Source: Lunularia cruciata (lineage: Eukaryota; Streptophyta; Marchantiopsida; Lunulariales; Lunulariaceae). From it: a DNA stretch of 64,000 nt. Below are positions 1 through 64,000 of this stretch, piece after piece (the stretch's first letter is position 1; every line of letters begins with the position of its first letter). A program made the translations under genes and the position numbers. The notes beneath the pieces were generated by a model. That model saw only the letters and a list, made by a program, of their open reading frames with translations, was not told the DNA's origin and made no database searches. The stretch is from assembly GCA_948567375.1 (NCBI GenBank), contig OX419760.1, forward strand, positions 60,260,911 to 60,324,910, given 5' to 3'.

Positions 1-3000
1 GCAAAGAATAGCAGGAGCATTAGGTGGAGGTGAAGGAGTAGTTCCACCTCAACATTATTGGGTAGAAATGCCACACATGGGTGGACCAGTACCGATGGAA
101 TTAGGCAACCTTTGATTCCGGGATCAAGGAGCACGACCGCTTCAAGGGGAGCGGGGACGGGTAGAAGAACAAAGAGATGGAGTCCCACAAGGAGAAGGGA
201 CTCGAGGAGAACAACACCGTTGTTACAATTGTGACCGTATTGGGCACATATCTACCAATTGTCACACTCATTTCCCTAAAAGCCCTCGGCCTTCATACAA
301 GCGATCTTTGAACAACATGGAGAGGCACATTGAAAAGGAGGAGGTGGAAATCACTTTGGAAAACAAAGATCACCAATAAATGTACCTCGCGGCCTTACTG
401 GCTCAATAAGGAAGCAAAGAAGCAAGGGAAGGAAGAAGAATAATGTGCAAAGATCCCGAAAGGCAACCTCACAATTGATTGTCATGAATGGAATCCTAGA
501 AGGTAATCAAGTGAGAATATTAATAGATCCGGGAGCAACAGAGGATTTCTTGTCTTGCTCTATTGCAATAAGATTGGGATGGATCTAAAGAGAGATGGGA
601 GTGAAGAAGTAGAGTTACCAAATGGGCAAACAGAGAGGATTGAATCATTAACTAGACGGGTAACCCTCTCTATAGGAGAATATTAGGAAGCAATTGAGTG
701 GCGAGTGATACAATTAGCTCGTTATGATGCAATTTTAGGCATGCCATGGATGGAGCAGTACAACCCTATGGTGGATTGGAGGAAGAAAGTAGTGAGAACC
801 CACCAATAGTCAATCATTGGGGTTTAAAGAAAAATCACATAGGCAGAAACTACCTCTATATGTCATAAGGACGGCAATTGTCTGTAAGACCGATAGATGT
901 TTTATAGGTCTAATAAGAGAAGTCCAGAGTGCACAACTCAATGGACAAATTCCTGAGAAATTGAAGGATGTGGTGGATGAGTTTCAAGATGTCTTTCCCA
1001 ATGATCTACCTTTAGGATTACCACCAAAAAGGTGAGTAGATCACAAAATTGAGACACTCCTAGGGAAGACACCTCCTTGTAAGGCCCCATATCGCCTATC
1101 ACTTCATGAGTTGGAGGAGTGTAAGACTCAAATTGAGGAGATGTTGCAGAAAGGGTTCATCCAACCTAGCATATCACCATATGGGGCCCTTGTCTTGTTT
1201 GTGAAGAAGAAGGATGGTATAATGCGCATGTACATTGACTATCGAGGTCTCAATCAACAAATAATGAAGAACAAATACCCCTTACCTCGCATGGATGACC
1301 TGTTTAATCAACTCCATGGAGCGAGATACTTCACCAAACTAGACTTGCGGAGCGGTTAAATCAAATCCGAATGGCAGAGGAGGATGTGTACAAAACTGAC
1401 TTTTGAACCAGGTATGGCCACTTTGAGTATCTTATGATGCCTTTTGGCCTCACCAATGCACCTGCCACTTTCATGAGTCTAATGAATGACATATTTTGTC
1501 CATACTTGGATAAGTCTGTTATCATCTTCTTGGATGATATCTTAGTATATAGTAGCACGATGACATAACACAAACAATATCTACAAAAGGTCCTCCAGAT
1601 TCTAAGACAAAATCAATTGTACGCCAAAATCTCAAAGTGTGAGTTTGGCAAGTTTGAAGTAGACTACTTGGGGTATAGAGTAAGTGTAGAGGGCATTCAA
1701 GTATTGACAGATAAAATAGAGGTCATTCAAAAATGGAGTGCCCTAGAAGATTAGACTCAACTTAAGAGCTTCTTGGGGTTAACGGGATTCTATTGTAGAT
1801 TTGTCAAAGACTTCTCCAAGGTTGCATAACTTTCAACGACACTACCTAGCAAGAGGAAGAAGTGGACATGGGGTACTGCACAAGAGTTGGCCCTTCAAGA
1901 ATTGAAAGCCGCCTTGCTACATGCACCAATCTTGAAGTGGTATGACCCAAAATGTCCAATCAAGTTAGCTATAGATGCATCAAGCATAGCCATAGGAGCA
2001 GTCCTACAACAAGAGTGGCATGACGGATGGCATCCAATTGCATATTTCTCTCAAAAGTTGTTACCGGCAGAGCGCAACTACCACACCACAAAACAAGAAG
2101 AGTTGGCCATCGTTCTAGCAACCAAGCATTGGAAGCACTACTTGGACAAGAAGGCATTTGTAGTAGAGACAGACCACAAACCTCTAGTCTACCTCAAGAC
2201 ACAGAAGGATCTATCTTGTCGCCAAATTTGGTGGATAGAGTGGCGACAACACTTCAACATGACAATCACCTATGTGGAAGGTAAGAAGCAACTTGCAGAT
2301 GCATTCACCTGCATGCCAATGGCAAACAACTTGGTGGCAGAGGTTAAGATTAACCATGAATTTTGGCAAGAGATTCTGGCTGCTACAAAAACTGATCCAC
2401 AGATTGTAGAAGCACAATCATCCAAAGGTGTCACCAGCACCCAAGGACTCACCTTTTGGGATGGCAAATTATGGATCCCAAATGTCCCAGAATTACGTAC
2501 CACCATTCTAGCAGAATGTCATGATTTGGCTATTGCAGCTCATGTCGGAGTGGACAAGACCTTGGATGTAGTCAAGCACCATTACTATTGGCCCAAGATG
2601 AGCAACGGCGTGATGGACTATGTGCGTAGCTGCCTACTTTGTCAATAGAACAAAGCTTCTAATCAAGCTTCTGTAGTGCTCCTTCAACCTCTCCCCACTC
2701 CTACCCAACATTGGGAACAAGTGAGTATGGATCTCATCTGTGAATTACCCAAGACCACCTCAGGGTTTGACTCCATTGTGGTCTTTGTGGACCGGCTCAG
2801 CGAAATGATTCATGTACGCCCTACGACCAAGGAGGTGACCGCTCCACAACTAGCTCAATTATACTTAGATGCATTCTTTGCTCACCATGGTTTGTCTAGA
2901 GTACTCATCACTGATAGAGGCACCCAATTCACCAGTTTGTTTTGGCAAACACTCTTTGGTTTCTTCAAAACCAAGTTGGCCATGTCCACAGCTTACCACC

Positions 3001-3542
3001 CACAAATAGATGGCCAAACAGAGCCGTATGATTGAAGACATGTTACGCGGCTTCACCTTAGAAGAGCAAGAGAGGTGGGACACCTCACTCCCATTGGTGG
3101 AATTCGCTTACAACAATTCAGTGAATGCATCCACCCAGGTCACTCCATTCTTCCTCATGTATGGTGAGCATCCCTTCACACCTTCTAGCTTGATGAAGAT
3201 CCGTCCAATGGCTACCAAGGTCGATGCAGTCAACACATTTGTTTCTAGAATCCAACAAGGTGTGGAGAGCGCCAAGCACAAATTACAAATTGCACAAAAT
3301 AGACAGAAGGAGTATGCTGATGCACACTGTAGGCACATGGAGTTCAATGTTGGGGATCAAGTGTGGCTATCGACAACCAACCTCACATTAGTTGGCTCTT
3401 GTAAGCTCAGACCTTGTTCTATTGGGCCTTTCTCAATTCTTTGTCGTATCGGCACTGTGGCCTATCACCTTGAGCAACCACCACACATGAAGATCCATCC
3501 AGTGTTCCATATCTCCCTACTATGCATATATGCTCCCCGATC
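1..3542 (+). pseudogene. A1 gag-pol relic: nucleocapsid, protease, RT, RNase H, integrase
   Basis: Degenerate Ty3/gypsy polyprotein in several frames. In order I read a nucleocapsid CCHC knuckle at 221-262 (C-Y-N-C-x4-H-x4-C), a protease-like stretch near 478-561 where the catalytic triplet reads DPGA instead of D-S/T-G-A, and RT from about 1100 to 1860 ([34 protein letters not shown]). RNase H lies at about 1930-2310 (AIDASSIAIGAVLQQ, TDHKPL). The integrase HHCC domain is near 2500-2648, its DDE core at 2676-3030 (DRGTQF) and its C-terminal domain runs up to 3542. Breaks include a stop after LDLRSG near 1357, stops near 1567, 1752 and 2646, and a frame change near 3020. It cannot encode a working polyprotein. 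The same family is present on the minus strand at 12462-16870. Confidence 0.9.
3539..3542. repeat. Target-site duplication GATC of element H (left copy)
   Basis: GATC sits directly before the TGTGAGCC end of H and is repeated at 11345-11348 directly after its right end. Removing H together with one copy joins the A1 integrase tail to its chromodomain. The duplication is four bases; a fifth does not match. Confidence 0.75.
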
Positions 3543-4221
3543 TGTGAGCCGGCCTGTCTCTCACTCAGGATGAACCTCTGATGGCTATTATGGTAGCGCA
3601 CCATGGACTAAGAAGGCAAGGAACCCCAACTCCATCATACTCCTCCAAGGCTAACACTCCAAGACTCAAGACATTGCTCACTAGAGGACTCAATGAGAGA
3701 GAGATAGTTGCAAATGAAAGGATGATGAGTACCTCCTCACTCCTTGTTTATATACTTGTGAAATAGTTACGTACCAAAGTTACTAATTACCATAGTAACT
3801 CAAGTTACTAGACTAAAAGTCAAGTAAAGTCAAAAAGTAGAAAGGAATATCCATTCACATGGGCATATTCCCCTTATCTTGACCCAACCACTAAAGCAAG
3901 GATTCCTTCACATGGGCTATCCTTGGACTAAAGAAGAATCCAAAACAAAAAGGCTTGCGGGCCCAAGAGTTCTCAACTCTTTCCCCAAAGCCAAACACCT
4001 AGGAATAATACCAAGTCAACACACTAAAATCCAAAATAGTGGTGCTCATCTTTTCTACTTCCTCTAAAGTAAGGTCCTATCTATCTTAGCTATGACTAAC
4101 TTTAGCTAACCATGACTAATATAGAACCATCCTTTATCTCTATATAAATAATATCTCTTAAGTACTTGTAATACCAAGCTAAATATCACAATACCACACA
4201 CATGCACAAATGGGTGTTACA
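3543..4221 (-). repeat. 3' LTR of element H (679 bp)
   Basis: Direct repeat of 10666-11344 with the same length and four substitutions. TG...CA termini. In element orientation it contains a TATATAAAC box at 3746-3754. Confidence 0.97.
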
Positions 4222-4232
4222 TTTACCCCTGG
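4222..4232 (-). promoter_or_regulatory. Polypurine tract of element H
   Basis: In element orientation the bases just before the 3' LTR read CAGGGGTAAA, a short purine-rich run in the position of the plus-strand primer. Confidence 0.6.
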
Positions 4233-4269
4233 ACTAAGTTTTCACTTTGTCCTCAAAGTGAAGGTCTCT

Positions 4270-7200
4270 CTACCTTCTATGGTACATCTTCAACTTATCA
4301 TGGTTAATCCTATCAAAGTGTCTTCCTCCCAACTCCTTGAGATCATAGGTGTAATTGCCCCACACCTTCTCTACTATGAAAGGTCCAAAGTACTTAGGCA
4401 AAAACTTCTTTTGCACTCTCTTGAATCGAATGGAATCAAACAACATTACCCAATCACCTTCTTTGAAAGGCTCCACCTTCTTCTTGCCTTGCCTCTTGTC
4501 ATAGCTCTCCTTTTGTTTCCTTTGGGCTTGCTCCACTCGAACCATAGCAACTGCTCTTGCCTCTTCCAACTCCATGAGTTGATCCTTCCTTGACTTCCCT
4601 GCATCACTTCCTTGTGCTTTCTTCAATCTTCTATGAATGCTTTGGAAGGTAGGAAGATCAAAGTGAATAGGTAAGGTAGACTCAATACCATACACCAATT
4701 GGAATGGAGAATATCCAGTGGAAGTCTTCATGGTTGTCCTATACTCCCACAAAACTGCATGAATCCTCTTGTCCCAATGATGTTTAGCCCCCTCCATTTC
4801 TGCATCTTTGGCCAACATCATGCACAAGGTCTGATTGGTTCTCTCTGCCAAGCCATTGGAATTTGGCTTATAGGATGTAGTTACTCTATGTGTGATAGAG
4901 AAATGTCGTAGCATGGCTGTAGTAATGCTTCCTGTAAACTCTCCTCCTCTATCAGAAACCAACTCCAAAGGGCATCCAAACCTAGTGATAATGCGTTCAT
5001 AAAGAAATCTACCCACTTCATCTTCATTCTTGTCCCTCAATGGTCTAGCCTCAACCCACTTGGTAAGGTAATCAGTAACTACCACAATGTACCGATTGTT
5101 CCTTGGGGTTCTATTGAGAGGTCCTACAAAATCAATTCCCCACTTCTCAAAAGGTCCTAGCAATGGAATTGATCTAAGTGGTGGAGTGGATGTAGACTTT
5201 CTAGCAAAAGCTTGACAAACATGACAAGTTTTGCAATAATCAAGACAATCCTTGAAAATCCCTCTCCAATGGTAACCTGCATCTAGAATCTTGAAAGCAG
5301 TCACCTTTCCTGCAAAGTGTCCTCCACATACTAAACCTTCATGAAACTCCTTTATGAGTAGGATAGACTCTTCCTTACCCACTGCTCTTCGAAGTAGACC
5401 ATCTGCTCCTTGGTGAAAAAGAATATCCTCCACCATTGTGTAAGGTCTAGATCTTGCTACAAGGGCCTTCCTCTCCCTAGCATGCATCCCTTCTGGATAG
5501 TTACCTCTTGTCACAAAATCCACAATCTCCTTGTACTCCATTGGAATCTCTTGAGTGACTGAGATTGTCATGAGCTCCTCATCCAGGAAGGAATCATCTA
5601 CTGGCTCATCTCCATCATGATCATAGGCTCTAGATAACAAATCAGCATTTGCATGTTTCTTTCCTGGCCTATCCTCAATTGTGTAGTCATACTCAGACAA
5701 GAGTATCATCCACCTTGCTAGTCTCCCTTCAACATTAGGCTTGTTGAAGATGTACTTCAAAGCCTTGTGATCCGTGACAATTGTGGCTTTCCCTCCAATC
5801 AAGTAGTGTCTAAACTTCTTGAGACCAAAGATCACTGCCAACCCTTCTCTCTCTGTGACAGAGTAGTTCTTCTCTGCTGAAACCATCTGCCTACTAGCAT
5901 AAGCTATTGGATGATCATGCCCATCTTGGTCTAATTGACTAAGAGTGCATCCTATAGCTACATTAGAAGCATCAGTGTAGAGGATGAAAGGCTTACTCCA
6001 ATCAGGTTTAGCAAGAATTGGAGCTACAACAAGGGATTGCTTGAGCTCCTCAAAAGCTTTGAGAGCCTCCTTGTCTTCCAAAATCACCATGTAATCTACA
6101 CCCTTCTTCATGTAGATGGTCAATGCATAAGCCTTGTTGGAAAATGAGAAGATGAACCTCCTATAGTACCCAACCATTCCCAAGAATTGGCGTAACTTTG
6201 TCAAGCTTGAAGGGAATGGAAGGTCTGAGATTTTCCTCACCTTCTCAGGATCAACTGCTATTCCATCCTTGGAGATGATGTGCCCCAAAAGTAGACCTTC
6301 TTCACATCCAAAAATGCACTTCTCTGGGTTGAGTGATGCATTTGCCTCATCCAAGCGTTGCAAGACTTTGATTAGGTGCTCAAAGTGCTCCTCCTTGCTC
6401 CCATAGACACAAAAGTCATCAATGAAATCTCTCACAAATTTCCCAATGAAAGGTTCAAATACCTTGTTCATGAACCGTTGGAATGTGGCTGGAGCATTGC
6501 AAAGCCCAAAAGGCATGACCTTGAAAGCGTAAGTTCCCCAAGGTGTGGTGAATGTGGTGAGTTGTTGATCCTTTGGTGCAATCTTTATTTGGTTATATCC
6601 ACTATAACCATCTCCAAAACTGTACCTCTCATGACCTGCAACCTCCTCCAAGATCTCATCAATGAATGGCAATGGGTAGTAGTCCTTCTTGGTAACAGCA
6701 TTAAGCTTCTTGTAATCCACACATACCCGAAGCTTGCCATTCTTTTTCTTCACAATGACAATTGGAGACACCCATTCTGAATTCTCCACCTCAAAGATAA
6801 ATCCAGCCTCTTTGAGCTTATCAATCTCCTCCTTCACAACCAAAGATATTGGTGGGCTAATGCGACGTTGCTTTTGGCGGATTGGTCTTGCATGTGACTC
6901 CACCTCTATCTTGTGCTCCTCCAAGGTGACTTCCTTCAAATCCTTGTAACTAAAAGCAAACACATGGATGAACTTGCGGAAAATCTCCTCAAATCTCACC
7001 TTCTCCTCCTTGGTAACATTTGGGCCATACTTGAGGGTAGATAACCTTCTCTCTACCTCCTCAAGTGTCAATGGTGATTTATCTGGGTCCTTCAAAACCT
7101 CTGGCTTAGGTGCAAAATCCATAGCACATAAAGGATACACATCTGAATCAGATTCAGATTCATCCTCCTCCGTGGAAGTCTCCTCTTCCATGCTTGTGTC

Positions 7201-9096
7201 CACACCTGAAGCTCCTCCTTCAGAATCTGATTCCCAATAATCAGAAGATGGGGTATCTGAATGTGAAGTGTTGGTGGTGTTAGTCACAGGAACAGTGACT
7301 CTATGGTTTGATGGCCCAATCCTTAAGTACCCTTTGTGCCATCGATCAGTTGTGCGTGCTGCTCTCAACCATGGCCTCCCAAGAAGTAAGTCATAGCTTG
7401 AATCCTTCAAGACTTGGAAAGTCATGAGATTTTGGACTCCCATAACTGAAACTACCACCTTATCCATCACTCCTACTGGTCGAACTTGTTGCTTGTTTGC
7501 CATGCTCACCACAAATGTTGAAGGTCTTGAGGGTATCATACCCAACTTCTTCATCAACCTTTCTGACATGGCATTCACTGCTGATCCTCCATCAACCAAT
7601 GCATCCTTGATGTTGTGACCATTCACTCTCACATCAATCTTGGAGGCATATTCACAAGCCTCCCATGGTGCTGGCTTGGCATCCACCACCCCCATTGATA
7701 CTGGAACTTTTGCCTTCTTCTTCTTCTTGCTCCTTGTAGAACTCAAACCACCTCTAAGCTCCTTTCTCAAGGTAGGGTTCAAAGCAATTAATTGGCCCAC
7801 TGTGATGTTAGCCTTGTGACTACCAACATCCTCCAACACATTGTAGTTCCATTGTTGCTTTGAGATCAAGAAGTCCTCCATCCCCAACTTCTTCCTTGGA
7901 GTCTTTGTTGTTGATGGTGTTGAGATGCGAGTGCTCCTAGTAGACATAGGAGTATCCTTGCTTGAAGTAAATCCTTGAGAAGAGTGAACATCCTCTGCAA
8001 AACGAGCTCTCTTCTTCTCTTGTGCCAAAAGCTCCAAATTAAGACCCTTGGAGTTTGAGCACTCTCCTTTCTCATACTTGCTCTCAACCACATCTATGGA
8101 TGCTATCCCCTTACCTTTGTTGGGATTAGGAGCCACTTGGGTTTCACTACCTCCCTCTTTCCCTCTATTGGCTCCCTCATAACCCCTTCCTCCATGGTAA
8201 GTGGAATTTGGGCAATTCCTTTGGATATGGCCTCTTCCTCCACAACCAAAACAATTTCTATCATTGAAATTGTTGGCTGGTTGGCCTCCTCTATATGGAT
8301 AGTTTCCATAACTCCTAGGTCCTCTCCCTACATTCTGATCCACCTCTCTCTTCTCCCATAGTTGCACCACATTGATCTTGAGATCCGCAAGTTGTTCTGT
8401 GATGGTTTGGAGTGGATCTTTTGGTGGAGGTGCAAGAATTGGAGCAACTACTACTTGTGGTGCAACCCTTGTCACCAAAGTATCAAAAGTTCCACCATAC
8501 TTGTAGCCTTGAGGAGGATGCACAACCTCCTTCACCACCAAATCACTCTCATCCCCTTCCAAACTCTCCTCCATACGAATTGCGATCTTGATAGCTTCAA
8601 CCTTGGAAGAAGGTTTCTCATATCTCACCTTGCTTCTAATTTGTGGTCTCAATCCTCCCACAAAATTCTTGGTGAGCATGGCCCCTATGCCAATCATTGT
8701 AGTCTCCACATCATCCCCACCCTTCCTCAACACTATGCGAAATCTGGACTCCAACTTTTCCACTCTTTCCACATAGACCCTCACTTTCTCTCCATCTCCT
8801 TGCTTGAGAAATGTAACCTCACTCATCAATCTCTCATAACTCTCATCAGGAAGAAAGTTCTCAATGAGTGCTGAAGTCAAAGTCTCCCAAGACTCCTCTT
8901 CCCCCTCTCTCCTCTCTCTCTTTTGGTATTCTGACTCATACCATGTAAGTGCTGCATCCTCAAAGAAATCTGGTAATAATGAGGCCCACTCATTCTTCCT
9001 CCTCTCATTGTTTCCTATGCAAGCTCTCTTGAAGTCTCTCACAAAGGCCTCCACATCTTCTCCATCCTTGCCAAAGAAAACCGGAAGTTTCCCCAT
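4270..9096 (-). CDS. Gag-Pol polyprotein of element H, intact 1608 aa
   Basis: Single open frame for the complete retrotransposon polyprotein. Gag is about residues 1-260. A CCHC knuckle follows at 282-295 (CFGCGGRGHIQRNC). The aspartic protease is near 500-580, with VDGGSAVN at the active site, where D-S/T-G is usual. RT is about 770-910 (MPFGLCNAPATF, and FIDDF as the catalytic box, an F variant of YxDD). RNase H is about 1035-1155 (YTDAS, TDHKAL). The integrase has an H-H-C-C zinc site near 1251-1294 and a DDE core with D1322, D1382 and E1418. The C-terminal tail ends HDKLKMYHRR, with no chromodomain seen. An acidic linker (about 615-652) separates protease and RT. The start was chosen as the first Met before a typical gag N-terminus. 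The absence of stops fits the near-identical LTRs. Activity is plausible but unproven, given the protease DGG change. Confidence 0.95.
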   Translation of the reverse strand: MGKLPVFFGKDGEDVEAFVRDFKRACIGNNERRKNEWASLLPDFFEDAALTWYESEYQKRERREGEEESWETLTSALIENFLPDESYERLMSEVTFLKQGDGEKVRVYVERVEKLESRFRIVLRKGGDDVETTMIGIGAMLTKNFVGGLRPQIRSKVRYEKPSSKVEAIKIAIRMEESLEGDESDLVVKEVVHPPQGYKYGGTFDTLVTRVAPQVVVAPILAPPPKDPLQTITEQLADLKINVVQLWEKREVDQNVGRGPRSYGNYPYRGGQPANNFNDRNCFGCGGRGHIQRNCPNSTYHGGRGYEGANRGKEGGSETQVAPNPNKGKGIASIDVVESKYEKGECSNSKGLNLELLAQEKKRARFAEDVHSSQGFTSSKDTPMSTRSTRISTPSTTKTPRKKLGMEDFLISKQQWNYNVLEDVGSHKANITVGQLIALNPTLRKELRGGLSSTRSKKKKKAKVPVSMGVVDAKPAPWEACEYASKIDVRVNGHNIKDALVDGGSAVNAMSERLMKKLGMIPSRPSTFVVSMANKQQVRPVGVMDKVVVSVMGVQNLMTFQVLKDSSYDLLLGRPWLRAARTTDRWHKGYLRIGPSNHRVTVPVTNTTNTSHSDTPSSDYWESDSEGGASGVDTSMEEETSTEEDESESDSDVYPLCAMDFAPKPEVLKDPDKSPLTLEEVERRLSTLKYGPNVTKEEKVRFEEIFRKFIHVFAFSYKDLKEVTLEEHKIEVESHARPIRQKQRRISPPISLVVKEEIDKLKEAGFIFEVENSEWVSPIVIVKKKNGKLRVCVDYKKLNAVTKKDYYPLPFIDEILEEVAGHERYSFGDGYSGYNQIKIAPKDQQLTTFTTPWGTYAFKVMPFGLCNAPATFQRFMNKVFEPFIGKFVRDFIDDFCVYGSKEEHFEHLIKVLQRLDEANASLNPEKCIFGCEEGLLLGHIISKDGIAVDPEKVRKISDLPFPSSLTKLRQFLGMVGYYRRFIFSFSNKAYALTIYMKKGVDYMVILEDKEALKAFEELKQSLVVAPILAKPDWSKPFILYTDASNVAIGCTLSQLDQDGHDHPIAYASRQMVSAEKNYSVTEREGLAVIFGLKKFRHYLIGGKATIVTDHKALKYIFNKPNVEGRLARWMILLSEYDYTIEDRPGKKHANADLLSRAYDHDGDEPVDDSFLDEELMTISVTQEIPMEYKEIVDFVTRGNYPEGMHARERKALVARSRPYTMVEDILFHQGADGLLRRAVGKEESILLIKEFHEGLVCGGHFAGKVTAFKILDAGYHWRGIFKDCLDYCKTCHVCQAFARKSTSTPPLRSIPLLGPFEKWGIDFVGPLNRTPRNNRYIVVVTDYLTKWVEARPLRDKNEDEVGRFLYERIITRFGCPLELVSDRGGEFTGSITTAMLRHFSITHRVTTSYKPNSNGLAERTNQTLCMMLAKDAEMEGAKHHWDKRIHAVLWEYRTTMKTSTGYSPFQLVYGIESTLPIHFDLPTFQSIHRRLKKAQGSDAGKSRKDQLMELEEARAVAMVRVEQAQRKQKESYDKRQGKKKVEPFKEGDWVMLFDSIRFKRVQKKFLPKYFGPFIVEKVWGNYTYDLKELGGRHFDRINHDKLKMYHRR

Positions 9097-9331
9097 CTTA
9101 ACCCCTCACTATCTTTCTTTTCTCTTAATTTTTTTTTTCTCTTTTCTTTTCTCTCACTCTATTACTAATAGAGTATATACATGACTAACACCATCTGAGA
9201 ATAATCCACTCTAGGGAACACAAAAGGTTCAGGTTGCTCCAAGATTTCTATAGCAACATCAAATCCTAGAGTGCATATTAATCTAACTCTCATGGATAGT
9301 TTATCCATAAGTTGAAAGATTATCTCCATCA

Positions 9332-9829
9332 CTAATCTTGAGAACTAGCTGATGAAGGTGGTAGTATTTCTGTAGCTGTACTAAGACTCTCTCCAAGATC
9401 CTTCACCAAAGTTTCCAAAAGTGCTTTTACTCCACTACACTCATGTCCTTTTGGAAATCCTTCAACTCCACAAACCTCACACAACTCCTTGGTCTTAGAT
9501 CTTCTCCCTCCCAATCTTGGTGAAGAAGGTCCAACATGCAAACCCAAGTCAAGTAAGCCTCTCCTTTCCCTCAATCTCTTGCTCTCAAAGGTTAATGGAC
9601 ATGAACTTGCCTTATGTCCCTTCTCTCCACATAGAAAGCACTTAGACTCACTCTTTCCTCCAAGTGGTGTAGGTTTTTGGATCCTCTCAACACTCTCTTC
9701 AAATTCTATTGTAAACTCTCTTTTCCTCAAATCCACCCCTACAATCACCTCAAACCCTTGGGGAACTTTGCATAATCTCAATTTCCACTCTTGATGACCC
9801 TCCATGTTCCCAAAGATGAATCTAAACAC
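9332..9829 (-). CDS. Extra ORF upstream of gag in element H, 165 aa, two zinc-type motifs
   Basis: Open frame in the leader between primer binding site and gag-pol, in a different frame from gag-pol. It has a CCHC knuckle CFLCGEKGHKASSC (C-x2-C-x4-H-x4-C) in its middle. Further on is a second cysteine/histidine cluster, CEVCGVEGFPKGHEC, that resembles a treble-clef or knuckle remnant. The N-terminal third (FRFIFGNMEG and following) contains alternating charged and hydrophobic residues. I do not recognise the family. Additional ORFs 5' of gag are known from Ogre/Tat-type elements, but I cannot show homology. A nucleic-acid-binding accessory protein is a reasonable inference from the zinc motifs. 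The start could also be the Met nine codons downstream. Confidence 0.6.
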   Translation of the reverse strand: MFRFIFGNMEGHQEWKLRLCKVPQGFEVIVGVDLRKREFTIEFEESVERIQKPTPLGGKSESKCFLCGEKGHKASSCPLTFESKRLRERRGLLDLGLHVGPSSPRLGGRRSKTKELCEVCGVEGFPKGHECSGVKALLETLVKDLGESLSTATEILPPSSASSQD

Positions 9830-10642
9830 TCAAACATGCTTTTTGTTGATCTCAAACTTCTCATGCATGAGATCTCCACTCTGCAGAATTGACCCTTCCT
9901 CACAATGTCACTCAAATCTCCCAACTAATATGTCACAGTCCTCTGAAATTTTCCACACTTGATCACAACTCTAGGGCGTCCCTCCCTGCAAAATTTTAGA
10001 TCTTTTCATCGAGCCATTTGGCCTAGACACCTTTCTATTCAGCACCCATATTTCAGATTTGGTCTGAAAACCACCCCCCTCACTTCAAAAACTCATAACG
10101 CATTGCGCAAAAATGATCTCTCTCTAATTTTTGTGGCACCAGGTAGGATACAATGCACTGAATTTTCTTGGAAATTTTCAGGACAATTCACTAAAAATTA
10201 AAGAAATGGCAGACTCTGTACAATTTTCCAGAGAGCATGCAGTTGCGGGAGCACTTTACCCTATCAACTTTCAAAAATTCTAGCCCAGTGCGCATAAAAG
10301 CTCTCTCAATAATTTCAAGTGTGCTAACTGAAAGATAACCCAAGCTATCATGTGTAGAAATCTTAAGTCTAGATCTCAAACTTGAGATTTTGCCCAAAAT
10401 CACCTTAATCCCCAAAATCTGCAATCCACCTCACACAATCTCTCCAATTCCTCTCATGTGTACAAGATGTATAAAATCACCTCAAAGACATCATAATGAA
10501 CTACAGGGTATACAAATGGATCTTGGTTCTCTAACATAAGTTCAGCCCTCTCCTCTCCTAATGTTCTCTCCAAGTGAGCTCTCATAGCCTCCTTCTGCCT
10601 AATGTAGAATTGGACGCGGAACATTATCTTGCCTTCTAGAGA
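9830..10642 (-). other. Untranslated leader of element H
   Basis: About 0.8 kb between primer binding site and the extra ORF. It contains a short open frame (about 56 codons from a Met near 10624, ending at 10454) that I cannot identify. Nothing else coding is visible. Confidence 0.6.
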
Positions 10643-10661
10643 GGTCCCGGCAACGGAACCA
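10643..10661 (-). promoter_or_regulatory. Primer binding site of element H (tRNA-Asp-like)
   Basis: In element orientation the internal region begins TTTT then TGGTTCCGTTGCCGGGACC. This matches the tRNA-Asp 3'-end complement TGGCGCCGTTGCCGGGGA used by Tat/Athila elements, apart from a few changes. It lies four bases from the 5' LTR. Confidence 0.75.
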
Positions 10662-10665
10662 AAAA

Positions 10666-11344
10666 TGTGAGCCGGCCTGTCTCTCACTCAGGATGAACCT
10701 CTGATGGCTATTATGGTAGCGCACCATGGACTAAGAAGGCAAGGAACCCCAACTCCATCATACTCCTCCAAGGCTAACACTCCAAGACTCAAGACATTGC
10801 TCACTAGAGGACTCAATGAGAGAGAGATAGTTGCAAATGAAAGGATGATGAGTACCTCCTCACTCCTTGTTTATATACTTGTGAAATAGTTACGTACCAA
10901 AGTTACTAATTACCGTAGTAACTCAAGTTACTAGACTAAAAGTCAAGTAAAGTCAAAAGGTAGAAAGGAATATCCATTCACATGGGCATATTCCCCTTAA
11001 CTTGACCCAACCACTAAAGCAAGGATTCCTTCACATGGGCTATCCTTGGACTAAAGAAGAATCCAAAACAAAAAGGCTTGCGGGCCCAAGAGTTCTCAAC
11101 TCTTTCCCCAAAGCCAAACACCTAGGAATAATACCAAGTCAACACACTAAAATCCAAAATAGTGGTGCTCATCTTTTCTACTTCCTCTAAAGTAAGGTCC
11201 CATCTATCTTAGCTATGACTAACTTTAGCTAACCATGACTAATATAGAACCATCCTTTATCTCTATATAAATAATATCTCTTAAGTACTTGTAATACCAA
11301 GCTAAATATCACAATACCACACACATGCACAAATGGGTGTTACA
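10666..11344 (-). repeat. 5' LTR of element H (679 bp)
   Basis: Promoter-bearing LTR of the minus-strand element. Same length as the partner at 3543-4221, with four substitutions between them. Confidence 0.97.
10869..10877 (-). promoter_or_regulatory. TATA box of the H 5' LTR
   Basis: On the minus strand the sequence AGTATATAAACAAGG gives a canonical TATATAAA box, placed about 210 bases before the end of the LTR. Transcription would start roughly 30 bases downstream (near 10840) and read into the primer binding site. Confidence 0.6.
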
Positions 11345-11603
11345 GATCAGGCTAGGGTCATTCCACACAAGACATTCAACCTTGTCCGACACTCATTGAT
11401 GGCACAAAGGAATATGAAGTGGAACGGATTCTCCAAAAACCCATGCGTGGTACTCGCCATCCACGGGTAGACTATCTAGTACAATGGAAAGGTTACCCCA
11501 CTATGAAGCAACATGGGAGCCCGCTGTCAATTTGGCACATGCACCGGTGTTGGTGCAAGCATTTGAGCAACAATTGCACAACATGGACGTTGCGCCTTAA
11601 AAG
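11345..11603 (+). pseudogene. A1 chromodomain, C-terminal end of integrase
   Basis: Continuation of the A1 coding region after element H. In one frame I read EYEVERILQKPMRG, then DYLVQWKGYP, the hallmark of a chromodomain (VE-I...R...YLVKWKGY). A frame change separates it from the integrase tail at 3542. The protein ends at a TAA near 11598, within or just before the purine tract. Chromodomains direct chromovirus integration to particular chromatin. Confidence 0.85.
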
Positions 11604-11611
11604 GAGGGAGG
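11599..11611 (+). promoter_or_regulatory. Polypurine tract of A1
   Basis: AAAAGGAGGGAGG lies two bases before the LTR start TGTAATACC. Confidence 0.8.
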
Positions 11612-11613
11612 TC

Positions 11614-12361
11614 TGTAATACCAAGAGCTAGCCATATGATCTAGATGTGAAATTAAGTTTGGTAACATCTAGAAGGATGTTATGCATGATGGTCAAAATA
11701 GGTAAGATAGAAGAATCACCAAAAGAGTACTTCTACTAATAGGGCAGAAATTGAAATAGACTTGAGAACCTTAGAACCAATAGCTAGACATATGATTTAA
11801 AGGTGAGAATTGGTTTGGTAACATCTGGAAGGATGTTACACATGATGGACTAAACAGATCAGAAAGAGATATCACCAAAAGGGGACTTCTACTAATAGAG
11901 TAGGAACCAAAATATACTTGAAATCTTTGAAGGCAATTTCGGAGGCCTAAACGGATGAATTAGGCCTCAAAAATATGCGGACGCCCCCCCCCCCCCCCCC
12001 CCCAAACAGAGGAATGGCTGGCCCTCCCTCCCCCTTGCTTTGTCTCATCGAGAGCTTTCCAATGGTACCTTACGTGATTCTGAGATTCCTACCGGAAGAT
12101 TCCCTAAAAGATTCCCTCCGGTCAAAGCTTGTTTGACCAACCAGATAGGACCTAGACCAGACATGTCACCCATCCAAGTAAGTAATCCAAGGGTGGAGCT
12201 TGCTGACATGTCACCTATATGTGTCCCTAATCCTATGGTGGAGCTTCCTTGGTGTAGATCCTCTTTGTCTATATAATTAAGAGAAGGTGTTCCTTTGGGG
12301 CAACAAATGTTTGAGTGTGCAATCTGTGTTTTCTCTCTTCTCTTGTTCTCGGAGTATTACA
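11614..12361 (+). repeat. 3' LTR of A1 (748 bp) with internal 156-bp duplication and C20 tract
   Basis: Begins TGTAATACC after the purine tract and ends GGAGTATTACA. Inside, about 150 bp is duplicated with a 156-bp period: GCTAG near 11627 and again near 11783, both followed by a GGTAACATCT-type segment. A run of 20 C occupies 11984-12003. A TATA-like stretch TCTATATAATT is near 12268. Related LTRs occur at 17695-18278 and at 41646-41755 plus 48076-48540. Confidence 0.9.
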
Positions 12362-12450
12362 TCTACCTAGCCTACCATACATAACATCCTTCTAGATGTT
12401 ACCAAGCTAAATTTTACCTCTAGATAGTATGTCTAGCTATTAGTATTACA
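12362..12450 (-). repeat. Terminal fragment of the A2 3' LTR
   Basis: Matches the end of the A2 right LTR (TCTACCTAGCC...CTAGCTATTAGTATTACA against 18196-18278). It is followed by a purine tract on the minus strand (CTTAAAAGGTC, 12451-12461). The missing remainder lies left of A1, outside the window. Confidence 0.85.
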
Positions 12451-12461
12451 GACCTTTTAAG

Positions 12462-15400
12462 ACGAAACGTCCTTGTTGCAAAGCTGTTGCTTAAAAGATT
12501 TAACTAACACAAGTACATTGGTCAAGTTGGCTACTAGCTCACATGTGGATGGCAAATACCACAGATGTGTTTTTGGAGAATGAGTTTGACTTCATATTCC
12601 TCCGTGTCATCGATGAGGGTTGGACAAGGTCAAATTTCTTGTATGGAAGAGAAGTTGGGCGGTCGAGGTGCATATTTGCATAGTAAGGAAACATGGAATT
12701 CTACATGGATCTTCATGTGTGGCGGTAGCTCAAGGTGGTAGGCCACTACACCAATTTGACAAAGAATGGAAAAAGGTCCAATAAAACAAGGTCTGAGTTT
12801 ACAAGGGCCAACCAATGTGAGGTTGGTGGTTGACAACCAAACTTGATCTCCAATATTAAACTCCATGCGTGTTTTCAATGTGCATTTGCATATTGCTTCT
12901 ATTGATTTTGGGCAATCTACAACCTATACTTGGCATTCTCCACACCCTATTGGATTCTAGAAACAAAAGTATTAACAATGTCCATCTTGGTAGCCATCAA
13001 ATGGACCTTCATCAAGCTCAAAGGTATGAAAGGATATTCTTCATACATGAGGAAGAACGATGTGACCTATGTGGAGGCATTCACTAAATTTTTGTAAGCA
13101 AATTCCACCAATGGTCTCACTTCTCTTGCTCATACAAGGTGAAGCCTTGAAGCATACCTCAATAGTGCAATTTCCCACTCTATTGTTCCATCAGTCCTTA
13201 GATGGTAAGTTGTGGATATGGCCAATTTGGTTTTGATGAAACCAAAGAGTGTTCTCCAAAACAAACTAGTAAATTGAGTGCCTCTATTTATAGTGAGCAT
13301 TCAAGATAGACCATGGTGAGACAAAATTGCATCTAAGTATAATTGCACCAGTTGCGGGCATTCACATCCTTGGTGGTAGGACACACATAAATTATTTTGC
13401 TAATTTGGTCAACAAAGACTACAATATAGTCAAACCCTGAGGTAGTCTTGGGCAACTTACAAACTAGATCCATGCTTACTTGTTCCTAATATTATGTAAA
13501 ATCCGGGAGGGGTTGAAGGAGTCCTATGGGAGCTTGATTAGAAGCTTTATTTTGTTGATAGAGTAGGCATATCCAAACATATTCCATCACATTGTTGTTC
13601 ATCTTGGGCCAATAATAATGGCATTTGACTACATCTAAGGTCTTGTCCACTCCAACATGATATGCAATGGTAGAATCACGACATTTTGTTAGGATGGTGG
13701 TTCATGATCCATAGCCTGCAATCACAAGAAGTGAGTCCTTAAGTGCTAGTGACACCTTTGGATGAGCATTTACAATTTGTGGATCAGTTTTGTAGCAACA
13801 AGAATCCTTGGCCAAAATTCAAGGTTCATCTTGACCTCTATCACCAAATTATTTACCATTGGCATTTGGATAAATGCATTTGCAAGTTGCTTCTTGCCTT
13901 CCACGTATATGATTGTCATGTTGAATTGTTGTCTCCACTCTTCCTACTAAATTTGTCCACAAGAAAGATCTTTTTGTGTCTTGAGATAGATAAAGGTTTG
14001 TGGTCAATCTCCACTACAAATGCCTTCTCACTAAGATAGTGCTTCCAATGCTTGGTTGCAAGGACAATGGCCAATTCTTCTTGTTTGATGGTGTGACAAT
14101 TGCATTCTACCAATAATAGCTTATAAGAGAAATATGCAATTGGGTGCCATCCGTCATGCCACTCTTGTTGTAGGACTGCTCTTATTGCTACACCCAATGG
14201 ATCTATAGCCAACTTGATTGGATGTTTTAGGTCAAACCATTTCAAGATAGGTGCATGTAGTAATTTGTCTTTCAATTCTTGAAAGTTCAATTCTTATGCG
14301 GTTCTTCATATCCACTTCTTTCCTTTGCCCAATAGTACTATTAGAGGTTGTGCAATCTTGGAGAAGTCCTTGATAAATCAAAAATAAACCCCATCAATCC
14401 CAAGAAACTCTTGAGTTGAGCCTGATCTTTTGGAGCACCCCATTTTTGAATGACCTCTATTTTATTTGTTAGCATTTGGATACCTTTTTCACTTACTCTA
14501 TGCACTAAGTAGTCTACTTCAGATTTACCAAACTTGCACTTTGAGATTTGGCATACAATTGATTCTATCATAGAATCTGGAGGACTTCTTGTAGATGTTG
14601 CTTGTGCTCTATCCTTGTACTGCTATAGACTAAGATGTCATCAAGGCAAATGATAACAAATTTATCCAAGAATGGACAAAATATATCATTCATCAAAGTC
14701 ATGAAACTGGTTGGAGCATTGGTGAGGCCAAACTATATCACCAAGTACTCAAAGTGACCATACCTTGTTCAAAAGGCCATTTTATGTTTGTCTTCCTTTG
14801 CAATCCTGATTTGGTTGTAACCACTCCGCTAATCAAGTTTGGTGAAGTGCTTTGCTCCATTAAGTTGATCAAACAAGTCATCCATGCAAGGTAATGGATA
14901 TTTGTTCTTCACCATTTGTTGATTTAGTCCCTAGTAGTCAATGCACATGCACATTGTTCTATCCTTCTTCTTCAAAAACAATACAAGAGCCCCATATGGT
15001 AATACGTTGGGTTGGATAAACCCCTTCTGCAACATATCCTTGATTTTAGCCTTGCACTCCTCTAACTCACAAGGTGATAGTTGATATGGGGCCTTACAAG
15101 GAGATGTCTTCCCAAGAAGTATCTAAATTTTATGATCTACTCTTCTTTTTGGTGGTAAATTTGAGAGTTATTCATCTAAAAAGACATCTTGAAACTCATT
15201 GACCACATCTTTCAATTTCTCAAGAATTTTTCCATCGTGTTGGCCACTCAAGACTTTATTTGTTAGACCCACAAAATATCTATTTGTCTTACCAAGAGAT
15301 GTAGTTCCTATGATATAGAGAGGTAGCCCGTGCTTTTGTGATCTTTCTTAATCCCAAAGATCTTCCATTGACTAGTTCTCACTACTTTCTTTCTCCAATC

Positions 15401-16870
15401 CACCATGGGGTTGTAGTGCTATATCCATCACATGCCTAAGATCACATCATAATGAGCTAATTGTATTACTTTCCACTTGATTGCCTTTTGAGAATCTCCT
15501 ATAAAGAGTGTTACTTTTCTAGGTAATGACTCCATCCTCTTTGTCTGACCATTAGGTAATTCTAGTTTGTCATTCTTTATCATTCTCTAGTTCCATCCTC
15601 AACCTTATTGCAACAAAGTGAGACAAGAATTTTTTTTGTTACTCCAAGGTCTATCAATACTCTCACCGGAGTGCCTTCTAGGACTCCATTTATGACAAAC
15701 AATTGTGTGTTTGTCTTCCTCTACCATTGCACACCCGTCCTCTTCCTCCCCTTGCTTTTAATCTTCTTCATTGAGCCAATAAGGCCACAAGGTACATTTA
15801 CTAGTTATCTTTGTTTTTTAATGTGCTTTCAGCATCCTCTCCTTTGATTCATCTCTCCATGTGGTTCAAAGGCCACATGTATGGAGACTAAGGGCCTCTA
15901 GGATGACAAGCACAACAATTGATGGTTATGTGCCCAACTTGGCCACAATTGTAACAACATTGTTGTTCTGCTCAAGCCCCTTCTCCTTGTGGGATTCCTT
16001 CTCTCCTTTCTTTGATTTGTCCCTGTTCTCCTTGGAGGGGTCTTGCTCCTCAATCTCGGAACCAACTGTTGCCTAATTCCATGGGAACTAGTTTATCAAA
16101 ATATTGTGTCTTAGCCTGATAGTTTTACATCGAGCTTACTCCCCTCACCTCCTCCAAGTGCCCCTCCTATTCTTTGAGTGCAAGCAACGGATTCAAAAAC
16201 AATGCAAGAATTTTGTACCATTACCTCTTGGAAAATCTGCTTTTTGAATCCCCCTTTTGAAATTTTCAAGAGCTTTAGCTAGACTCATATAAGTTATCAC
16301 AACATGTAGATCAAAAAATTCCTCTACATACTCTTGAAGGCTATTCTTCTACTTTAGCTTTGTTGGGGCTATCTGCACAAAATCCACAAATTGGAAATTC
16401 TTGAGTAGCCCTTCCTACATGGCTGTCCAAGTGACCTCTCTTCCTTCTACTAAAAATGTGACTTGGTTGGTTGGTGACCTTTCCCAAGCATCATACCATG
16501 TGAGGGCTTTTTTAGTCAAGTACTCATACACAAACTCGCTTCCAGAATGATCAGTGATCTCAATTGTGAACAATTGAGTTTGGTTCGGGCTATTTGCACA
16601 AAATCCACAAATTGGAAATTCTTGAGTAGCCTTTCCTACATGGCTGTCCAAGTGACCTCTCTTCCTTCTACTAACAATGATTTTTTCCAAGCATCATAGC
16701 ATGTGAGGACTTTTTTGGTCAAGTACCCATACACAAACCCGCTTCTAGAATGATCAATGATCTCAATTGTGAACAATTGAAGGTATAGATTCATTCTTGA
16801 AATCCAATTTTCCACTATTCCCATAGAAAATTGCCCCTTGAAAGGCTTGATGTTACACATCTTTTTCATT
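12462..16870 (-). pseudogene. A2 gag-pol relic
   Basis: Read on the minus strand from right to left. Gag is at about 16870-16360 (YLTKKALTWYDAWE) and is partly duplicated. The CCHC knuckle is at 15960-15905 (C-Y-N-C-x4-H-x4-C). RT remains lie between about 15100 and 14341, RNase H at 14290-13916 (GAVLQQ-type core, IDHKPL) and integrase from about 13640 to 12630, ending in the GDQVWLST C-terminal module. Sequence and domain order match A1 closely. Numerous stops and frame changes make it non-functional. No intact reading frame is longer than about 125 codons. Confidence 0.85.
16360..16800 (-). repeat. 221-bp tandem duplication in A2 gag
   Basis: GGGCTAT..GCACAAAATCCAC occurs at 16366 and again at 16587. 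TGGCTGTCCAAGTGACC occurs at 16420 and at 16641. The two units therefore repeat part of gag with a 221-bp period. The second unit has a short internal deletion. Confidence 0.85.
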
Positions 16871-17682
16871 CATAGTAACAATGTGACTTGGTTGTTGATT
16901 GGGATCAACGTCATTGGCATGGATGGTTCTCTCGGTACTTTGATTGCAGGTGTTGATTGTTGAGACGGTTCCACTTCTTGCATTACTTGATCATTCTTAA
17001 GGTATATACTTGATTTTTCAATTCCTCCATGGTCATCTTGATCTCCCAAAACTCATTCAACATTCATTGCATCAACTCTTGCAACTACGGATCCATGATT
17101 CCTACACATGGCCAATGTTCAATTCCTACTTCTTATTTCAATAGAGGATTAATATGATCACTCAAGAGGGAGCACAAACTGTTAGGACTACCATTGAGAC
17201 CTCAAAGGCTATCATTCACTGAAAATATTCCTCACAAAAATTGTGGACAACAAAATCCCAAGACTTCACATTTGGTCTAACCACAAAATGAATTTCTACT
17301 TGCATGTTGAAAGGGGGAGGATTTGGTGCATTCAAATCATAATATCATAACAACATGTAGATTGTCAAATCCTACTCTCTAGAGTATACCACCATATGTA
17401 GAATCATCTGAATTGGTGAATTCATCACTTTGTCCATGAACTCTATTCCAAAATGATAAACAAGAGATACTCTCACTTGCTCCCTTTGGATGTACATAAT
17501 ATTGATGTGGAATGGATTCAAAAATGAAAAATTGGGTGCATGAAATTGTCCTCTAGGCACCTCATCCCATCCTCTCTCTAAAACCCCCCTCGAGTCTAAC
17601 AATTGCATTATGTTTTTCTTCCCTCAAAATTACTCAATTTTAGGAGCCCATTTTCTTCCACTCTTTTGGATTAAAACACCTT
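16871..17682 (-). other. 5' leader of A2, no gene seen
   Basis: Region between gag and primer binding site. Only short open frames without recognisable domains. Confidence 0.5.
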
Positions 17683-17693
17683 CTCTGATACTA
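17683..17693 (-). promoter_or_regulatory. Primer binding site of A2 (initiator tRNA-Met type)
   Basis: On the minus strand TAGTATCAGAG adjoins the 5' LTR. It differs by one base from the initiator-Met site TGGTATCAGAG. Confidence 0.75.
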
Positions 17694-17694
17694 T

Positions 17695-18278
17695 TGTAAT
17701 ACTCCAAGGATAGGAGAACTCTCCAAGAGAGATACAAGAGAAAAAAATACAAGCTTCACACTCAATACTCCGAAGGAGCATCTTCTCTTTATTATATAGT
17801 AAAGAAGATCCCTCAAAGTAAGCTCCACCGTTGTATCAGATACATGGATTGGTCACATGTCAACAAGCTACTCCCTTAGATAAGTTTTATGGACAGCTTG
17901 GTCCTTGTTCTATCTAATTGGTCAAATAGGTTTGACCAAAGGGAATCTTTAGAGAATCTTCCTATAAGAAGCTCAAAATTGCATGGGTGAGGTACTATTG
18001 GAAAGCTCTTGATGAGACCAAACAATGGGAGGAGAAGGCAAGCCTTTCTCCACAAAGGCCAAGAATCTTTTCATTTTCAAGGCTTAATTCATTAGTTTAG
18101 GTCTCCCAAATTGGCTTTGAAGTTTTTGGGTTATTTTTGGCTTCTACCTTATTAGTATAAGCACTCTTTTGGTGAGACCTCTATCTGATCTACCTAGCCC
18201 ATCATAAATAATACTCTTCTAGATGTTACCAAGCCAATTTTCAACTCTAGATAATATGTCTAACTATTGGTCCTATAA
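17695..18278 (-). repeat. 5' LTR of A2
   Basis: Plus-strand reading starts TGTAATACTCCAAGGA and ends around CTATTGGTCCTATA, matching the A1 and A3 LTRs in reverse orientation. The right boundary is eroded and approximate. Confidence 0.8.
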
Positions 18279-19955
18279 TACCTCTAAAATGGAGAAAACT
18301 TTATGCAACTCAGATGACAATAACTTTTCTTGTATTTCTTTGATTCAAATGATCTAGGCCTCAATGAAAATCATGTGAGGTAAGATTTCTAATGGTTTAA
18401 AGCAAGCTACAATCTGATCATTATAGTTCCTTTGACAAGCTCTCAAACTTGGCCAATTTTTTGTAGTTTCCTACCCTAATTTTGAAATCCCTAATTGAGT
18501 GTTTGCTCTTGGTTCTTGGTAACTTTTCCCATATTTCTGGATCAGAGGTACATATAATTCTCAAAAACACTCTAAAAACCTGAAAACTTCAATCACAGGC
18601 ATGAAAATAAGAGAATTGACATATAATCATGATTTATGATCAAAATGCTCTATTGAGCTTACAATAATATTTTCAATAGAAATTGTTGCATCAACTCTCA
18701 CTGGACCCAAAGCCAGAAAAGATTTCCATATAATTTATTGGTGCCCTTTTTTAACCTCTTACAAAGTTTAATTTCCTAATCCAACTCCAATCCCTTGACA
18801 TGGATCAATGCTTGAGCTCGGCTAACTTTTAAGCTCTACAGACCCAAGTATACTTAATCAAAGACGTTGAATTTTCTCTTTGAGAATTTACACAAAACCT
18901 TTGCACAAAGGTGCAAGACCTAACCACTAACAATACTAGAAATTTTCATAAAGTGATCCAAAACTCCTAACTTGATCATCAGCTCATCTTCAATACCTTA
19001 TTTCCCAAAGGCTCCAACTTCAATCAACCATATCTAATTCAAATTGATCAAAAACTAAAATCTCTTGCACTCAAGGCTATAAGCACTCTTTAACTCACTA
19101 AAAAATTAAAAAATTGTCTCACAAGGCTCCTCAAATTGTCCAATTGCTATGAATTCTAGCCCACTCTATTCACTTGATCATATCATCCTAAGAATCTCCT
19201 CAAATCACTTGTTTTCTATCTTTAAATTGTAGCTTGTTAGCTCCTCTTTCCAATTATGGTATTTTTTTCTCCAAATGCTCTTCCTTACCTCCTTTGATTC
19301 TTTAAGAAGTCCATGCTTCCCCTATTGAGGCCCAAACTCATGTAAATTTATCATTTAGCCTCTTCATTTTTTGACAAATAGACCCCACAACTCCACCTTG
19401 ATGCTCATGAATAAATTTAAATCCTTCTTCTACTATAAGAGCACATAAATTGTTGGATCTTAAACTTGCTAGTAAGTAAGCATTGGGAGGATGACTCAAT
19501 TTGGTTTTCCATTATAGACTCTATGAATGTTGCCTCAAAATGTGCCACCATCCAATCCCGTAAGCTATCATGGTGTAGAATTTGAGCATGATTAGAAAAG
19601 GATTTGGGAGTGGCAGATCAAGAGTATGGGACATCTCCTACTCAAATGCTTCCTCCAATGCCATGGTGTCCATGTTGAGCTAAAACCCTCACTCTCCACG
19701 TCCTCCTCTCACTCGAGTCTCCTAACCTAAAACACCTTCCTTTCTCTCAACTCTCCACCACCTATATACATTAGAGCACTTGAAAAGGATAAGATTGTAC
19801 TCCACATGGTTGGCCACTTAAATCCACATAGATTACTCACATGACAATAGCTCAATTGTGGGATCCGTCATACATCCTACTCCATCTTTATGGAGATAAA
19901 CCACACTAGTTTACTTTTTCATGGGCTATTCAAACCACAACAAAATAGTGCACTT
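18279..19955. repeat. LTR-like repeat R, copy 1
   Basis: Non-coding. Closely parallels about 50180-51848: shared stretches include GGCTAACTTTTRAGCT, CCCAAGTATACTTRATC and ATTTTGAAATCCC in the same order. Both copies end near CAAACCACAACA. Copy 2 borders the 3' end of element G coding sequence, so R is probably part of that family's LTR. Confidence 0.6.
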
Positions 19956-20054
19956 TCTTATTGCCACCCATCATGGTAGTTGACTCAAGCACCCATGCTT
20001 TCCAAACATCTCTTTGATTGGCTTGTGATTTGTTGCCATGATCAGCATGTACAT

Positions 20055-20830
20055 CACTTCCTCCCTTTGCAGATTTTGTTTCCCTAGACTCTAGGACAAT
20101 TTAAGCGGAGCTCAATGAGCATATGCACTCTCACATCCTTTCTAGCATCTCACCAATGCACCTTTACTTGATAGAGCTAAGATCCTCTCTTGTGGTGGGA
20201 AGGGAGCTGGAGCTTGGCTTCATGCTTTGCCTTTGATCAAGGACTTTTGGTTCACCTTAGAGGAGTTCACCATGTCTCTTAGAATTTGGCTAGGTCTACC
20301 ACATCCAACACTCTTGGGCATACTGGACCCGAGCTCATGTGGTTCTACATTTGATCTTGAGTGTATTCACATCTTACGATGTATCATAGGAGGAGACCCT
20401 ACTGGAATCTATGATGCTATTAGAGATGTTGTGGCCTAGATCTTATGATCTATTTGCTCACAATTTCAAATTGAGCGATGGATAGAACTACAAGGGCCAT
20501 GTCATTGGAGGGTGCGGAAAAAATATTGTCATTGTCACGAATGGCCAATGCACATTGTATGATGTGGTGGTGGTGGCAAACCCACTTTGACTAGGATCCT
20601 TGGCACAAGCTAGCATCCAAGCAAGAGCTGCAATGATCATAGCCACTAGGGGAGGAGGACCACTATGCCCCACGGCTTGTCTCTAACACCTTTCTCTCCT
20701 TAGTAGTGGAGATCTTTGGCCACCTTCATCATCAGTTGGATGATCTCCTTCGAGAGGCAGCACGGGGCTCACTATAGAGGAGAGGCACTTTGGTTTTCTC
20801 ACCTGCCATGCTTACCCATATTAACGGCAG
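20055..20830 (+). pseudogene. R2-type LINE, 3' fragment, plus strand
   Basis: Aligns by eye to the C-terminal half of the LINE on the other strand (22276-25504). In order: LPPFADF (against FPPFASL), CGGKGAGAWLHALPL (against CSGKDVGLWIPAQP), and MSLRIWLGLPHPTL with CGSTFDLECIHILRC (against CECGSTLDAAAVHMTRC). Next come YDAIRDVVA (against HDAIRDIVF), LYDVVVVANP (against VADVVVTDP), and FLSLVVEIFGHLHHQLDD near 20690-20750 (against FVPLALELYGAMDTAFDT). It thus holds the zinc motif and remains of the restriction-like endonuclease, with several frame changes. The RT is missing. It is another dead copy of the same family, inverted relative to the longer one. Confidence 0.75.
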
Positions 20831-22275
20831 TTTGTTGCTCTATAGAGATCATAGGCTTTGAGTCTTCATTGACAAGCATCAGTAATGTGCACTCCCGTTC
20901 CATTGATGGCTCTCCCCTCACAGTTGCTAGACTTACCCTTGAAGGATATCTACCACACCTACAATTTAGATTCCCATATAGTTCAATTTTTATTTGTGTA
21001 GAGTACTCTACATACCGATTGCATTGGGCTTTGCTCTCTAGCATTATTGCCCCTTTTCCTAGAGCTTTAGGCTCTTCTTTCTCCCTTGCACCTTTTGGTG
21101 CATTTGTATTCCTTTTCTTCATTTACTTCGAGGTATTTTATTAGGCCGTTGGCCACTTCCCTCCCACACAAGGTAACCACTTTTGGGATGTCCCATAGAT
21201 CTCCTGTAAAATAAATTTACGGACGTGTAAATCCTGAAACTGAAACACTCCCGTGTGTAGCAACCGTCTCGTTGCTCTCTACGGATACAGCCCCTTGTAA
21301 GGATGAAAAAGACAGGACAAAACGATGTAGAAAGTGTCAAAGTTCCGCCTTCTTTGGCAAACATTTGCATGTAAGGTTCCAAACTAAGGGCTTGAAGAAG
21401 ACGAATACAGTTTCAAAGTGCCTTCTTGTGAACTTTCGATCAATATTATCTTGTTCATTGAGAATATTGGGAGAATTCGAAGTATTGACGTAATTTGTAA
21501 CCCCATTAGTAGATACAAATAACGGCTTAAGAGAATGTTAGCAGCAACAAAGAGTCGTGGGGATAGCCACCAACTTTTCCTTTGGACTTATCTGTTCGAG
21601 TTTCCTTAGCTTTCAATTTTGACGATGCAGTCGGCAATTTGGGATTTCTCTCCAACAAACTAAGAAAACGACTAGTGTCCCATAAAGAACTTGCGATACT
21701 AGTCACGGAGCAGAGCAATGACCGTGTAGAACAGGATTTGGTTTCCAATGTATACAACCCAGTGCAAACTATCTGTACGCAAGTGTATCCGGAACATCCA
21801 GGTGGTGTAAAGGAGATTCAAGGAACGTGGAGTTCTAGTTTCAATCATGATTCGTAGTTTGAAATCATCTATACAACGTACTCAAAGCGAAAGCTAAAAT
21901 TTGTGTGAGATCTCCTCCACACGGTGGGAGGCTCTGTTGATGATTAGGTTTACTCTTCCATTATGAACAGTTTGCAGAAGTATTACATAAATCGGAGGGA
22001 CAAGAATTTTTTTTAAGGATCGAACTACACAATACGGGGGGCAACACCCTCTCATAACGTTCTGCAAACGTGATCTTTCTATATTGACCCACGCGACAGG
22101 GCGAGTGTCAAGCCGACAGTATATTCATTTGCAGTCCCACAAAGGAGTAAAAGGCGACCGTGTATGAAAAGTGAAGGATGGGAAGACCTCCATCAAGCCG
22201 TACAAGGGAGAGACAAAAAAGGTAACATGGGCTAAGCCCCAATAGAGTCTGTATGAGAAATCTGCCCTACCGCAC
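20831..22275. other. No gene identified; possible LINE 3' tail
   Basis: About 1.4 kb with only short open frames of no recognisable family. A T8 run at 22004-22011 could be the A-tail end of the minus-strand LINE. 21150-22000 has a more balanced composition than the retroelements and may be old single-copy DNA. Confidence 0.4.
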
Positions 22276-25200
22276 CTAAGATATCCGAGCTATGCAAGTC
22301 GTACGGTGTGTAGACTGTACGACTTGCATAGCTTGTAGACCGTACGGTCTACACACAACTAGAGCATCCGAAGAAACATCACCTAAGGTGATTGCTCTCC
22401 TATGGATTGCACCAGCCACTACCCTCTGTAGAGCAATGGACACACACTGTCTAAAATATGCTACAAAGTATGAGAGTGAGAGTGGTACCCCCTGACGCCT
22501 AACATGATAAGCTCTCGCGCACTCCCTGATAAATGTGTCAAATGCCGTGTCCATCGCTCCATATAACTCCAAGGCTAGAGGAACAAAGAGGTGACCTCAC
22601 TGCATGCTCCTATACTTGGAGACCTTGCGACCTGCTGCTGCACTCGCCGCCCATCCAAGGGGATGGGTAATCACTCCCTCCAAAACTGTATCCCGCGTAG
22701 GGTCCGTGACCACGACATCCGCTACTGTCATTTGATCATCTCGGACCAAGTATAAGTCTGCCTTGACATGTGTCATCTGCAAAGCATACGAACGCTCCTT
22801 CCAAGCCAAGTATCCACTCTCTCGTGCCATAGCAAACACTATGTCTCTAATGGCATCATGGGTAGCTATCCTCTGTCCTCCAAAAGGACACCGTGTCATG
22901 TGGACTGCCGCTGCATCAAGTGTAGAACCACACTCACAAGTGAGTAGTGAAGATATAGATAGGTGGACCAAACCTAGGCAAAACCTCATTGATGTAGAGA
23001 AAGTAGCCGGTGCGAGTCGGAAAGCCCTAATGCACGGTTGAGCTGGGATCCACAAGCCTACATCCTTGCCGGAGCAAGAACATAGACGTGCTTTAGTAGC
23101 TTGAGGAATGGACGAGTCAACTAAGAGAGAATGTAGCGTATGCTCACATTGTCGCTCCATCAAGGAAGACTGTAGACCTCTAGTCCAATCTGACAATAGT
23201 GAAGCAAACGGTGGAAAACCCTCTCGTGCTCGTGGGGATAGACTATCTCTCATCTGCCGCAATAACACCTGGAGAGAAAAGGATCCTCCCCCCACCTCTG
23301 TCACAGAAGTCTCCAAAACCGGCCTATCAACAACCACAAAACAAGAGAAAAGTAGGGGTGCCGAGAGAGCCCAACTACCCAAAAACGCTATAAGTGCCAT
23401 CTCTTCCGTAGAAAGCAAGCCAACCCCACCATATGAGATCGGTAGAGCCGTTTATCTATGTGCCAAATCCCTTGTCACACACTCAAAAGTCCTTGGTCCA
23501 ATAATATCACCAAAGACTCCCATAATCCTCCTATCAAATGCTCTCAGACGTGATAGGAAGGACGGTGAGGAGGGAACTATACGGATGAGGTAGGATGGTC
23601 AACGAGCAATACTGGAAGAGAGTATACCAAATGCCACATGCGGATCTCCTAGTAATAAAAGGTCATCCACATGGAGAACATCCTCTGCAAGGGCAGCGTC
23701 TAAGAAGCGTGTGACAAAATCCTCTGATCCTACTGGCACTCCAAGAACACGAAGTCCATCTGTGGATGTGATACACCCCTCTGAAAGCTCAAGGTGGGGA
23801 AGGATACCTTAAGGGGACCATGCTCTACACTTTGATACCTTGACTCTCAAGCCTACTAGATGTAGCCGGTAGTCAAGTAGTCATAGGCCTGCCTAATCTG
23901 ATCTACAAGGCCTACGATGTGTGTATCATCTGCCAAGGAAGGAAATACACAACCTGGCATGGCCAAAGTAGTAGATAGGAGAGCTCTAAAGTGAGCCATG
24001 GCAAATAAGGGCCCCCCCAAAGGATCTCTCTGACGTGTACAGACAGCAGACTCCAAGACGGTGACTCCTTCTTGTGAACCACCATGCTGGTAGTAAAGGG
24101 AAGCAAGAGAGCCATAAAAAGACCGCACAAAAGGAATGAGACTCGCCAAGGATCCACCAGCCTCCCTAAGCTCTCTAAAGATAGACAAAGGTGAGATGAT
24201 ATTAAAAGCGTTCTCAACATCCACCTGTAGGACGACCCACTCCGGATGGATATCTAGGAGTGCTCTAATGCCTAGAGATATAGACTCACATCCTCCAAGT
24301 GTAGCTACTCCAAACTGATGTGGACTAAGGTGCTGTTGAAAGTGAGAATGATGCTGAAGGACAATGGTATGGCTGACCAAATGCAAAAGATCTCTCCAAT
24401 AACAATCGGTCTAATGCCTCTCGTGTCCTTCTCCATCGCGAGAAGTCAACTAGCACCTAACACCCGACTAACAAACATAGGAATGTCTCCTCTCGCTACT
24501 ATTGCAACCACATGAAACAACTTGGTAAAACCACTAGAAGAATCATCTGCCTGGAAGCAATCTCTAAGGTGCTCATAAACCATCCCTGACAAACCTCTTG
24601 AGGAAAGGCAAGGGGTAGTGCACAATGCTTGTGCAAATAGTGACCTACCAAGACATAAAGGCTGCTCAGGCTGATAATCTAAGACCTCTAGTGGTATTCC
24701 TTCTACTGCTATAGGATGCAATGAGCGTAGGGAAGAGATGGTCTCATCAATAGGACTCGCTATAGACAAAGGGTGTAGCGCTCGTGCTGCTCTACTAAAC
24801 TCTCCCGCTTGACCCAATGTCATACATCGTCATAATAGAGTGGAATCTGTGGTATCCTATGGTGATGCTTGTCTCCTAAATCGTGTAGCCCTAACAGACT
24901 CCTCCTGAAGGGCTGCCCAATCCTCCGCTCGAAATCGACGAAATCTAGCCGCCACCTCTCTATGCCCCGCACGTCCCCCTCTAGCATAACAAAGATACCA
25001 TCGAGGGAGTAGGAGGAATAGGAACCACGCTAACTCGTCCAAGTGATCACGTGCAAAACGATCCAGTGGTAGGCAAAAAGCTTATCTAGCCTCATCATGG
25101 AGTGTGCGGAGTAGCCTATGGAATAGACATGGACATGGAAAACTAGTCTCGAATAACCCCAAAATGCAACCCGCCTGAGAAGCTAACCACTCCCATGACT

Positions 25201-25504
25201 TGATCGGTATCCCTGGAACGATCAACAAAGGTATAGAAGAAGCGTGCATAATCCCGAGTGTCACTGTTGTCGATGTGGTCGCTCGTCTCACGTGGGCATC
25301 CCAAATGATCCAATCATAGTCCTTGTGCATCCTTCCCACATGGGTCTTTACCCCTTGCGAGGAAAAGCGTCGATGACACATCGGGCATGGTGTATCCCGA
25401 CCCGCTCTAGGCAACCCCACATGAGAAGGTGTAGCCATGGCTAGCACAAGAATAGTGATAGTAACACATGTTGCTCCTCTCAGTATCTGCAAAATCATAA
25501 CCAT
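22276..25504 (-). pseudogene. R2-superfamily non-LTR retrotransposon (RT plus restriction-like endonuclease), decayed
   Basis: Minus-strand LINE about 3.2 kb long, in pieces. The N-terminal part (25504-25082) has a C2H2 finger, C-x2-C-x11-H-x4-H in CPMCHRRF...HVGRMH. RT entry motifs follow at 24823-24446 (SGMVYEHLRDCF, GDIP) and continue as LLAMEKDTRGIRPIVIGE after a stop. The RT core is at 24386-23856: QFGVATLGGCE, motif A VDVENAF (Asp codon 24221), motif B RQRDPLGGPLF and motif C LADD (near 23930). The thumb has DGLRVLGVPVGSEDF. The 23418-22597 part has a zinc motif C161-x-C163-x9-H173-x3-C177, then D221-x12-D234 and K265/K268 of a restriction-like nuclease. One in-frame TGA at 22597 separates the last 98 codons. 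This architecture is that of R2/NeSL-type elements; most plant LINEs are L1 or RTE, with an apurinic-type endonuclease in front. Confidence 0.82.
22289..22353. repeat. Hairpin plus palindrome near the LINE 3' end
   Basis: GCTATGCAAGTCGTAC (22289-22304) is perfectly inverted at 22317-22332 around a 12-base loop. One base further lies a perfect 20-bp palindrome, TGTAGACCGTACGGTCTACA (22334-22353). Together they overlap the last codons of the LINE ORF on the minus strand. Confidence 0.9.
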
Positions 25505-26932
25505 TCACATCCCAACTCACATTAAAAAACAATCTCTCCAAACCCTAAAATCTATAAACTTTAATAATTTTCAATTTTCATCTCCAAAATTTTCAAATTA
25601 AATTTTCATGGAACTTAATCATGAAAACCAAGAGATTAGAAATGAAAATTTCCAATCAGTCGCTCTCAATGTACAATGATCGTCCTAAACCCTAAAAAAA
25701 CTAAAAATTTACATAACTTTTTATTACATTCTCCATAGTCTTCTATCTGGGTGCCAACCAAAATTGAAAAACGATGAGAATCAACTATTCACTCAAATGT
25801 TACATGCTAGAGAGCACTCAGAAATTATTGAAATTGTCTCAAGTCTCTCCTTCTCCTCTCCCGTCTCCACGCTCTCCCGCAGCCCCCTCCCGCCCCGCTC
25901 CAAGGGTACCTTGCTTATGGTTTAATATGTTTCACAAAAAGTATCCAATCACAGTGCGGGCATATGACACATTTTGTTGCCTTCACATGACAAACAAAGC
26001 TCGTGGTGAGTACCTGGAAAGCATGAGACTTCATTTTTCCACCTTCCTTTAACTCGCATGAAGTCGAACAGATGTCTTGACCTGAGAGAGCTCCTTTTCG
26101 CACGTCCCATCTCGACCTGAGAGGTATGGACCGCACACCATGTCGAATATTTGGTGACTGAGTGACTGAAATCCTGACGCTGACAATCCAATTGCATCAG
26201 AATGGTCTTGAAGCGATAAGCTCAATGTAGAGGTACGAGGAACTTCACTGCTAGAGAATCTAAATGGGAGAAATCTTAAATGACATTGGTACATAATAGT
26301 CAATCTGACAGCGTTGACGCGCGGTTGTGGTGATCGCGATAGTGGAAAACCTCCGATAGGTGTTCAGAGTAATAAATTGCAGTGGGCACGTACCAGGCCA
26401 ACGAAACTCGGGGTCTTGATCCTTTCCGACCCAACTGCGAGAACTTGCTTTTCCGGGTTCTGACAACCTACCGAACCCAACCAGTTGCATTGGCTCTACA
26501 GTCAAACTCTTATTCTTTGCTTTTAACTCCATTTGTGAGATAAAATTTTATTCTCGTCTGCATTTCACGATGTTTTGTTTCATCTTCCCATTGTCCACTA
26601 ACTAGTCGATGGTGTCCCGAATGTTGAGGGTGCTCAAATCTCTATTCTGTTGTCGGCATGTACAGTGAGGATTTACCGAGAACGATCGTGATTCAATAGG
26701 TAAAGCCACTATAGTCAATGGATAGTCTGACCATGCTTTGTTTGCTCACAATTTCAAACGCATACCTCTGTTTAAAGCTTGAACGTACAGAGGGCCGCAA
26801 ATTGTTGTCGGTGAGCAATCAACGGAGACTATATCCATTACTCTTCGCAGAATGCGGAGACGGCACAACAGCATCAGCAATCTTATTCAGTTGTGCAGAG
26901 TAAGATTGCAAACAGCGTCCGGAGAACTGTGA
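25505..26932. other. Intergenic and 5' flank of the DUF247 gene
   Basis: 25505-25850 is AT-rich. 25840-26650 has mixed composition with only short open frames. The last 230 bases before the DUF247 start would hold the promoter and 5' UTR. TGTTTAAAGC near 26769 is a weak TATA candidate. No other gene recognised. Confidence 0.5.
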
Positions 26933-28789
26933 ATGGCTCAATCTTCGCCTGATCGGTGGACTGGAGCAATCGAGGACGACATTATCGGGGGAGCTGTTGC
27001 CTATGGCAATCGACACCATTGTTCTATTTTCAGAGTCCCAAGGAACATACGGGATGTCAGCCAAGCGGATTACGAACCGCAGCTTATTCACCTCGGCCTC
27101 TACTCTCCCGAAGGCTACTCTGAAGGAACATGGAGTAGCATGGAGAAGCTGAAGCAAGAGATTGCAAGTGCCATAGTGCAAGTTCTGAGAACCCAGGGAG
27201 AGAAACGATACAAAGAGTGGAAAGGGATTGATGAGAAACTAGTGGCCAAGTTCATTTGGTATGAGCTATGCGATAGACTAATTCCCGATGGGTCCGTCCC
27301 AGACTATGGAGAAGGTAAGTTTGAATCGACACCCATTTGGAAAATTAAGCCCACATGTGACAACGTGGATAAACTGAGAGATCTATGCAAACTTTACGAC
27401 GATGCAACTGAGACTACTCCGTCTCACATGCGATTGATGCTTATACTCGATGCTATGTTCCTGATAGGTTTTCTCAGTTTTTATCGCCCAATGCCAATTG
27501 AGTTTGAGTCGTTTGAAGAGGACAGACGCAATCCTTTTCTTGACATCCTCTTACAACCAGGAATGTACTCCAAGCTCAGTACCATTACAGCGGACATGTG
27601 GTTGTTCGAAAACCAAGTTCCAATGTCTCTGCTCTGGGACGTCCTGGAAGCTGTATACTCTGCTTATGGCGAGAACAACGTTGCCACAAAAACCGTGGAT
27701 AGTGCTCTACAAGCGCTGATCGAGCAAGCTCTAATAAACATGTGCCATCTAATTCCTGGTTCAAGCAATAATCCTTCCGTTCTAGGGGTGTGGATAGAAA
27801 CAATACGGTTTGCGGAATGTAAACATCTGCTTGAGTGTATGTACAAAGTGATACAGTACAGAGAACCAAATCTCTGCCAGCCAATAACTGCTTGCTTACA
27901 GTCACCGGCAGTGACTTCAGACAGTGAGAGGTGTTCAAGGTCTGCAGAAGGAACTGTAATAGAGCTAGAGGTACCCCAAAAGGAGTTCATTGCCCGGTCC
28001 GACTACGTGAGAGAGCTTGGAGAGCAGCAACCGAACACAAAAGAGGTTGAGATCACTGTTGATGAGGATGCTCAATCACTTGCGTCTGAAATAGAATCTA
28101 AGTTTGAAGAAATTCCTCACTCAAGACCAACGGCAACTCTCTGGGCAACTCTCTCTTTTCGGCGGAGAAATAGTGGGAGGACAAAAGACGGAATCATGGG
28201 GTCTTTAACTACTAGACCCCATGTTCCTTCTCTGCCGACAGTCACAAATTTGCGGAGATCGGGAATTCAAGTCAAGGGAGATCGAACACCAGGCTGCAGA
28301 GTGTATCTGCGGGAATCATGGCGTTGGAACAAGCCCACTCTCTACATTTCACAGCTGAATGTCTTTGATAACACCGAAATGATCTTGCGGAATCTGGTCG
28401 CATTTGAGCTCGTAAATGCTCGCGATAAACAGCAGCTCATAAGTTATCTAACCTGTATGGATGATCTAATCGACACCGAAGAGGATGTGCGATTGCTTAA
28501 AGAAGGAGATAATCCAGTCATTACATACAGCTCTCTGGGCAATGACGCAGATGTGGCACACATGTTCAACAATTTGCTCCACAACTGTACCATATATGAT
28601 AACAGAGACTTGCAGGATATCCGTCGAAAAGTAAATCTTTTCTACGTGCAACAGGGGAGACGATTGTACACGGAATTTGTTGATACTTATTTTAGTAAGC
28701 CATGGGTAGTAGTTTCTTTGCTCGCTGCCTTCATACTCCTTGCCTTGACCACCCTTCAAACGGTGTACACTGTGGTAGGATACTACTGA
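26933..28789 (+). CDS. DUF247 (UPF0481-type) membrane-anchored plant protein, 618 aa
   Basis: Intact single-exon reading frame and the only convincing host gene. Family signature blocks are present in order. The N-terminal block is IFRVPRNIRDVSQADYEPQ (about 32-50), followed by LGLYSPEG, and the ME-LK helix start. The central DMWLFENQVPMSLLWDVL corresponds to the D-x3-LENQIPF block. The C-terminal part has NLVAFE, YLTCMDDLIDTEEDVRLL, a GNDADVAHMFNNL block and PWVVVSLLAAFILLALTTLQ, a predicted single membrane helix starting near residue 590 and ending at the C-terminus. The DUF247 family is plant-specific, often in large clusters. Members in grasses act in self-incompatibility, but the biochemical role is unknown. 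There is a roughly 100-residue polar insert (about 340-450) between the central and C-terminal blocks. The start is the first Met in frame, just after an in-frame TGA-containing leader. Confidence 0.93.
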   Translation: MAQSSPDRWTGAIEDDIIGGAVAYGNRHHCSIFRVPRNIRDVSQADYEPQLIHLGLYSPEGYSEGTWSSMEKLKQEIASAIVQVLRTQGEKRYKEWKGIDEKLVAKFIWYELCDRLIPDGSVPDYGEGKFESTPIWKIKPTCDNVDKLRDLCKLYDDATETTPSHMRLMLILDAMFLIGFLSFYRPMPIEFESFEEDRRNPFLDILLQPGMYSKLSTITADMWLFENQVPMSLLWDVLEAVYSAYGENNVATKTVDSALQALIEQALINMCHLIPGSSNNPSVLGVWIETIRFAECKHLLECMYKVIQYREPNLCQPITACLQSPAVTSDSERCSRSAEGTVIELEVPQKEFIARSDYVRELGEQQPNTKEVEITVDEDAQSLASEIESKFEEIPHSRPTATLWATLSFRRRNSGRTKDGIMGSLTTRPHVPSLPTVTNLRRSGIQVKGDRTPGCRVYLRESWRWNKPTLYISQLNVFDNTEMILRNLVAFELVNARDKQQLISYLTCMDDLIDTEEDVRLLKEGDNPVITYSSLGNDADVAHMFNNLLHNCTIYDNRDLQDIRRKVNLFYVQQGRRLYTEFVDTYFSKPWVVVSLLAAFILLALTTLQTVYTVVGYY

Positions 28790-29645
28790 ATGTGTCTGCA
28801 CATGTTTGCGAAGGAGGTTGGGTTGCGGATATCGCGTTTATGGATTTGATAGCTATGACGGGGAACGTGGCTACCGAATGTTGTTACGGATCTCATATAT
28901 GATATATGTCTTGGATATATATGCGATCCGTGCTCTCTGAAGCAACCCATAGGAGAGCAATCTGTGACGTTTGTTCGAATATTGGAGATGTATCCGATTG
29001 ATGCTTGTTCGGATACTTCATTTGCAGTTGTGTGTAGAGTGAACTACTTCGATAGCTCAGTCTAAGATGTGGGAACTATTTTGATAGCTCTCACATCCTA
29101 GGTGCATAAGGATAAGGATTTAGTCTTATTCACCGCCTACGCTTTTATCCTTATATGGCTTGATACGGTCTTCCTAGTGTCTTTGTTTCTTTGCGAGTGG
29201 CCCGTTTTCTTTGACATATGCTGTATGTGATGTATAGTGGCGTAATGTCATTGGTTACATATGCAATGGATGCCGTTGTGGATTTTGTATACTAAGTAGT
29301 TTTGGAGAAGGTGATGAATGAAGAACGAAGCAATACTAGCCGTATATTAATCTAGTTTTGGTGGGCTTGAGACTGGAGAACGGAGCGGTATTAGATGTAG
29401 AGATATGCGGCAAAGTTTTTTCTTTAGCTGCGGAATTTTATAATGCTTTTTGTTGTTCTTATCTTGGAGTTAGATGGAATTATCATTGTTCTTAGAGTTT
29501 GACAGAATAATCAAGTTGAGGTTCAACACGAAGCGGAACATTAGAGGATTGGGATACGAGGATATGCGAGCAGAAGCCGTTTGAGGAACGGGGATCTAAA
29601 ACTCAGATAGAGAAGTGGATAGTGTGTATCGCAACTTGCGCTATA
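28790..29645. other. 3' flank of the DUF247 gene, no gene seen
   Basis: Low-copy-looking sequence with no open frame of note and no clear polyadenylation signal AATAAA close to the stop. Confidence 0.45.
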
Positions 29646-29648
29646 AAC

Positions 29649-31100
29649 GCATGAATCTTCAAACATTAAACATTGGAAGGAAGTTTAAGGTGGTCCTAGT
29701 AAGCCTCCACGGAAACACATACGATTCCACCATTTCCTCACGCAGTGTTGAAGTGTATGAGCGAGTGTCAAATATTGTATCGAGTTTTTGATCGATAACT
29801 CATGAGTGCCCAAGGCAAACTCAGTTGATTCCACTTTGTCTTTCCTTCGTCCTCAAGGCAAACTCAGTTGATTCCACTTTGTCTTTCCTTCGTCCTCAGG
29901 CCTTACACCAGAAAAAGTGTCTCTCAAAGAAATATACAATGCTCAGTAAGGAAAAAGTTGGAACTTATGAAACTTAAGTTCCACCTAACAAGCAGGAACA
30001 CCATTAAGCCGAGAAATATAACAGCAGATTAATCAACAAGCAAAGGAAGAATGCAAATGAAGAAAGTAATATACAATGTTGAGTAAGGGAAAAGTTAGAA
30101 CTTAAGAAGTTTAAGTTCCACCTTACGAGAAGGAACAGGAATAAGCCGATAAATAGAGAGGCAGAATAATCAACAAGCAACGGAAGAATGCAAATGTATC
30201 AGCAAATAAATCGAACTGCAGAATAGTTAACAAGCAAAAGGAGAATGCAAAATCGTGAGTAGGAGAACAGAAAAGGCTCGAGGTATAGATTGTTAATACT
30301 TGAAAGGAAACATTGAGTAGTACATAGCAATGTTACCCCTGTTATGAATGAACTATTAGTACAGAAAGCAAACAGAATATAGCAAAGTTACTCGAGCTAT
30401 GAATGCATGAATCCTTAAACACTAAACAATTGAAGGAAGGAAAAGGTCATACTAAGTTTCCGAAAAGCACATATGACTCCATCAGTACCTCACACAGTGC
30501 CAAAGTATTTGAGCGAGTGTCATTACCCCTCGTACCAGAGATTTGGCTCGAAGACTCATGACTGCTGAGGCAAACTTTATTGCTTTCAAAAGTGCTGCTC
30601 AAAGGAATAACAATGTTGAGTAAGGAAAAGCTAGAACATATGAAGATTAAGTTTCACCTAATGGGCACAAGTAGGAATAAGTAGATAAATTCAACCGCAG
30701 AATAATCAACAAGCAAATGAAGAATGCAAAATCATGAGGAGGAGAACGGAAAGGACTCAAGACATACTTTGTTAATACCTGAAAGGAAATATCACTTAGT
30801 ACAAAAAAGCAAGAAAAACATTAACAAATTTTACCCATGATACATTCTAAGGTATGAATAGTAAACCTACTAAAGAGAGAGATCATTGAAAAACAAGAAA
30901 AATCAACAAAAAATGAAATGCTGCTAGAAATATGACAGAGGGAGAGGCAATTTATGTACCGGATGGTGTAAGGGAGAAGGGCTATATGAGGTGAAATCTG
31001 GAACCTGTGAGTAGGAACTGGATGATAAGAAGTAAGGTTAAGGAATTGAGCCGTAACAAGAATGGTTAAGTGAAAATGTAAAATGTGTGATTGGGATATG
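29649..31100. repeat. Degenerate tandem repeat array, about 756-bp and 137-bp periods
   Basis: GCATGAATC-TTAAAC then GGAAGGAA..., TGAGCGAGTGTCA and AGGCAAACT appear at 29649-29820 and again at 30405-30575, about 756 bp apart. Within each unit, ACAATGYTSAGTAAGG followed by a TTAAGTTCCACCT-type stretch and ATCAACAAGCAA..GAAGAATGCAAA recurs. The ACAATG motif is found near 29935, 30072 and 30608. Non-coding. Confidence 0.75.
29811..29896. repeat. 43-bp perfect tandem duplication
   Basis: CAAGGCAAACTCAGTTGATT and the bases up to TTCGTCCT at 29811-29853 are repeated immediately at 29854-29896. Confidence 0.9.
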
Positions 31101-31292
31101 GAGTAAATTGGCTAGTGGTATAACTACAAAAGCTCTCTGCCTAGTTGACCAAAGTATCTCAAGTCTCTATAGGTGCTAACACCATGATGACCTTGGATGT
31201 CTTATTCTTTTTTCATAACATAATATCAATATATGAATAGATTTAAATGAGTGAACATACAATTGAACTAGATCAAGAAATCATACACGTAT

Positions 31293-33057
31293 CTAAAAAT
31301 GAAGAACACATAAGTAAAATGAAATGTGCCATCTAAATCTATGTAGTAGATGTAAATAAATGAGCAGGAAATTTGATAAAAATCTTCCCCCTTCCCCCTT
31401 TTGGGTCAAGTAATCAACATGCTCCCCATATTCTTCTAGCTCTTTGTTGACCCCGGTTAAGATGTCAAATTTGTTGTTGATATGTTTCTGTAGCTTCTTG
31501 TTCAATTTGGCCAATTTTTTAGTTGAACTTCTTTGTCTCCAAAGCATGTATCTTTGACTTCAACTCTTGGAGCTTCACATGATGAACTTGGGTCAAGGCC
31601 ACCACTCCTTCTTGAGTCTTCAATCTGTTTGTAGTATCCTCCACTATTGCAATTACCGGCGTCCACTTCTCAAATAAAGAATCCAGGATGGATTGCAACT
31701 CTATGTCCACCTCTTTCCTGACATGCACATAGAAAATCTGCTCATTGTCCTTGTGGCCATTGACAATTGTGGTTAGTTCCTCAATGCAAATTTGGGCCTT
31801 TTCAACCTCTACATTGAGGGCTTGGTTGTCCTTGGCACTTTGGAGATGGAGAACCTTTACATCTTCCTTGATAGATGCCACTTCCTCATCCCTAGCACTT
31901 AAGTATTCCCCATGCTTTTTCTTCATCTCCTCCCCATGACGCTTGGACCTCCACTTAAGGGTTTGTAAATTGAAGTCCAATTGGGAGATTCATTTTGTGC
32001 TCTTGATATCTCCTCCTTCATCAAAGCTATTTCCTTGTTCTTCTCCTTCAGCTTCCCTTCTTGGGTCACCTTGAAATACACAAATGTTTGTTTGCATTGG
32101 GCAGTACCTAACTTCATTATTGCAAGCTCGGCTTGAACTTGGTGCAACTCCTGTTGGCACTATTTCAACACAATGTTGTTATCTTTCTTCCACACCTTGT
32201 AATCTGTGGATAGGGCATTGTGTTTCACTCTTTCTGATCATAGCTCCATATCCTTATTTGCAAGAGTAGCTTCTAATTACCCAACTTATAACAAGTCAGC
32301 ACCCAAGACAATTTCTCTCTCTTTGGTCTGATCCACTGGTCTGATCATGGTGACAACTTCTTCCTCTTGCAACCATGGATCTCCCTCCCAACAGCGTGAG
32401 TTATTTATTGAGCCTCTAACTAATTCAGCTTCCACTCTTGGTATTGAAAATGCCCTTGAATCTCAACAAGTTGAGCTTTCAAGCATGCAATGTTGGTGTG
32501 GGCCTTGGTCAACTCTTTCTTTGCTCTTAGTTTCTTCCAAACAACCTTTTGAATTTGGTAGTGTAAAAACTCTATCAAGCATTTATAGTCCATCACAATC
32601 AGGTTGATATAGTGATAAGCAGGCAATAGGTCCTCCATGGCTTTTAACACCGGCCCCAACATGTGGACAACTCAGGTTGACAAGGGTTGGTACCTTATAG
32701 GGTGATTTAGCCTTGGCTTCTTGTAGGCTGGTGGAGTTTTACTGGCCTTCATCTCCTCTTGTTACAGTGTCAAGGCCTCTTTGCTTTCTTGTAGTTGATC
32801 ACAAATGAGTATCATGGCCACCAAGATGTGTTCTTCATTGGGTCTTGTTGGAGAACTTGATGCTTCCTTCTCTTCCACCAATTTCCCACTACCCAGCACT
32901 TCAATAGTTGCTATGACTTTAGCAACAATAGTTGAAGCCACAATGACTTTGTCAAGGTCTAAGGAGAGTTGTTTCCTTAACTCTTTTCTCTTTTCTACAC
33001 TTAATAACCTCCTCTTATATGATTGTGAAGGCATGATTTGGACATCTTTGAGCATAG
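31293..33057 (-). pseudogene. Unidentified coiled-coil protein relic
   Basis: Minus-strand coding remains read right to left: 33057 (start MLKDVQIMPSQSYKRRLL) to 32762, then 32662-32420, 32147-31923, 31980-31519 and 31547-31293. Interruptions are stops and small frame changes. The translation is rich in E, K, L and Q with long amphipathic stretches such as IALMKEEISRAQNE, DEEVASIKEDVKVLHLQSA and VKLQELKSKIHALE, typical of a long coiled coil. It has no enzyme motif. It lies between the tandem repeats and an LTR fragment, so it is probably transposon cargo or a retroelement-associated ORF, not a host gene. Similar composition is seen in the element F proteins at 53958-56197, but I cannot align them. 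Confidence 0.5.
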
Positions 33058-33100
33058 GGTTTGGGGTGAAGTCACGATGTAACAATATGAATAAAGTTAG

Positions 33101-33252
33101 TGTTAGAAAACACAGTCCCCATGACCTCTCACAAAAGCACATCATAAAGCCTATTAAACATAAATTATAGGACAACAAGAAATAATGTGGTTCACTCCTT
33201 GTCCCAAAAGCACCTCCACAGCTGAAAAAAGGCTCACACACACACACACACA
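33101..33252. repeat. LTR fragment shared with 49028-49160, then a CA microsatellite
   Basis: TGTTAGAAAACACAGTCCCC and ACCTCTCACAAAAGCACATC continue to GGCTCA near 33232. The same series occurs at 49028-49160. It is followed by a (CA)n run at about 33234-33252. Confidence 0.75.
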
Positions 33253-33289
33253 ATCTGTTGCCAATCTATTGCAAATTGATATCACCATT

Positions 33290-36200
33290 TGTCACATCTT
33301 CCCTAATAAAATGATAAAAGCTTTATCACAAAAAAGTGTGGACTTCATGTTAGGGATTCTTACATCATTGGCTAATCTTTGTTGCCATATTGCCTCTTTG
33401 GCAGTCTTAATTGTTGCCATATATTCCACCTCTATAGTAGAAAGAGAAACAATAGATTGGAGAGTACACTTCCAACTTATTGCACCACCAACAAGTGTAA
33501 AAAAATATCCTTGTTGTAGACCTTCTCTTATCTAAGTCTTTGGCAAAATTAGAATCTACATCCCATGTAATTCCTCCGTCTTGGTCCTTCTCCATATCAA
33601 AGATAATGCAAATATTTATAGTCCCTTTCAAGTAACCAAGTATCCACTTCACAACTTTCCAATGTTGTTTCCCTAGATCTGCCATATATCTACCCACCAT
33701 ACTCATAACATATGAGATGTCCGGTCTAGTGCAGACCAAACAGCAAACATTAAACTCCCAATAGCACTAGCATAAGGAATATGTGACATTACTTTTCTCT
33801 CCTCCTCATTTGATGGGCAGTGCTCCAATGATATCCTAAAATAACTTGCCATTGGAGTGTTCATTGGTTTTGCATTCTCCATGCCAAATTGAGCAAGTAA
33901 TTTTCCAAATATCTCCTTTGAGATATCCATAATTTTCCCTTGCTCTAGTTCCCGTGGATTTCAATCCCAAGCACCTTCTTTGAAGAACCCAAGTCCTTCA
34001 TATCAAACTCTTTACCAAGTTGTGCTTTCAATTTCTCCACCTCAACCATATCTTCTGCAGCATTCAACATACCATCCATATATTACTAACTCAAAGACTC
34101 TAGGTCATGTAGTTTCTTGAGGTACACACAAAAATCCAATTCACTTTTATTATATCCATGCTTCAACATCAAAGCATCAAATTTCATGTACCAAATTCTT
34201 GGACTTTGCTTTAGTCCATATAAAGACTTTTGTAATGTTCAAACCAGGTTCTTGTTCCTTGTTACCAAAAAACCTTTAGGTTGAGGCATGTAAATCTCCT
34301 CTTCTAATTCTCCATGTAAAAAAGCAATTATAACATCTATTTGCTCCAACTCCAAGTTATGCAATGCAATTATTGCCAATATTGCATGAATTGAAGAGAT
34401 TTTTACCACTGGTGAAAAAATCTCATGGAAGTCAATACCTTCTTTTTGGCTATAACCCTTTGTTACAAGCCTTGCTTTGTATCTATCTCCACCAGATTTG
34501 GAAGTCCTTCCTTCCTCTATAATATCCATCTGCAGCTAATTGCCTTCTTATTTCTCATAGGCAATTTTTCAAGTCTCCATGTTTGGTTTTTGGCCAAAAA
34601 CTTTGTCTCCTCATCCATAGCACAATGCCACTTTTGACACTCTTGATCTTGCATTGCCTCTTCATATGAAGAAGGCTCACCATTCTCCGTAAGAAGAGCA
34701 TAAGCTACAAATGAATCATCAAATCTTTTTGGAGTCCTTCTATCCCTATTTGGATATTTATGTTCATGAATCATGTCTAGACTTTGCTCTTTAATGCTTC
34801 ACTTGGTAGATCTAGAAGAGGGAGATGTCTTCATTTCCAAGATCAATATGTATCTTAACAAAATCTAACTGAGTTTGTTTGTTCTTTTCTTTTGCTATAT
34901 AAATAGTCTTCATCTTACTAGTCTCATCAAAAACTACATCTTTGCTCACAACAAGCCAACACCTATCTATATCCCTTTGTATCCTTCTCATATCCCAAGA
35001 ATATACATTTTTTAGATTTGGGATCTAACTTTGTCCTTTGATTTTGTTGAATATGAACATAAGTTATGCATCCAAACACTCTAAGTTAAGAGTAATCAAC
35101 ATGCCAACCTGTCCATTTTCCATAGGTGTCTTACACTTAATAGCAATAGAGGGAGAAATTTTTACCAAATGAAAATTAGTATTTATAGCCTCTGCCCAAA
35201 AACTCTTCTCCAATCCGGCGTTGCTTAACATACTTCTTGCTTTCTCCAAGAGCGTATGATTTATTTGCTCTGCCACACCATTTTTTTGAGAGGTACTCTA
35301 TATGGTAAAGTGATGAATTATCCATTCACTCTTACAATATCTATCGAACTCTCCAGATTTGTATTCTCCACCATTATCAGATCTCAAACACTTCAATTTC
35401 CTTCAATTTTGTTTATCCATCATCACCTTCCATTGTTTAAAGATAAAGAAGACCTCTGATTTTTGCTTCATAGTGTATATCCATACGCTCCTACAGTAAT
35501 CATCAACCAAAGGTACAAATATAATGCTCCAGATTTTGAAGCTATAGATGTAGGGCCCCAAACACCAGTATGCATTTAGTCTAAATTTTCCTTTGTGCAA
35601 CAAACTCTTGTGGAAAAGCTTACCCTTTGTTGCTTTCCTATTACACAATGCTCACAAAATTTTAATTTACAAACTTTAGAGCCCTTCAAAAGTTGTTTCT
35701 TGGACAATTCACTTAGATCCCTTTCACTCATATGACCCAAACGTAGGTGCCATAATTGAGTAAGATCTTTGGGATCTTCATTTTCAGAAATAGTACTTGC
35801 CACTCTTCCAATAATGGTCTCTCCAACAAGCTCATAAAGATTTCATATCTTCTTGCTCTTCATTACAACCAATGCTCCTTTTGATACCTTGAGTGTTCCA
35901 TTTTCTGCTCCCCACTTCCAACCATTTGAGTCCAAAGTGCCTAATGATATCAAGTTCTTCCTTAACTCAAGAACATGCCTCACATCAGCACGAATCATGA
36001 CAATACCATCAAATATCGTAATGTGTATTGTACCAATGCCAATAGCTTTACAAGCCATGTTGTTCTCCATTATTACAAATCCTCCATTGAATGGTTTGTA
36101 CTCATGAGACCACTCCTTATTTAGACACATATGATAAGAACAACATGAGTCCAATATCTATGACTCCTCAAAGTGATCTTTGTCTTGGGTAACACATAGA

Positions 36201-36740
36201 ACATCATCCACAACAGCAGACTCAACAATACTTGCTTGATCTGAAAGTTGCCTTTATCCTTGTTGGACTCAAGCCTCTTGTTGTTACAATCCTTCTTGAA
36301 ATGTCCAACCTTCCCGGAAACCCAGCACTTGCCTTTGAAACCTCCAGTTCTAGACTTGGATCTTGATTTACTCTTGAGCTGATCTCTCTCTCTCTCTCTC
36401 TCTCTGTTGTCCTTCCTTTGATGAATAGAGCCTTTAATTTTTCTTTTCTTGGTTGGATCTTTTTTGCATCTCATTGGACAATAATGCTAAAGTGACCTCC
36501 TCACAATTTATATCATCCTTCCCATATAGAAGAGTTGTGACCAAATGCTCATATGATGGAGAAAGTGAAGTCAATAACAACAATGCCTTATCTTCCTCTT
36601 CTAAATTACCCTCTATGCTCATCAACTCATAAATGATTTTTTTGAAAGCATTGAGGTACTCCATAATACTCTGGCCTCCTTCATCCGCAACATATACAAC
36701 TTTGGTTTAAGAAACAGTCTATTTGTCAATGACTTGGTCA
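33290..36740 (-). pseudogene. Ty1/copia gag-pol relic
   Basis: Minus-strand copia-type polyprotein in fragments. Gag is at 36664-36434 (YEHLVTTLLYGKDDI). The nucleocapsid knuckle CWVSGKVGHFKKDC has its second Cys replaced by Ser. The protease-like block at 36154-35843 starts DSCCSYHM, where DSG or DTG is usual. The GAG-pre-integrase block at 35803-35576 has LWHLRLGHMSERDL and HCVIGKQ. Integrase remains lie at 35650-34800. RT is at 34774-33930 (CRWILxxxKARLVTKGYSQKEGIDF, FSPVVKISSI). Late RT and RNase H are at 33930-33300 (TRPDISYVM, YLKGT, EVEYMATIK-type end). The domain order PR-INT-RT-RH is diagnostic for copia. The 3' end has an internal deletion near 33310. I could not place paired LTRs. 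Confidence 0.88.
36381..36406. repeat. (CT)n microsatellite within copia gag
   Basis: A run of TC repeats encoding alternating R and E on the minus strand next to the nucleocapsid knuckle. Confidence 0.9.
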
Positions 36741-37056
36741 TATTTTGATTCCCCAATGTGGTCTATAGTTTTGGTGCAGATTCCTCATCCATAATATTTT
36801 ATAGCACTTCATCAGCAAGGTTCAACCAAATAGTACTAATAGCTCCAAGATTTGCATCTTCATCTTCCTCATCCTCATCTTCATCACTTTTGTCCTCTTT
36901 TTCTTCTTTGGTGCTCTATGCAATCTTTGTTGGACAAGAAGGTCCTTCATCTTCAACTGCCAAAGTCCAAAATTGTTTTTCCCATCAAACTTTTCCACTG
37001 AAAATTAAGCATTTGATATGGATATCACCCCTACCATTGCTTTGTTGTGGACTTTG
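36741..37056. other. Copia 5' flank, no gene seen
   Basis: Contains a TCATCT-rich stretch near 36860-36910 that gives a serine-rich open frame of no significance. Presumably the start of the copia gag and its leader. Confidence 0.45.
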
Positions 37057-37166
37057 TTGTGTGTATATACATTGCTACACAACATACATTGCTCTCAACA
37101 TCATGTAGTATAGAAGCACAATTCACACATAAGTCATACATAGGCTCTAAAGTGCCACAATAAGCA
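37057..37166. repeat. 110-bp TG-initiated repeat at the truncated end of B1
   Basis: TGTTGTGTGTATATACATTG through AAGTGCCACAAT. It is nearly the same as 41756-41865, which abuts the truncated end of B2. Both are joined to family B sequence right after GTGCCACAAT. Confidence 0.85.
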
Positions 37167-37204
37167 ATCTTCACTCTAAATCAGTTGAGTTGAGTTGAGA
37201 GTGG

Positions 37205-39130
37205 TAAACAAGTTTAGCCTAGTCATCCGACTGATAGCTCGGTGGTGAGAGCTTGAGCTATTGCGACAATAGTTGAGTCACATGATGTGCTAGTTGAGAG
37301 AGTAATGTTATACCCCATGGGTTTTAGCATAAACTATTGGGAGGAGACAACCTCTTATAGATCCGGTTGGTAGTCTGGTGAGGGACAGGTATGTTGCCTA
37401 CCAGTACGCTTCAGTAGTCGTAGTCTTGGCTCACTATAGTCCGAGACCATGGCAGCATCAGTTTTAGCTTTTAGTGGTGCAGTTACTTGGCTTGGTGACT
37501 TGTTGGAGGGGAACGCCCATGCAGATGATACTCCAATACTAGAGGAGATCACTCGGATTTGGAGTACGAGTGGGATTGTTCCATCTACCTTGGATGTTCC
37601 ATTGTGGAGTTTAGAAGAGGTGTTGCAGCAGGATGCAGCAACATGCAGATGAGTTGGTGCAACAGGCTTGGAGTGGAGCCTTAGTACCATCAGGAGATGA
37701 GTGTGAGTATGAGCCTCCATAGTCAATTACTTTGACACCTCTAGATACCACACTCATTGCTTGGCAATATCCAATTGAAGGGATATGTCTATTGGAGTTG
37801 TTTGGTGGGATTAGCATCAGACTAGCTGCGGTATTACAAGCGGGTATACAAGTACAGAGGTACTTGTATGTAAAGAGAGATGAGACTGCTAAGCGAGTCT
37901 CTCTACATCATGTGGCACTTGGCCTATTGATACCCGGAGTTGTTATCGATGTCAGCAGTCAGAGGTTACCAAAAGGCCATACCAGTAGACATTTCCTTAC
38001 TGGGGGTGCATGATCTAGAGAGACATGGGCCTATTCACTTAGTAATTTCTAGATGGCCATGTTAGGGACATACACGTGTTTGTAGAGGTTTGGGTCTTCA
38101 AGATCCTCGTTTTGGTATGTTTTGGGAGATGTTACAAATACTATGACATCTCCAAGTTCATCAATCTGTTTCTCCAACTTACCTTTTGGAGAACATTCCT
38201 TTGATGGGTGATTCTTGCACCAGAGTGGTGGCAAGTACACATCAAGTCTATTCTTGGATGGGACCGATTGTATTGTTAGATGCAACTAGAGTGGAATCAC
38301 AAGCTCATCGTCTTTGTCTTTGGTGGACAAACCTCCTACCCAGAGAGGTTCTACAGTGTGCTTATGATGGGATTCAATGACTTGACCACATCCTTATTGA
38401 TGATATCTTGGATGTTGGGCGTCAGTCTCAAACAATGGTAGTGGTTGATAGGTCACCTATGGTAGTGGTGAACCTAATTGGACAGCTTAGAGCTGCATTT
38501 CCCCCACTCATGAGTATCCCAAGCTCTCATGCTTTTTGAGAGGGAGGACTTGGACTTGTTTAGGACTCATAGTTACAGTAGGTGGTGGAGCTCAACATTG
38601 AGGAGAGAGAGCGGGCGATGGGTTTTTGCACTGGTATTACCGTTGTTCCAATAGTGTTAGAGGCATCTAGGCATCAGGTGTTAGGTAAGGGTATGGACCT
38701 GAACTATTTGACATGGATTGTGAACCTTGGCTTGGCAGAGCAGTGTAGGATGTGCTTGATAGGCATAATCACTATGACACTTGTGAGCCTTGTGCCTATT
38801 GAGACAATTCAGGCACATGTTGGGGGTGATGGACCAAGTGGGTATGGTATTCTTGGGACACAACTAGTAGCTACTAGGGAGAGTGGTCTACTTGGAGTCC
38901 ATCCAGGTGAGCGTGGGCTACCTAGATTACACCCTTGGTCCACTTTGGATGCAGCTAGAGGACGTGTGGAGCTTGCAGCCAGAGTGGAGGGAGTTTTTCA
39001 CATAGAGGTTGGGACCTCTAGTGGTCAGGGGCATAACACTATTGCTCCCAAGGGCCCAATGTAGCAACCAGTTAGTATGTCTTCCACTCCTACTACAATT
39101 ACAGAAGATACTTGGGAGCCAGATCTTGGA
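37205..39130 (+). pseudogene. B1 protease end and DNMT3-like methyltransferase domain, decayed
   Basis: Codes for the same segment as B2 42235-44100, with scattered stops. Methyltransferase motifs remain in order. Motif I is ICLLELFGGIS with GIQVQRYLYV near 37780-37870. Motif IV is near 38054-38062 (W-P-C, catalytic Cys codon 38060-38062) and is followed by a TAG. The motif VI version is YLLENIPLMG near 38185. Motif VIII is AHRLCLWWTNLLP near 38310. After stops, the C-terminal block ERERAMGFCTGIT...LGKGMDLN...LTWI lies at 38600-38720. The target-recognition stretch between them (ILDVGRQSQTMVVVDRSP) retains CAG where B2 has TAG. It is not expected to make an active enzyme. It shows that the domain belongs to the element family, not to one chimeric copy. 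Confidence 0.85.
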
Positions 39131-39169
39131 CCCAAGCTTACTAGAGAGGAAAGACAGAGGGTTTGAAGG

Positions 39170-40560
39170 TTCTTGAGGAGTCACACGAGTTGTTTTGCCT
39201 TCATTATGAAGGATTTGAGTGCTCTAAAAGGACCTGGTATACGGATTGAGCTGACTAGCAATACACCAGTTTTTCAACGTCCTTATCGATATAGTGAGAT
39301 GGAGAGGATATTGATTCAAAGCCAGAGTAGTGACCTTTTTGAGGTTGGTTTGGTGGAGATTTCACATGGAGAGTATGCATCAGCGACAATGATGCCAGCC
39401 AAGAAGGATATGCATGGCAACTACATAGATAGGCGGATGTGTGGAGATTACTGTCCTATCAACTGATAGGCCAAGGCTGATTGGTATGCCATGCTTATAC
39501 CGGAGGAGATTTTTGATGCAATTGGGCATGCAAAGGTCTTCAGTACTTTGGATCTTTGAGTAGCAAGCATCAATTGCCAATCAAGGAGGAAGATAAGTCC
39601 AAGATAGCATTTTAGGCAATTGATCCTCATGGCAAGGATGTGTTATATCAGTGGAGGCTCTTACCATTTGGGTTAAAGAACGCTCTTGTTGAGTTCTAGA
39701 GGCTCATGGATAGGATCCTAACTAGATTGGATTTTGCTCAATGCTATATTGATGACATTTTGGTCTATAGCACTATTGTAGAGGAGCATGAGAGATAGTT
39801 GTTGGAGGTGTTTAAGAGGTTGAGATCTCTTGGACTCAAATTATATCTTGGGAAGTGTAGGTTCTTCCACGAGCAGGTTGAGTATTTGGGTCACACTATC
39901 TACCTCGGAGGACTTGGTGTTCAATAGATCAAGGTGGAGGCTATTGCACTTATTCCTCGACCTACGGATGTGAGCAGAGTGCAAGCATTCCTTGGGTTGG
40001 CAAACTTCTATTGCCGCTATGTAGAGGATTTAGTGCCATTGCAAAGGCCTTGATGAAGCTGCCCAAGCTTACATAAGAGTGGTGCTGGGGAGATGAGCAG
40101 GAGAGAGCTTCTGTAGAGCTCAAGGAGAGGTTGACAATTGCTCCTATTTTGAGGAGACCGATCAGAGGACAACCATTTCAGGTTCATACTGATTGGAGTA
40201 TGTTGGAGCTTGGAGCGGCGCTCACCCAGCATGATGATGAGGGGAAGGAGTTTGTGGTGGCCTATGCTAGTCGCTCCAACAATTCAGCGGATGCAATGTA
40301 TAGTTCATATGAGGGAGAGTGCTTGGCAATAGTTTGGGCAGTAGCACATTTCCAATGTTACCTATTTGGTAACCCTTTCACTCTCATCATTGATCATCAG
40401 CCACTAAAGTGGTTGATGGAGTCCGACAAGCTTTCAGGGAAGCTTGCACAATGGGCTCTAATTTTATAGGAGTATGATTTCACGGTTGTTCACAGATCTG
40501 AAGTGGTGAACCATGATGCAGATGGGTTGAGTAGAAACCCATGTCCTTGCCAGCAAGATC
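39170..40560 (+). pseudogene. B1 reverse transcriptase and RNase H
   Basis: RT begins PYRYSEMERILI, then VEISHGEYASATMMPAKKD and RRMCGDYCPIN at 39270-39466. In other frames come EEIFDAIGHAKVFSTLDL, LPFGLKNA and the catalytic box CYIDDILVYS near 39740-39770. RNase H lies at 40131-40469 with VHTDWSMLELGAALTQ, YASRSNNSADAMYSSYEGE and DHQPLKWLMESDKL. It is followed by DADGLSRNPC near 40515. Several stops and frame changes. The RT signature (GDYRPIN type with HGEYASATVMPAKKD) is unlike families A, G and H in this window and sets family B apart as a distinct Ty3/gypsy lineage. Confidence 0.88.
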
Positions 40561-40879
40561 AGACCGGAGCACATTGGCATGGTGAGACAAATGAGGAGAT
40601 GGTGCTAGGTTGGCATGCATCTGCCTTTCTATGTATATTTTTTGGGGCTTTTGTGGTATCTCTCTCAATGCATACCGGAGGAGTTATTGAGGTCATAGAT
40701 CCAAAGAGTGAAGATATTGGTATAGTTCAGCGAGACATTCATGATGATGTCTTAGTGATGGACTATCTTTGCACTGGTGTTGTGGGTGCCACAATTGGGG
40801 CTAAGGAGAGAGACCGTGTTCTTCAGCTAGCCAGACAGTTCAGATTGGAGGGCAGACACCTTTTGCATGTATGGGAGGA

Positions 40880-41645
40880 TGGTAGAGTGTGAGTAGTACC
40901 ACTTCCATCTCAAAGACCACAGTTGGTCCGTCATGCTCATGAGGAGCTAGGACATTTTGGAGTAAAGCATACATACAACTTACTCCAAAGTCATTATTGG
41001 TGGTGTGTTATGCAAACCAAGGTATAGCAATTTGTTGCCAGATGTGTGGTTTGTGATTGAGTCAGAGCATCATTCAATGTTCCTACGCCATAGTTACACC
41101 CATTACCTATCATGGTATTGGGTTACCATTGGAGTTTGGACTTTGTTGCACCTTTACCGCTGACTTTGAGACATCATTGGTATGTTTTGGTGATTGTGGA
41201 GCACTTCTCCAAGTGGATTGAGTGGGTGGTACTTCTTGACAAGTCTAGTGAAGTGATAGCTTACTCATTCCTGGATCAAGTTCTTAGTCATTTTGGTGCA
41301 CCAGCTGAGGTTTTGACTGATCAGGGTACAGAGTTCTTGGAGGAGTTTTAGGTCTTGTGTGACAAGGCTTTGATTGATCATTGTACTACATCCCAAGATC
41401 ACCTTGAGGCAGATGGATTAGCAGAGAGTGGTTCAGGTGGTGAAGAGAGGATTGCAAAAGTATGGTTGCAGAGAGGCCACTTGGGAGATTGGGATATCCT
41501 GTTACCTTGGTTGGCCATGGGGTATCGGTTCAGCTCGCAAGTCTCCTTAGCATCCTTCTCTCCGTACTTTCTTCTCTATCGACGAGATCCAGATTTGCCT
41601 GTAGCCATTTGTCGAGATGCTATTGTAGTTTTGGACTTGGATGAC
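40880..41645 (+). pseudogene. B1 integrase core
   Basis: Zinc-binding region near 40920-41060 (RHAHEELGHFGVKHTYNLLQ, then CVVCD with stops). The DDE core has SLDFVAPLPLT (first Asp), LTDQGTEFLEEF (second Asp) and ADGLAES (Glu, near 41410-41430). Coding continues to YRRDPDLPVAICRDA and is cut at 41645 by LTR A3. The C-terminal part is at 48541-49003. Confidence 0.85.
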
Positions 41646-41755
41646 TGTAATACTCCAAGGACAAGAGAAGAGAGAAAACACAGATTGCATACTCAAACAT
41701 TCGATGCCCCAAAGGAGCACCTTCTCTTTTTTACATAGACAAAGAGGATCTCCTC
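41646..41755 (-). repeat. Solo LTR A3, first part
   Basis: TGTAATACTCCAAGGACAAG... matches the start of the plus-strand reading of the A2 LTR (17695 onward). It is interrupted at 41755 by B2. It continues at 48076-48540. Confidence 0.88.
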
Positions 41756-41865
41756 TGTCGTGCGTATATACATTGCTACACAACATACATCTCTGTCAAC
41801 ATCATACACTATAGAAGCACAACTCACAAATAAGTCATACATAGACTCTAAAGTGCCACAATGGT
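41756..41865. repeat. 110-bp TG-initiated repeat at the truncated end of B2
   Basis: TGTCGTGCGTATATACATTG through AAGTGCCACAAT. Same sequence and same plus-strand orientation as 37057-37166, although B2 is on the opposite strand from B1. Confidence 0.85.
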
Positions 41866-42234
41866 CCGATCCAGATTTACTGGTGTGTCGCTAGTCAGCT
41901 CAATCTGTATACCAGGTCCCTTCAGAGCACCCAAATCCTTCATACTGAAGGCAAAACAACTCGTGTGACTCCTCAAGAACCTCCAAACCCTCCGTCTTTC
42001 CTCTCCAGTAAGCTTGGGTCCAAGATCTGGCTCCCAAGTATCCTCTGTAACTGTAGTAGGAGTGGAAGACGTACTGACTGGCTGCTACACTGGGCCCTTG
42101 GGAGCAATAGTGACATGCTCCTGACCACTAGAGGTCCCAACCTCTATGTGAAAAACTCCTTCCACTCTGGCTGCAAGCTCCACACGTCCTCTGGCTGCAT
42201 CCCATGTGGACCAAGGGTGTAATCCAAGTAGCCT

Positions 42235-44820
42235 TCACTCACCTAGATGGACTCCAAGTAGACCACTCTCCCTAGTAGCTACTAGATGTGTCCCAAGAAT
42301 ACCATGTCCACTCGGTCCATCGCCCCCAGCATGTGCCTGAATCGTCTCGATAGGCATAGGGCTCACAAGTGTCCGAGTGGTGATGCCTATCAAGCGCATC
42401 CTACGCTGCTCTGCCAAGCCAAGGCTCACAATCCAGGTCAAACAGTTTAGGTCCGTAGCCTGACCTAACACCTGACGCTTGGATGCCTCTGACACTACTG
42501 GAACAGCGGTAATACTAGTGCAAAAACCCATCGCCCGCTCTCTCTCATCAGCATTGGGCTCCACCAACTGCTGTAACTGTGAGTCCCAAACAAGTCCAGG
42601 TCCTCCCTCTCAAAAAGCATGAGAGCTTGAGAAACTCATGAGGGTGGGAAATGAAGCTCTAGGCTGTCCAACTAGGTTCACCACTGCCATAGGTGACCTA
42701 TCAGCCACTACCACTGTCTGAGACTAACGCCCAACATCCAAGATATCATTAACAAGAATGTGGTCTAGTCGCTGAATCCCATCATAACTACTTTGTAGAA
42801 CCTCTCTAGGTAAGAGGTTTGTCCACCAAAGATGAAGATGATGAGCTCGTGATCCCACTCTGGCTGCATCTAACAATACAGCAGGTCCCACCCAAGAATG
42901 GACCTGATGTGTACTCGCCACCACTCTAGTGCGAGAATCACCCATCAAAGGAACGTTCTCCAAAAGGTAAGCTGGAGAAACAAACTGATGAACCTGGAGA
43001 TGTTGTAATATCCGTAACATCTCCCAAAACACACAAGAACAAGGATCCTGAAGACCAAAACCACGGCCTGCACGTGTATGTCCCTCACATGGCCATCCAG
43101 AAATCACCAAGTGAATAGGCCCATGTCTCTCTAGGTCATGCGCCCCCAATAAGGAAATGTCTCTTGGTAGGGCCTTCTGGTAACCTCTGACTGCTGACAT
43201 TGGTAATAACTCCGGATACCAATAGGCCAAGTGTGCTACATGATGTAGAGAGACTCGCCTAGCAGTCTCATCTCTCTCTACATACAAGTACCTCTGTACT
43301 TGTATACCCGCCTGTAACACTGCAGCTAGTCCGGTGCTGATCCCACCAAACAACTCCAATAGGCATATCCTCTCTACTGGATACTGCCAAGCTATGAGTG
43401 TGGTATCCATAGGTGTCAAAGAAATCACCTCTGGAAGCTCATCCTCACACTCATCTCCTGATGGTACGAAGGCTCCACTCCAAGCCTGCTGCACCAACTG
43501 ATCTGCATGTTGTTGCAATGCCTCCTCGGAACTCCACAATGGAACACCCAAGGTGGATGGAACAATCCCACTCGTACTCCAAAGTTGAGTGATCTCCTCT
43601 GGTACTGGAGTATCCTCTGCATAGGCGTTCCCCTCCAACAAGTCACCATGCCAAGTAACTGCACCGCTGAAAGCTAAAATTGATGCTGCCATGGTCCCGG
43701 ACTGTAGTGAGCCAATATTGCCACTACTGAAGCGTACTGGTAGGCGACATACCCGTCCCTCACCAGACTGCCAACCAGGTCTATAAGAGGCTATCTCCTC
43801 CCAATAGTCAATGCTGAAACCCATGGGGTATAACATTGCTCCCCCAACTAGCACATCATATGACTCAGCTATTGTCACAATAGCTTGAGCTCTAACCACC
43901 GAGCTATCAATCGGATGACCAGGCTGAACCTGGACAACAAGCTCTCCACGTGTGATGTACTGTGTCGAACCACCACCTAGAGATGTCTGGATTTGAAATG
44001 GACACCTCTCCACATCAGTCTTTCGTAACTCCAGACCGACAACTGCAGCCTTCCCCAACATAAGGGGCTGCGCACCAGAGTCTAACAAGACTCTCTGTGG
44101 TGTATAGACCTTCCTTGAAGGTCCCACCAAACAAAAAACCCCCCTTTGGTTATTTAATAGGACAACACCAGGTGTAAACCGCGCTCTCTCAAAGGCCGGT
44201 CTAGCTGGCAACTCCTCCAGTCTAGCCGCTACTGCCTGCCATAAACCACTGGTCGCTGAACGGATCCCATGCTCCTCAACCAAGTCAACTCTACTACCAA
44301 CCACCTTTGCTCTAGTAGTAGGAACTGCACCATCCCTACTCTCACACAATGTGGCAGCCAACCGGAATATTGGGGCTAGGTCAACTCCCAATGTAAACAT
44401 GTCACTGGATGAAAACAAAGGATGCCGCATAATCAGCTGAGCCGCCCCCAACATCATGCTAGACTCAGTCTGTGTAGTAGCAGGTGGCTGACTAGTAGGT
44501 AGTACATCATGTACTCTATCACCACCTACTACACCTGCACTGGGACGTCTAGGAACCATGGATGTCATCTGCAATGCCTCAGATAGCGTGAAAGATTGGG
44601 GAAGTCTGACCTGTCTCCCAACCTCTCCTCTCTGTGGGTCCAACTCCATTGATGCTCCTCTAGGCTCTGGAGCACGTACTGCACTCCTAGTCACTGCTGC
44701 AGATGCATCCACTTGTGTTGCTCCGCACATGAAGTCCAAAGCATCTCTATCACCAACATATGAGGTGGAAGCCTCAGCACCCAAATCTGATCTCCTTTGA
44801 GCAATAGCCATACTAGCCAA
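42235..44820 (-). pseudogene. B2 protease and DNMT3-like cytosine-5 DNA methyltransferase domain
   Basis: A 698-codon open part (44820-42724) followed in the same frame by two more open stretches. Numbering from 44820: aspartic protease with VLLDSGAQPL, catalytic Asp247; then a DNA methyltransferase. Motif I is LLELFGGISTGLAAVL with GIQVQRYLYVERD (486-516), the AdoMet-binding loop. Motif IV is ISGWPCEGHTRAGRGFGLQD with catalytic Cys578 (codon 43089-43087). Motif VI is YLLENVPLMG (ENV 621-623). Motif VIII is RAHHLHLWWTNLLP (658-671). Past a TAG at 42724 and a TGA at 42610 come FPTLMSF, ERERAMGFC and RQVLGQATDLNCLTWI, like motifs IX and X. The motif order is the ordinary I-IV-VI-VIII-X, not the permuted DRM order. 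The G-I-x-T-G-L and GIQV-x-RY pattern resembles DNMT3. An RT-preceding segment (KDLGALKGPGI) ends it. Deposition of 5-methylcytosine is inferred from the family. Confidence 0.88.
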
Positions 44821-44825
44821 TCTCT

Positions 44826-45246
44826 ACTCCAACTGCTCAATCCGAGTAGCCATAGCTGTGTCAGAAGTAAGGGCAGGTACTGCACCCCTACTAGGTGTAG
44901 ATCCTCTACCACCACCTCTACCTCCTTGTCCTCCATGAACAGGAGCTCCTCTACTACCTGCCATAGTAGCCCTACCACTCCATAACTCCAGGTGTAGGTC
45001 AAAACACCGGTCACTAGTGTGACCAAATCTGTGGCAGTGCTCACACTGCCTCTGTGCTGGTTGTGATGCACCAGAGGTATCAGGTCCGCTGCCCTAAGTA
45101 CACTCTCTCCTATGGTGAGGTCCACCACAAGTCCAACAAGCAACACCACCACTCACTGGTTGCTGCTGACCCAAAAATGAGGGTAAGGGTCTAACTCCAC
45201 TAGGCCCTCCACTCGCTCCATAGGATTTGGGCTGTCCACCCTGTCC
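44826..45246 (-). pseudogene. B2 nucleocapsid region with two zinc knuckles
   Basis: In frame with gag and protease. A knuckle-like CWTCGGPHHRREC lies at about 45145-45105. A canonical CCHC knuckle CEHCHRFGHTSDRC (C-x2-C-x4-H-x4-C) lies at about 45054-45013. A glycine- and arginine-rich stretch follows. TAG stops interrupt it at 45094-45096 and 44824-44826. Confidence 0.85.
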
Positions 45247-46365
45247 TCAAAAACCAACTGGGCGTGGTGCACTCTGCTGCACTCTAGAAGAAGTCACAAC
45301 CGTGGAGGAGGTCTCCCTACCAAATCCAGATGTCACCACTCTCTCCTCCACCATGTTGAGCTCAATACGCTCAGCCAAACCAAAGACTATTGCCAAAGTG
45401 GGCGAAGTAGCCTGCAACAACGTAGCATCACGAACTCTAGGTCGCAACTCCCTATCCAGTATCCCATACCAAAACTGGACTGCCTGGGCCTCAGTAACTC
45501 CCTGAGTGAAACTGATCAGCTGCCTCATGCAAGTGTATGCCTCGCGTAGGCTCTCTCCAGCCTTCCGCTGGAACTCCCGCAAGCTCCTCAGCTTGTCAGT
45601 TCGCACTCTCTGGTAGTTCTGCCTCAAACACAGGAAGAACTCCACCATGGGGTTAAACCCCGGTACCACACCACCTCCTACAGCGGTACTTCCACTCGTA
45701 GTAGCACTATCTCTAGCTAGTGCACCTCCACTAGCTCTACCCACACTACTCAAGCTAGAACTTGTAGATACAGCCGATCTACTCCTGGCTACCGAGCCTA
45801 AAGTGATGGAGACATAGTGTGGAGACCAATACTGTCTCCATAACTCAATCTCCTCCAAATGAGCTCTCTTGAACTCATGGTAGTCATCCATCGGCGGACC
45901 CTCCAGATGCTGAAACAACCCCTTCCATGCCATGAAGGGTGTGAACAAAGTCAGGTTCCACATCTGCTACAGATCACACCAACTATCAAACTCCTGGATG
46001 AAGTCATCCAACTCAATGGTACCCACTGTACCAGAGTAACGCCTATGGCCTTTGGAGGCCCCATAAATCTTGTCCATGTCCCACAACAACGGTGCGGACA
46101 CACCAAGTGCACTCTCAACTGAATCAGCTCCTGTGTCGAACTCCAACTCAAAGTCAATCTCCTCCCTCACTGGGACCTGAGATACAGGCTGATACTGAGC
46201 ACCACTCCGAGTAAACCCACTGCGTACTGCAGGGCTAACTCCTCTAGAATCTCCAAAGAGCTCCGTCGTGACAAAGTTACCACAATAGCAAACCCGAACT
46301 ACCAATTGCAACCGCAAGTCGCAACCGCAAGTGCCCCACCAAGTGCCAACACCACCACGTGCCAA
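45247..46365 (-). pseudogene. B2 gag capsid region
   Basis: Retrotransposon gag fold: TLFTPFMAWKGLFQHL, then FFLCLRQNYQRVRTDKLRSL, then KAGESLREAYTCMRQLI and YGILDRELRPRV. This is the usual capsid pattern before a nucleocapsid. Reading starts at a Met at 46365. It is interrupted by a TAG at 45967-45969 and ends at a TGA at 45247-45249. The frame is the same as for protease and methyltransferase downstream, so the ancestral product was one gag-pro-methyltransferase-pol polyprotein. Confidence 0.85.
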
Positions 46366-46684
46366 TACTAACTAAGCACCACCCACTAATGTAACTCTAA
46401 CCGAGATAACTACACTAGGGGGAAGGTCAACCTATAACCTGCCATCATAACACGCACTCTCACGGTCTGCAGGTCATCACTTCCTGCCTCACCGGAGAGA
46501 AACAAAGGTAGTCTGACTGGTCATCACTCCAGCCTCACCACCGAGAGCACACCAGAGCACCAACGCTCAAAAGTCAGGGCACCTCACACAAACGTGGTGC
46601 ACAAATAGGAAGCAGAGAATGGAGGGGATCCAATCACAAGAAATCTAAACAAAAACCCTCTATCTCATAACACAACATGGGACT
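46366..46684 (-). other. B2 5' leader
   Basis: Non-coding. Resembles 49680-49990 in several blocks (AACCT-CCATCATAACAYGCACTCT, GGTCATCAC, GATCYAATCACAAGAA), so part of it is shared with the LTR-like region right of B1. Confidence 0.55.
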
Positions 46685-46697
46685 GACTCTGCCACCA
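46685..46697 (-). promoter_or_regulatory. Candidate primer binding site of B2
   Basis: On the minus strand TGGTGGCAGAGTC resembles the initiator-Met site TGGTATCAGAGCC with changes, and follows a TG...CA-type LTR end by two bases. Confidence 0.5.
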
Positions 46698-46699
46698 TT

Positions 46700-48075
46700 T
46701 GGCATTTGACATAAGAGCAGTTCGTCTCTAAGTCCTAAGCTACCAGGATCACCAAGAATGGGATCAAACTGCCTCTCCTAGCCAAAGCTACATGTGTATA
46801 GATAACAGTGGTGCAGTCACTAGGACAACAAGTGAGGGTGGACCAATTGGCTAGTGCACCAGTCCAGGAACAAGAGATCAAGGGGTCAAACCCTGTTGCG
46901 CACAATCTAGCAAGAAAGGCAGATTTTGCCAACCAATGACCAAGATCTACTCTAAACTAGCTAGCCTCACGCCAGCAAGCTGGCTTGCTGGCCCTTCTAA
47001 GCCTCTCATAGCCCACAGCCCTATGCCTCAAAATGCCAAAATTCAGCCAAATGAGGCCTTTCTTGTTGCCACTTCGAACCTCCTCCAAAATTGGCAAAAC
47101 TTCTCCAAATCTGTGAAAGTCCTCCAAACTAGCGAAACTCCTCCAAATCTGGCCAAACAGTGAAAACTCCTCCAAATCTGGCCAAACAGCAAAAACTCCT
47201 CCAAATTTGACGTAAATCTGACGTAAAATCTGACGTAAACCCTAAAGATGGCTGTCCGCCAAATCCTCCGCTAACTTTCTACTTGAGCCAAATTGACAAA
47301 ACGGGTTTCCAAATCACAATTTCATGAGAAGAGCTTCCCAACTCCACCTTCAATTTCACTTTCTGAGCCCAACTCGTAGCAAATTGGTCCTGCCTTCACC
47401 TCCTAAGCTCAAAATCACAACAGTGCTCGAAAATCGCTCCTTCTTTGCTCAAAATTTGGCCAGCGCTTCCGCACACCGTCCACCTAACTGCCAAATCTGC
47501 ATCACTTGAACAAGCTTCTACACACTAGGGAAACACAGATATTGAATCGAGCTACCACGATCCACCGAGCTTGGAGATACCACCAAGACTCAACGTTCCT
47601 GCACCCGATTTCCCCCTAACTTGACTTCTCTGATGTAATCAGATTGCATTACACTCTCAACTCAACTCAACTCAGATCAGTACTTGATCTATCACTCTAT
47701 AATCTGCCAACAACTGGGCACTGATTACAGTCAAGCCACACCCACTCAAGCATAGAGAATCCAAGTGACGCTCGCCGGCCTCTGTCCACCATAGCCAGGA
47801 ACTCGAAGGCTCAACATCAGAGAAGTGAGCTCTCTGGAGCTCACTTCAAAACTACCCCCCTTGGACTCGAGCTAGCACTAAAACCCTAATGGTCCCGCTA
47901 ATAGCACACTCGACGGTGTGAATGGTGCAAAGTGACGGTGGGCCCCACCGTGAAGTCAGTACCCCAAACACCAAATCTGACTGTCGGAAAGTAGTCCCTG
48001 AGAAATTGCTAGAATAACTATCACTAGAACTCTAGTGTTCGAGTAGCTAGATGCAGAACTACAAATGGCGTGACA
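46700..48075 (-). repeat. Candidate 5' LTR of B2 (about 1.38 kb)
   Basis: In element orientation it starts TGTCACGCC and would end ATGTCAAATGCCA before the primer site. The outer end is firm because of the CCTC target duplication. The inner end is inferred, since no second complete LTR exists to compare. No gene inside. 46849-46895 has a weak tRNA-like appearance. Confidence 0.5.
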
Positions 48076-48540
48076 CCTCCAAGGAAGTTCCACCATAGGA
48101 TTAGGGACACAGATAGGTGACATGTCAGCAAGCTCCACCCTTGGATTACTTACTTGGATGGGTGACATGTCTGGTCTAGGTCCTATCTAGTGGGTCAAAT
48201 AAGCTTTGACCAGAGGGAATCTTTTAGGGAATCTTCTTGTAGGAATTTCAAAATCACATGAGTAAGGTCCCATTGGAAAGCTCTCAACGAGACAAAGTTG
48301 AAAGGAGGGAAGGCCAGCCTCTCCTCCATTGGGGGGGGGAGAATGAGCACATTTTTGAGGCCTAATTCATCCGTTTAGGCCTCTGAAATTGCCTTCAAAG
48401 ATTTCAGGCATATTTTGATTCCTACTCTATTAGTAGAAGTCCCCTTTTGGTGATACATCTTTCTGATCTGTTTAGTCCATCAAGTGTAACATCCTTCTAG
48501 ATGTTACCAAACCAATTCTCACCTTTAAATCATATGTCTA
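48076..48540 (-). repeat. Solo LTR A3, second part
   Basis: CCTCCAAGGAAGTTCCACCA through GTGGGTCAAATAAGCTTTGA, a G9 run at 48331-48339 (complement of the A1 C20 tract) and AACATCCTTCTAGATGTTAC, all as in the A1 and A2 LTRs. The last bases (TATTACA) are missing at the junction with B1. Confidence 0.88.
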
Positions 48541-49003
48541 GATAGAGATCTTTTGGAGAGTGATGCCGATGGCCTTTAAGAACTTGGCGATTGCTCAACA
48601 TAGAGATACTTTACACTATGCTACTATTTGAGGAGGAGGTTATAGACCCTCAATCCGATGATTTCATCCAAGAGACTATGTATATTTACAACAGACAACA
48701 CCAATTACACTTGATGTTTTGACAGGCCGCACGATCTTGAGAGTGCATGAGGTTTTGCAATCTGGAGTCCTTGTGTTAGGACATGATGGTGTTGTTTGGA
48801 AGGATCATGTGCGCAATTTTGCGCCATGCCACCTCCCAAAAATTGATGGTACTATGGACCAAAGCTTGGCACTTGTACGTGCAAGCTTGAGGTGTATGTT
48901 ATGTGGCTCTTTTGGTGGAGCTACTACTATGTTAGTGTGTGATAGTTGTTCGATAGGATGGCATATGGCATGTATGACTCCTCCCCTCATGGTGGTTCCT
49001 TAG
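48541..49003 (+). pseudogene. B1 integrase C-terminus with PHD-type zinc finger
   Basis: Continuation of B1 after A3/B2. It reads MAFKNLAIAQHRDTLHYATI, a stop, then GGGYRPSIRRFHPRDYVYLQ and, from 48719, RTILRVHEVLQSGVLVL and DGVVWKDHVRNFAPCHLP, an integrase C-terminal beta domain. Next is a cysteine finger at 48893-48973: C59-x2-C62-x11-C74-x2-C77-x4-H82-x2-C85 (LVCDSCSIGWHMAC). This is the PHD pattern up to its sixth ligand. The last Cys pair is lost where the sequence breaks at 49003. PHD fingers bind histone H3 tails, so a chromatin-targeting role like that of chromodomains is a reasonable inference. Confidence 0.8.
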
Positions 49004-49013
49004 GACCAACTAA

Positions 49014-49025
49014 GCTCTGATATCA
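49014..49025 (-). promoter_or_regulatory. Primer binding site (initiator tRNA-Met type) of a mostly deleted element
   Basis: On the minus strand TGATATCAGAGC follows an LTR end. Only about 20 bases of internal sequence remain before the junction with B1 at 49003. Confidence 0.7.
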
Positions 49026-49027
49026 AT

Positions 49028-51848
49028 TCTTAGAAAACACAATCCCAAAGACCTCTCACAAAAGCACATCATAAAGCCCACTTAACATACATAAGAGGAC
49101 AATACAAAAAAACATTGTTCACTCCCCATCCCAAAAGCTACCTCCACGGTTGAAATAGGCTCATATCAACCTTCAAACCTTTATTTCTCATAGTCCCTCA
49201 TCACTGTCATCCAACTGAACTCTTGACTATTGACTTGTAGGACTTCATGAGTATTGACCACTCAAGATATCTAGTCACTTTAATACTCAACCTTAGTAAT
49301 GGCTGAACAAATCTAGACACGTGATTGTCTTTGTCCTCATCGCATGTTTCATCAATTATGTTTGCGCTTGCTCTTGATCAATCAATTCATTGATAAAAAG
49401 CCAAACATAATAATTAGCTAGGACTAACAAAGTAGCAAATAGGCTAAATTAGCCTAGAATATTCTAGAGGTATCTAGGAAACTTCTTGGGAAGCTTCTTA
49501 GCTAGCTTAGCTTGCACCCCAAGTAGATAGCTTCTTGAAGCTTCCAACTAACTTAGCTTACATGCCAAGTAGGCAGCTTTTAGAAGGAGGTTTCTTGAGA
49601 AGCTTCTTGGTATCATACTTTTCTTTTCTCTCTTTGGGAACACACAAGGTGCCTAGCTGTGGAGATTACAGATCAGAGGCTATAGGTAAACCTCTAACTA
49701 CTCATCCAAACACACGTGTTACCTAACCATTAGAACCCTCCACTCTCCTAACAAGTATTCTTGCTATCGGGTAGGGTAGTGACATGCAACCTAACCTATC
49801 ATCACAACATGCACTCTTGGTCTATTGGTCATCACGTTCAACATTACCAAGGAGAAATACATAGCACTCCTAGAAGGAAAGAACCTAAGCGCAACGCCCA
49901 CACACCAATCCAAACCAACTAGGCTTACAAACAAGCATGCAAGCACAAAGAGGATCTAATCACAAGAATGTGGAAAAAACTCTCTATGCTTTTTGTCAAA
50001 GAAGAGCTTCAAGGCTTTTGTGCTTTATCATCAAGCTAATTTCAACATGTACTCCAAGTCTCCTCCAAGCTGTACTTCAGATCTCAACAACTTCCTACTC
50101 CATGTGGGGATTTCTTATGTCTTCTTGATAGGGAGAACTCTGTGTAGATTATGTGAACATAACTCTTTTTTTATAGCTTGGATTTAAGTGTTCTACAATT
50201 CAATTGAAAGCTTGTGAGATAATCTTACCAATGGTATAAAATAAACCTCAATTGAATCACTGCAACTCCCCTGACAAGCTCTCAAAGTTAGCCAGGTTTT
50301 TGCAACTCTCAACCTAATTTTGAAATCCCCTTTTTAGGGTTTTTTCCCTTGGTTCTTGCAAAATTTCCCCTAATTTCTAAATAAGATGTACACTTGATCC
50401 TCACAAAATAGTCTGGAAATCTAAACTCTCAATCATAGTCACAAAAGTGAGAGAATTGGCATTCAATTAGGATTGAAAAAAGAAATGCTCCTCCAAGCTT
50501 ACAATAGTCTTTTTAGTAAAACGTATTGCATTAGATCTCACTCTCTATGAGTACAAATCTAACTAAATTTTCCACAATAGTTGGTCATGTTTTTGTTTAA
50601 TACTCTATAAAGTTTGATGGCCTAATTCAACCCCAATCCCTAGATATGGATCAATTCTTGAGCCGGGCTAACTTTTGAGCTTTGCAAACCCAAGTATACT
50701 TGATCCACGACATTGAATTCTCTTTTTGAAGAATTCACATAAAACCTTTATAAAAAGGTGCATACCCTAACCAAAAAAAGATTGTAAATTTTCATAAGGT
50801 ATCTCAAATCACAACTTGAGGAGTGACCAAAACTCCAAACTTGATCACTAGCTCTTCTCCATCACCTTACACCTCAAGAGCTTCAACTTCAATCAACCAA
50901 ATCTGATTTGATATTGATCCAAAACTGAAATTTCTTATGCTCAATACTGTAAGAAATTTTTCTACTCTCCAATTGCACTTACAAATAGTGAAAATGTTTC
51001 AAGAAGCTCTCTCAATTGCCTACTTTATGCTCTTGGGTATGACTTTCACCCCCTTGATTCAATTGATCATATCTCTCTTAGAATCAGCTCAACTCATATA
51101 ATTTCTATCTCCAAGTTGTAGCATGTTAGCTCCTTTTTCCAACCATTGTCCCCTCTCCCCAAATGGCTTCCCCAAACTCCTTTGAAGGTTGAAAAACTCC
51201 AGACTCTCCTCTTGGAACCCAATCTCTTGCACATTTGTCGTTTAATCTTTTTACTTTTTGACAAATGGACCCACAACTCCACCTTGAAGTTTATGAGTAA
51301 AAATTTAGGCATTCCCCAACTATAGAGGCACATTTATTGTCAAGTCCTAGACATGTTCGTAAGTAAGCACCCAAAGGATGATAGGATCTGGATTTCCTAT
51401 CATCAACTCTATGAATACCGCCCCAAAATGTGTCATCATCCAGTCCCGTAAGTCATCATGGTGTAAAATCTGAAGCTTAATGAGAAAAGGATTTGGGAGT
51501 GACAGATTGGGAGCATGGGACATTTCATGCTCAAATTCTTCCTCTAATGCTCTAATACTCACACTCTGTTACAACTCTCACTCCCAATGTCCTTCTCCTC
51601 CTCGAGACTCTCCAAACTAAAACACACCCTTGTCTCTCCACTCACCCTCATCTTTATTCATCAAAGCCCTCAAACATGATAAGATTGTAACCCACATGGC
51701 CAATTGTATACATGTACATAGATTTCTCACATGGCAACATCTCATCCATTGGATCTAGCAGACAACCTACCCCACTAATGTGGAGAAAAAAAAGATAAGT
51801 CATTTTTTACGAGCTATGCAAACCACAACACAACATCCACCTACTCTA
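49028..51848 (-). repeat. LTR-like region of element G, about 2.8 kb, includes repeat R copy 2
   Basis: Non-coding. Bounded on the left by a primer site, and on the right by the 3' coding end of G. It is therefore positioned like an LTR between two tandem internal regions. 49028-49160 recurs at 33101-33232. About 50180-51848 recurs at 18279-19955. 49680-49990 resembles the B2 leader. Whether it is one LTR or a composite I cannot say. Confidence 0.5.
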
Positions 51849-53219
51849 CACCTCTGCATCCTTTGGTATGCACCAACTGATCAGACCGTACATTGTAGTC
51901 AAAGTTGTACCACCTCTTCATCTGATTGATGAGACTCATCATCGTCCAATAGTAGATCTTCATCTTGGAACTGAAAGAGATCCAACTCTTTGTTGATTTT
52001 GTCTGTGCTCCAACTTCCTTCTTGCTGTTTAAAGAGCTTTACACACTTGCCAGCAATTTGAACCTTGAGTTTGCATCCATCCAACTCTCAAGGAGAGTAA
52101 GTAGCATTATCCAACACACTTACAACCACATACAGTCCAAACCAACGCTTTGAGAATTTTCTCATAGCGCTATGTTGGTTATCTAGACTACTATCATAGA
52201 CTTGTACCCAATCTCCTTCTCAAACATCTCTTGGCCTCAAGCGGTGGTTTTTGTCAAATCTCTCCTTGTTCCCAAGGCAAGTTTTCTTAAGCCTCTCAAT
52301 TGCCAACTCCACATCCTTTGGCCTTTTCTCCAATTGGCAAATCCTGAGTGCTAGAAGCTCTTCCTTAGATATGTGATCTTCCCAAGGTAGGACACACTCC
52401 AAGTGAGTATTTGTTCCTCAATTGGCATATTTGATTTCTGCCCATGTATCAACTCCATGGGCATGTAACCAGTAACTGAACTATGAGTGATGCGATCTGC
52501 CCATAGAGCAAAAGGTAAGAGCCTTGGCCGCTCTTTCACTCTCCCTTGGCATGCTTTCATAATGGCTTTCACAATGGGTGGATGACCTTGCTCACTCTTG
52601 GCATTTCCCTCCGGGTTGTAAGCAGTTGTTAGAGCCAATTTGACTCCACACCTCTCAAAGAAAGCCTTGGCTTCTTGTGTATTCAGCTCTCCTTGATCCA
52701 TTGTAATTTTTCCCACACACTTGTATCTACAAACCACATCCTCCAACAAAAATTTGCAAATTCCCTCGTTGGTTTTGGTCCTCAAGGCTTGTCCTTCCAC
52801 CTGGTTAGACAAATCCTCCTATGCCAAAACCAAATACTGCATCTACCATATCCCAACCGGCATAGTAACCAGATCCACCACCCACTTGAAATGCATTGCA
52901 AGCTGATAGGTAGGATGCAACCCCTCTCTATGTCTAATATATGAGTATATTTGGCAGATTTTACAAGTTTCCACAAACCAAACTACATCTCTATACATAT
53001 TACATCACCAATACCTCTCCTTCAGTTTGGTAAAGGTAGCATAAATACCCCTATGTCTAGCCTACAACCTCTCATGGAACTCTCTGATTAGTAGCTTCCT
53101 TTTTTCCTCCTTGCACACAACCTGTTGTGGAGGCTCGCCACTCCGTTTAGCTTTCTTCCACAAATAACTCCCTTCCAAAAGGTAGTTGTATGTTTTTCAC
53201 CTCAATTGTTTGGACCAAG
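51849..53219 (-). pseudogene. Element G integrase and C-terminal tail
   Basis: Minus strand, right to left. Linker LLEGSYLWKKAKRSGEPPQQ near 53180-53110. HHCC zinc region REFHERL-x-ARHRGIYATFTK to CKICQ near 53090-52950. Core with HFKWVVDLVTMP (first Asp), a Gln or Asp position in ITMDQGELNTQEA, and YNPEGNAKSEQGH (Glu region) in 52812-52351. LLPFALWADRITHSSVTGY follows, then ELAIERLKKTCLGNKERF and the tail to 51899. Stops are scattered. Removing F1 joins this directly to 57012 in a readable frame (WNDAW to SKQL). Confidence 0.85.
53215..53219. repeat. Target-site duplication CCAAG of element F1 (left copy)
   Basis: CCAAG occurs directly before TGTGGTACCC and again at 57012-57016 directly after GTTGTAACA. 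Confidence 0.9.
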
Positions 53220-56200
53220 TGTGGTACCCACATTTTTTGTTTTTTTCAAAATGGAGAAGAAGAAGTGTATAGAGAAGTTGGATTGCGCTTGTATGACCAA
53301 AGAAGGCAAAGAAAAGAGTCTTTGAGATGAAACCCGATGTAACATGGCTTTGGGTCATAAGGCGAAGTACTCAAACTTGCCCTGTCAGCATGAAACCCAA
53401 AGTTGACTTTGGGTCAAGACGTGAAGAAGAAGCCAAAGACGTAGACGGAGAGAGAGAGATTTTGTCTCGGGTGGCGCGAGCGGATCTGAAGAACTTGTAA
53501 CAAACTTCTTCAGAGTTGGCGTAATCAAGAAAGTATGGGGGAAGAAAGTAGTGACCTCGAGATCAAGAACTTCTTGATAGTGACATGCAACAACTTCACC
53601 AAATCAGAAATTTGAGAAGAGTAGTGATTGAAGAGTGACTGATTGGCACAGGACTATAAAATTACAAGGTGTCCAAGAAGAAGGAGCCATGTCTAGTTGC
53701 TACCCGGTGCCTATTCAGAGTTGACCAGAAGTAATGCAAATTGCAAATCCGCAAGAAGAGGAGTGGGTTAGGATTTCGGGGCCGATCTTCCACAAGAGAA
53801 AAGAAAGGAAGCACACAATGGCACCAAAAGTGAGCAAGTAGAGTGCAGTGAGAGGGCTTGCAATTTTTTGATTAGGATAATAGCACGCATTGAAGTCTTG
53901 ATGAGACTTTGTATCACGTTCCTGGCCTGGAACTAGAATTTTAGTTTTCCAGATTTCATGGTAGAAATTACAGCCAGCAATTGCAAGGATGGGCCAAAGC
54001 ATGAGGGGAAGAGAGGAGATCCCGCTCAATGGACGGAGGCGGATTGGAGAGTAGTGTTAGGAAGGGAAGCCGGAGAGGTAGGAGGTACCACCTTCTATTG
54101 GAAGTGTGATGCTTCAGAAGAAACAGCCAAAGTTAGGAAGTCGTTCAATCGACCCCGCATGAAGAATGAGTATAAGGTGGATAGCTATAGAGATCCTAAG
54201 CAGAGAGGAATTGTAAGCGCGATGATAGCCATGTTCAAGCAAGAGCAAACCACCTAGGTTACTATGCAACAAGCGGTGTTCTTTCCCCAAATGTTTGCGG
54301 GAGAGGCAGTAGATTGGGCGAAGTGCCTGCATTAGAGAGTGGGGCAGATGATTTCAGGGTAGAGAATGGATATACCACCACACTATTTTGTGCCATTTGC
54401 AATGCACTTTTATTTTGGGTTGAGCTTACTGACTTTGGAAGAGCAAAGTCAAATGAGGTCGCACTTTCATCCAGATTTGCGCAAGGAAGCTAATGAAGAT
54501 GAGCGATATTATATGGAGAGAGTGCGAGAGGTGGATAGGTACTACAAAGAGAATGGGAGAGAAAAGATCATAGCAATTGACCTTCCAAGGGCGAGGAAGA
54601 GGACCAAGCCTGAGAGTCGTATTGCGACTGTACAACCCCAGAAAGTTCCAAGGCTTAACCCGATAGCGGTGATGGTGAAGTCGAAGGAAGTCGTGCAGGA
54701 GGAAGAAGAATAATTGGAAGGAGAAACCAAATCAAAGGGAGGAGTGTCAGGCAAAGAAGAGGAGTTTATGCTATGAAGCAAAGAATCGAGTAGCAGCAGT
54801 GAAGGCGAGGCGGAAGTTCAGCAAGTGATACAGCCGATGAAAGATGTCAGAAAGCCAAGTCTTGAGGTTTCCATGCTGGAACGGTGCAGTAAGAAGAAAG
54901 AAGAAGATGTTGAAGCACAACCTCAAGCTGCCAAGCGTGATAATGTCCTAAGTGTATCGGCAGTGGGGCCCAGTAACCTTACTCAAAAGGAGAGAGAAAG
55001 TTCTGAGGAGGAAACTTTGAAGGTGCGAAGATCTTGACTTTGGAGCAAGGTACCAAGTATAGAAGAGTCAGAACTCAAAGTCCGAGCTGAGGATACAAGG
55101 AGCAAAGAAGTGGACTATTTGTCCAGAGTAGTATGCCCATTGTTGGCAATGTTGCAGCAGAAGAAGCTGGAGATGATAAGTGCCAAGCTCGACGTACCCG
55201 ATGAATTAGCGGTAGTAAAAGCCTAGAGTGCCGAAACTTTGTTGTTACGAAGTAAGCTGACAAGAATGGAGATGGAAGTCGAAGAACTTCGGGTTGAGGA
55301 GGTTCTTCGGAGTAAGCATTTGAGGTGACAAGGGAAGAGCTAGTCAAGAATCGTGAGGAAGTGAAGGAGATGACTGCGGGATTGAAGGGAGAACTCGCAA
55401 GAGTGCATGTCAAATTAATACACTCCAAGGCAATTGCTGCGGTGATGGAGCAAGAGTTGGAGAGCCTCAAGAAGAGTGCAGTAGAGAAAGATCAGGCCTG
55501 GCAATGAGAGTTGATGGAGCATAGTAGAGAAGAAGATTGTTTGAGAGGGTTGGTGCGTGAGGTAGAGGAACAACTCGTTGTACATCGAAAGGAGAAGGAA
55601 GCATTGAAAGCTAAGTTTGAAGATGAGCTTCAAATGTATCGTAGTGAATTGGAAGAAGAGAGGAAGAAGGAGAATTTTATGGTGATGGAAGAAACTAGTG
55701 AAGTAGAAGGTGTCATTAACAAAATTAAGGCCATGCTGAGTACAGAAGTGGAGTGTAAACTCGAAGAAGCGAGGCTGCACAAGTTAAAGTTGCTAGTGCA
55801 TGAAACGCGTAAGAGGAAGGCAAAGGACACCGAGTTGAATAATCTGTTAATCCGGCTACAAGATCGTGTAGATAGGAAGATGTTAGAGGTGGGGAACAAT
55901 GTGTGTCTCAGACTAGACCTGTTGAGTACAGAGTTAGCTAAACTTTGTAGTGAGGTAGAAGAAGTACAAAGACCCGAAGTTGCAAAAGTAGGAGTGCAGG
56001 TGTCTTTGGATTTGACATTTGACACTTTAGAGAAGAGTGGGTCAGAAGATAAAGTAGTAGAAAGGTTACCCAAGACCTCAATTGTAGATCAAAGTGGAGA
56101 ATTAGTAGAATTGGTAGAGGATGTAGGAGATATGAGACCCAAGGATAGGGTAGTCGTAAGTGAGGTTACTTCGGGTTTGAGTTTGAAAGTCGAATGAAGT

Positions 56201-57011
56201 AGACATTGGATCGGATTAGAAACAGAATCTAGATTTGAAGAGGCAGATATGAAGAGGTGCATTGTCATTTCGGATCTGCAGGTTAGAAGAGTTGTTGTAG
56301 AATGGTATTTTTGTTAGAACTGCCATTTGCTTTAGTATTTAAGGGAAGCATTTGTAGTCTTATGTTGTTCAGTGCTCATAAGTCTAAGAATAGATAAAGC
56401 AAAGTGTTGTGAAGCAGTGCTCGTCGCTTGAGCTTGATTTTGAGTATCAACTTTGCAATTGTGTTTGTGAGTGTTGGGAGAATTTTGAAGTGCAAGTTAG
56501 AGTGCTTGTTGGTTGTTAGATTCCGTAGCCTTGATCTTCATTCTATGTGTTTGATCCTGAGTGAAGTGCAATCAAAGCAATGCCTTGACAGATCTGAGAG
56601 GAATTGTAGTGTTGGTAGTATTTTGCATTTGTGAGTACAATGCAAAGTTGATGTGAAGCAATTTTGATCAAGGAAGTTGTGCCTTCAGTGGAGGGGTGGA
56701 ACACAATTTTGAGGCGAAGTCATTTTGCAGTGAAGTGTTGTTTTCAGGAGAGCTTGAATCATCACAATCAAGATTGTTTGGAAAGATTTGATGGAGTTGT
56801 GATTAAGGAGTGTGAATTCGTGACAAGACTACGAATCAGTGCTTGTACTCTCTTCTGGGTGTGGTTTCTACCTAAGAGATTAAAGACACAACCAAGAAGA
56901 ACTACATGTTACTGTTTGACTTTGTATTTGACCAATTCTGAATTGTATCTCTATGGGAACAAACTTTACTTACCTGATTACTGCAAAAGTGATATTTGCC
57001 GGGTTGTAACA
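53220..57011 (+). mobile_element. Element F1: 3.8-kb TG...CA insertion in G, no RT, one long ORF
   Basis: Starts TGTGGTACCCACATTTTTTG and ends GGGTTGTAACA, with a perfect 5-bp target duplication. This is what an LTR-retrotransposon integrase leaves. I find no repeat of its first few hundred bases at its right end and no RT, integrase or protease. Most likely it is a single giant LTR (solo LTR) carrying an ORF. A non-autonomous element with very short terminal repeats is the alternative. The 3' 800 bp (56200-57011) is non-coding with TTTAGTATTTAAGGG near 56330 as a TATA-like site. A second copy starts at 61689. Confidence 0.8.
53958..56197 (+). pseudogene. F1 protein: novel globular domain plus long coiled coil
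   Basis: Reading starts at MVEITASNCKDG. The N-terminal 230 residues align to F2: GKRGDPAQWTEADWRVVLGR, KNEYKVDSYRDPKQRGIVSA, QAVFFPQMFAGEAVDW, PPHYFVPFAMHFYFGLSLL and HFHPDLRKEANEDERYYM. A basic stretch (LPRARKRTKP) and an acidic one follow. From about 55050 to 56100 lies a long Glu/Lys/Leu heptad-like region (VEEQLVVHRKEKEALKAKFE). Stops (54255, 54360, 54711 and others) and one frame change between 55037 and 55325 break it, so it is a pseudogene here. I do not recognise the family. The globular part could be a diverged gag-like domain, but there is no zinc knuckle. Confidence 0.65.
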
Positions 57012-60000
57012 CCAAGCGTCATTCCATTCTGGTTGCTTGGTCAAGGAGCTAAGGTTACTCCCAATAGCCAGCCATTCTCTCTCATAGAGCTCCTCCATGA
57101 AGAACTTGGGATGCTCATACTCTACTACTTGAGCCCTTGAAAAGAAGGTAGTACCTTTAGCTTTGGTATCGTCAATCATCGACTCCTCATCTTGATACTC
57201 AGCCTAAGATAGCATATCTGCTACTCAATTATCCTTGTCTTCTATGTGTTGAAACTCAACATTCAAGGACTTGATGTATACTATCCACCTAAGCCTTGCA
57301 ATGTCAAGGGTATTACAATTTGTAATCATCCACAATAGTGGCAAACAATCCATCTCCACTATAACCGGCACACCAATCAGGTAATCCTTCTCAGATTTCA
57401 TCATTGTAACCACTCCACATAGCTCTTGTTTAACCTAAGGGGTAGACTCTTTGGCATTCACTCAGGACCTTTGCCCCAAAATGTATAGCGTATCGGTTCC
57501 CCTCTTCATCATCTTGCCCTATCTCAACCAATAGCTACAGGACTAGTATCAACTGTGAGTATTACGGGCTTGTTGTTCTCATAGCTGATCCACCGTAGTA
57601 TAGGTGGAGAGGACAGCAATTGTTTCAGCTTCTAAACTGCTTCTATGTGTCTCTCCTCCCACCTAAACTTTTGACCTTTCTGTAATAAACCATAGAGAAG
57701 ATCTGCTCCGTGGGCAAAGTGTGGAATCATACATGATAAAACACACAAGCTCCCAAGAATCTCCTTACTTCTGTTGGTGAGTTGCATGTGTCCTTCATTT
57801 GCTGAATTTCATTCACCTTGCTTGGATCAGGTTTGCAACCAAACCATCCACATAAATGCCCAACAATGACCACCTCTTCAACACCGAACTTGTATTTAGC
57901 ACCCAATAATGTCAAATGAACCTCCTCAAGCCATGATATGATCTGATCGCAGTCTGAAATGTGATCAGATACAAACTTGCAGCACCACTTCCTATCCAAA
58001 ACTTCATCCTTCTCTTCTTATATACACCCTTTAATTGGAATATCATCCATAAAAGTCATTGTCTTCTCCGGAATGAAATCCCTAAGAACCTTATTCATCC
58101 CGTTCATGATATGTGCAACAAAATTTGTAGCTCCTTGTGGCAATGTGCACATCCTCATCAATCCCAAGGGCATCCTCATTGTGGTAACATCTCTACTCCC
58201 TTCAGCAAGTTGGAATTGGTCATAACTAGAGATCTCCCAACAAATATATTGCTCTACCCGCAAATGCTTTCGCAAATTCTCCAACAATCGGCCCTATCTC
58301 CGTGTTTTTGACTGTCACTCGATTCACCGGTTGCATGTCATGAATGAACCTCAATGCTCCATTATTCTTAGGCACTATAAACCAGTGACTAGAATAAGGC
58401 GCAAATGACGGCTCTAGGATCTTTGCATCAATTTTCTCCTTCAAGAGATCCTTCAGTTTTGGCATGTAGGCTCTAAGTACCAGAATGGATCTCAAGTCCC
58501 AAGGTGCATGTGGAATCATAAAAATGATCATTGGAGCCACCACACTTGGATCTACACACCCAACTTCAGAAAGCTCAAAGGAGAAAGCTTTCCCATGCCG
58601 ACTCAACATTTCTTGAAACCTTTTCTCCTCTCTTGGTAGAAGAAAATCTGATGAACTAACCGTTAACTCCTTGAGTGTAGCTTCGGTGAACTTGCTACCT
58701 ATCTGATTTGGATCCCTTAAGCTCTTTTGCTTCTGAGCAAGTTGTACATGCTGATCAGAGTCACTTGGAAGAAGTTCAACCACAGCCCTGACCTTTTTCT
58801 CCACACTCTTGTATGTGGTTTCCACCCTAGCCTCAACCTCAAAACCAAAAAAGTACTTTATTGCTGAATAGAGCTCCCTTGAATATATTTCCACCACCTG
58901 ATCCTCATGCTTGTGCTCAGGCCCCATCCCTTTGAGCTCTCCTAGAGGATATTCCATCCCTATCTCCATATAACCCCTGATATGGTGTCATTTTCATCAA
59001 TCAACCCCACTCTTTTTAGCTCTTTTTCTTATTCTTGCACAACTTTCCGCTCCCATTTGTGCAAATCTGCAAGCTGCATGTACACACTAAACCCACTCCA
59101 AGAAAATCTCAACACTCTTGTACATAAGGCACTTTCCCTTTGAAGCAAGAGCACCTTCCTTGACGTACCACCATATTCTCACCTTATAGTGGTACTTGGA
59201 GAAAATCCTTGAACTCCACCGTCACTTTTGGTAGAGAATCACTCCTCAAGTAATCCCGGTTGCGCACATAATTTGCATGTATAGTGAGGAATTGCACTGC
59301 TTTCTTTCCATCTTGGCTTCTGATCCAAGCATAGGCAGAACCATCATCAAGAACTTGGTCTCCATCCTCACCATCGTAATGAACGGTTGCCCAAGGATCA
59401 TTGGGTATGATGTAGTCTCTTGAGCAAAGAAATTTTTTTTGGTGACTACATCTCAGACCTTCACCCTCACATCTGGCCAGGCACCATAGAGCTCTTCCTT
59501 GGTGTTGTTTGCTGCCCTCATCACCCAACCATGCTCTGTGTCAATTGGCTATTTTCTTGCTTGTAGAGCTCCTTGGAAACAATGTTGATTTATGATCCAT
59601 GACCAATAAGAGCAGCCATGGGATCTATCATGCTATCAATCTTGACTAGGGTTTCAATGGTAGTTTTGGCCCAATGTCCTTTAGTATAGTGACAAAAGAT
59701 CCCACCATCATCACCCTCATCATCTACAAATTGGACTTTATGATTGTTGCAGCATCGAGCAAGTTCTAACTCTTCTTCTTATGTTACCATAGTATCAAGA
59801 GCGTTTGATAAAGCAACTTCTCCTGTCAACTGCCGCTTGCACTTGATGGTGTCTATGATGACATCATGAAACTCCTTCTTGCCAATCCCAAGGATCTCCC
59901 AAAGAGTAAACTCCACCTTAGCATTGAGTACTCTCTCTTTTAGTACTCCTTTTAGATTGGTCGCCACTTCAATATCAGATTGAAGCTTATAAGTAGGTGG

Positions 60001-61317
60001 TTTACCCTTCTCCTTCCCCTTTCCCTTCACTGATTTTTCAGAATCAGAAGGTAAGGTATCCTCCATGACCTCCTCCTGCAAAGGTACCACTCCTTGTCAT
60101 GGGAGAGCACTCTCTTGACGGAGTCTATCTCCTCTCAAGTTGAGTTGATCATGCCGCTTTTGAGTTGATCTCTCATCCCCAAGCTCTACGGCTTCTCTCC
60201 TTCTTTTCTCTTCAAGGAGACCTTCATGTTGGTTTCTTGCCATGTAGGCATGAACTGACATGGTATCCACCAGATCAGCCCATTGAGTGGCCTGCCTGAT
60301 TTCAGTAGCAACCCGTAGTAGTTCTCCTCTTGCGGTGTTCCCTTTTTGCAATGTATGTAAAGCACGCTCCACATGTTTCCCATCTCTACATGCTTCACAA
60401 ATCCTTCTTCTCCATCCCCTACTACTTGCACTCCATAGGCAGCGGCTTCAATTGATGTTGTAGCTTGTTGCGACAAGAAATCATCCAATAACTTCCACAT
60501 TCCTCCCTTCCTGAAGTTGGTTTTTAGAATTTCCTCCATGTCTTTCAACGCAATCTTCCCATCCTTCCAAAAAACCACTCCTTGCTGCAAAGTATCAGCA
60601 AAATCACCACACTCCTTCCTGGTGTGTTCAGTACCATCACACCAAATACACCTTTGTACATACCCTTGCTTTGTCCTCATTCTGGTCTCGGAACCACTTC
60701 CTTTCTCCTCCAACCTCACCAATTTGATTTGCAAATCTTGCATCCCTTTCACCAAATCATTTATGGTGGTTTTTTGTAAGGGAGTGGTGACAACTGGATT
60801 AGTGACAGCCGGTGCTATGGCAATAGGTATCACTGGCTGTCTTGGAGCCCTTGCAACCACCAGTGGTACTACTTTTGGTGTTACTACCACCTTTCCCCTA
60901 TGGTATTCACGCTTGGCAAGAATACTCATGGCTTCTGAGACCTTCTTCCAATCAGATGTCAATCCACTATCCTCAAATCCATCTTTGAGCAAGACCTCCA
61001 ACTCCCTTTGTAGCTTGCTATTTGCTGATTGAAGGAATAGCTCCACTTTGTCACTCTCTAGCGTGAGTTTCTCCATTCGAGACAATTGTGAATATTTATC
61101 TCTCAAACTCTTGAAATAGCTCAATTGCACTCAAGCCCTTTGCCGTGTTCACCCACTCCATGAATGAATTCTTGGTTACCCTATCTACATCCTTCAAGCA
61201 GTATTCCTCCTTTAGATGAAGAGAAAATCTCTCCCAACTACCTCCATGAGCTTGAATAATCTCCTTTACATGTACACAGAGCTCCGAGATAACCGCAAGC
61301 TCAAATGTAGTTATCAT
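57012..61317 (-). pseudogene. Element G gag, protease, RT and RNase H
   Basis: Minus strand, right to left. Gag is at 61317-60186 with coiled N-terminal helices and a knuckle CIWCDGTEHTRKEC (C-x2-C-x4-H-x4-C). Linker and protease remains lie at 60090-59184. ALIGHGS-x-INIVSKELY near 59600 is the active-site region, with DHGS or GHGS in place of DSG, and DDGSAYAWIRSQDGKKAVQF follows. RT is at 58969-57727: LEPSFAPYSSHWFIVPKNNG, RFIHDMQPVNRVT and the catalytic box TFMDDIP near 58050. RNase H is at about 57620-57225, and the start of integrase runs to 57017. Degenerate, with a stop or shift every few hundred bases. The integrase continues at 53219 on the other side of F1. Confidence 0.85.
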
Positions 61318-61688
61318 CTCACATTAAGGAACCTTGTTGAGCTCCATTTCCCTAGAGTAATACTTCAAGTACTTTGAAATGTTCCTCCCATCAAACTGAT
61401 CTAACTTCTAGACAACCAATTGCAAGGCTTTAGAAGCCAATGCCTCCTTACGTTCAGCAATTTGGTGTTGTTCCATATACAATGCAAATGCTTGAAACAT
61501 CTATGATGTAGTCGAATTAAGCTATAATGTGGGTGCTTTTCTAGAGCTACTAGCACCTAGATCTCTTATACTCTTTTTTGATCTCCTGTCTATGTCCACC
61601 AACCACCTCCTTTCTAACTCTCCACTCCTAAAGTTTCACGTCAAGTTCACCAACTATTGTACTTTCTTTTCTCTCTCTAGGAACACAT
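61318..61688 (-). other. Upstream part of G, no gene seen
   Basis: Probably the gag N-terminus and leader of G. It ends ACTTTCTTTTCTCTCTCTAG, similar to 49618-49640. Cut at 61689 by F2. Confidence 0.4.
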
Positions 61689-64000
61689 TGTGGTGCCCAC
61701 ATTTTTTGTTTTTTTCAAAATAAAGAAGAAGAAGTGTATAGAGAAGTCGGATTGCGCCTGTATGGCCAAAGAAGGCAAAGAAAAGAGTCTTTGTGATGAA
61801 ACCCAAAGTAAAGTGACTTTGGGTCATAAGGCAAAGTACTCGGAAATGCCTTGTCAGCAAACAACCCAAAGTAAAGTGTCTTCGTATCGGGGGGAGCTCA
61901 ACCCAAGGTGAAGACAGTCTAACGACCTTTTGTCGGGGTGAGAAATTCAAGAAGGGACCGTTCAAAAACCGGCAGCCCATATGCGCAAAGGTTGATTGAT
62001 AGTGACAGGTGCATGCAGGAGGTGTGATTTCTCAATAGAAACTTGAAGTGAAGAAAGACAAAGAAAGCGCAACTCTATAAAAATGGAACTTGCAACGCCA
62101 AAATGTCAAGTAATTTTCCTTCACCGTTGAGAAGTCATCTTGCAAGTGATCGTGGGAAGGGAAATAGAGTTGGAATCGCATTAGTGTGTAAGGGAGAAGT
62201 TGCGAGAGTGAAATCAAGAGATAGTGAGAAGGTAGAAGAGATGGGAAGAGGAAAGAATTCTGAATTCGCAGTAAGAAATCATGCAATTTGGAGGTTAGAT
62301 GTGATTGCTAGGATCAAAGTCTTGAGCCGACTTTGGATCACTTTCTTGGCATGGAACTAGAATGTGAGCTTTCCAAGTTTCATGATAGAAATCATCGAGA
62401 GCAAGTGTCTTGATGGACCCGAGGAGGAAGGGAAGAGAGGAAATCCGGCTCGCTAGACAGAGTCGGATTGGAGACTTGTACTTGGGAAGGAAGCAAGCTT
62501 GGAGCAGGGGGCCACGTTCTTGGGGAAGGGAGAGATAGCTCAAGAGACTCAGGAGGTGAGAGATGCATTCTTGTCAAAGCGGACAAAGAATGGGTACAAA
62601 GTTGAGAGCTACAAAGACCCTATGAAGAGAGGAATTGTGAGTGCGCTGATGACTATCCTGGAGCCGGAGAGAACCACGTATGTGATGAAACACCAAGCGG
62701 TGTTCTTTCACAAGTTATTTGCCAGAGAACTGATCAATTGGGTGAGGTGTTTCCATGGGAGGACAAGGGAAATGGTGTGGAATCTACGGGATAAATTGCC
62801 TCCACACTACATCGTCCCGTTTGTAGCGCATTTCTACCTCGGGCTAAATTTGCTGAACTCTGCAGAGCAAACTTGGATGGTATTGCACTTCCATCCTAAT
62901 TTGATAAAAGAGGTCGATGTCGAGGAGCAGCAATACATCTTGCAAATCAAGAGCACCGACGACTACTACACAAAGACAGGGAAGAACATGGAGATTGCAG
63001 TAAGTACCCAAAATACAAAGAAGAGAAGTCGGCAGGGCAAAGCCGAAGACACAAAGAAACCTCTGAAGACCAAGAGAGGCAACCCGAGGTGAGGTATGGT
63101 GGTGATCAAGTCGGAGGATGAAGACTTGGAAGGTGATGCCGAGCTCAAGACTGAAGACTCGGAACACAAGGAGGAGCCTGAGCTAACGCTACAGAGTGGA
63201 GATACGAGTAGCAATAGCGATGAAGGAGGAGAAATGACATCAGCGCTGGCGGCTAAAGAAGAAGAAGAAGGAGTGCAAGCAGAATTTGAAGCCGACAACA
63301 ACACACAGTTAGAAGACAAAGTAACTGTGCCCGAAGAGAAGAAGATCGCAGTACAAAGAGGAGTTTGCTTGAGATGCAAGGCAAAGTGGGAAGCAGGTCT
63401 GAGTATGGTGAAGGAAGAAGCACCTGAAAGCTCGGGAAGCGAGGCGTCTATTCCAATACGACGACTGCAAAGAAGAAGGCGAGTATTGGGAGAAGAAGAG
63501 GTAAAGAAGGAGATCACTCCACAGGTTGAAGTAGTTGCCAGTGATGGAGTAGAGTACCTGTGAGAAGTGCTGTGCCCATTGTTAGTAAAGCTAGAGTATA
63601 GGAAGAGGGAGATGCAGTCAACTTGTCCAGAGGTGAAGAATGTGTTGTGGGTATTAGCAAGACTAGAAGAAGAAAACTCGGAGTTGAAGAAGAGTATAAC
63701 CCGAGGTGAGGAGGAAAGAGAAGTACTGCGAGCGGAGGCAGTAGTGAGAAGTCAGGTAATTGAAGACCTGAAGAGAGAAGTAAATTATCGAGAGGATCTT
63801 GTGAAGAAGAGTGACATAGCAAGGGAGAGACAAGTAGCTGAGTATGAGATCTTGAAGCAGTAGTTTGCTGATTCAAGAGTAGAGGTTATCCATGCTATGG
63901 CAAGAGTAGCTTCAAAGGATCAAGAGCTCGATAGGGTGATGGAGAGTGTCGAGGAGAAGAAGCAACTGTGGCAGTGAGAGTTGGCAGCACGATATAGAGA
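61689..64000 (+). mobile_element. Element F2, second copy of F, runs off the window
   Basis: Starts TGTGGTGCCCACATTTTTTG, matching F1 (53220), and stays alignable through the 5' leader (GAGAAGTCGGATTGCGC) and into the ORF. The right end lies beyond 64000, so its target duplication cannot be checked. Confidence 0.85.
62382..64000 (+). pseudogene. F2 protein: globular domain plus coiled coil, one frame with in-frame stops
   Basis: Starts MIEIIESKCLDG. One frame continues to the window edge. The globular part (KNGYKVESYKDPMKRGIVSA, HQAVFFHKLFARELINWV, LPPHYIVPFVAHFYLGLNLL) is followed by a basic segment KKRSRQGKAED near 63020-63050. Then come an acidic region and from 63567 a coiled coil (LEEENSELKKSITRGEEERE). 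In-frame stops are TAG near 62455 (F1 has Trp there), TGA at 63090 and 63561, TAG at 63861 and TGA near 63975. No frameshift was seen, so this copy is better preserved than F1. Function unknown. Confidence 0.65.

Follow-up and report, generated by a model that had tools for sequence, protein, structure and literature searches.

A predicted DNMT3-type cytosine methyltransferase in the Pol polyprotein of a Ty3/gypsy-type retrotransposon family of a probable land plant

The window, by which is meant the whole 64-kb stretch of DNA that was analysed, contains several gypsy elements. Two broken copies in it belong to one family and carry a predicted cytosine methyltransferase domain between protease and reverse transcriptase (RT); they are separated by 2.6 kb, face in opposite directions and are referred to here as the minus copy and the plus copy after their strands (Table 1). 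A further gypsy element at 3543-11344 is a young insertion, with LTRs (3543-4221 and 10666-11344) that are 99.4% identical and a single polyprotein ORF of 1611 codons at 4270-9105. This intact element has no methyltransferase domain and belongs to a different family, as its RNase H is 39% identical. The only host-like gene recognised in the window is a DUF247 gene, a single ORF of 618 amino acids at 26933-28789 (E = 1.7e-59; a plant protein according to Pfam), which we take to point to a land-plant host. Elsewhere, degraded minus-strand ORF pieces at 22597-24410 presumably derive from a non-LTR reverse transcriptase, judging by likeness, and the piece at 22600-23451 had no match in Pfam. In addition, a direct repeat of 1.7 kb with 70% identity (18320-19945 and 50159-51833) represents an old, unassigned element, and neither the Rfam nor the tRNA scan of the window gave a match.

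Table 1. Features of the two element copies and of the repeat nested between them, with coordinates in the window.
Feature	Coordinates	Strand	Basis or remarks
Minus copy: block carrying the copy	41756..48075	-	Insertion, TGTC...GACA ends
Minus copy: gag-like reading-frame pieces	45250..46371	-	Long stop-free stretches in the pol frame, 5' of the zinc knuckles; position only
Minus copy: two CX2CX4HX4C zinc knuckles	45138-45100, 45045-45004	-	Motifs in translation
Minus copy: putative retropepsin-like aspartic protease	43752..44160	-	DSGA motif at 44082-44071
Minus copy: predicted DNMT3-type cytosine methyltransferase, motifs I-VIII	42727..43401	-	PDB, Pfam, tree
Minus copy: methyltransferase C-terminal part, motifs IX/X	42403..42726	-	Alignment to DNMT3A, about 2 bits
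Minus copy: RT-entry stretch	41879..42129	-	Same frame; 84% identical to plus copy
Plus copy: protease end	37209..37388	+	tblastn, 73% to minus copy
Plus copy: methyltransferase, one internal frameshift, several stops	37750..38911	+	tblastn to minus copy
Plus copy: reverse transcriptase pieces	39700..39924	+	PF00078, two of four pieces tested, E = 0.0086 and 1.1e-4, both below the curated cut-off
Plus copy: RNase H	40077..40466	+	PF17917, E = 5.2e-32
Plus copy: integrase zinc-binding	40893-41024	+	PF17921, E = 2.9e-11
Plus copy: integrase core	41097-41348	+	PF00665, E = 7e-11
Plus copy: presumed integrase C-terminal region and partial PHD finger	48553..49000	+	PF00628 for the PHD finger, 48893-48988
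Repeat X, left part	41646..41751	+	Interrupts the plus-copy integrase; edges approximate
Repeat X, right part	48079 to about 48552	+	Beyond the minus-copy block; edges approximate

In the minus copy, a frame of 699 codons without a stop (42724-44823, minus strand) begins directly 3' of the two zinc knuckles, crosses the DSGA motif and enters the DNMT3-type methyltransferase domain. When the surrounding 4701 nt were shuffled 500 times with dinucleotides preserved, the longest stop-free run was 263, compared with 699 in the real sequence. Stops aside, protease, methyltransferase and RT entry lie in a single frame, and the copy breaks off at the start of the RT. The original prediction, made from the sequence alone, had placed gag, zinc knuckles, protease and methyltransferase in one minus-strand frame within 41866-44820. 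The frame is indeed shared, but it is interrupted by eight in-frame stops between the gag region (46371) and the RT remnant, and while the protease and the methyltransferase fall inside that range, the zinc knuckles and the gag-like stretch fall outside it. Two of the in-frame stops (42726-42724 and 42612-42610) precede motifs IX and X, which are in the same frame as motifs I-VIII. The RT-entry stretch is 39% identical to the pre-RT stretch of the intact gypsy element.

The assignments of the putative gag, zinc knuckles and protease of the minus copy rest on motifs and position. The gag-like pieces had no match in Pfam, the in-frame pieces containing the zinc knuckles had no zinc-knuckle match in Pfam, and the protease region had no match among PDB sequences and two weak, sub-threshold matches in Pfam (Asp_protease_2, E = 0.18; RVP_2, E = 0.29). 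All of the motifs quoted in the prediction were located, including the DSGA of the protease. Within the methyltransferase, motif I was found at 43362-43327, motif IV (SGWPCEG) at 43101-43081, motif VI (LLENVP) at 42966-42949 and motif VIII (LHLWWTN) at 42837-42817, followed by the C-terminal block with ERERAMGF at 42546-42523 and LGQATDLN at 42468-42445. Motif I, the PC of motif IV, the EN of motif VI and motifs VIII, IX and X are thus present in the canonical order I-IV-VI-VIII-IX-X, with motifs IX and X recognised by pattern and order only and with degenerate arginines in motif VIII.

The class of the methyltransferase was examined with a 225-residue piece of the minus copy covering motifs I-VIII, which was searched against PDB sequences at E up to 1. 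Among 38 distinct matches, the top 29 were all DNMT3A, DNMT3B or DNMT3C, with E ranging from 9.7e-9 (DNMT3A) to 2.3e-4, while the remaining nine included DRM (E 0.085 to 0.75; best score 15.7 bits), the HaeIII methylase and two unrelated proteins. A profile built from both copies likewise retrieved the 29 DNMT3 chains first, followed by DNMT2-type enzymes (best E 0.023) and DRM (0.48). In this profile, motifs IX and X align with DNMT3A in the right order at about 2 bits, which is not significant alone, and the C-terminal piece by itself retrieved no methyltransferase from the PDB, only a single meaningless match. Pairwise scores fall from DNMT3A (129) through DRM (101), DNMT2 (69) and M.HhaI (61) to DNMT1 (45). 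In a tree of six rows, with the window sequence on a long branch and no CMT row, the window sequence groups with DNMT3A (94/94), and this pair groups with DRM (100/99). The DNMT3-like class named in the prediction is therefore upheld by the 29 best of 38 PDB matches and by the grouping with DNMT3A, and the domain is here assigned as a DNMT3-type cytosine methyltransferase.

Profile searches of domain databases gave weaker results. The prediction had pointed to the Pfam DNA_methylase family (PF00145), and a match to it was obtained (E = 4e-4), but its 20.3 bits lie just below the curated cut-off of 22; when stops were read through, the score rose to 21.9 bits against the same cut-off. The plus copy had no match to PF00145. 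The NCBIfam dcm model matched with E = 2.6e-5 and 24 bits, far below its cut-off of 100.65. An AlphaFold model computed from three window rows had a pLDDT of 26.6, too low for use. A chance motif match is rejected on sequence grounds for the methyltransferase domain because of the PDB scores, the tree, the shuffle control and the motif positions.

Other classes of cytosine methyltransferase were considered as the origin of the domain. Plant DRM1/2 enzymes have a related catalytic domain, as seen in the weak PDB matches, the pairwise score and the tree, but their motifs stand in permuted order, unlike the order found here, and a DRM origin is ruled out by motif order and scores. A DNMT1 origin is ruled out as well, since DNMT1 is present in the PDB collection searched and yet was unmatched at E up to 1 in both the single-sequence and the profile search. 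The same holds for CMT if PDB entry 4fsx, which is listed as DNMT1, is a plant CMT; it was unmatched in the search with motifs I-VIII. Additionally, a scan of viral contigs found no relatives, and a scan of prokaryotic genome contigs gave six pattern matches, none of which was confirmed.

The plus copy spans 37209-41645, resumes near 48553 and has the same domain order as the minus copy. In self-comparison, 37209-39270 of the plus copy is 88.6% identical to 43932-41879 of the minus copy (11.4% different), with no dip in identity at the edges of the methyltransferase. At the protein level, tblastn identity is 79-89% over motifs I-VIII and 77% over the C-terminal part. Relative to the minus copy, the plus copy has an indel of 10 nt before the methyltransferase and one of 2 nt inside it, both of which shift the frame; past the second, the frame continues to the RT entry, stops aside. 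Each copy holds parts that are missing from the other. The PHD finger matches PF00628 with 27.4 bits (cut-off 24) over profile positions 1-32 of 47, and the ORF that bears it stops at 49003, before the last zinc ligands of the C4HC3 pattern. The stretch preceding it is presumably the C-terminal region of the integrase, by likeness. From strand, order and position, we infer that the PHD finger belongs to the plus copy. Chromoviruses carry a chromodomain at the place where this PHD-type chromatin-reader module sits.

The order PR-RT-RH-INT in Pol is read from two overlapping broken copies, in which RT and protease are sub-threshold matches only. As judged from these copies, the family is a Ty3/gypsy-type LTR retrotransposon of a probable land plant with a predicted DNMT3-type methyltransferase between protease and RT in Pol, and probably with a PHD finger after the integrase. 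As originally proposed, the domain is located within a gypsy-type polyprotein, between its protease and RT, and this position recurs in the second copy. Family members lacking the domain were also sought, and the only other copy that the window contains has it. No intact copy of the family was found within the 64-kb window, both copies being broken.

The arrangement of the two copies records a succession of insertions, in which the plus-copy integrase is interrupted by a repeat, X, and X is in turn interrupted by the block carrying the minus copy. The sequence CCTC flanks this block at 41752-41755 and 48076-48079. Other copies of X lie at 11620-12444 and 17758-18275, where relatives without the insert span 11781-12361 and about 17758-18262. 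On the 18-kb relative, the halves of X share precisely 4 nt (CCTC, at 17811-17814), while the 12-kb relative differs at the insertion spot and CCTC is absent there. CCTC is thus a probable 4-bp target-site duplication of the minus-copy block. Since the minus copy lies in a block inserted into X within the plus copy, the plus copy is the older of the two and the minus copy came later. Because the domain is present both in the older plus copy and in the later-inserted minus copy, it is a family trait rather than the property of one insertion; a domain private to a single insertion is ruled out by the second copy.

A direct LTR pair was not found for the minus-copy block, only the TGTC/GACA ends and the 4-bp duplication, and when the two ends of the block were compared with each other, no match beyond the TGTC/GACA termini was found between them. 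Repeat X has several copies in the window, one of them inside the plus-copy integrase, and may be a solo LTR. The two occurrences of a separate 110-nt repeat (89%) share one orientation; that at 37052-37161 adjoins the plus copy on its 5' side and that at 41753-41862 the minus copy on its 3' side, so that the repeat is inverted relative to the elements. It recalls the DIRS-like repeats of a published Klebsormidium element.

Differences between the two copies carry a record of both decay and selection. Counting cytosines on either strand of the overlap, those of the minus copy read T in the plus copy at 22 of 84 CG, 53 of 192 CHG and 49 of 746 CHH sites; conversely, plus-copy cytosines read T in the minus copy at 9 of 54, 14 of 109 and 28 of 776 such sites, respectively. 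This pattern fits long methylation at CG and CHG sites, as in plants, with later deamination, and the CHG-type decay together with the DUF247 gene indicates a plant host.

Over motifs I-VIII, the copies differ by 37.5 synonymous and 44.5 other changes (Ka/Ks 0.29). The synonymous fraction of 0.457, against 0.292 in a context-matched null, was reached by 1 of 2000 placements; 8 of 2000 reached it in a null for the reverse direction, and 33 of 2000 once CG- and CHG-site differences had been excluded. Compared with the rest of the overlap, the excess has p = 0.008 by Fisher's test. Sliding the frame by one gave 32.3 synonymous differences of 82, and by two 13.5 of 81. No significant synonymous excess was found in the protease end, the linkers or the RT entry (944, 191 and 1090 of 2000 for the flanking segments), nor in the segment with motifs IX and X, where the synonymous fraction was 0.152 against a null of 0.249 (1878 of 2000; Ka/Ks 1.67). 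Within motifs I-VIII, the signal is confined to the first half (0 of 2000, versus 346 of 2000 in the second). Overall, selection on the domain before both copies died is moderately supported; the missing excess over motifs IX and X, the restriction of the signal to the first half and the count that persists with the frame slid by one speak against it. The PC of motif IV and the EN of motif VI are kept in both copies. Motif VIII, in contrast, reads AHHLHLWW and AHRLCLWW in the two copies where DNMT3A has AHRARYFW, with the second arginine lost in both. Given the stops in both copies, it is likely that neither makes an active enzyme.

Retrotransposon-borne cytosine methyltransferases have been described in dinoflagellates and charophyte algae, namely in Symbiodinium and Klebsormidium (PMC5890265), as the original prediction had stated. 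The closest known system is KnitGypsy-Dnmt3 of Klebsormidium nitens, reported to carry a non-rearranged Dnmt3-type domain in a Gypsy-type Pol ORF, with evidence of purifying selection (PMC5890265). Its domain showed no activity in yeast, a result which the authors call inconclusive, whereas de novo CG methylation in yeast is reported for the SymbioDIRS-Dnmt3 domains (PMC5890265). Compared by its published description, KnitGypsy-Dnmt3 shares with the present family a Dnmt3-type domain inside a Gypsy Pol in a streptophyte. It differs in its charophyte host, the present family being in a probable land plant, and in its DIRS-like repeats, as the insert here ends without a repeat beyond TGTC/GACA; furthermore, the present family has part of a PHD finger after the integrase, and none is mentioned in the description of the Klebsormidium element. 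The Symbiodinium elements SymbioDIRS-Dnmt3 and SymbioLINE-Dnmt also encode a cytosine methyltransferase, which for DIRS is of the Dnmt3 class (PMC5890265). These have DIRS and LINE backbones and a dinoflagellate host, unlike the gypsy backbone with integrase found here, for which methyltransferase activity is predicted. A later paper cites the streptophyte and dinoflagellate cases but names the LTR elements Copia, where the 2018 paper has Gypsy (PMC12344493; PMC5890265).

Among land plants, cellular DNMT3 exists in non-flowering species (PMC6453930) and is a possible donor of the domain. PpDNMT3b of Physcomitrella likewise has a DNMT3 domain in canonical order, but is described with a DUF3444 partner and no polyprotein, whereas protease and RT flank the domain here (PMC6453930). 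Capture of a nucleic-acid-modifying enzyme by a plant gypsy element has been reported in orchids, where Ty3/gypsy elements carry an AlkB m6A RNA demethylase; this enzyme is encoded in an additional ORF and is not a Pol-internal DNA methyltransferase (PMC9289625). The sections considered of one paper contain nothing on methyltransferase-bearing elements in land plants (PMC10538959), and the terms methyltransferase and PHD are absent from the main text of a survey of plant LTR retrotransposons (PMC6317226). No report of such an element in land plants appears among the open-licence literature matches listed.

The reading that we favour, with a probability of about 0.5, is that the Pol-borne methyltransferase would place de novo marks on the cDNA or at the integration site, and that the PHD finger could steer the integrase. 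It draws on the architecture, on the constraint signal and, by analogy, on the published yeast activity of the dinoflagellate DIRS DNMT3 domains; the steps that follow translation we infer. In active copies, the methyltransferase would be made together with RT and integrase and would travel in the particle, where its de novo methylation could fall on the double-stranded cDNA or else on the integration site. New copies would then arrive pre-marked like host heterochromatin, and the PHD finger could direct the integrase to a chromatin state. The outcome would be tolerated, self-limited copies.

The strongest alternative, though an unlikely one, is that the captured domain is only a passenger in the family, either structural or no longer active, and is kept as a linker or fold for processing of the polyprotein. 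Both copies lack the second arginine of motif VIII, the C-terminal segment shows no constraint, and the Klebsormidium element gave a negative result in yeast, all in keeping with this. Retention of the motif IV PC and the motif VI EN in both copies argues against it, as does a synonymous excess found over motifs I-VIII and not over the protease end, linkers or RT entry. Moreover, both copies are pseudogenes, and therefore the residues they have lost tell little about those of active ones.

Less probable still is a main action in trans, in which the methyltransferase targets host chromatin rather than the element's own cDNA and so silences competitors or nearby genes. The de novo action of DNMT3 enzymes on chromatin and the probable presence of a PHD-type reader in the same polyprotein would suit such a role, but fusion into Pol beside RT would place the methyltransferase in the particle. 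Finally, both copies could stem from one chimeric accident, the landing of a DNMT3 retrogene in a single element, that was then duplicated locally, in which case the domain would not belong to the family. This would account for two inverted copies 2.6 kb apart at one locus, but is very improbable given that the block holding the minus copy lies within another repeat and has a 4-bp duplication, that each copy has parts absent from the other, that they diverge by 11.4% with identity level across the domain edges, and that the minus-copy frame continues into the protease and the RT entry.

Beyond self-marking by the element, a broader and more tentative possibility, which we hold to be somewhat doubtful, is that the family represents an old gypsy lineage, equipped with both a writer (DNMT3) and a reader (PHD), which has persisted from charophyte algae to land plants and methylates its own cDNA or target site; this would run against the published view that such elements were lost from land plants. 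The architecture itself is that of the published KnitGypsy-Dnmt3; new here are the probable land-plant host and the partial PHD finger. Transposon-encoded DNA methylases have been described in print as absent from land plants, and the present family contradicts this statement (PMC6338049). The near-miss Pfam score (20.3 versus 22) may partly explain why proteome surveys have overlooked such domains. In plants, DNA methylation is directed chiefly at retrotransposons, and an element encoding its own de novo methyltransferase would invert this usual relation. This raises the testable question of whether self-methylation aids the survival of the element in its host.
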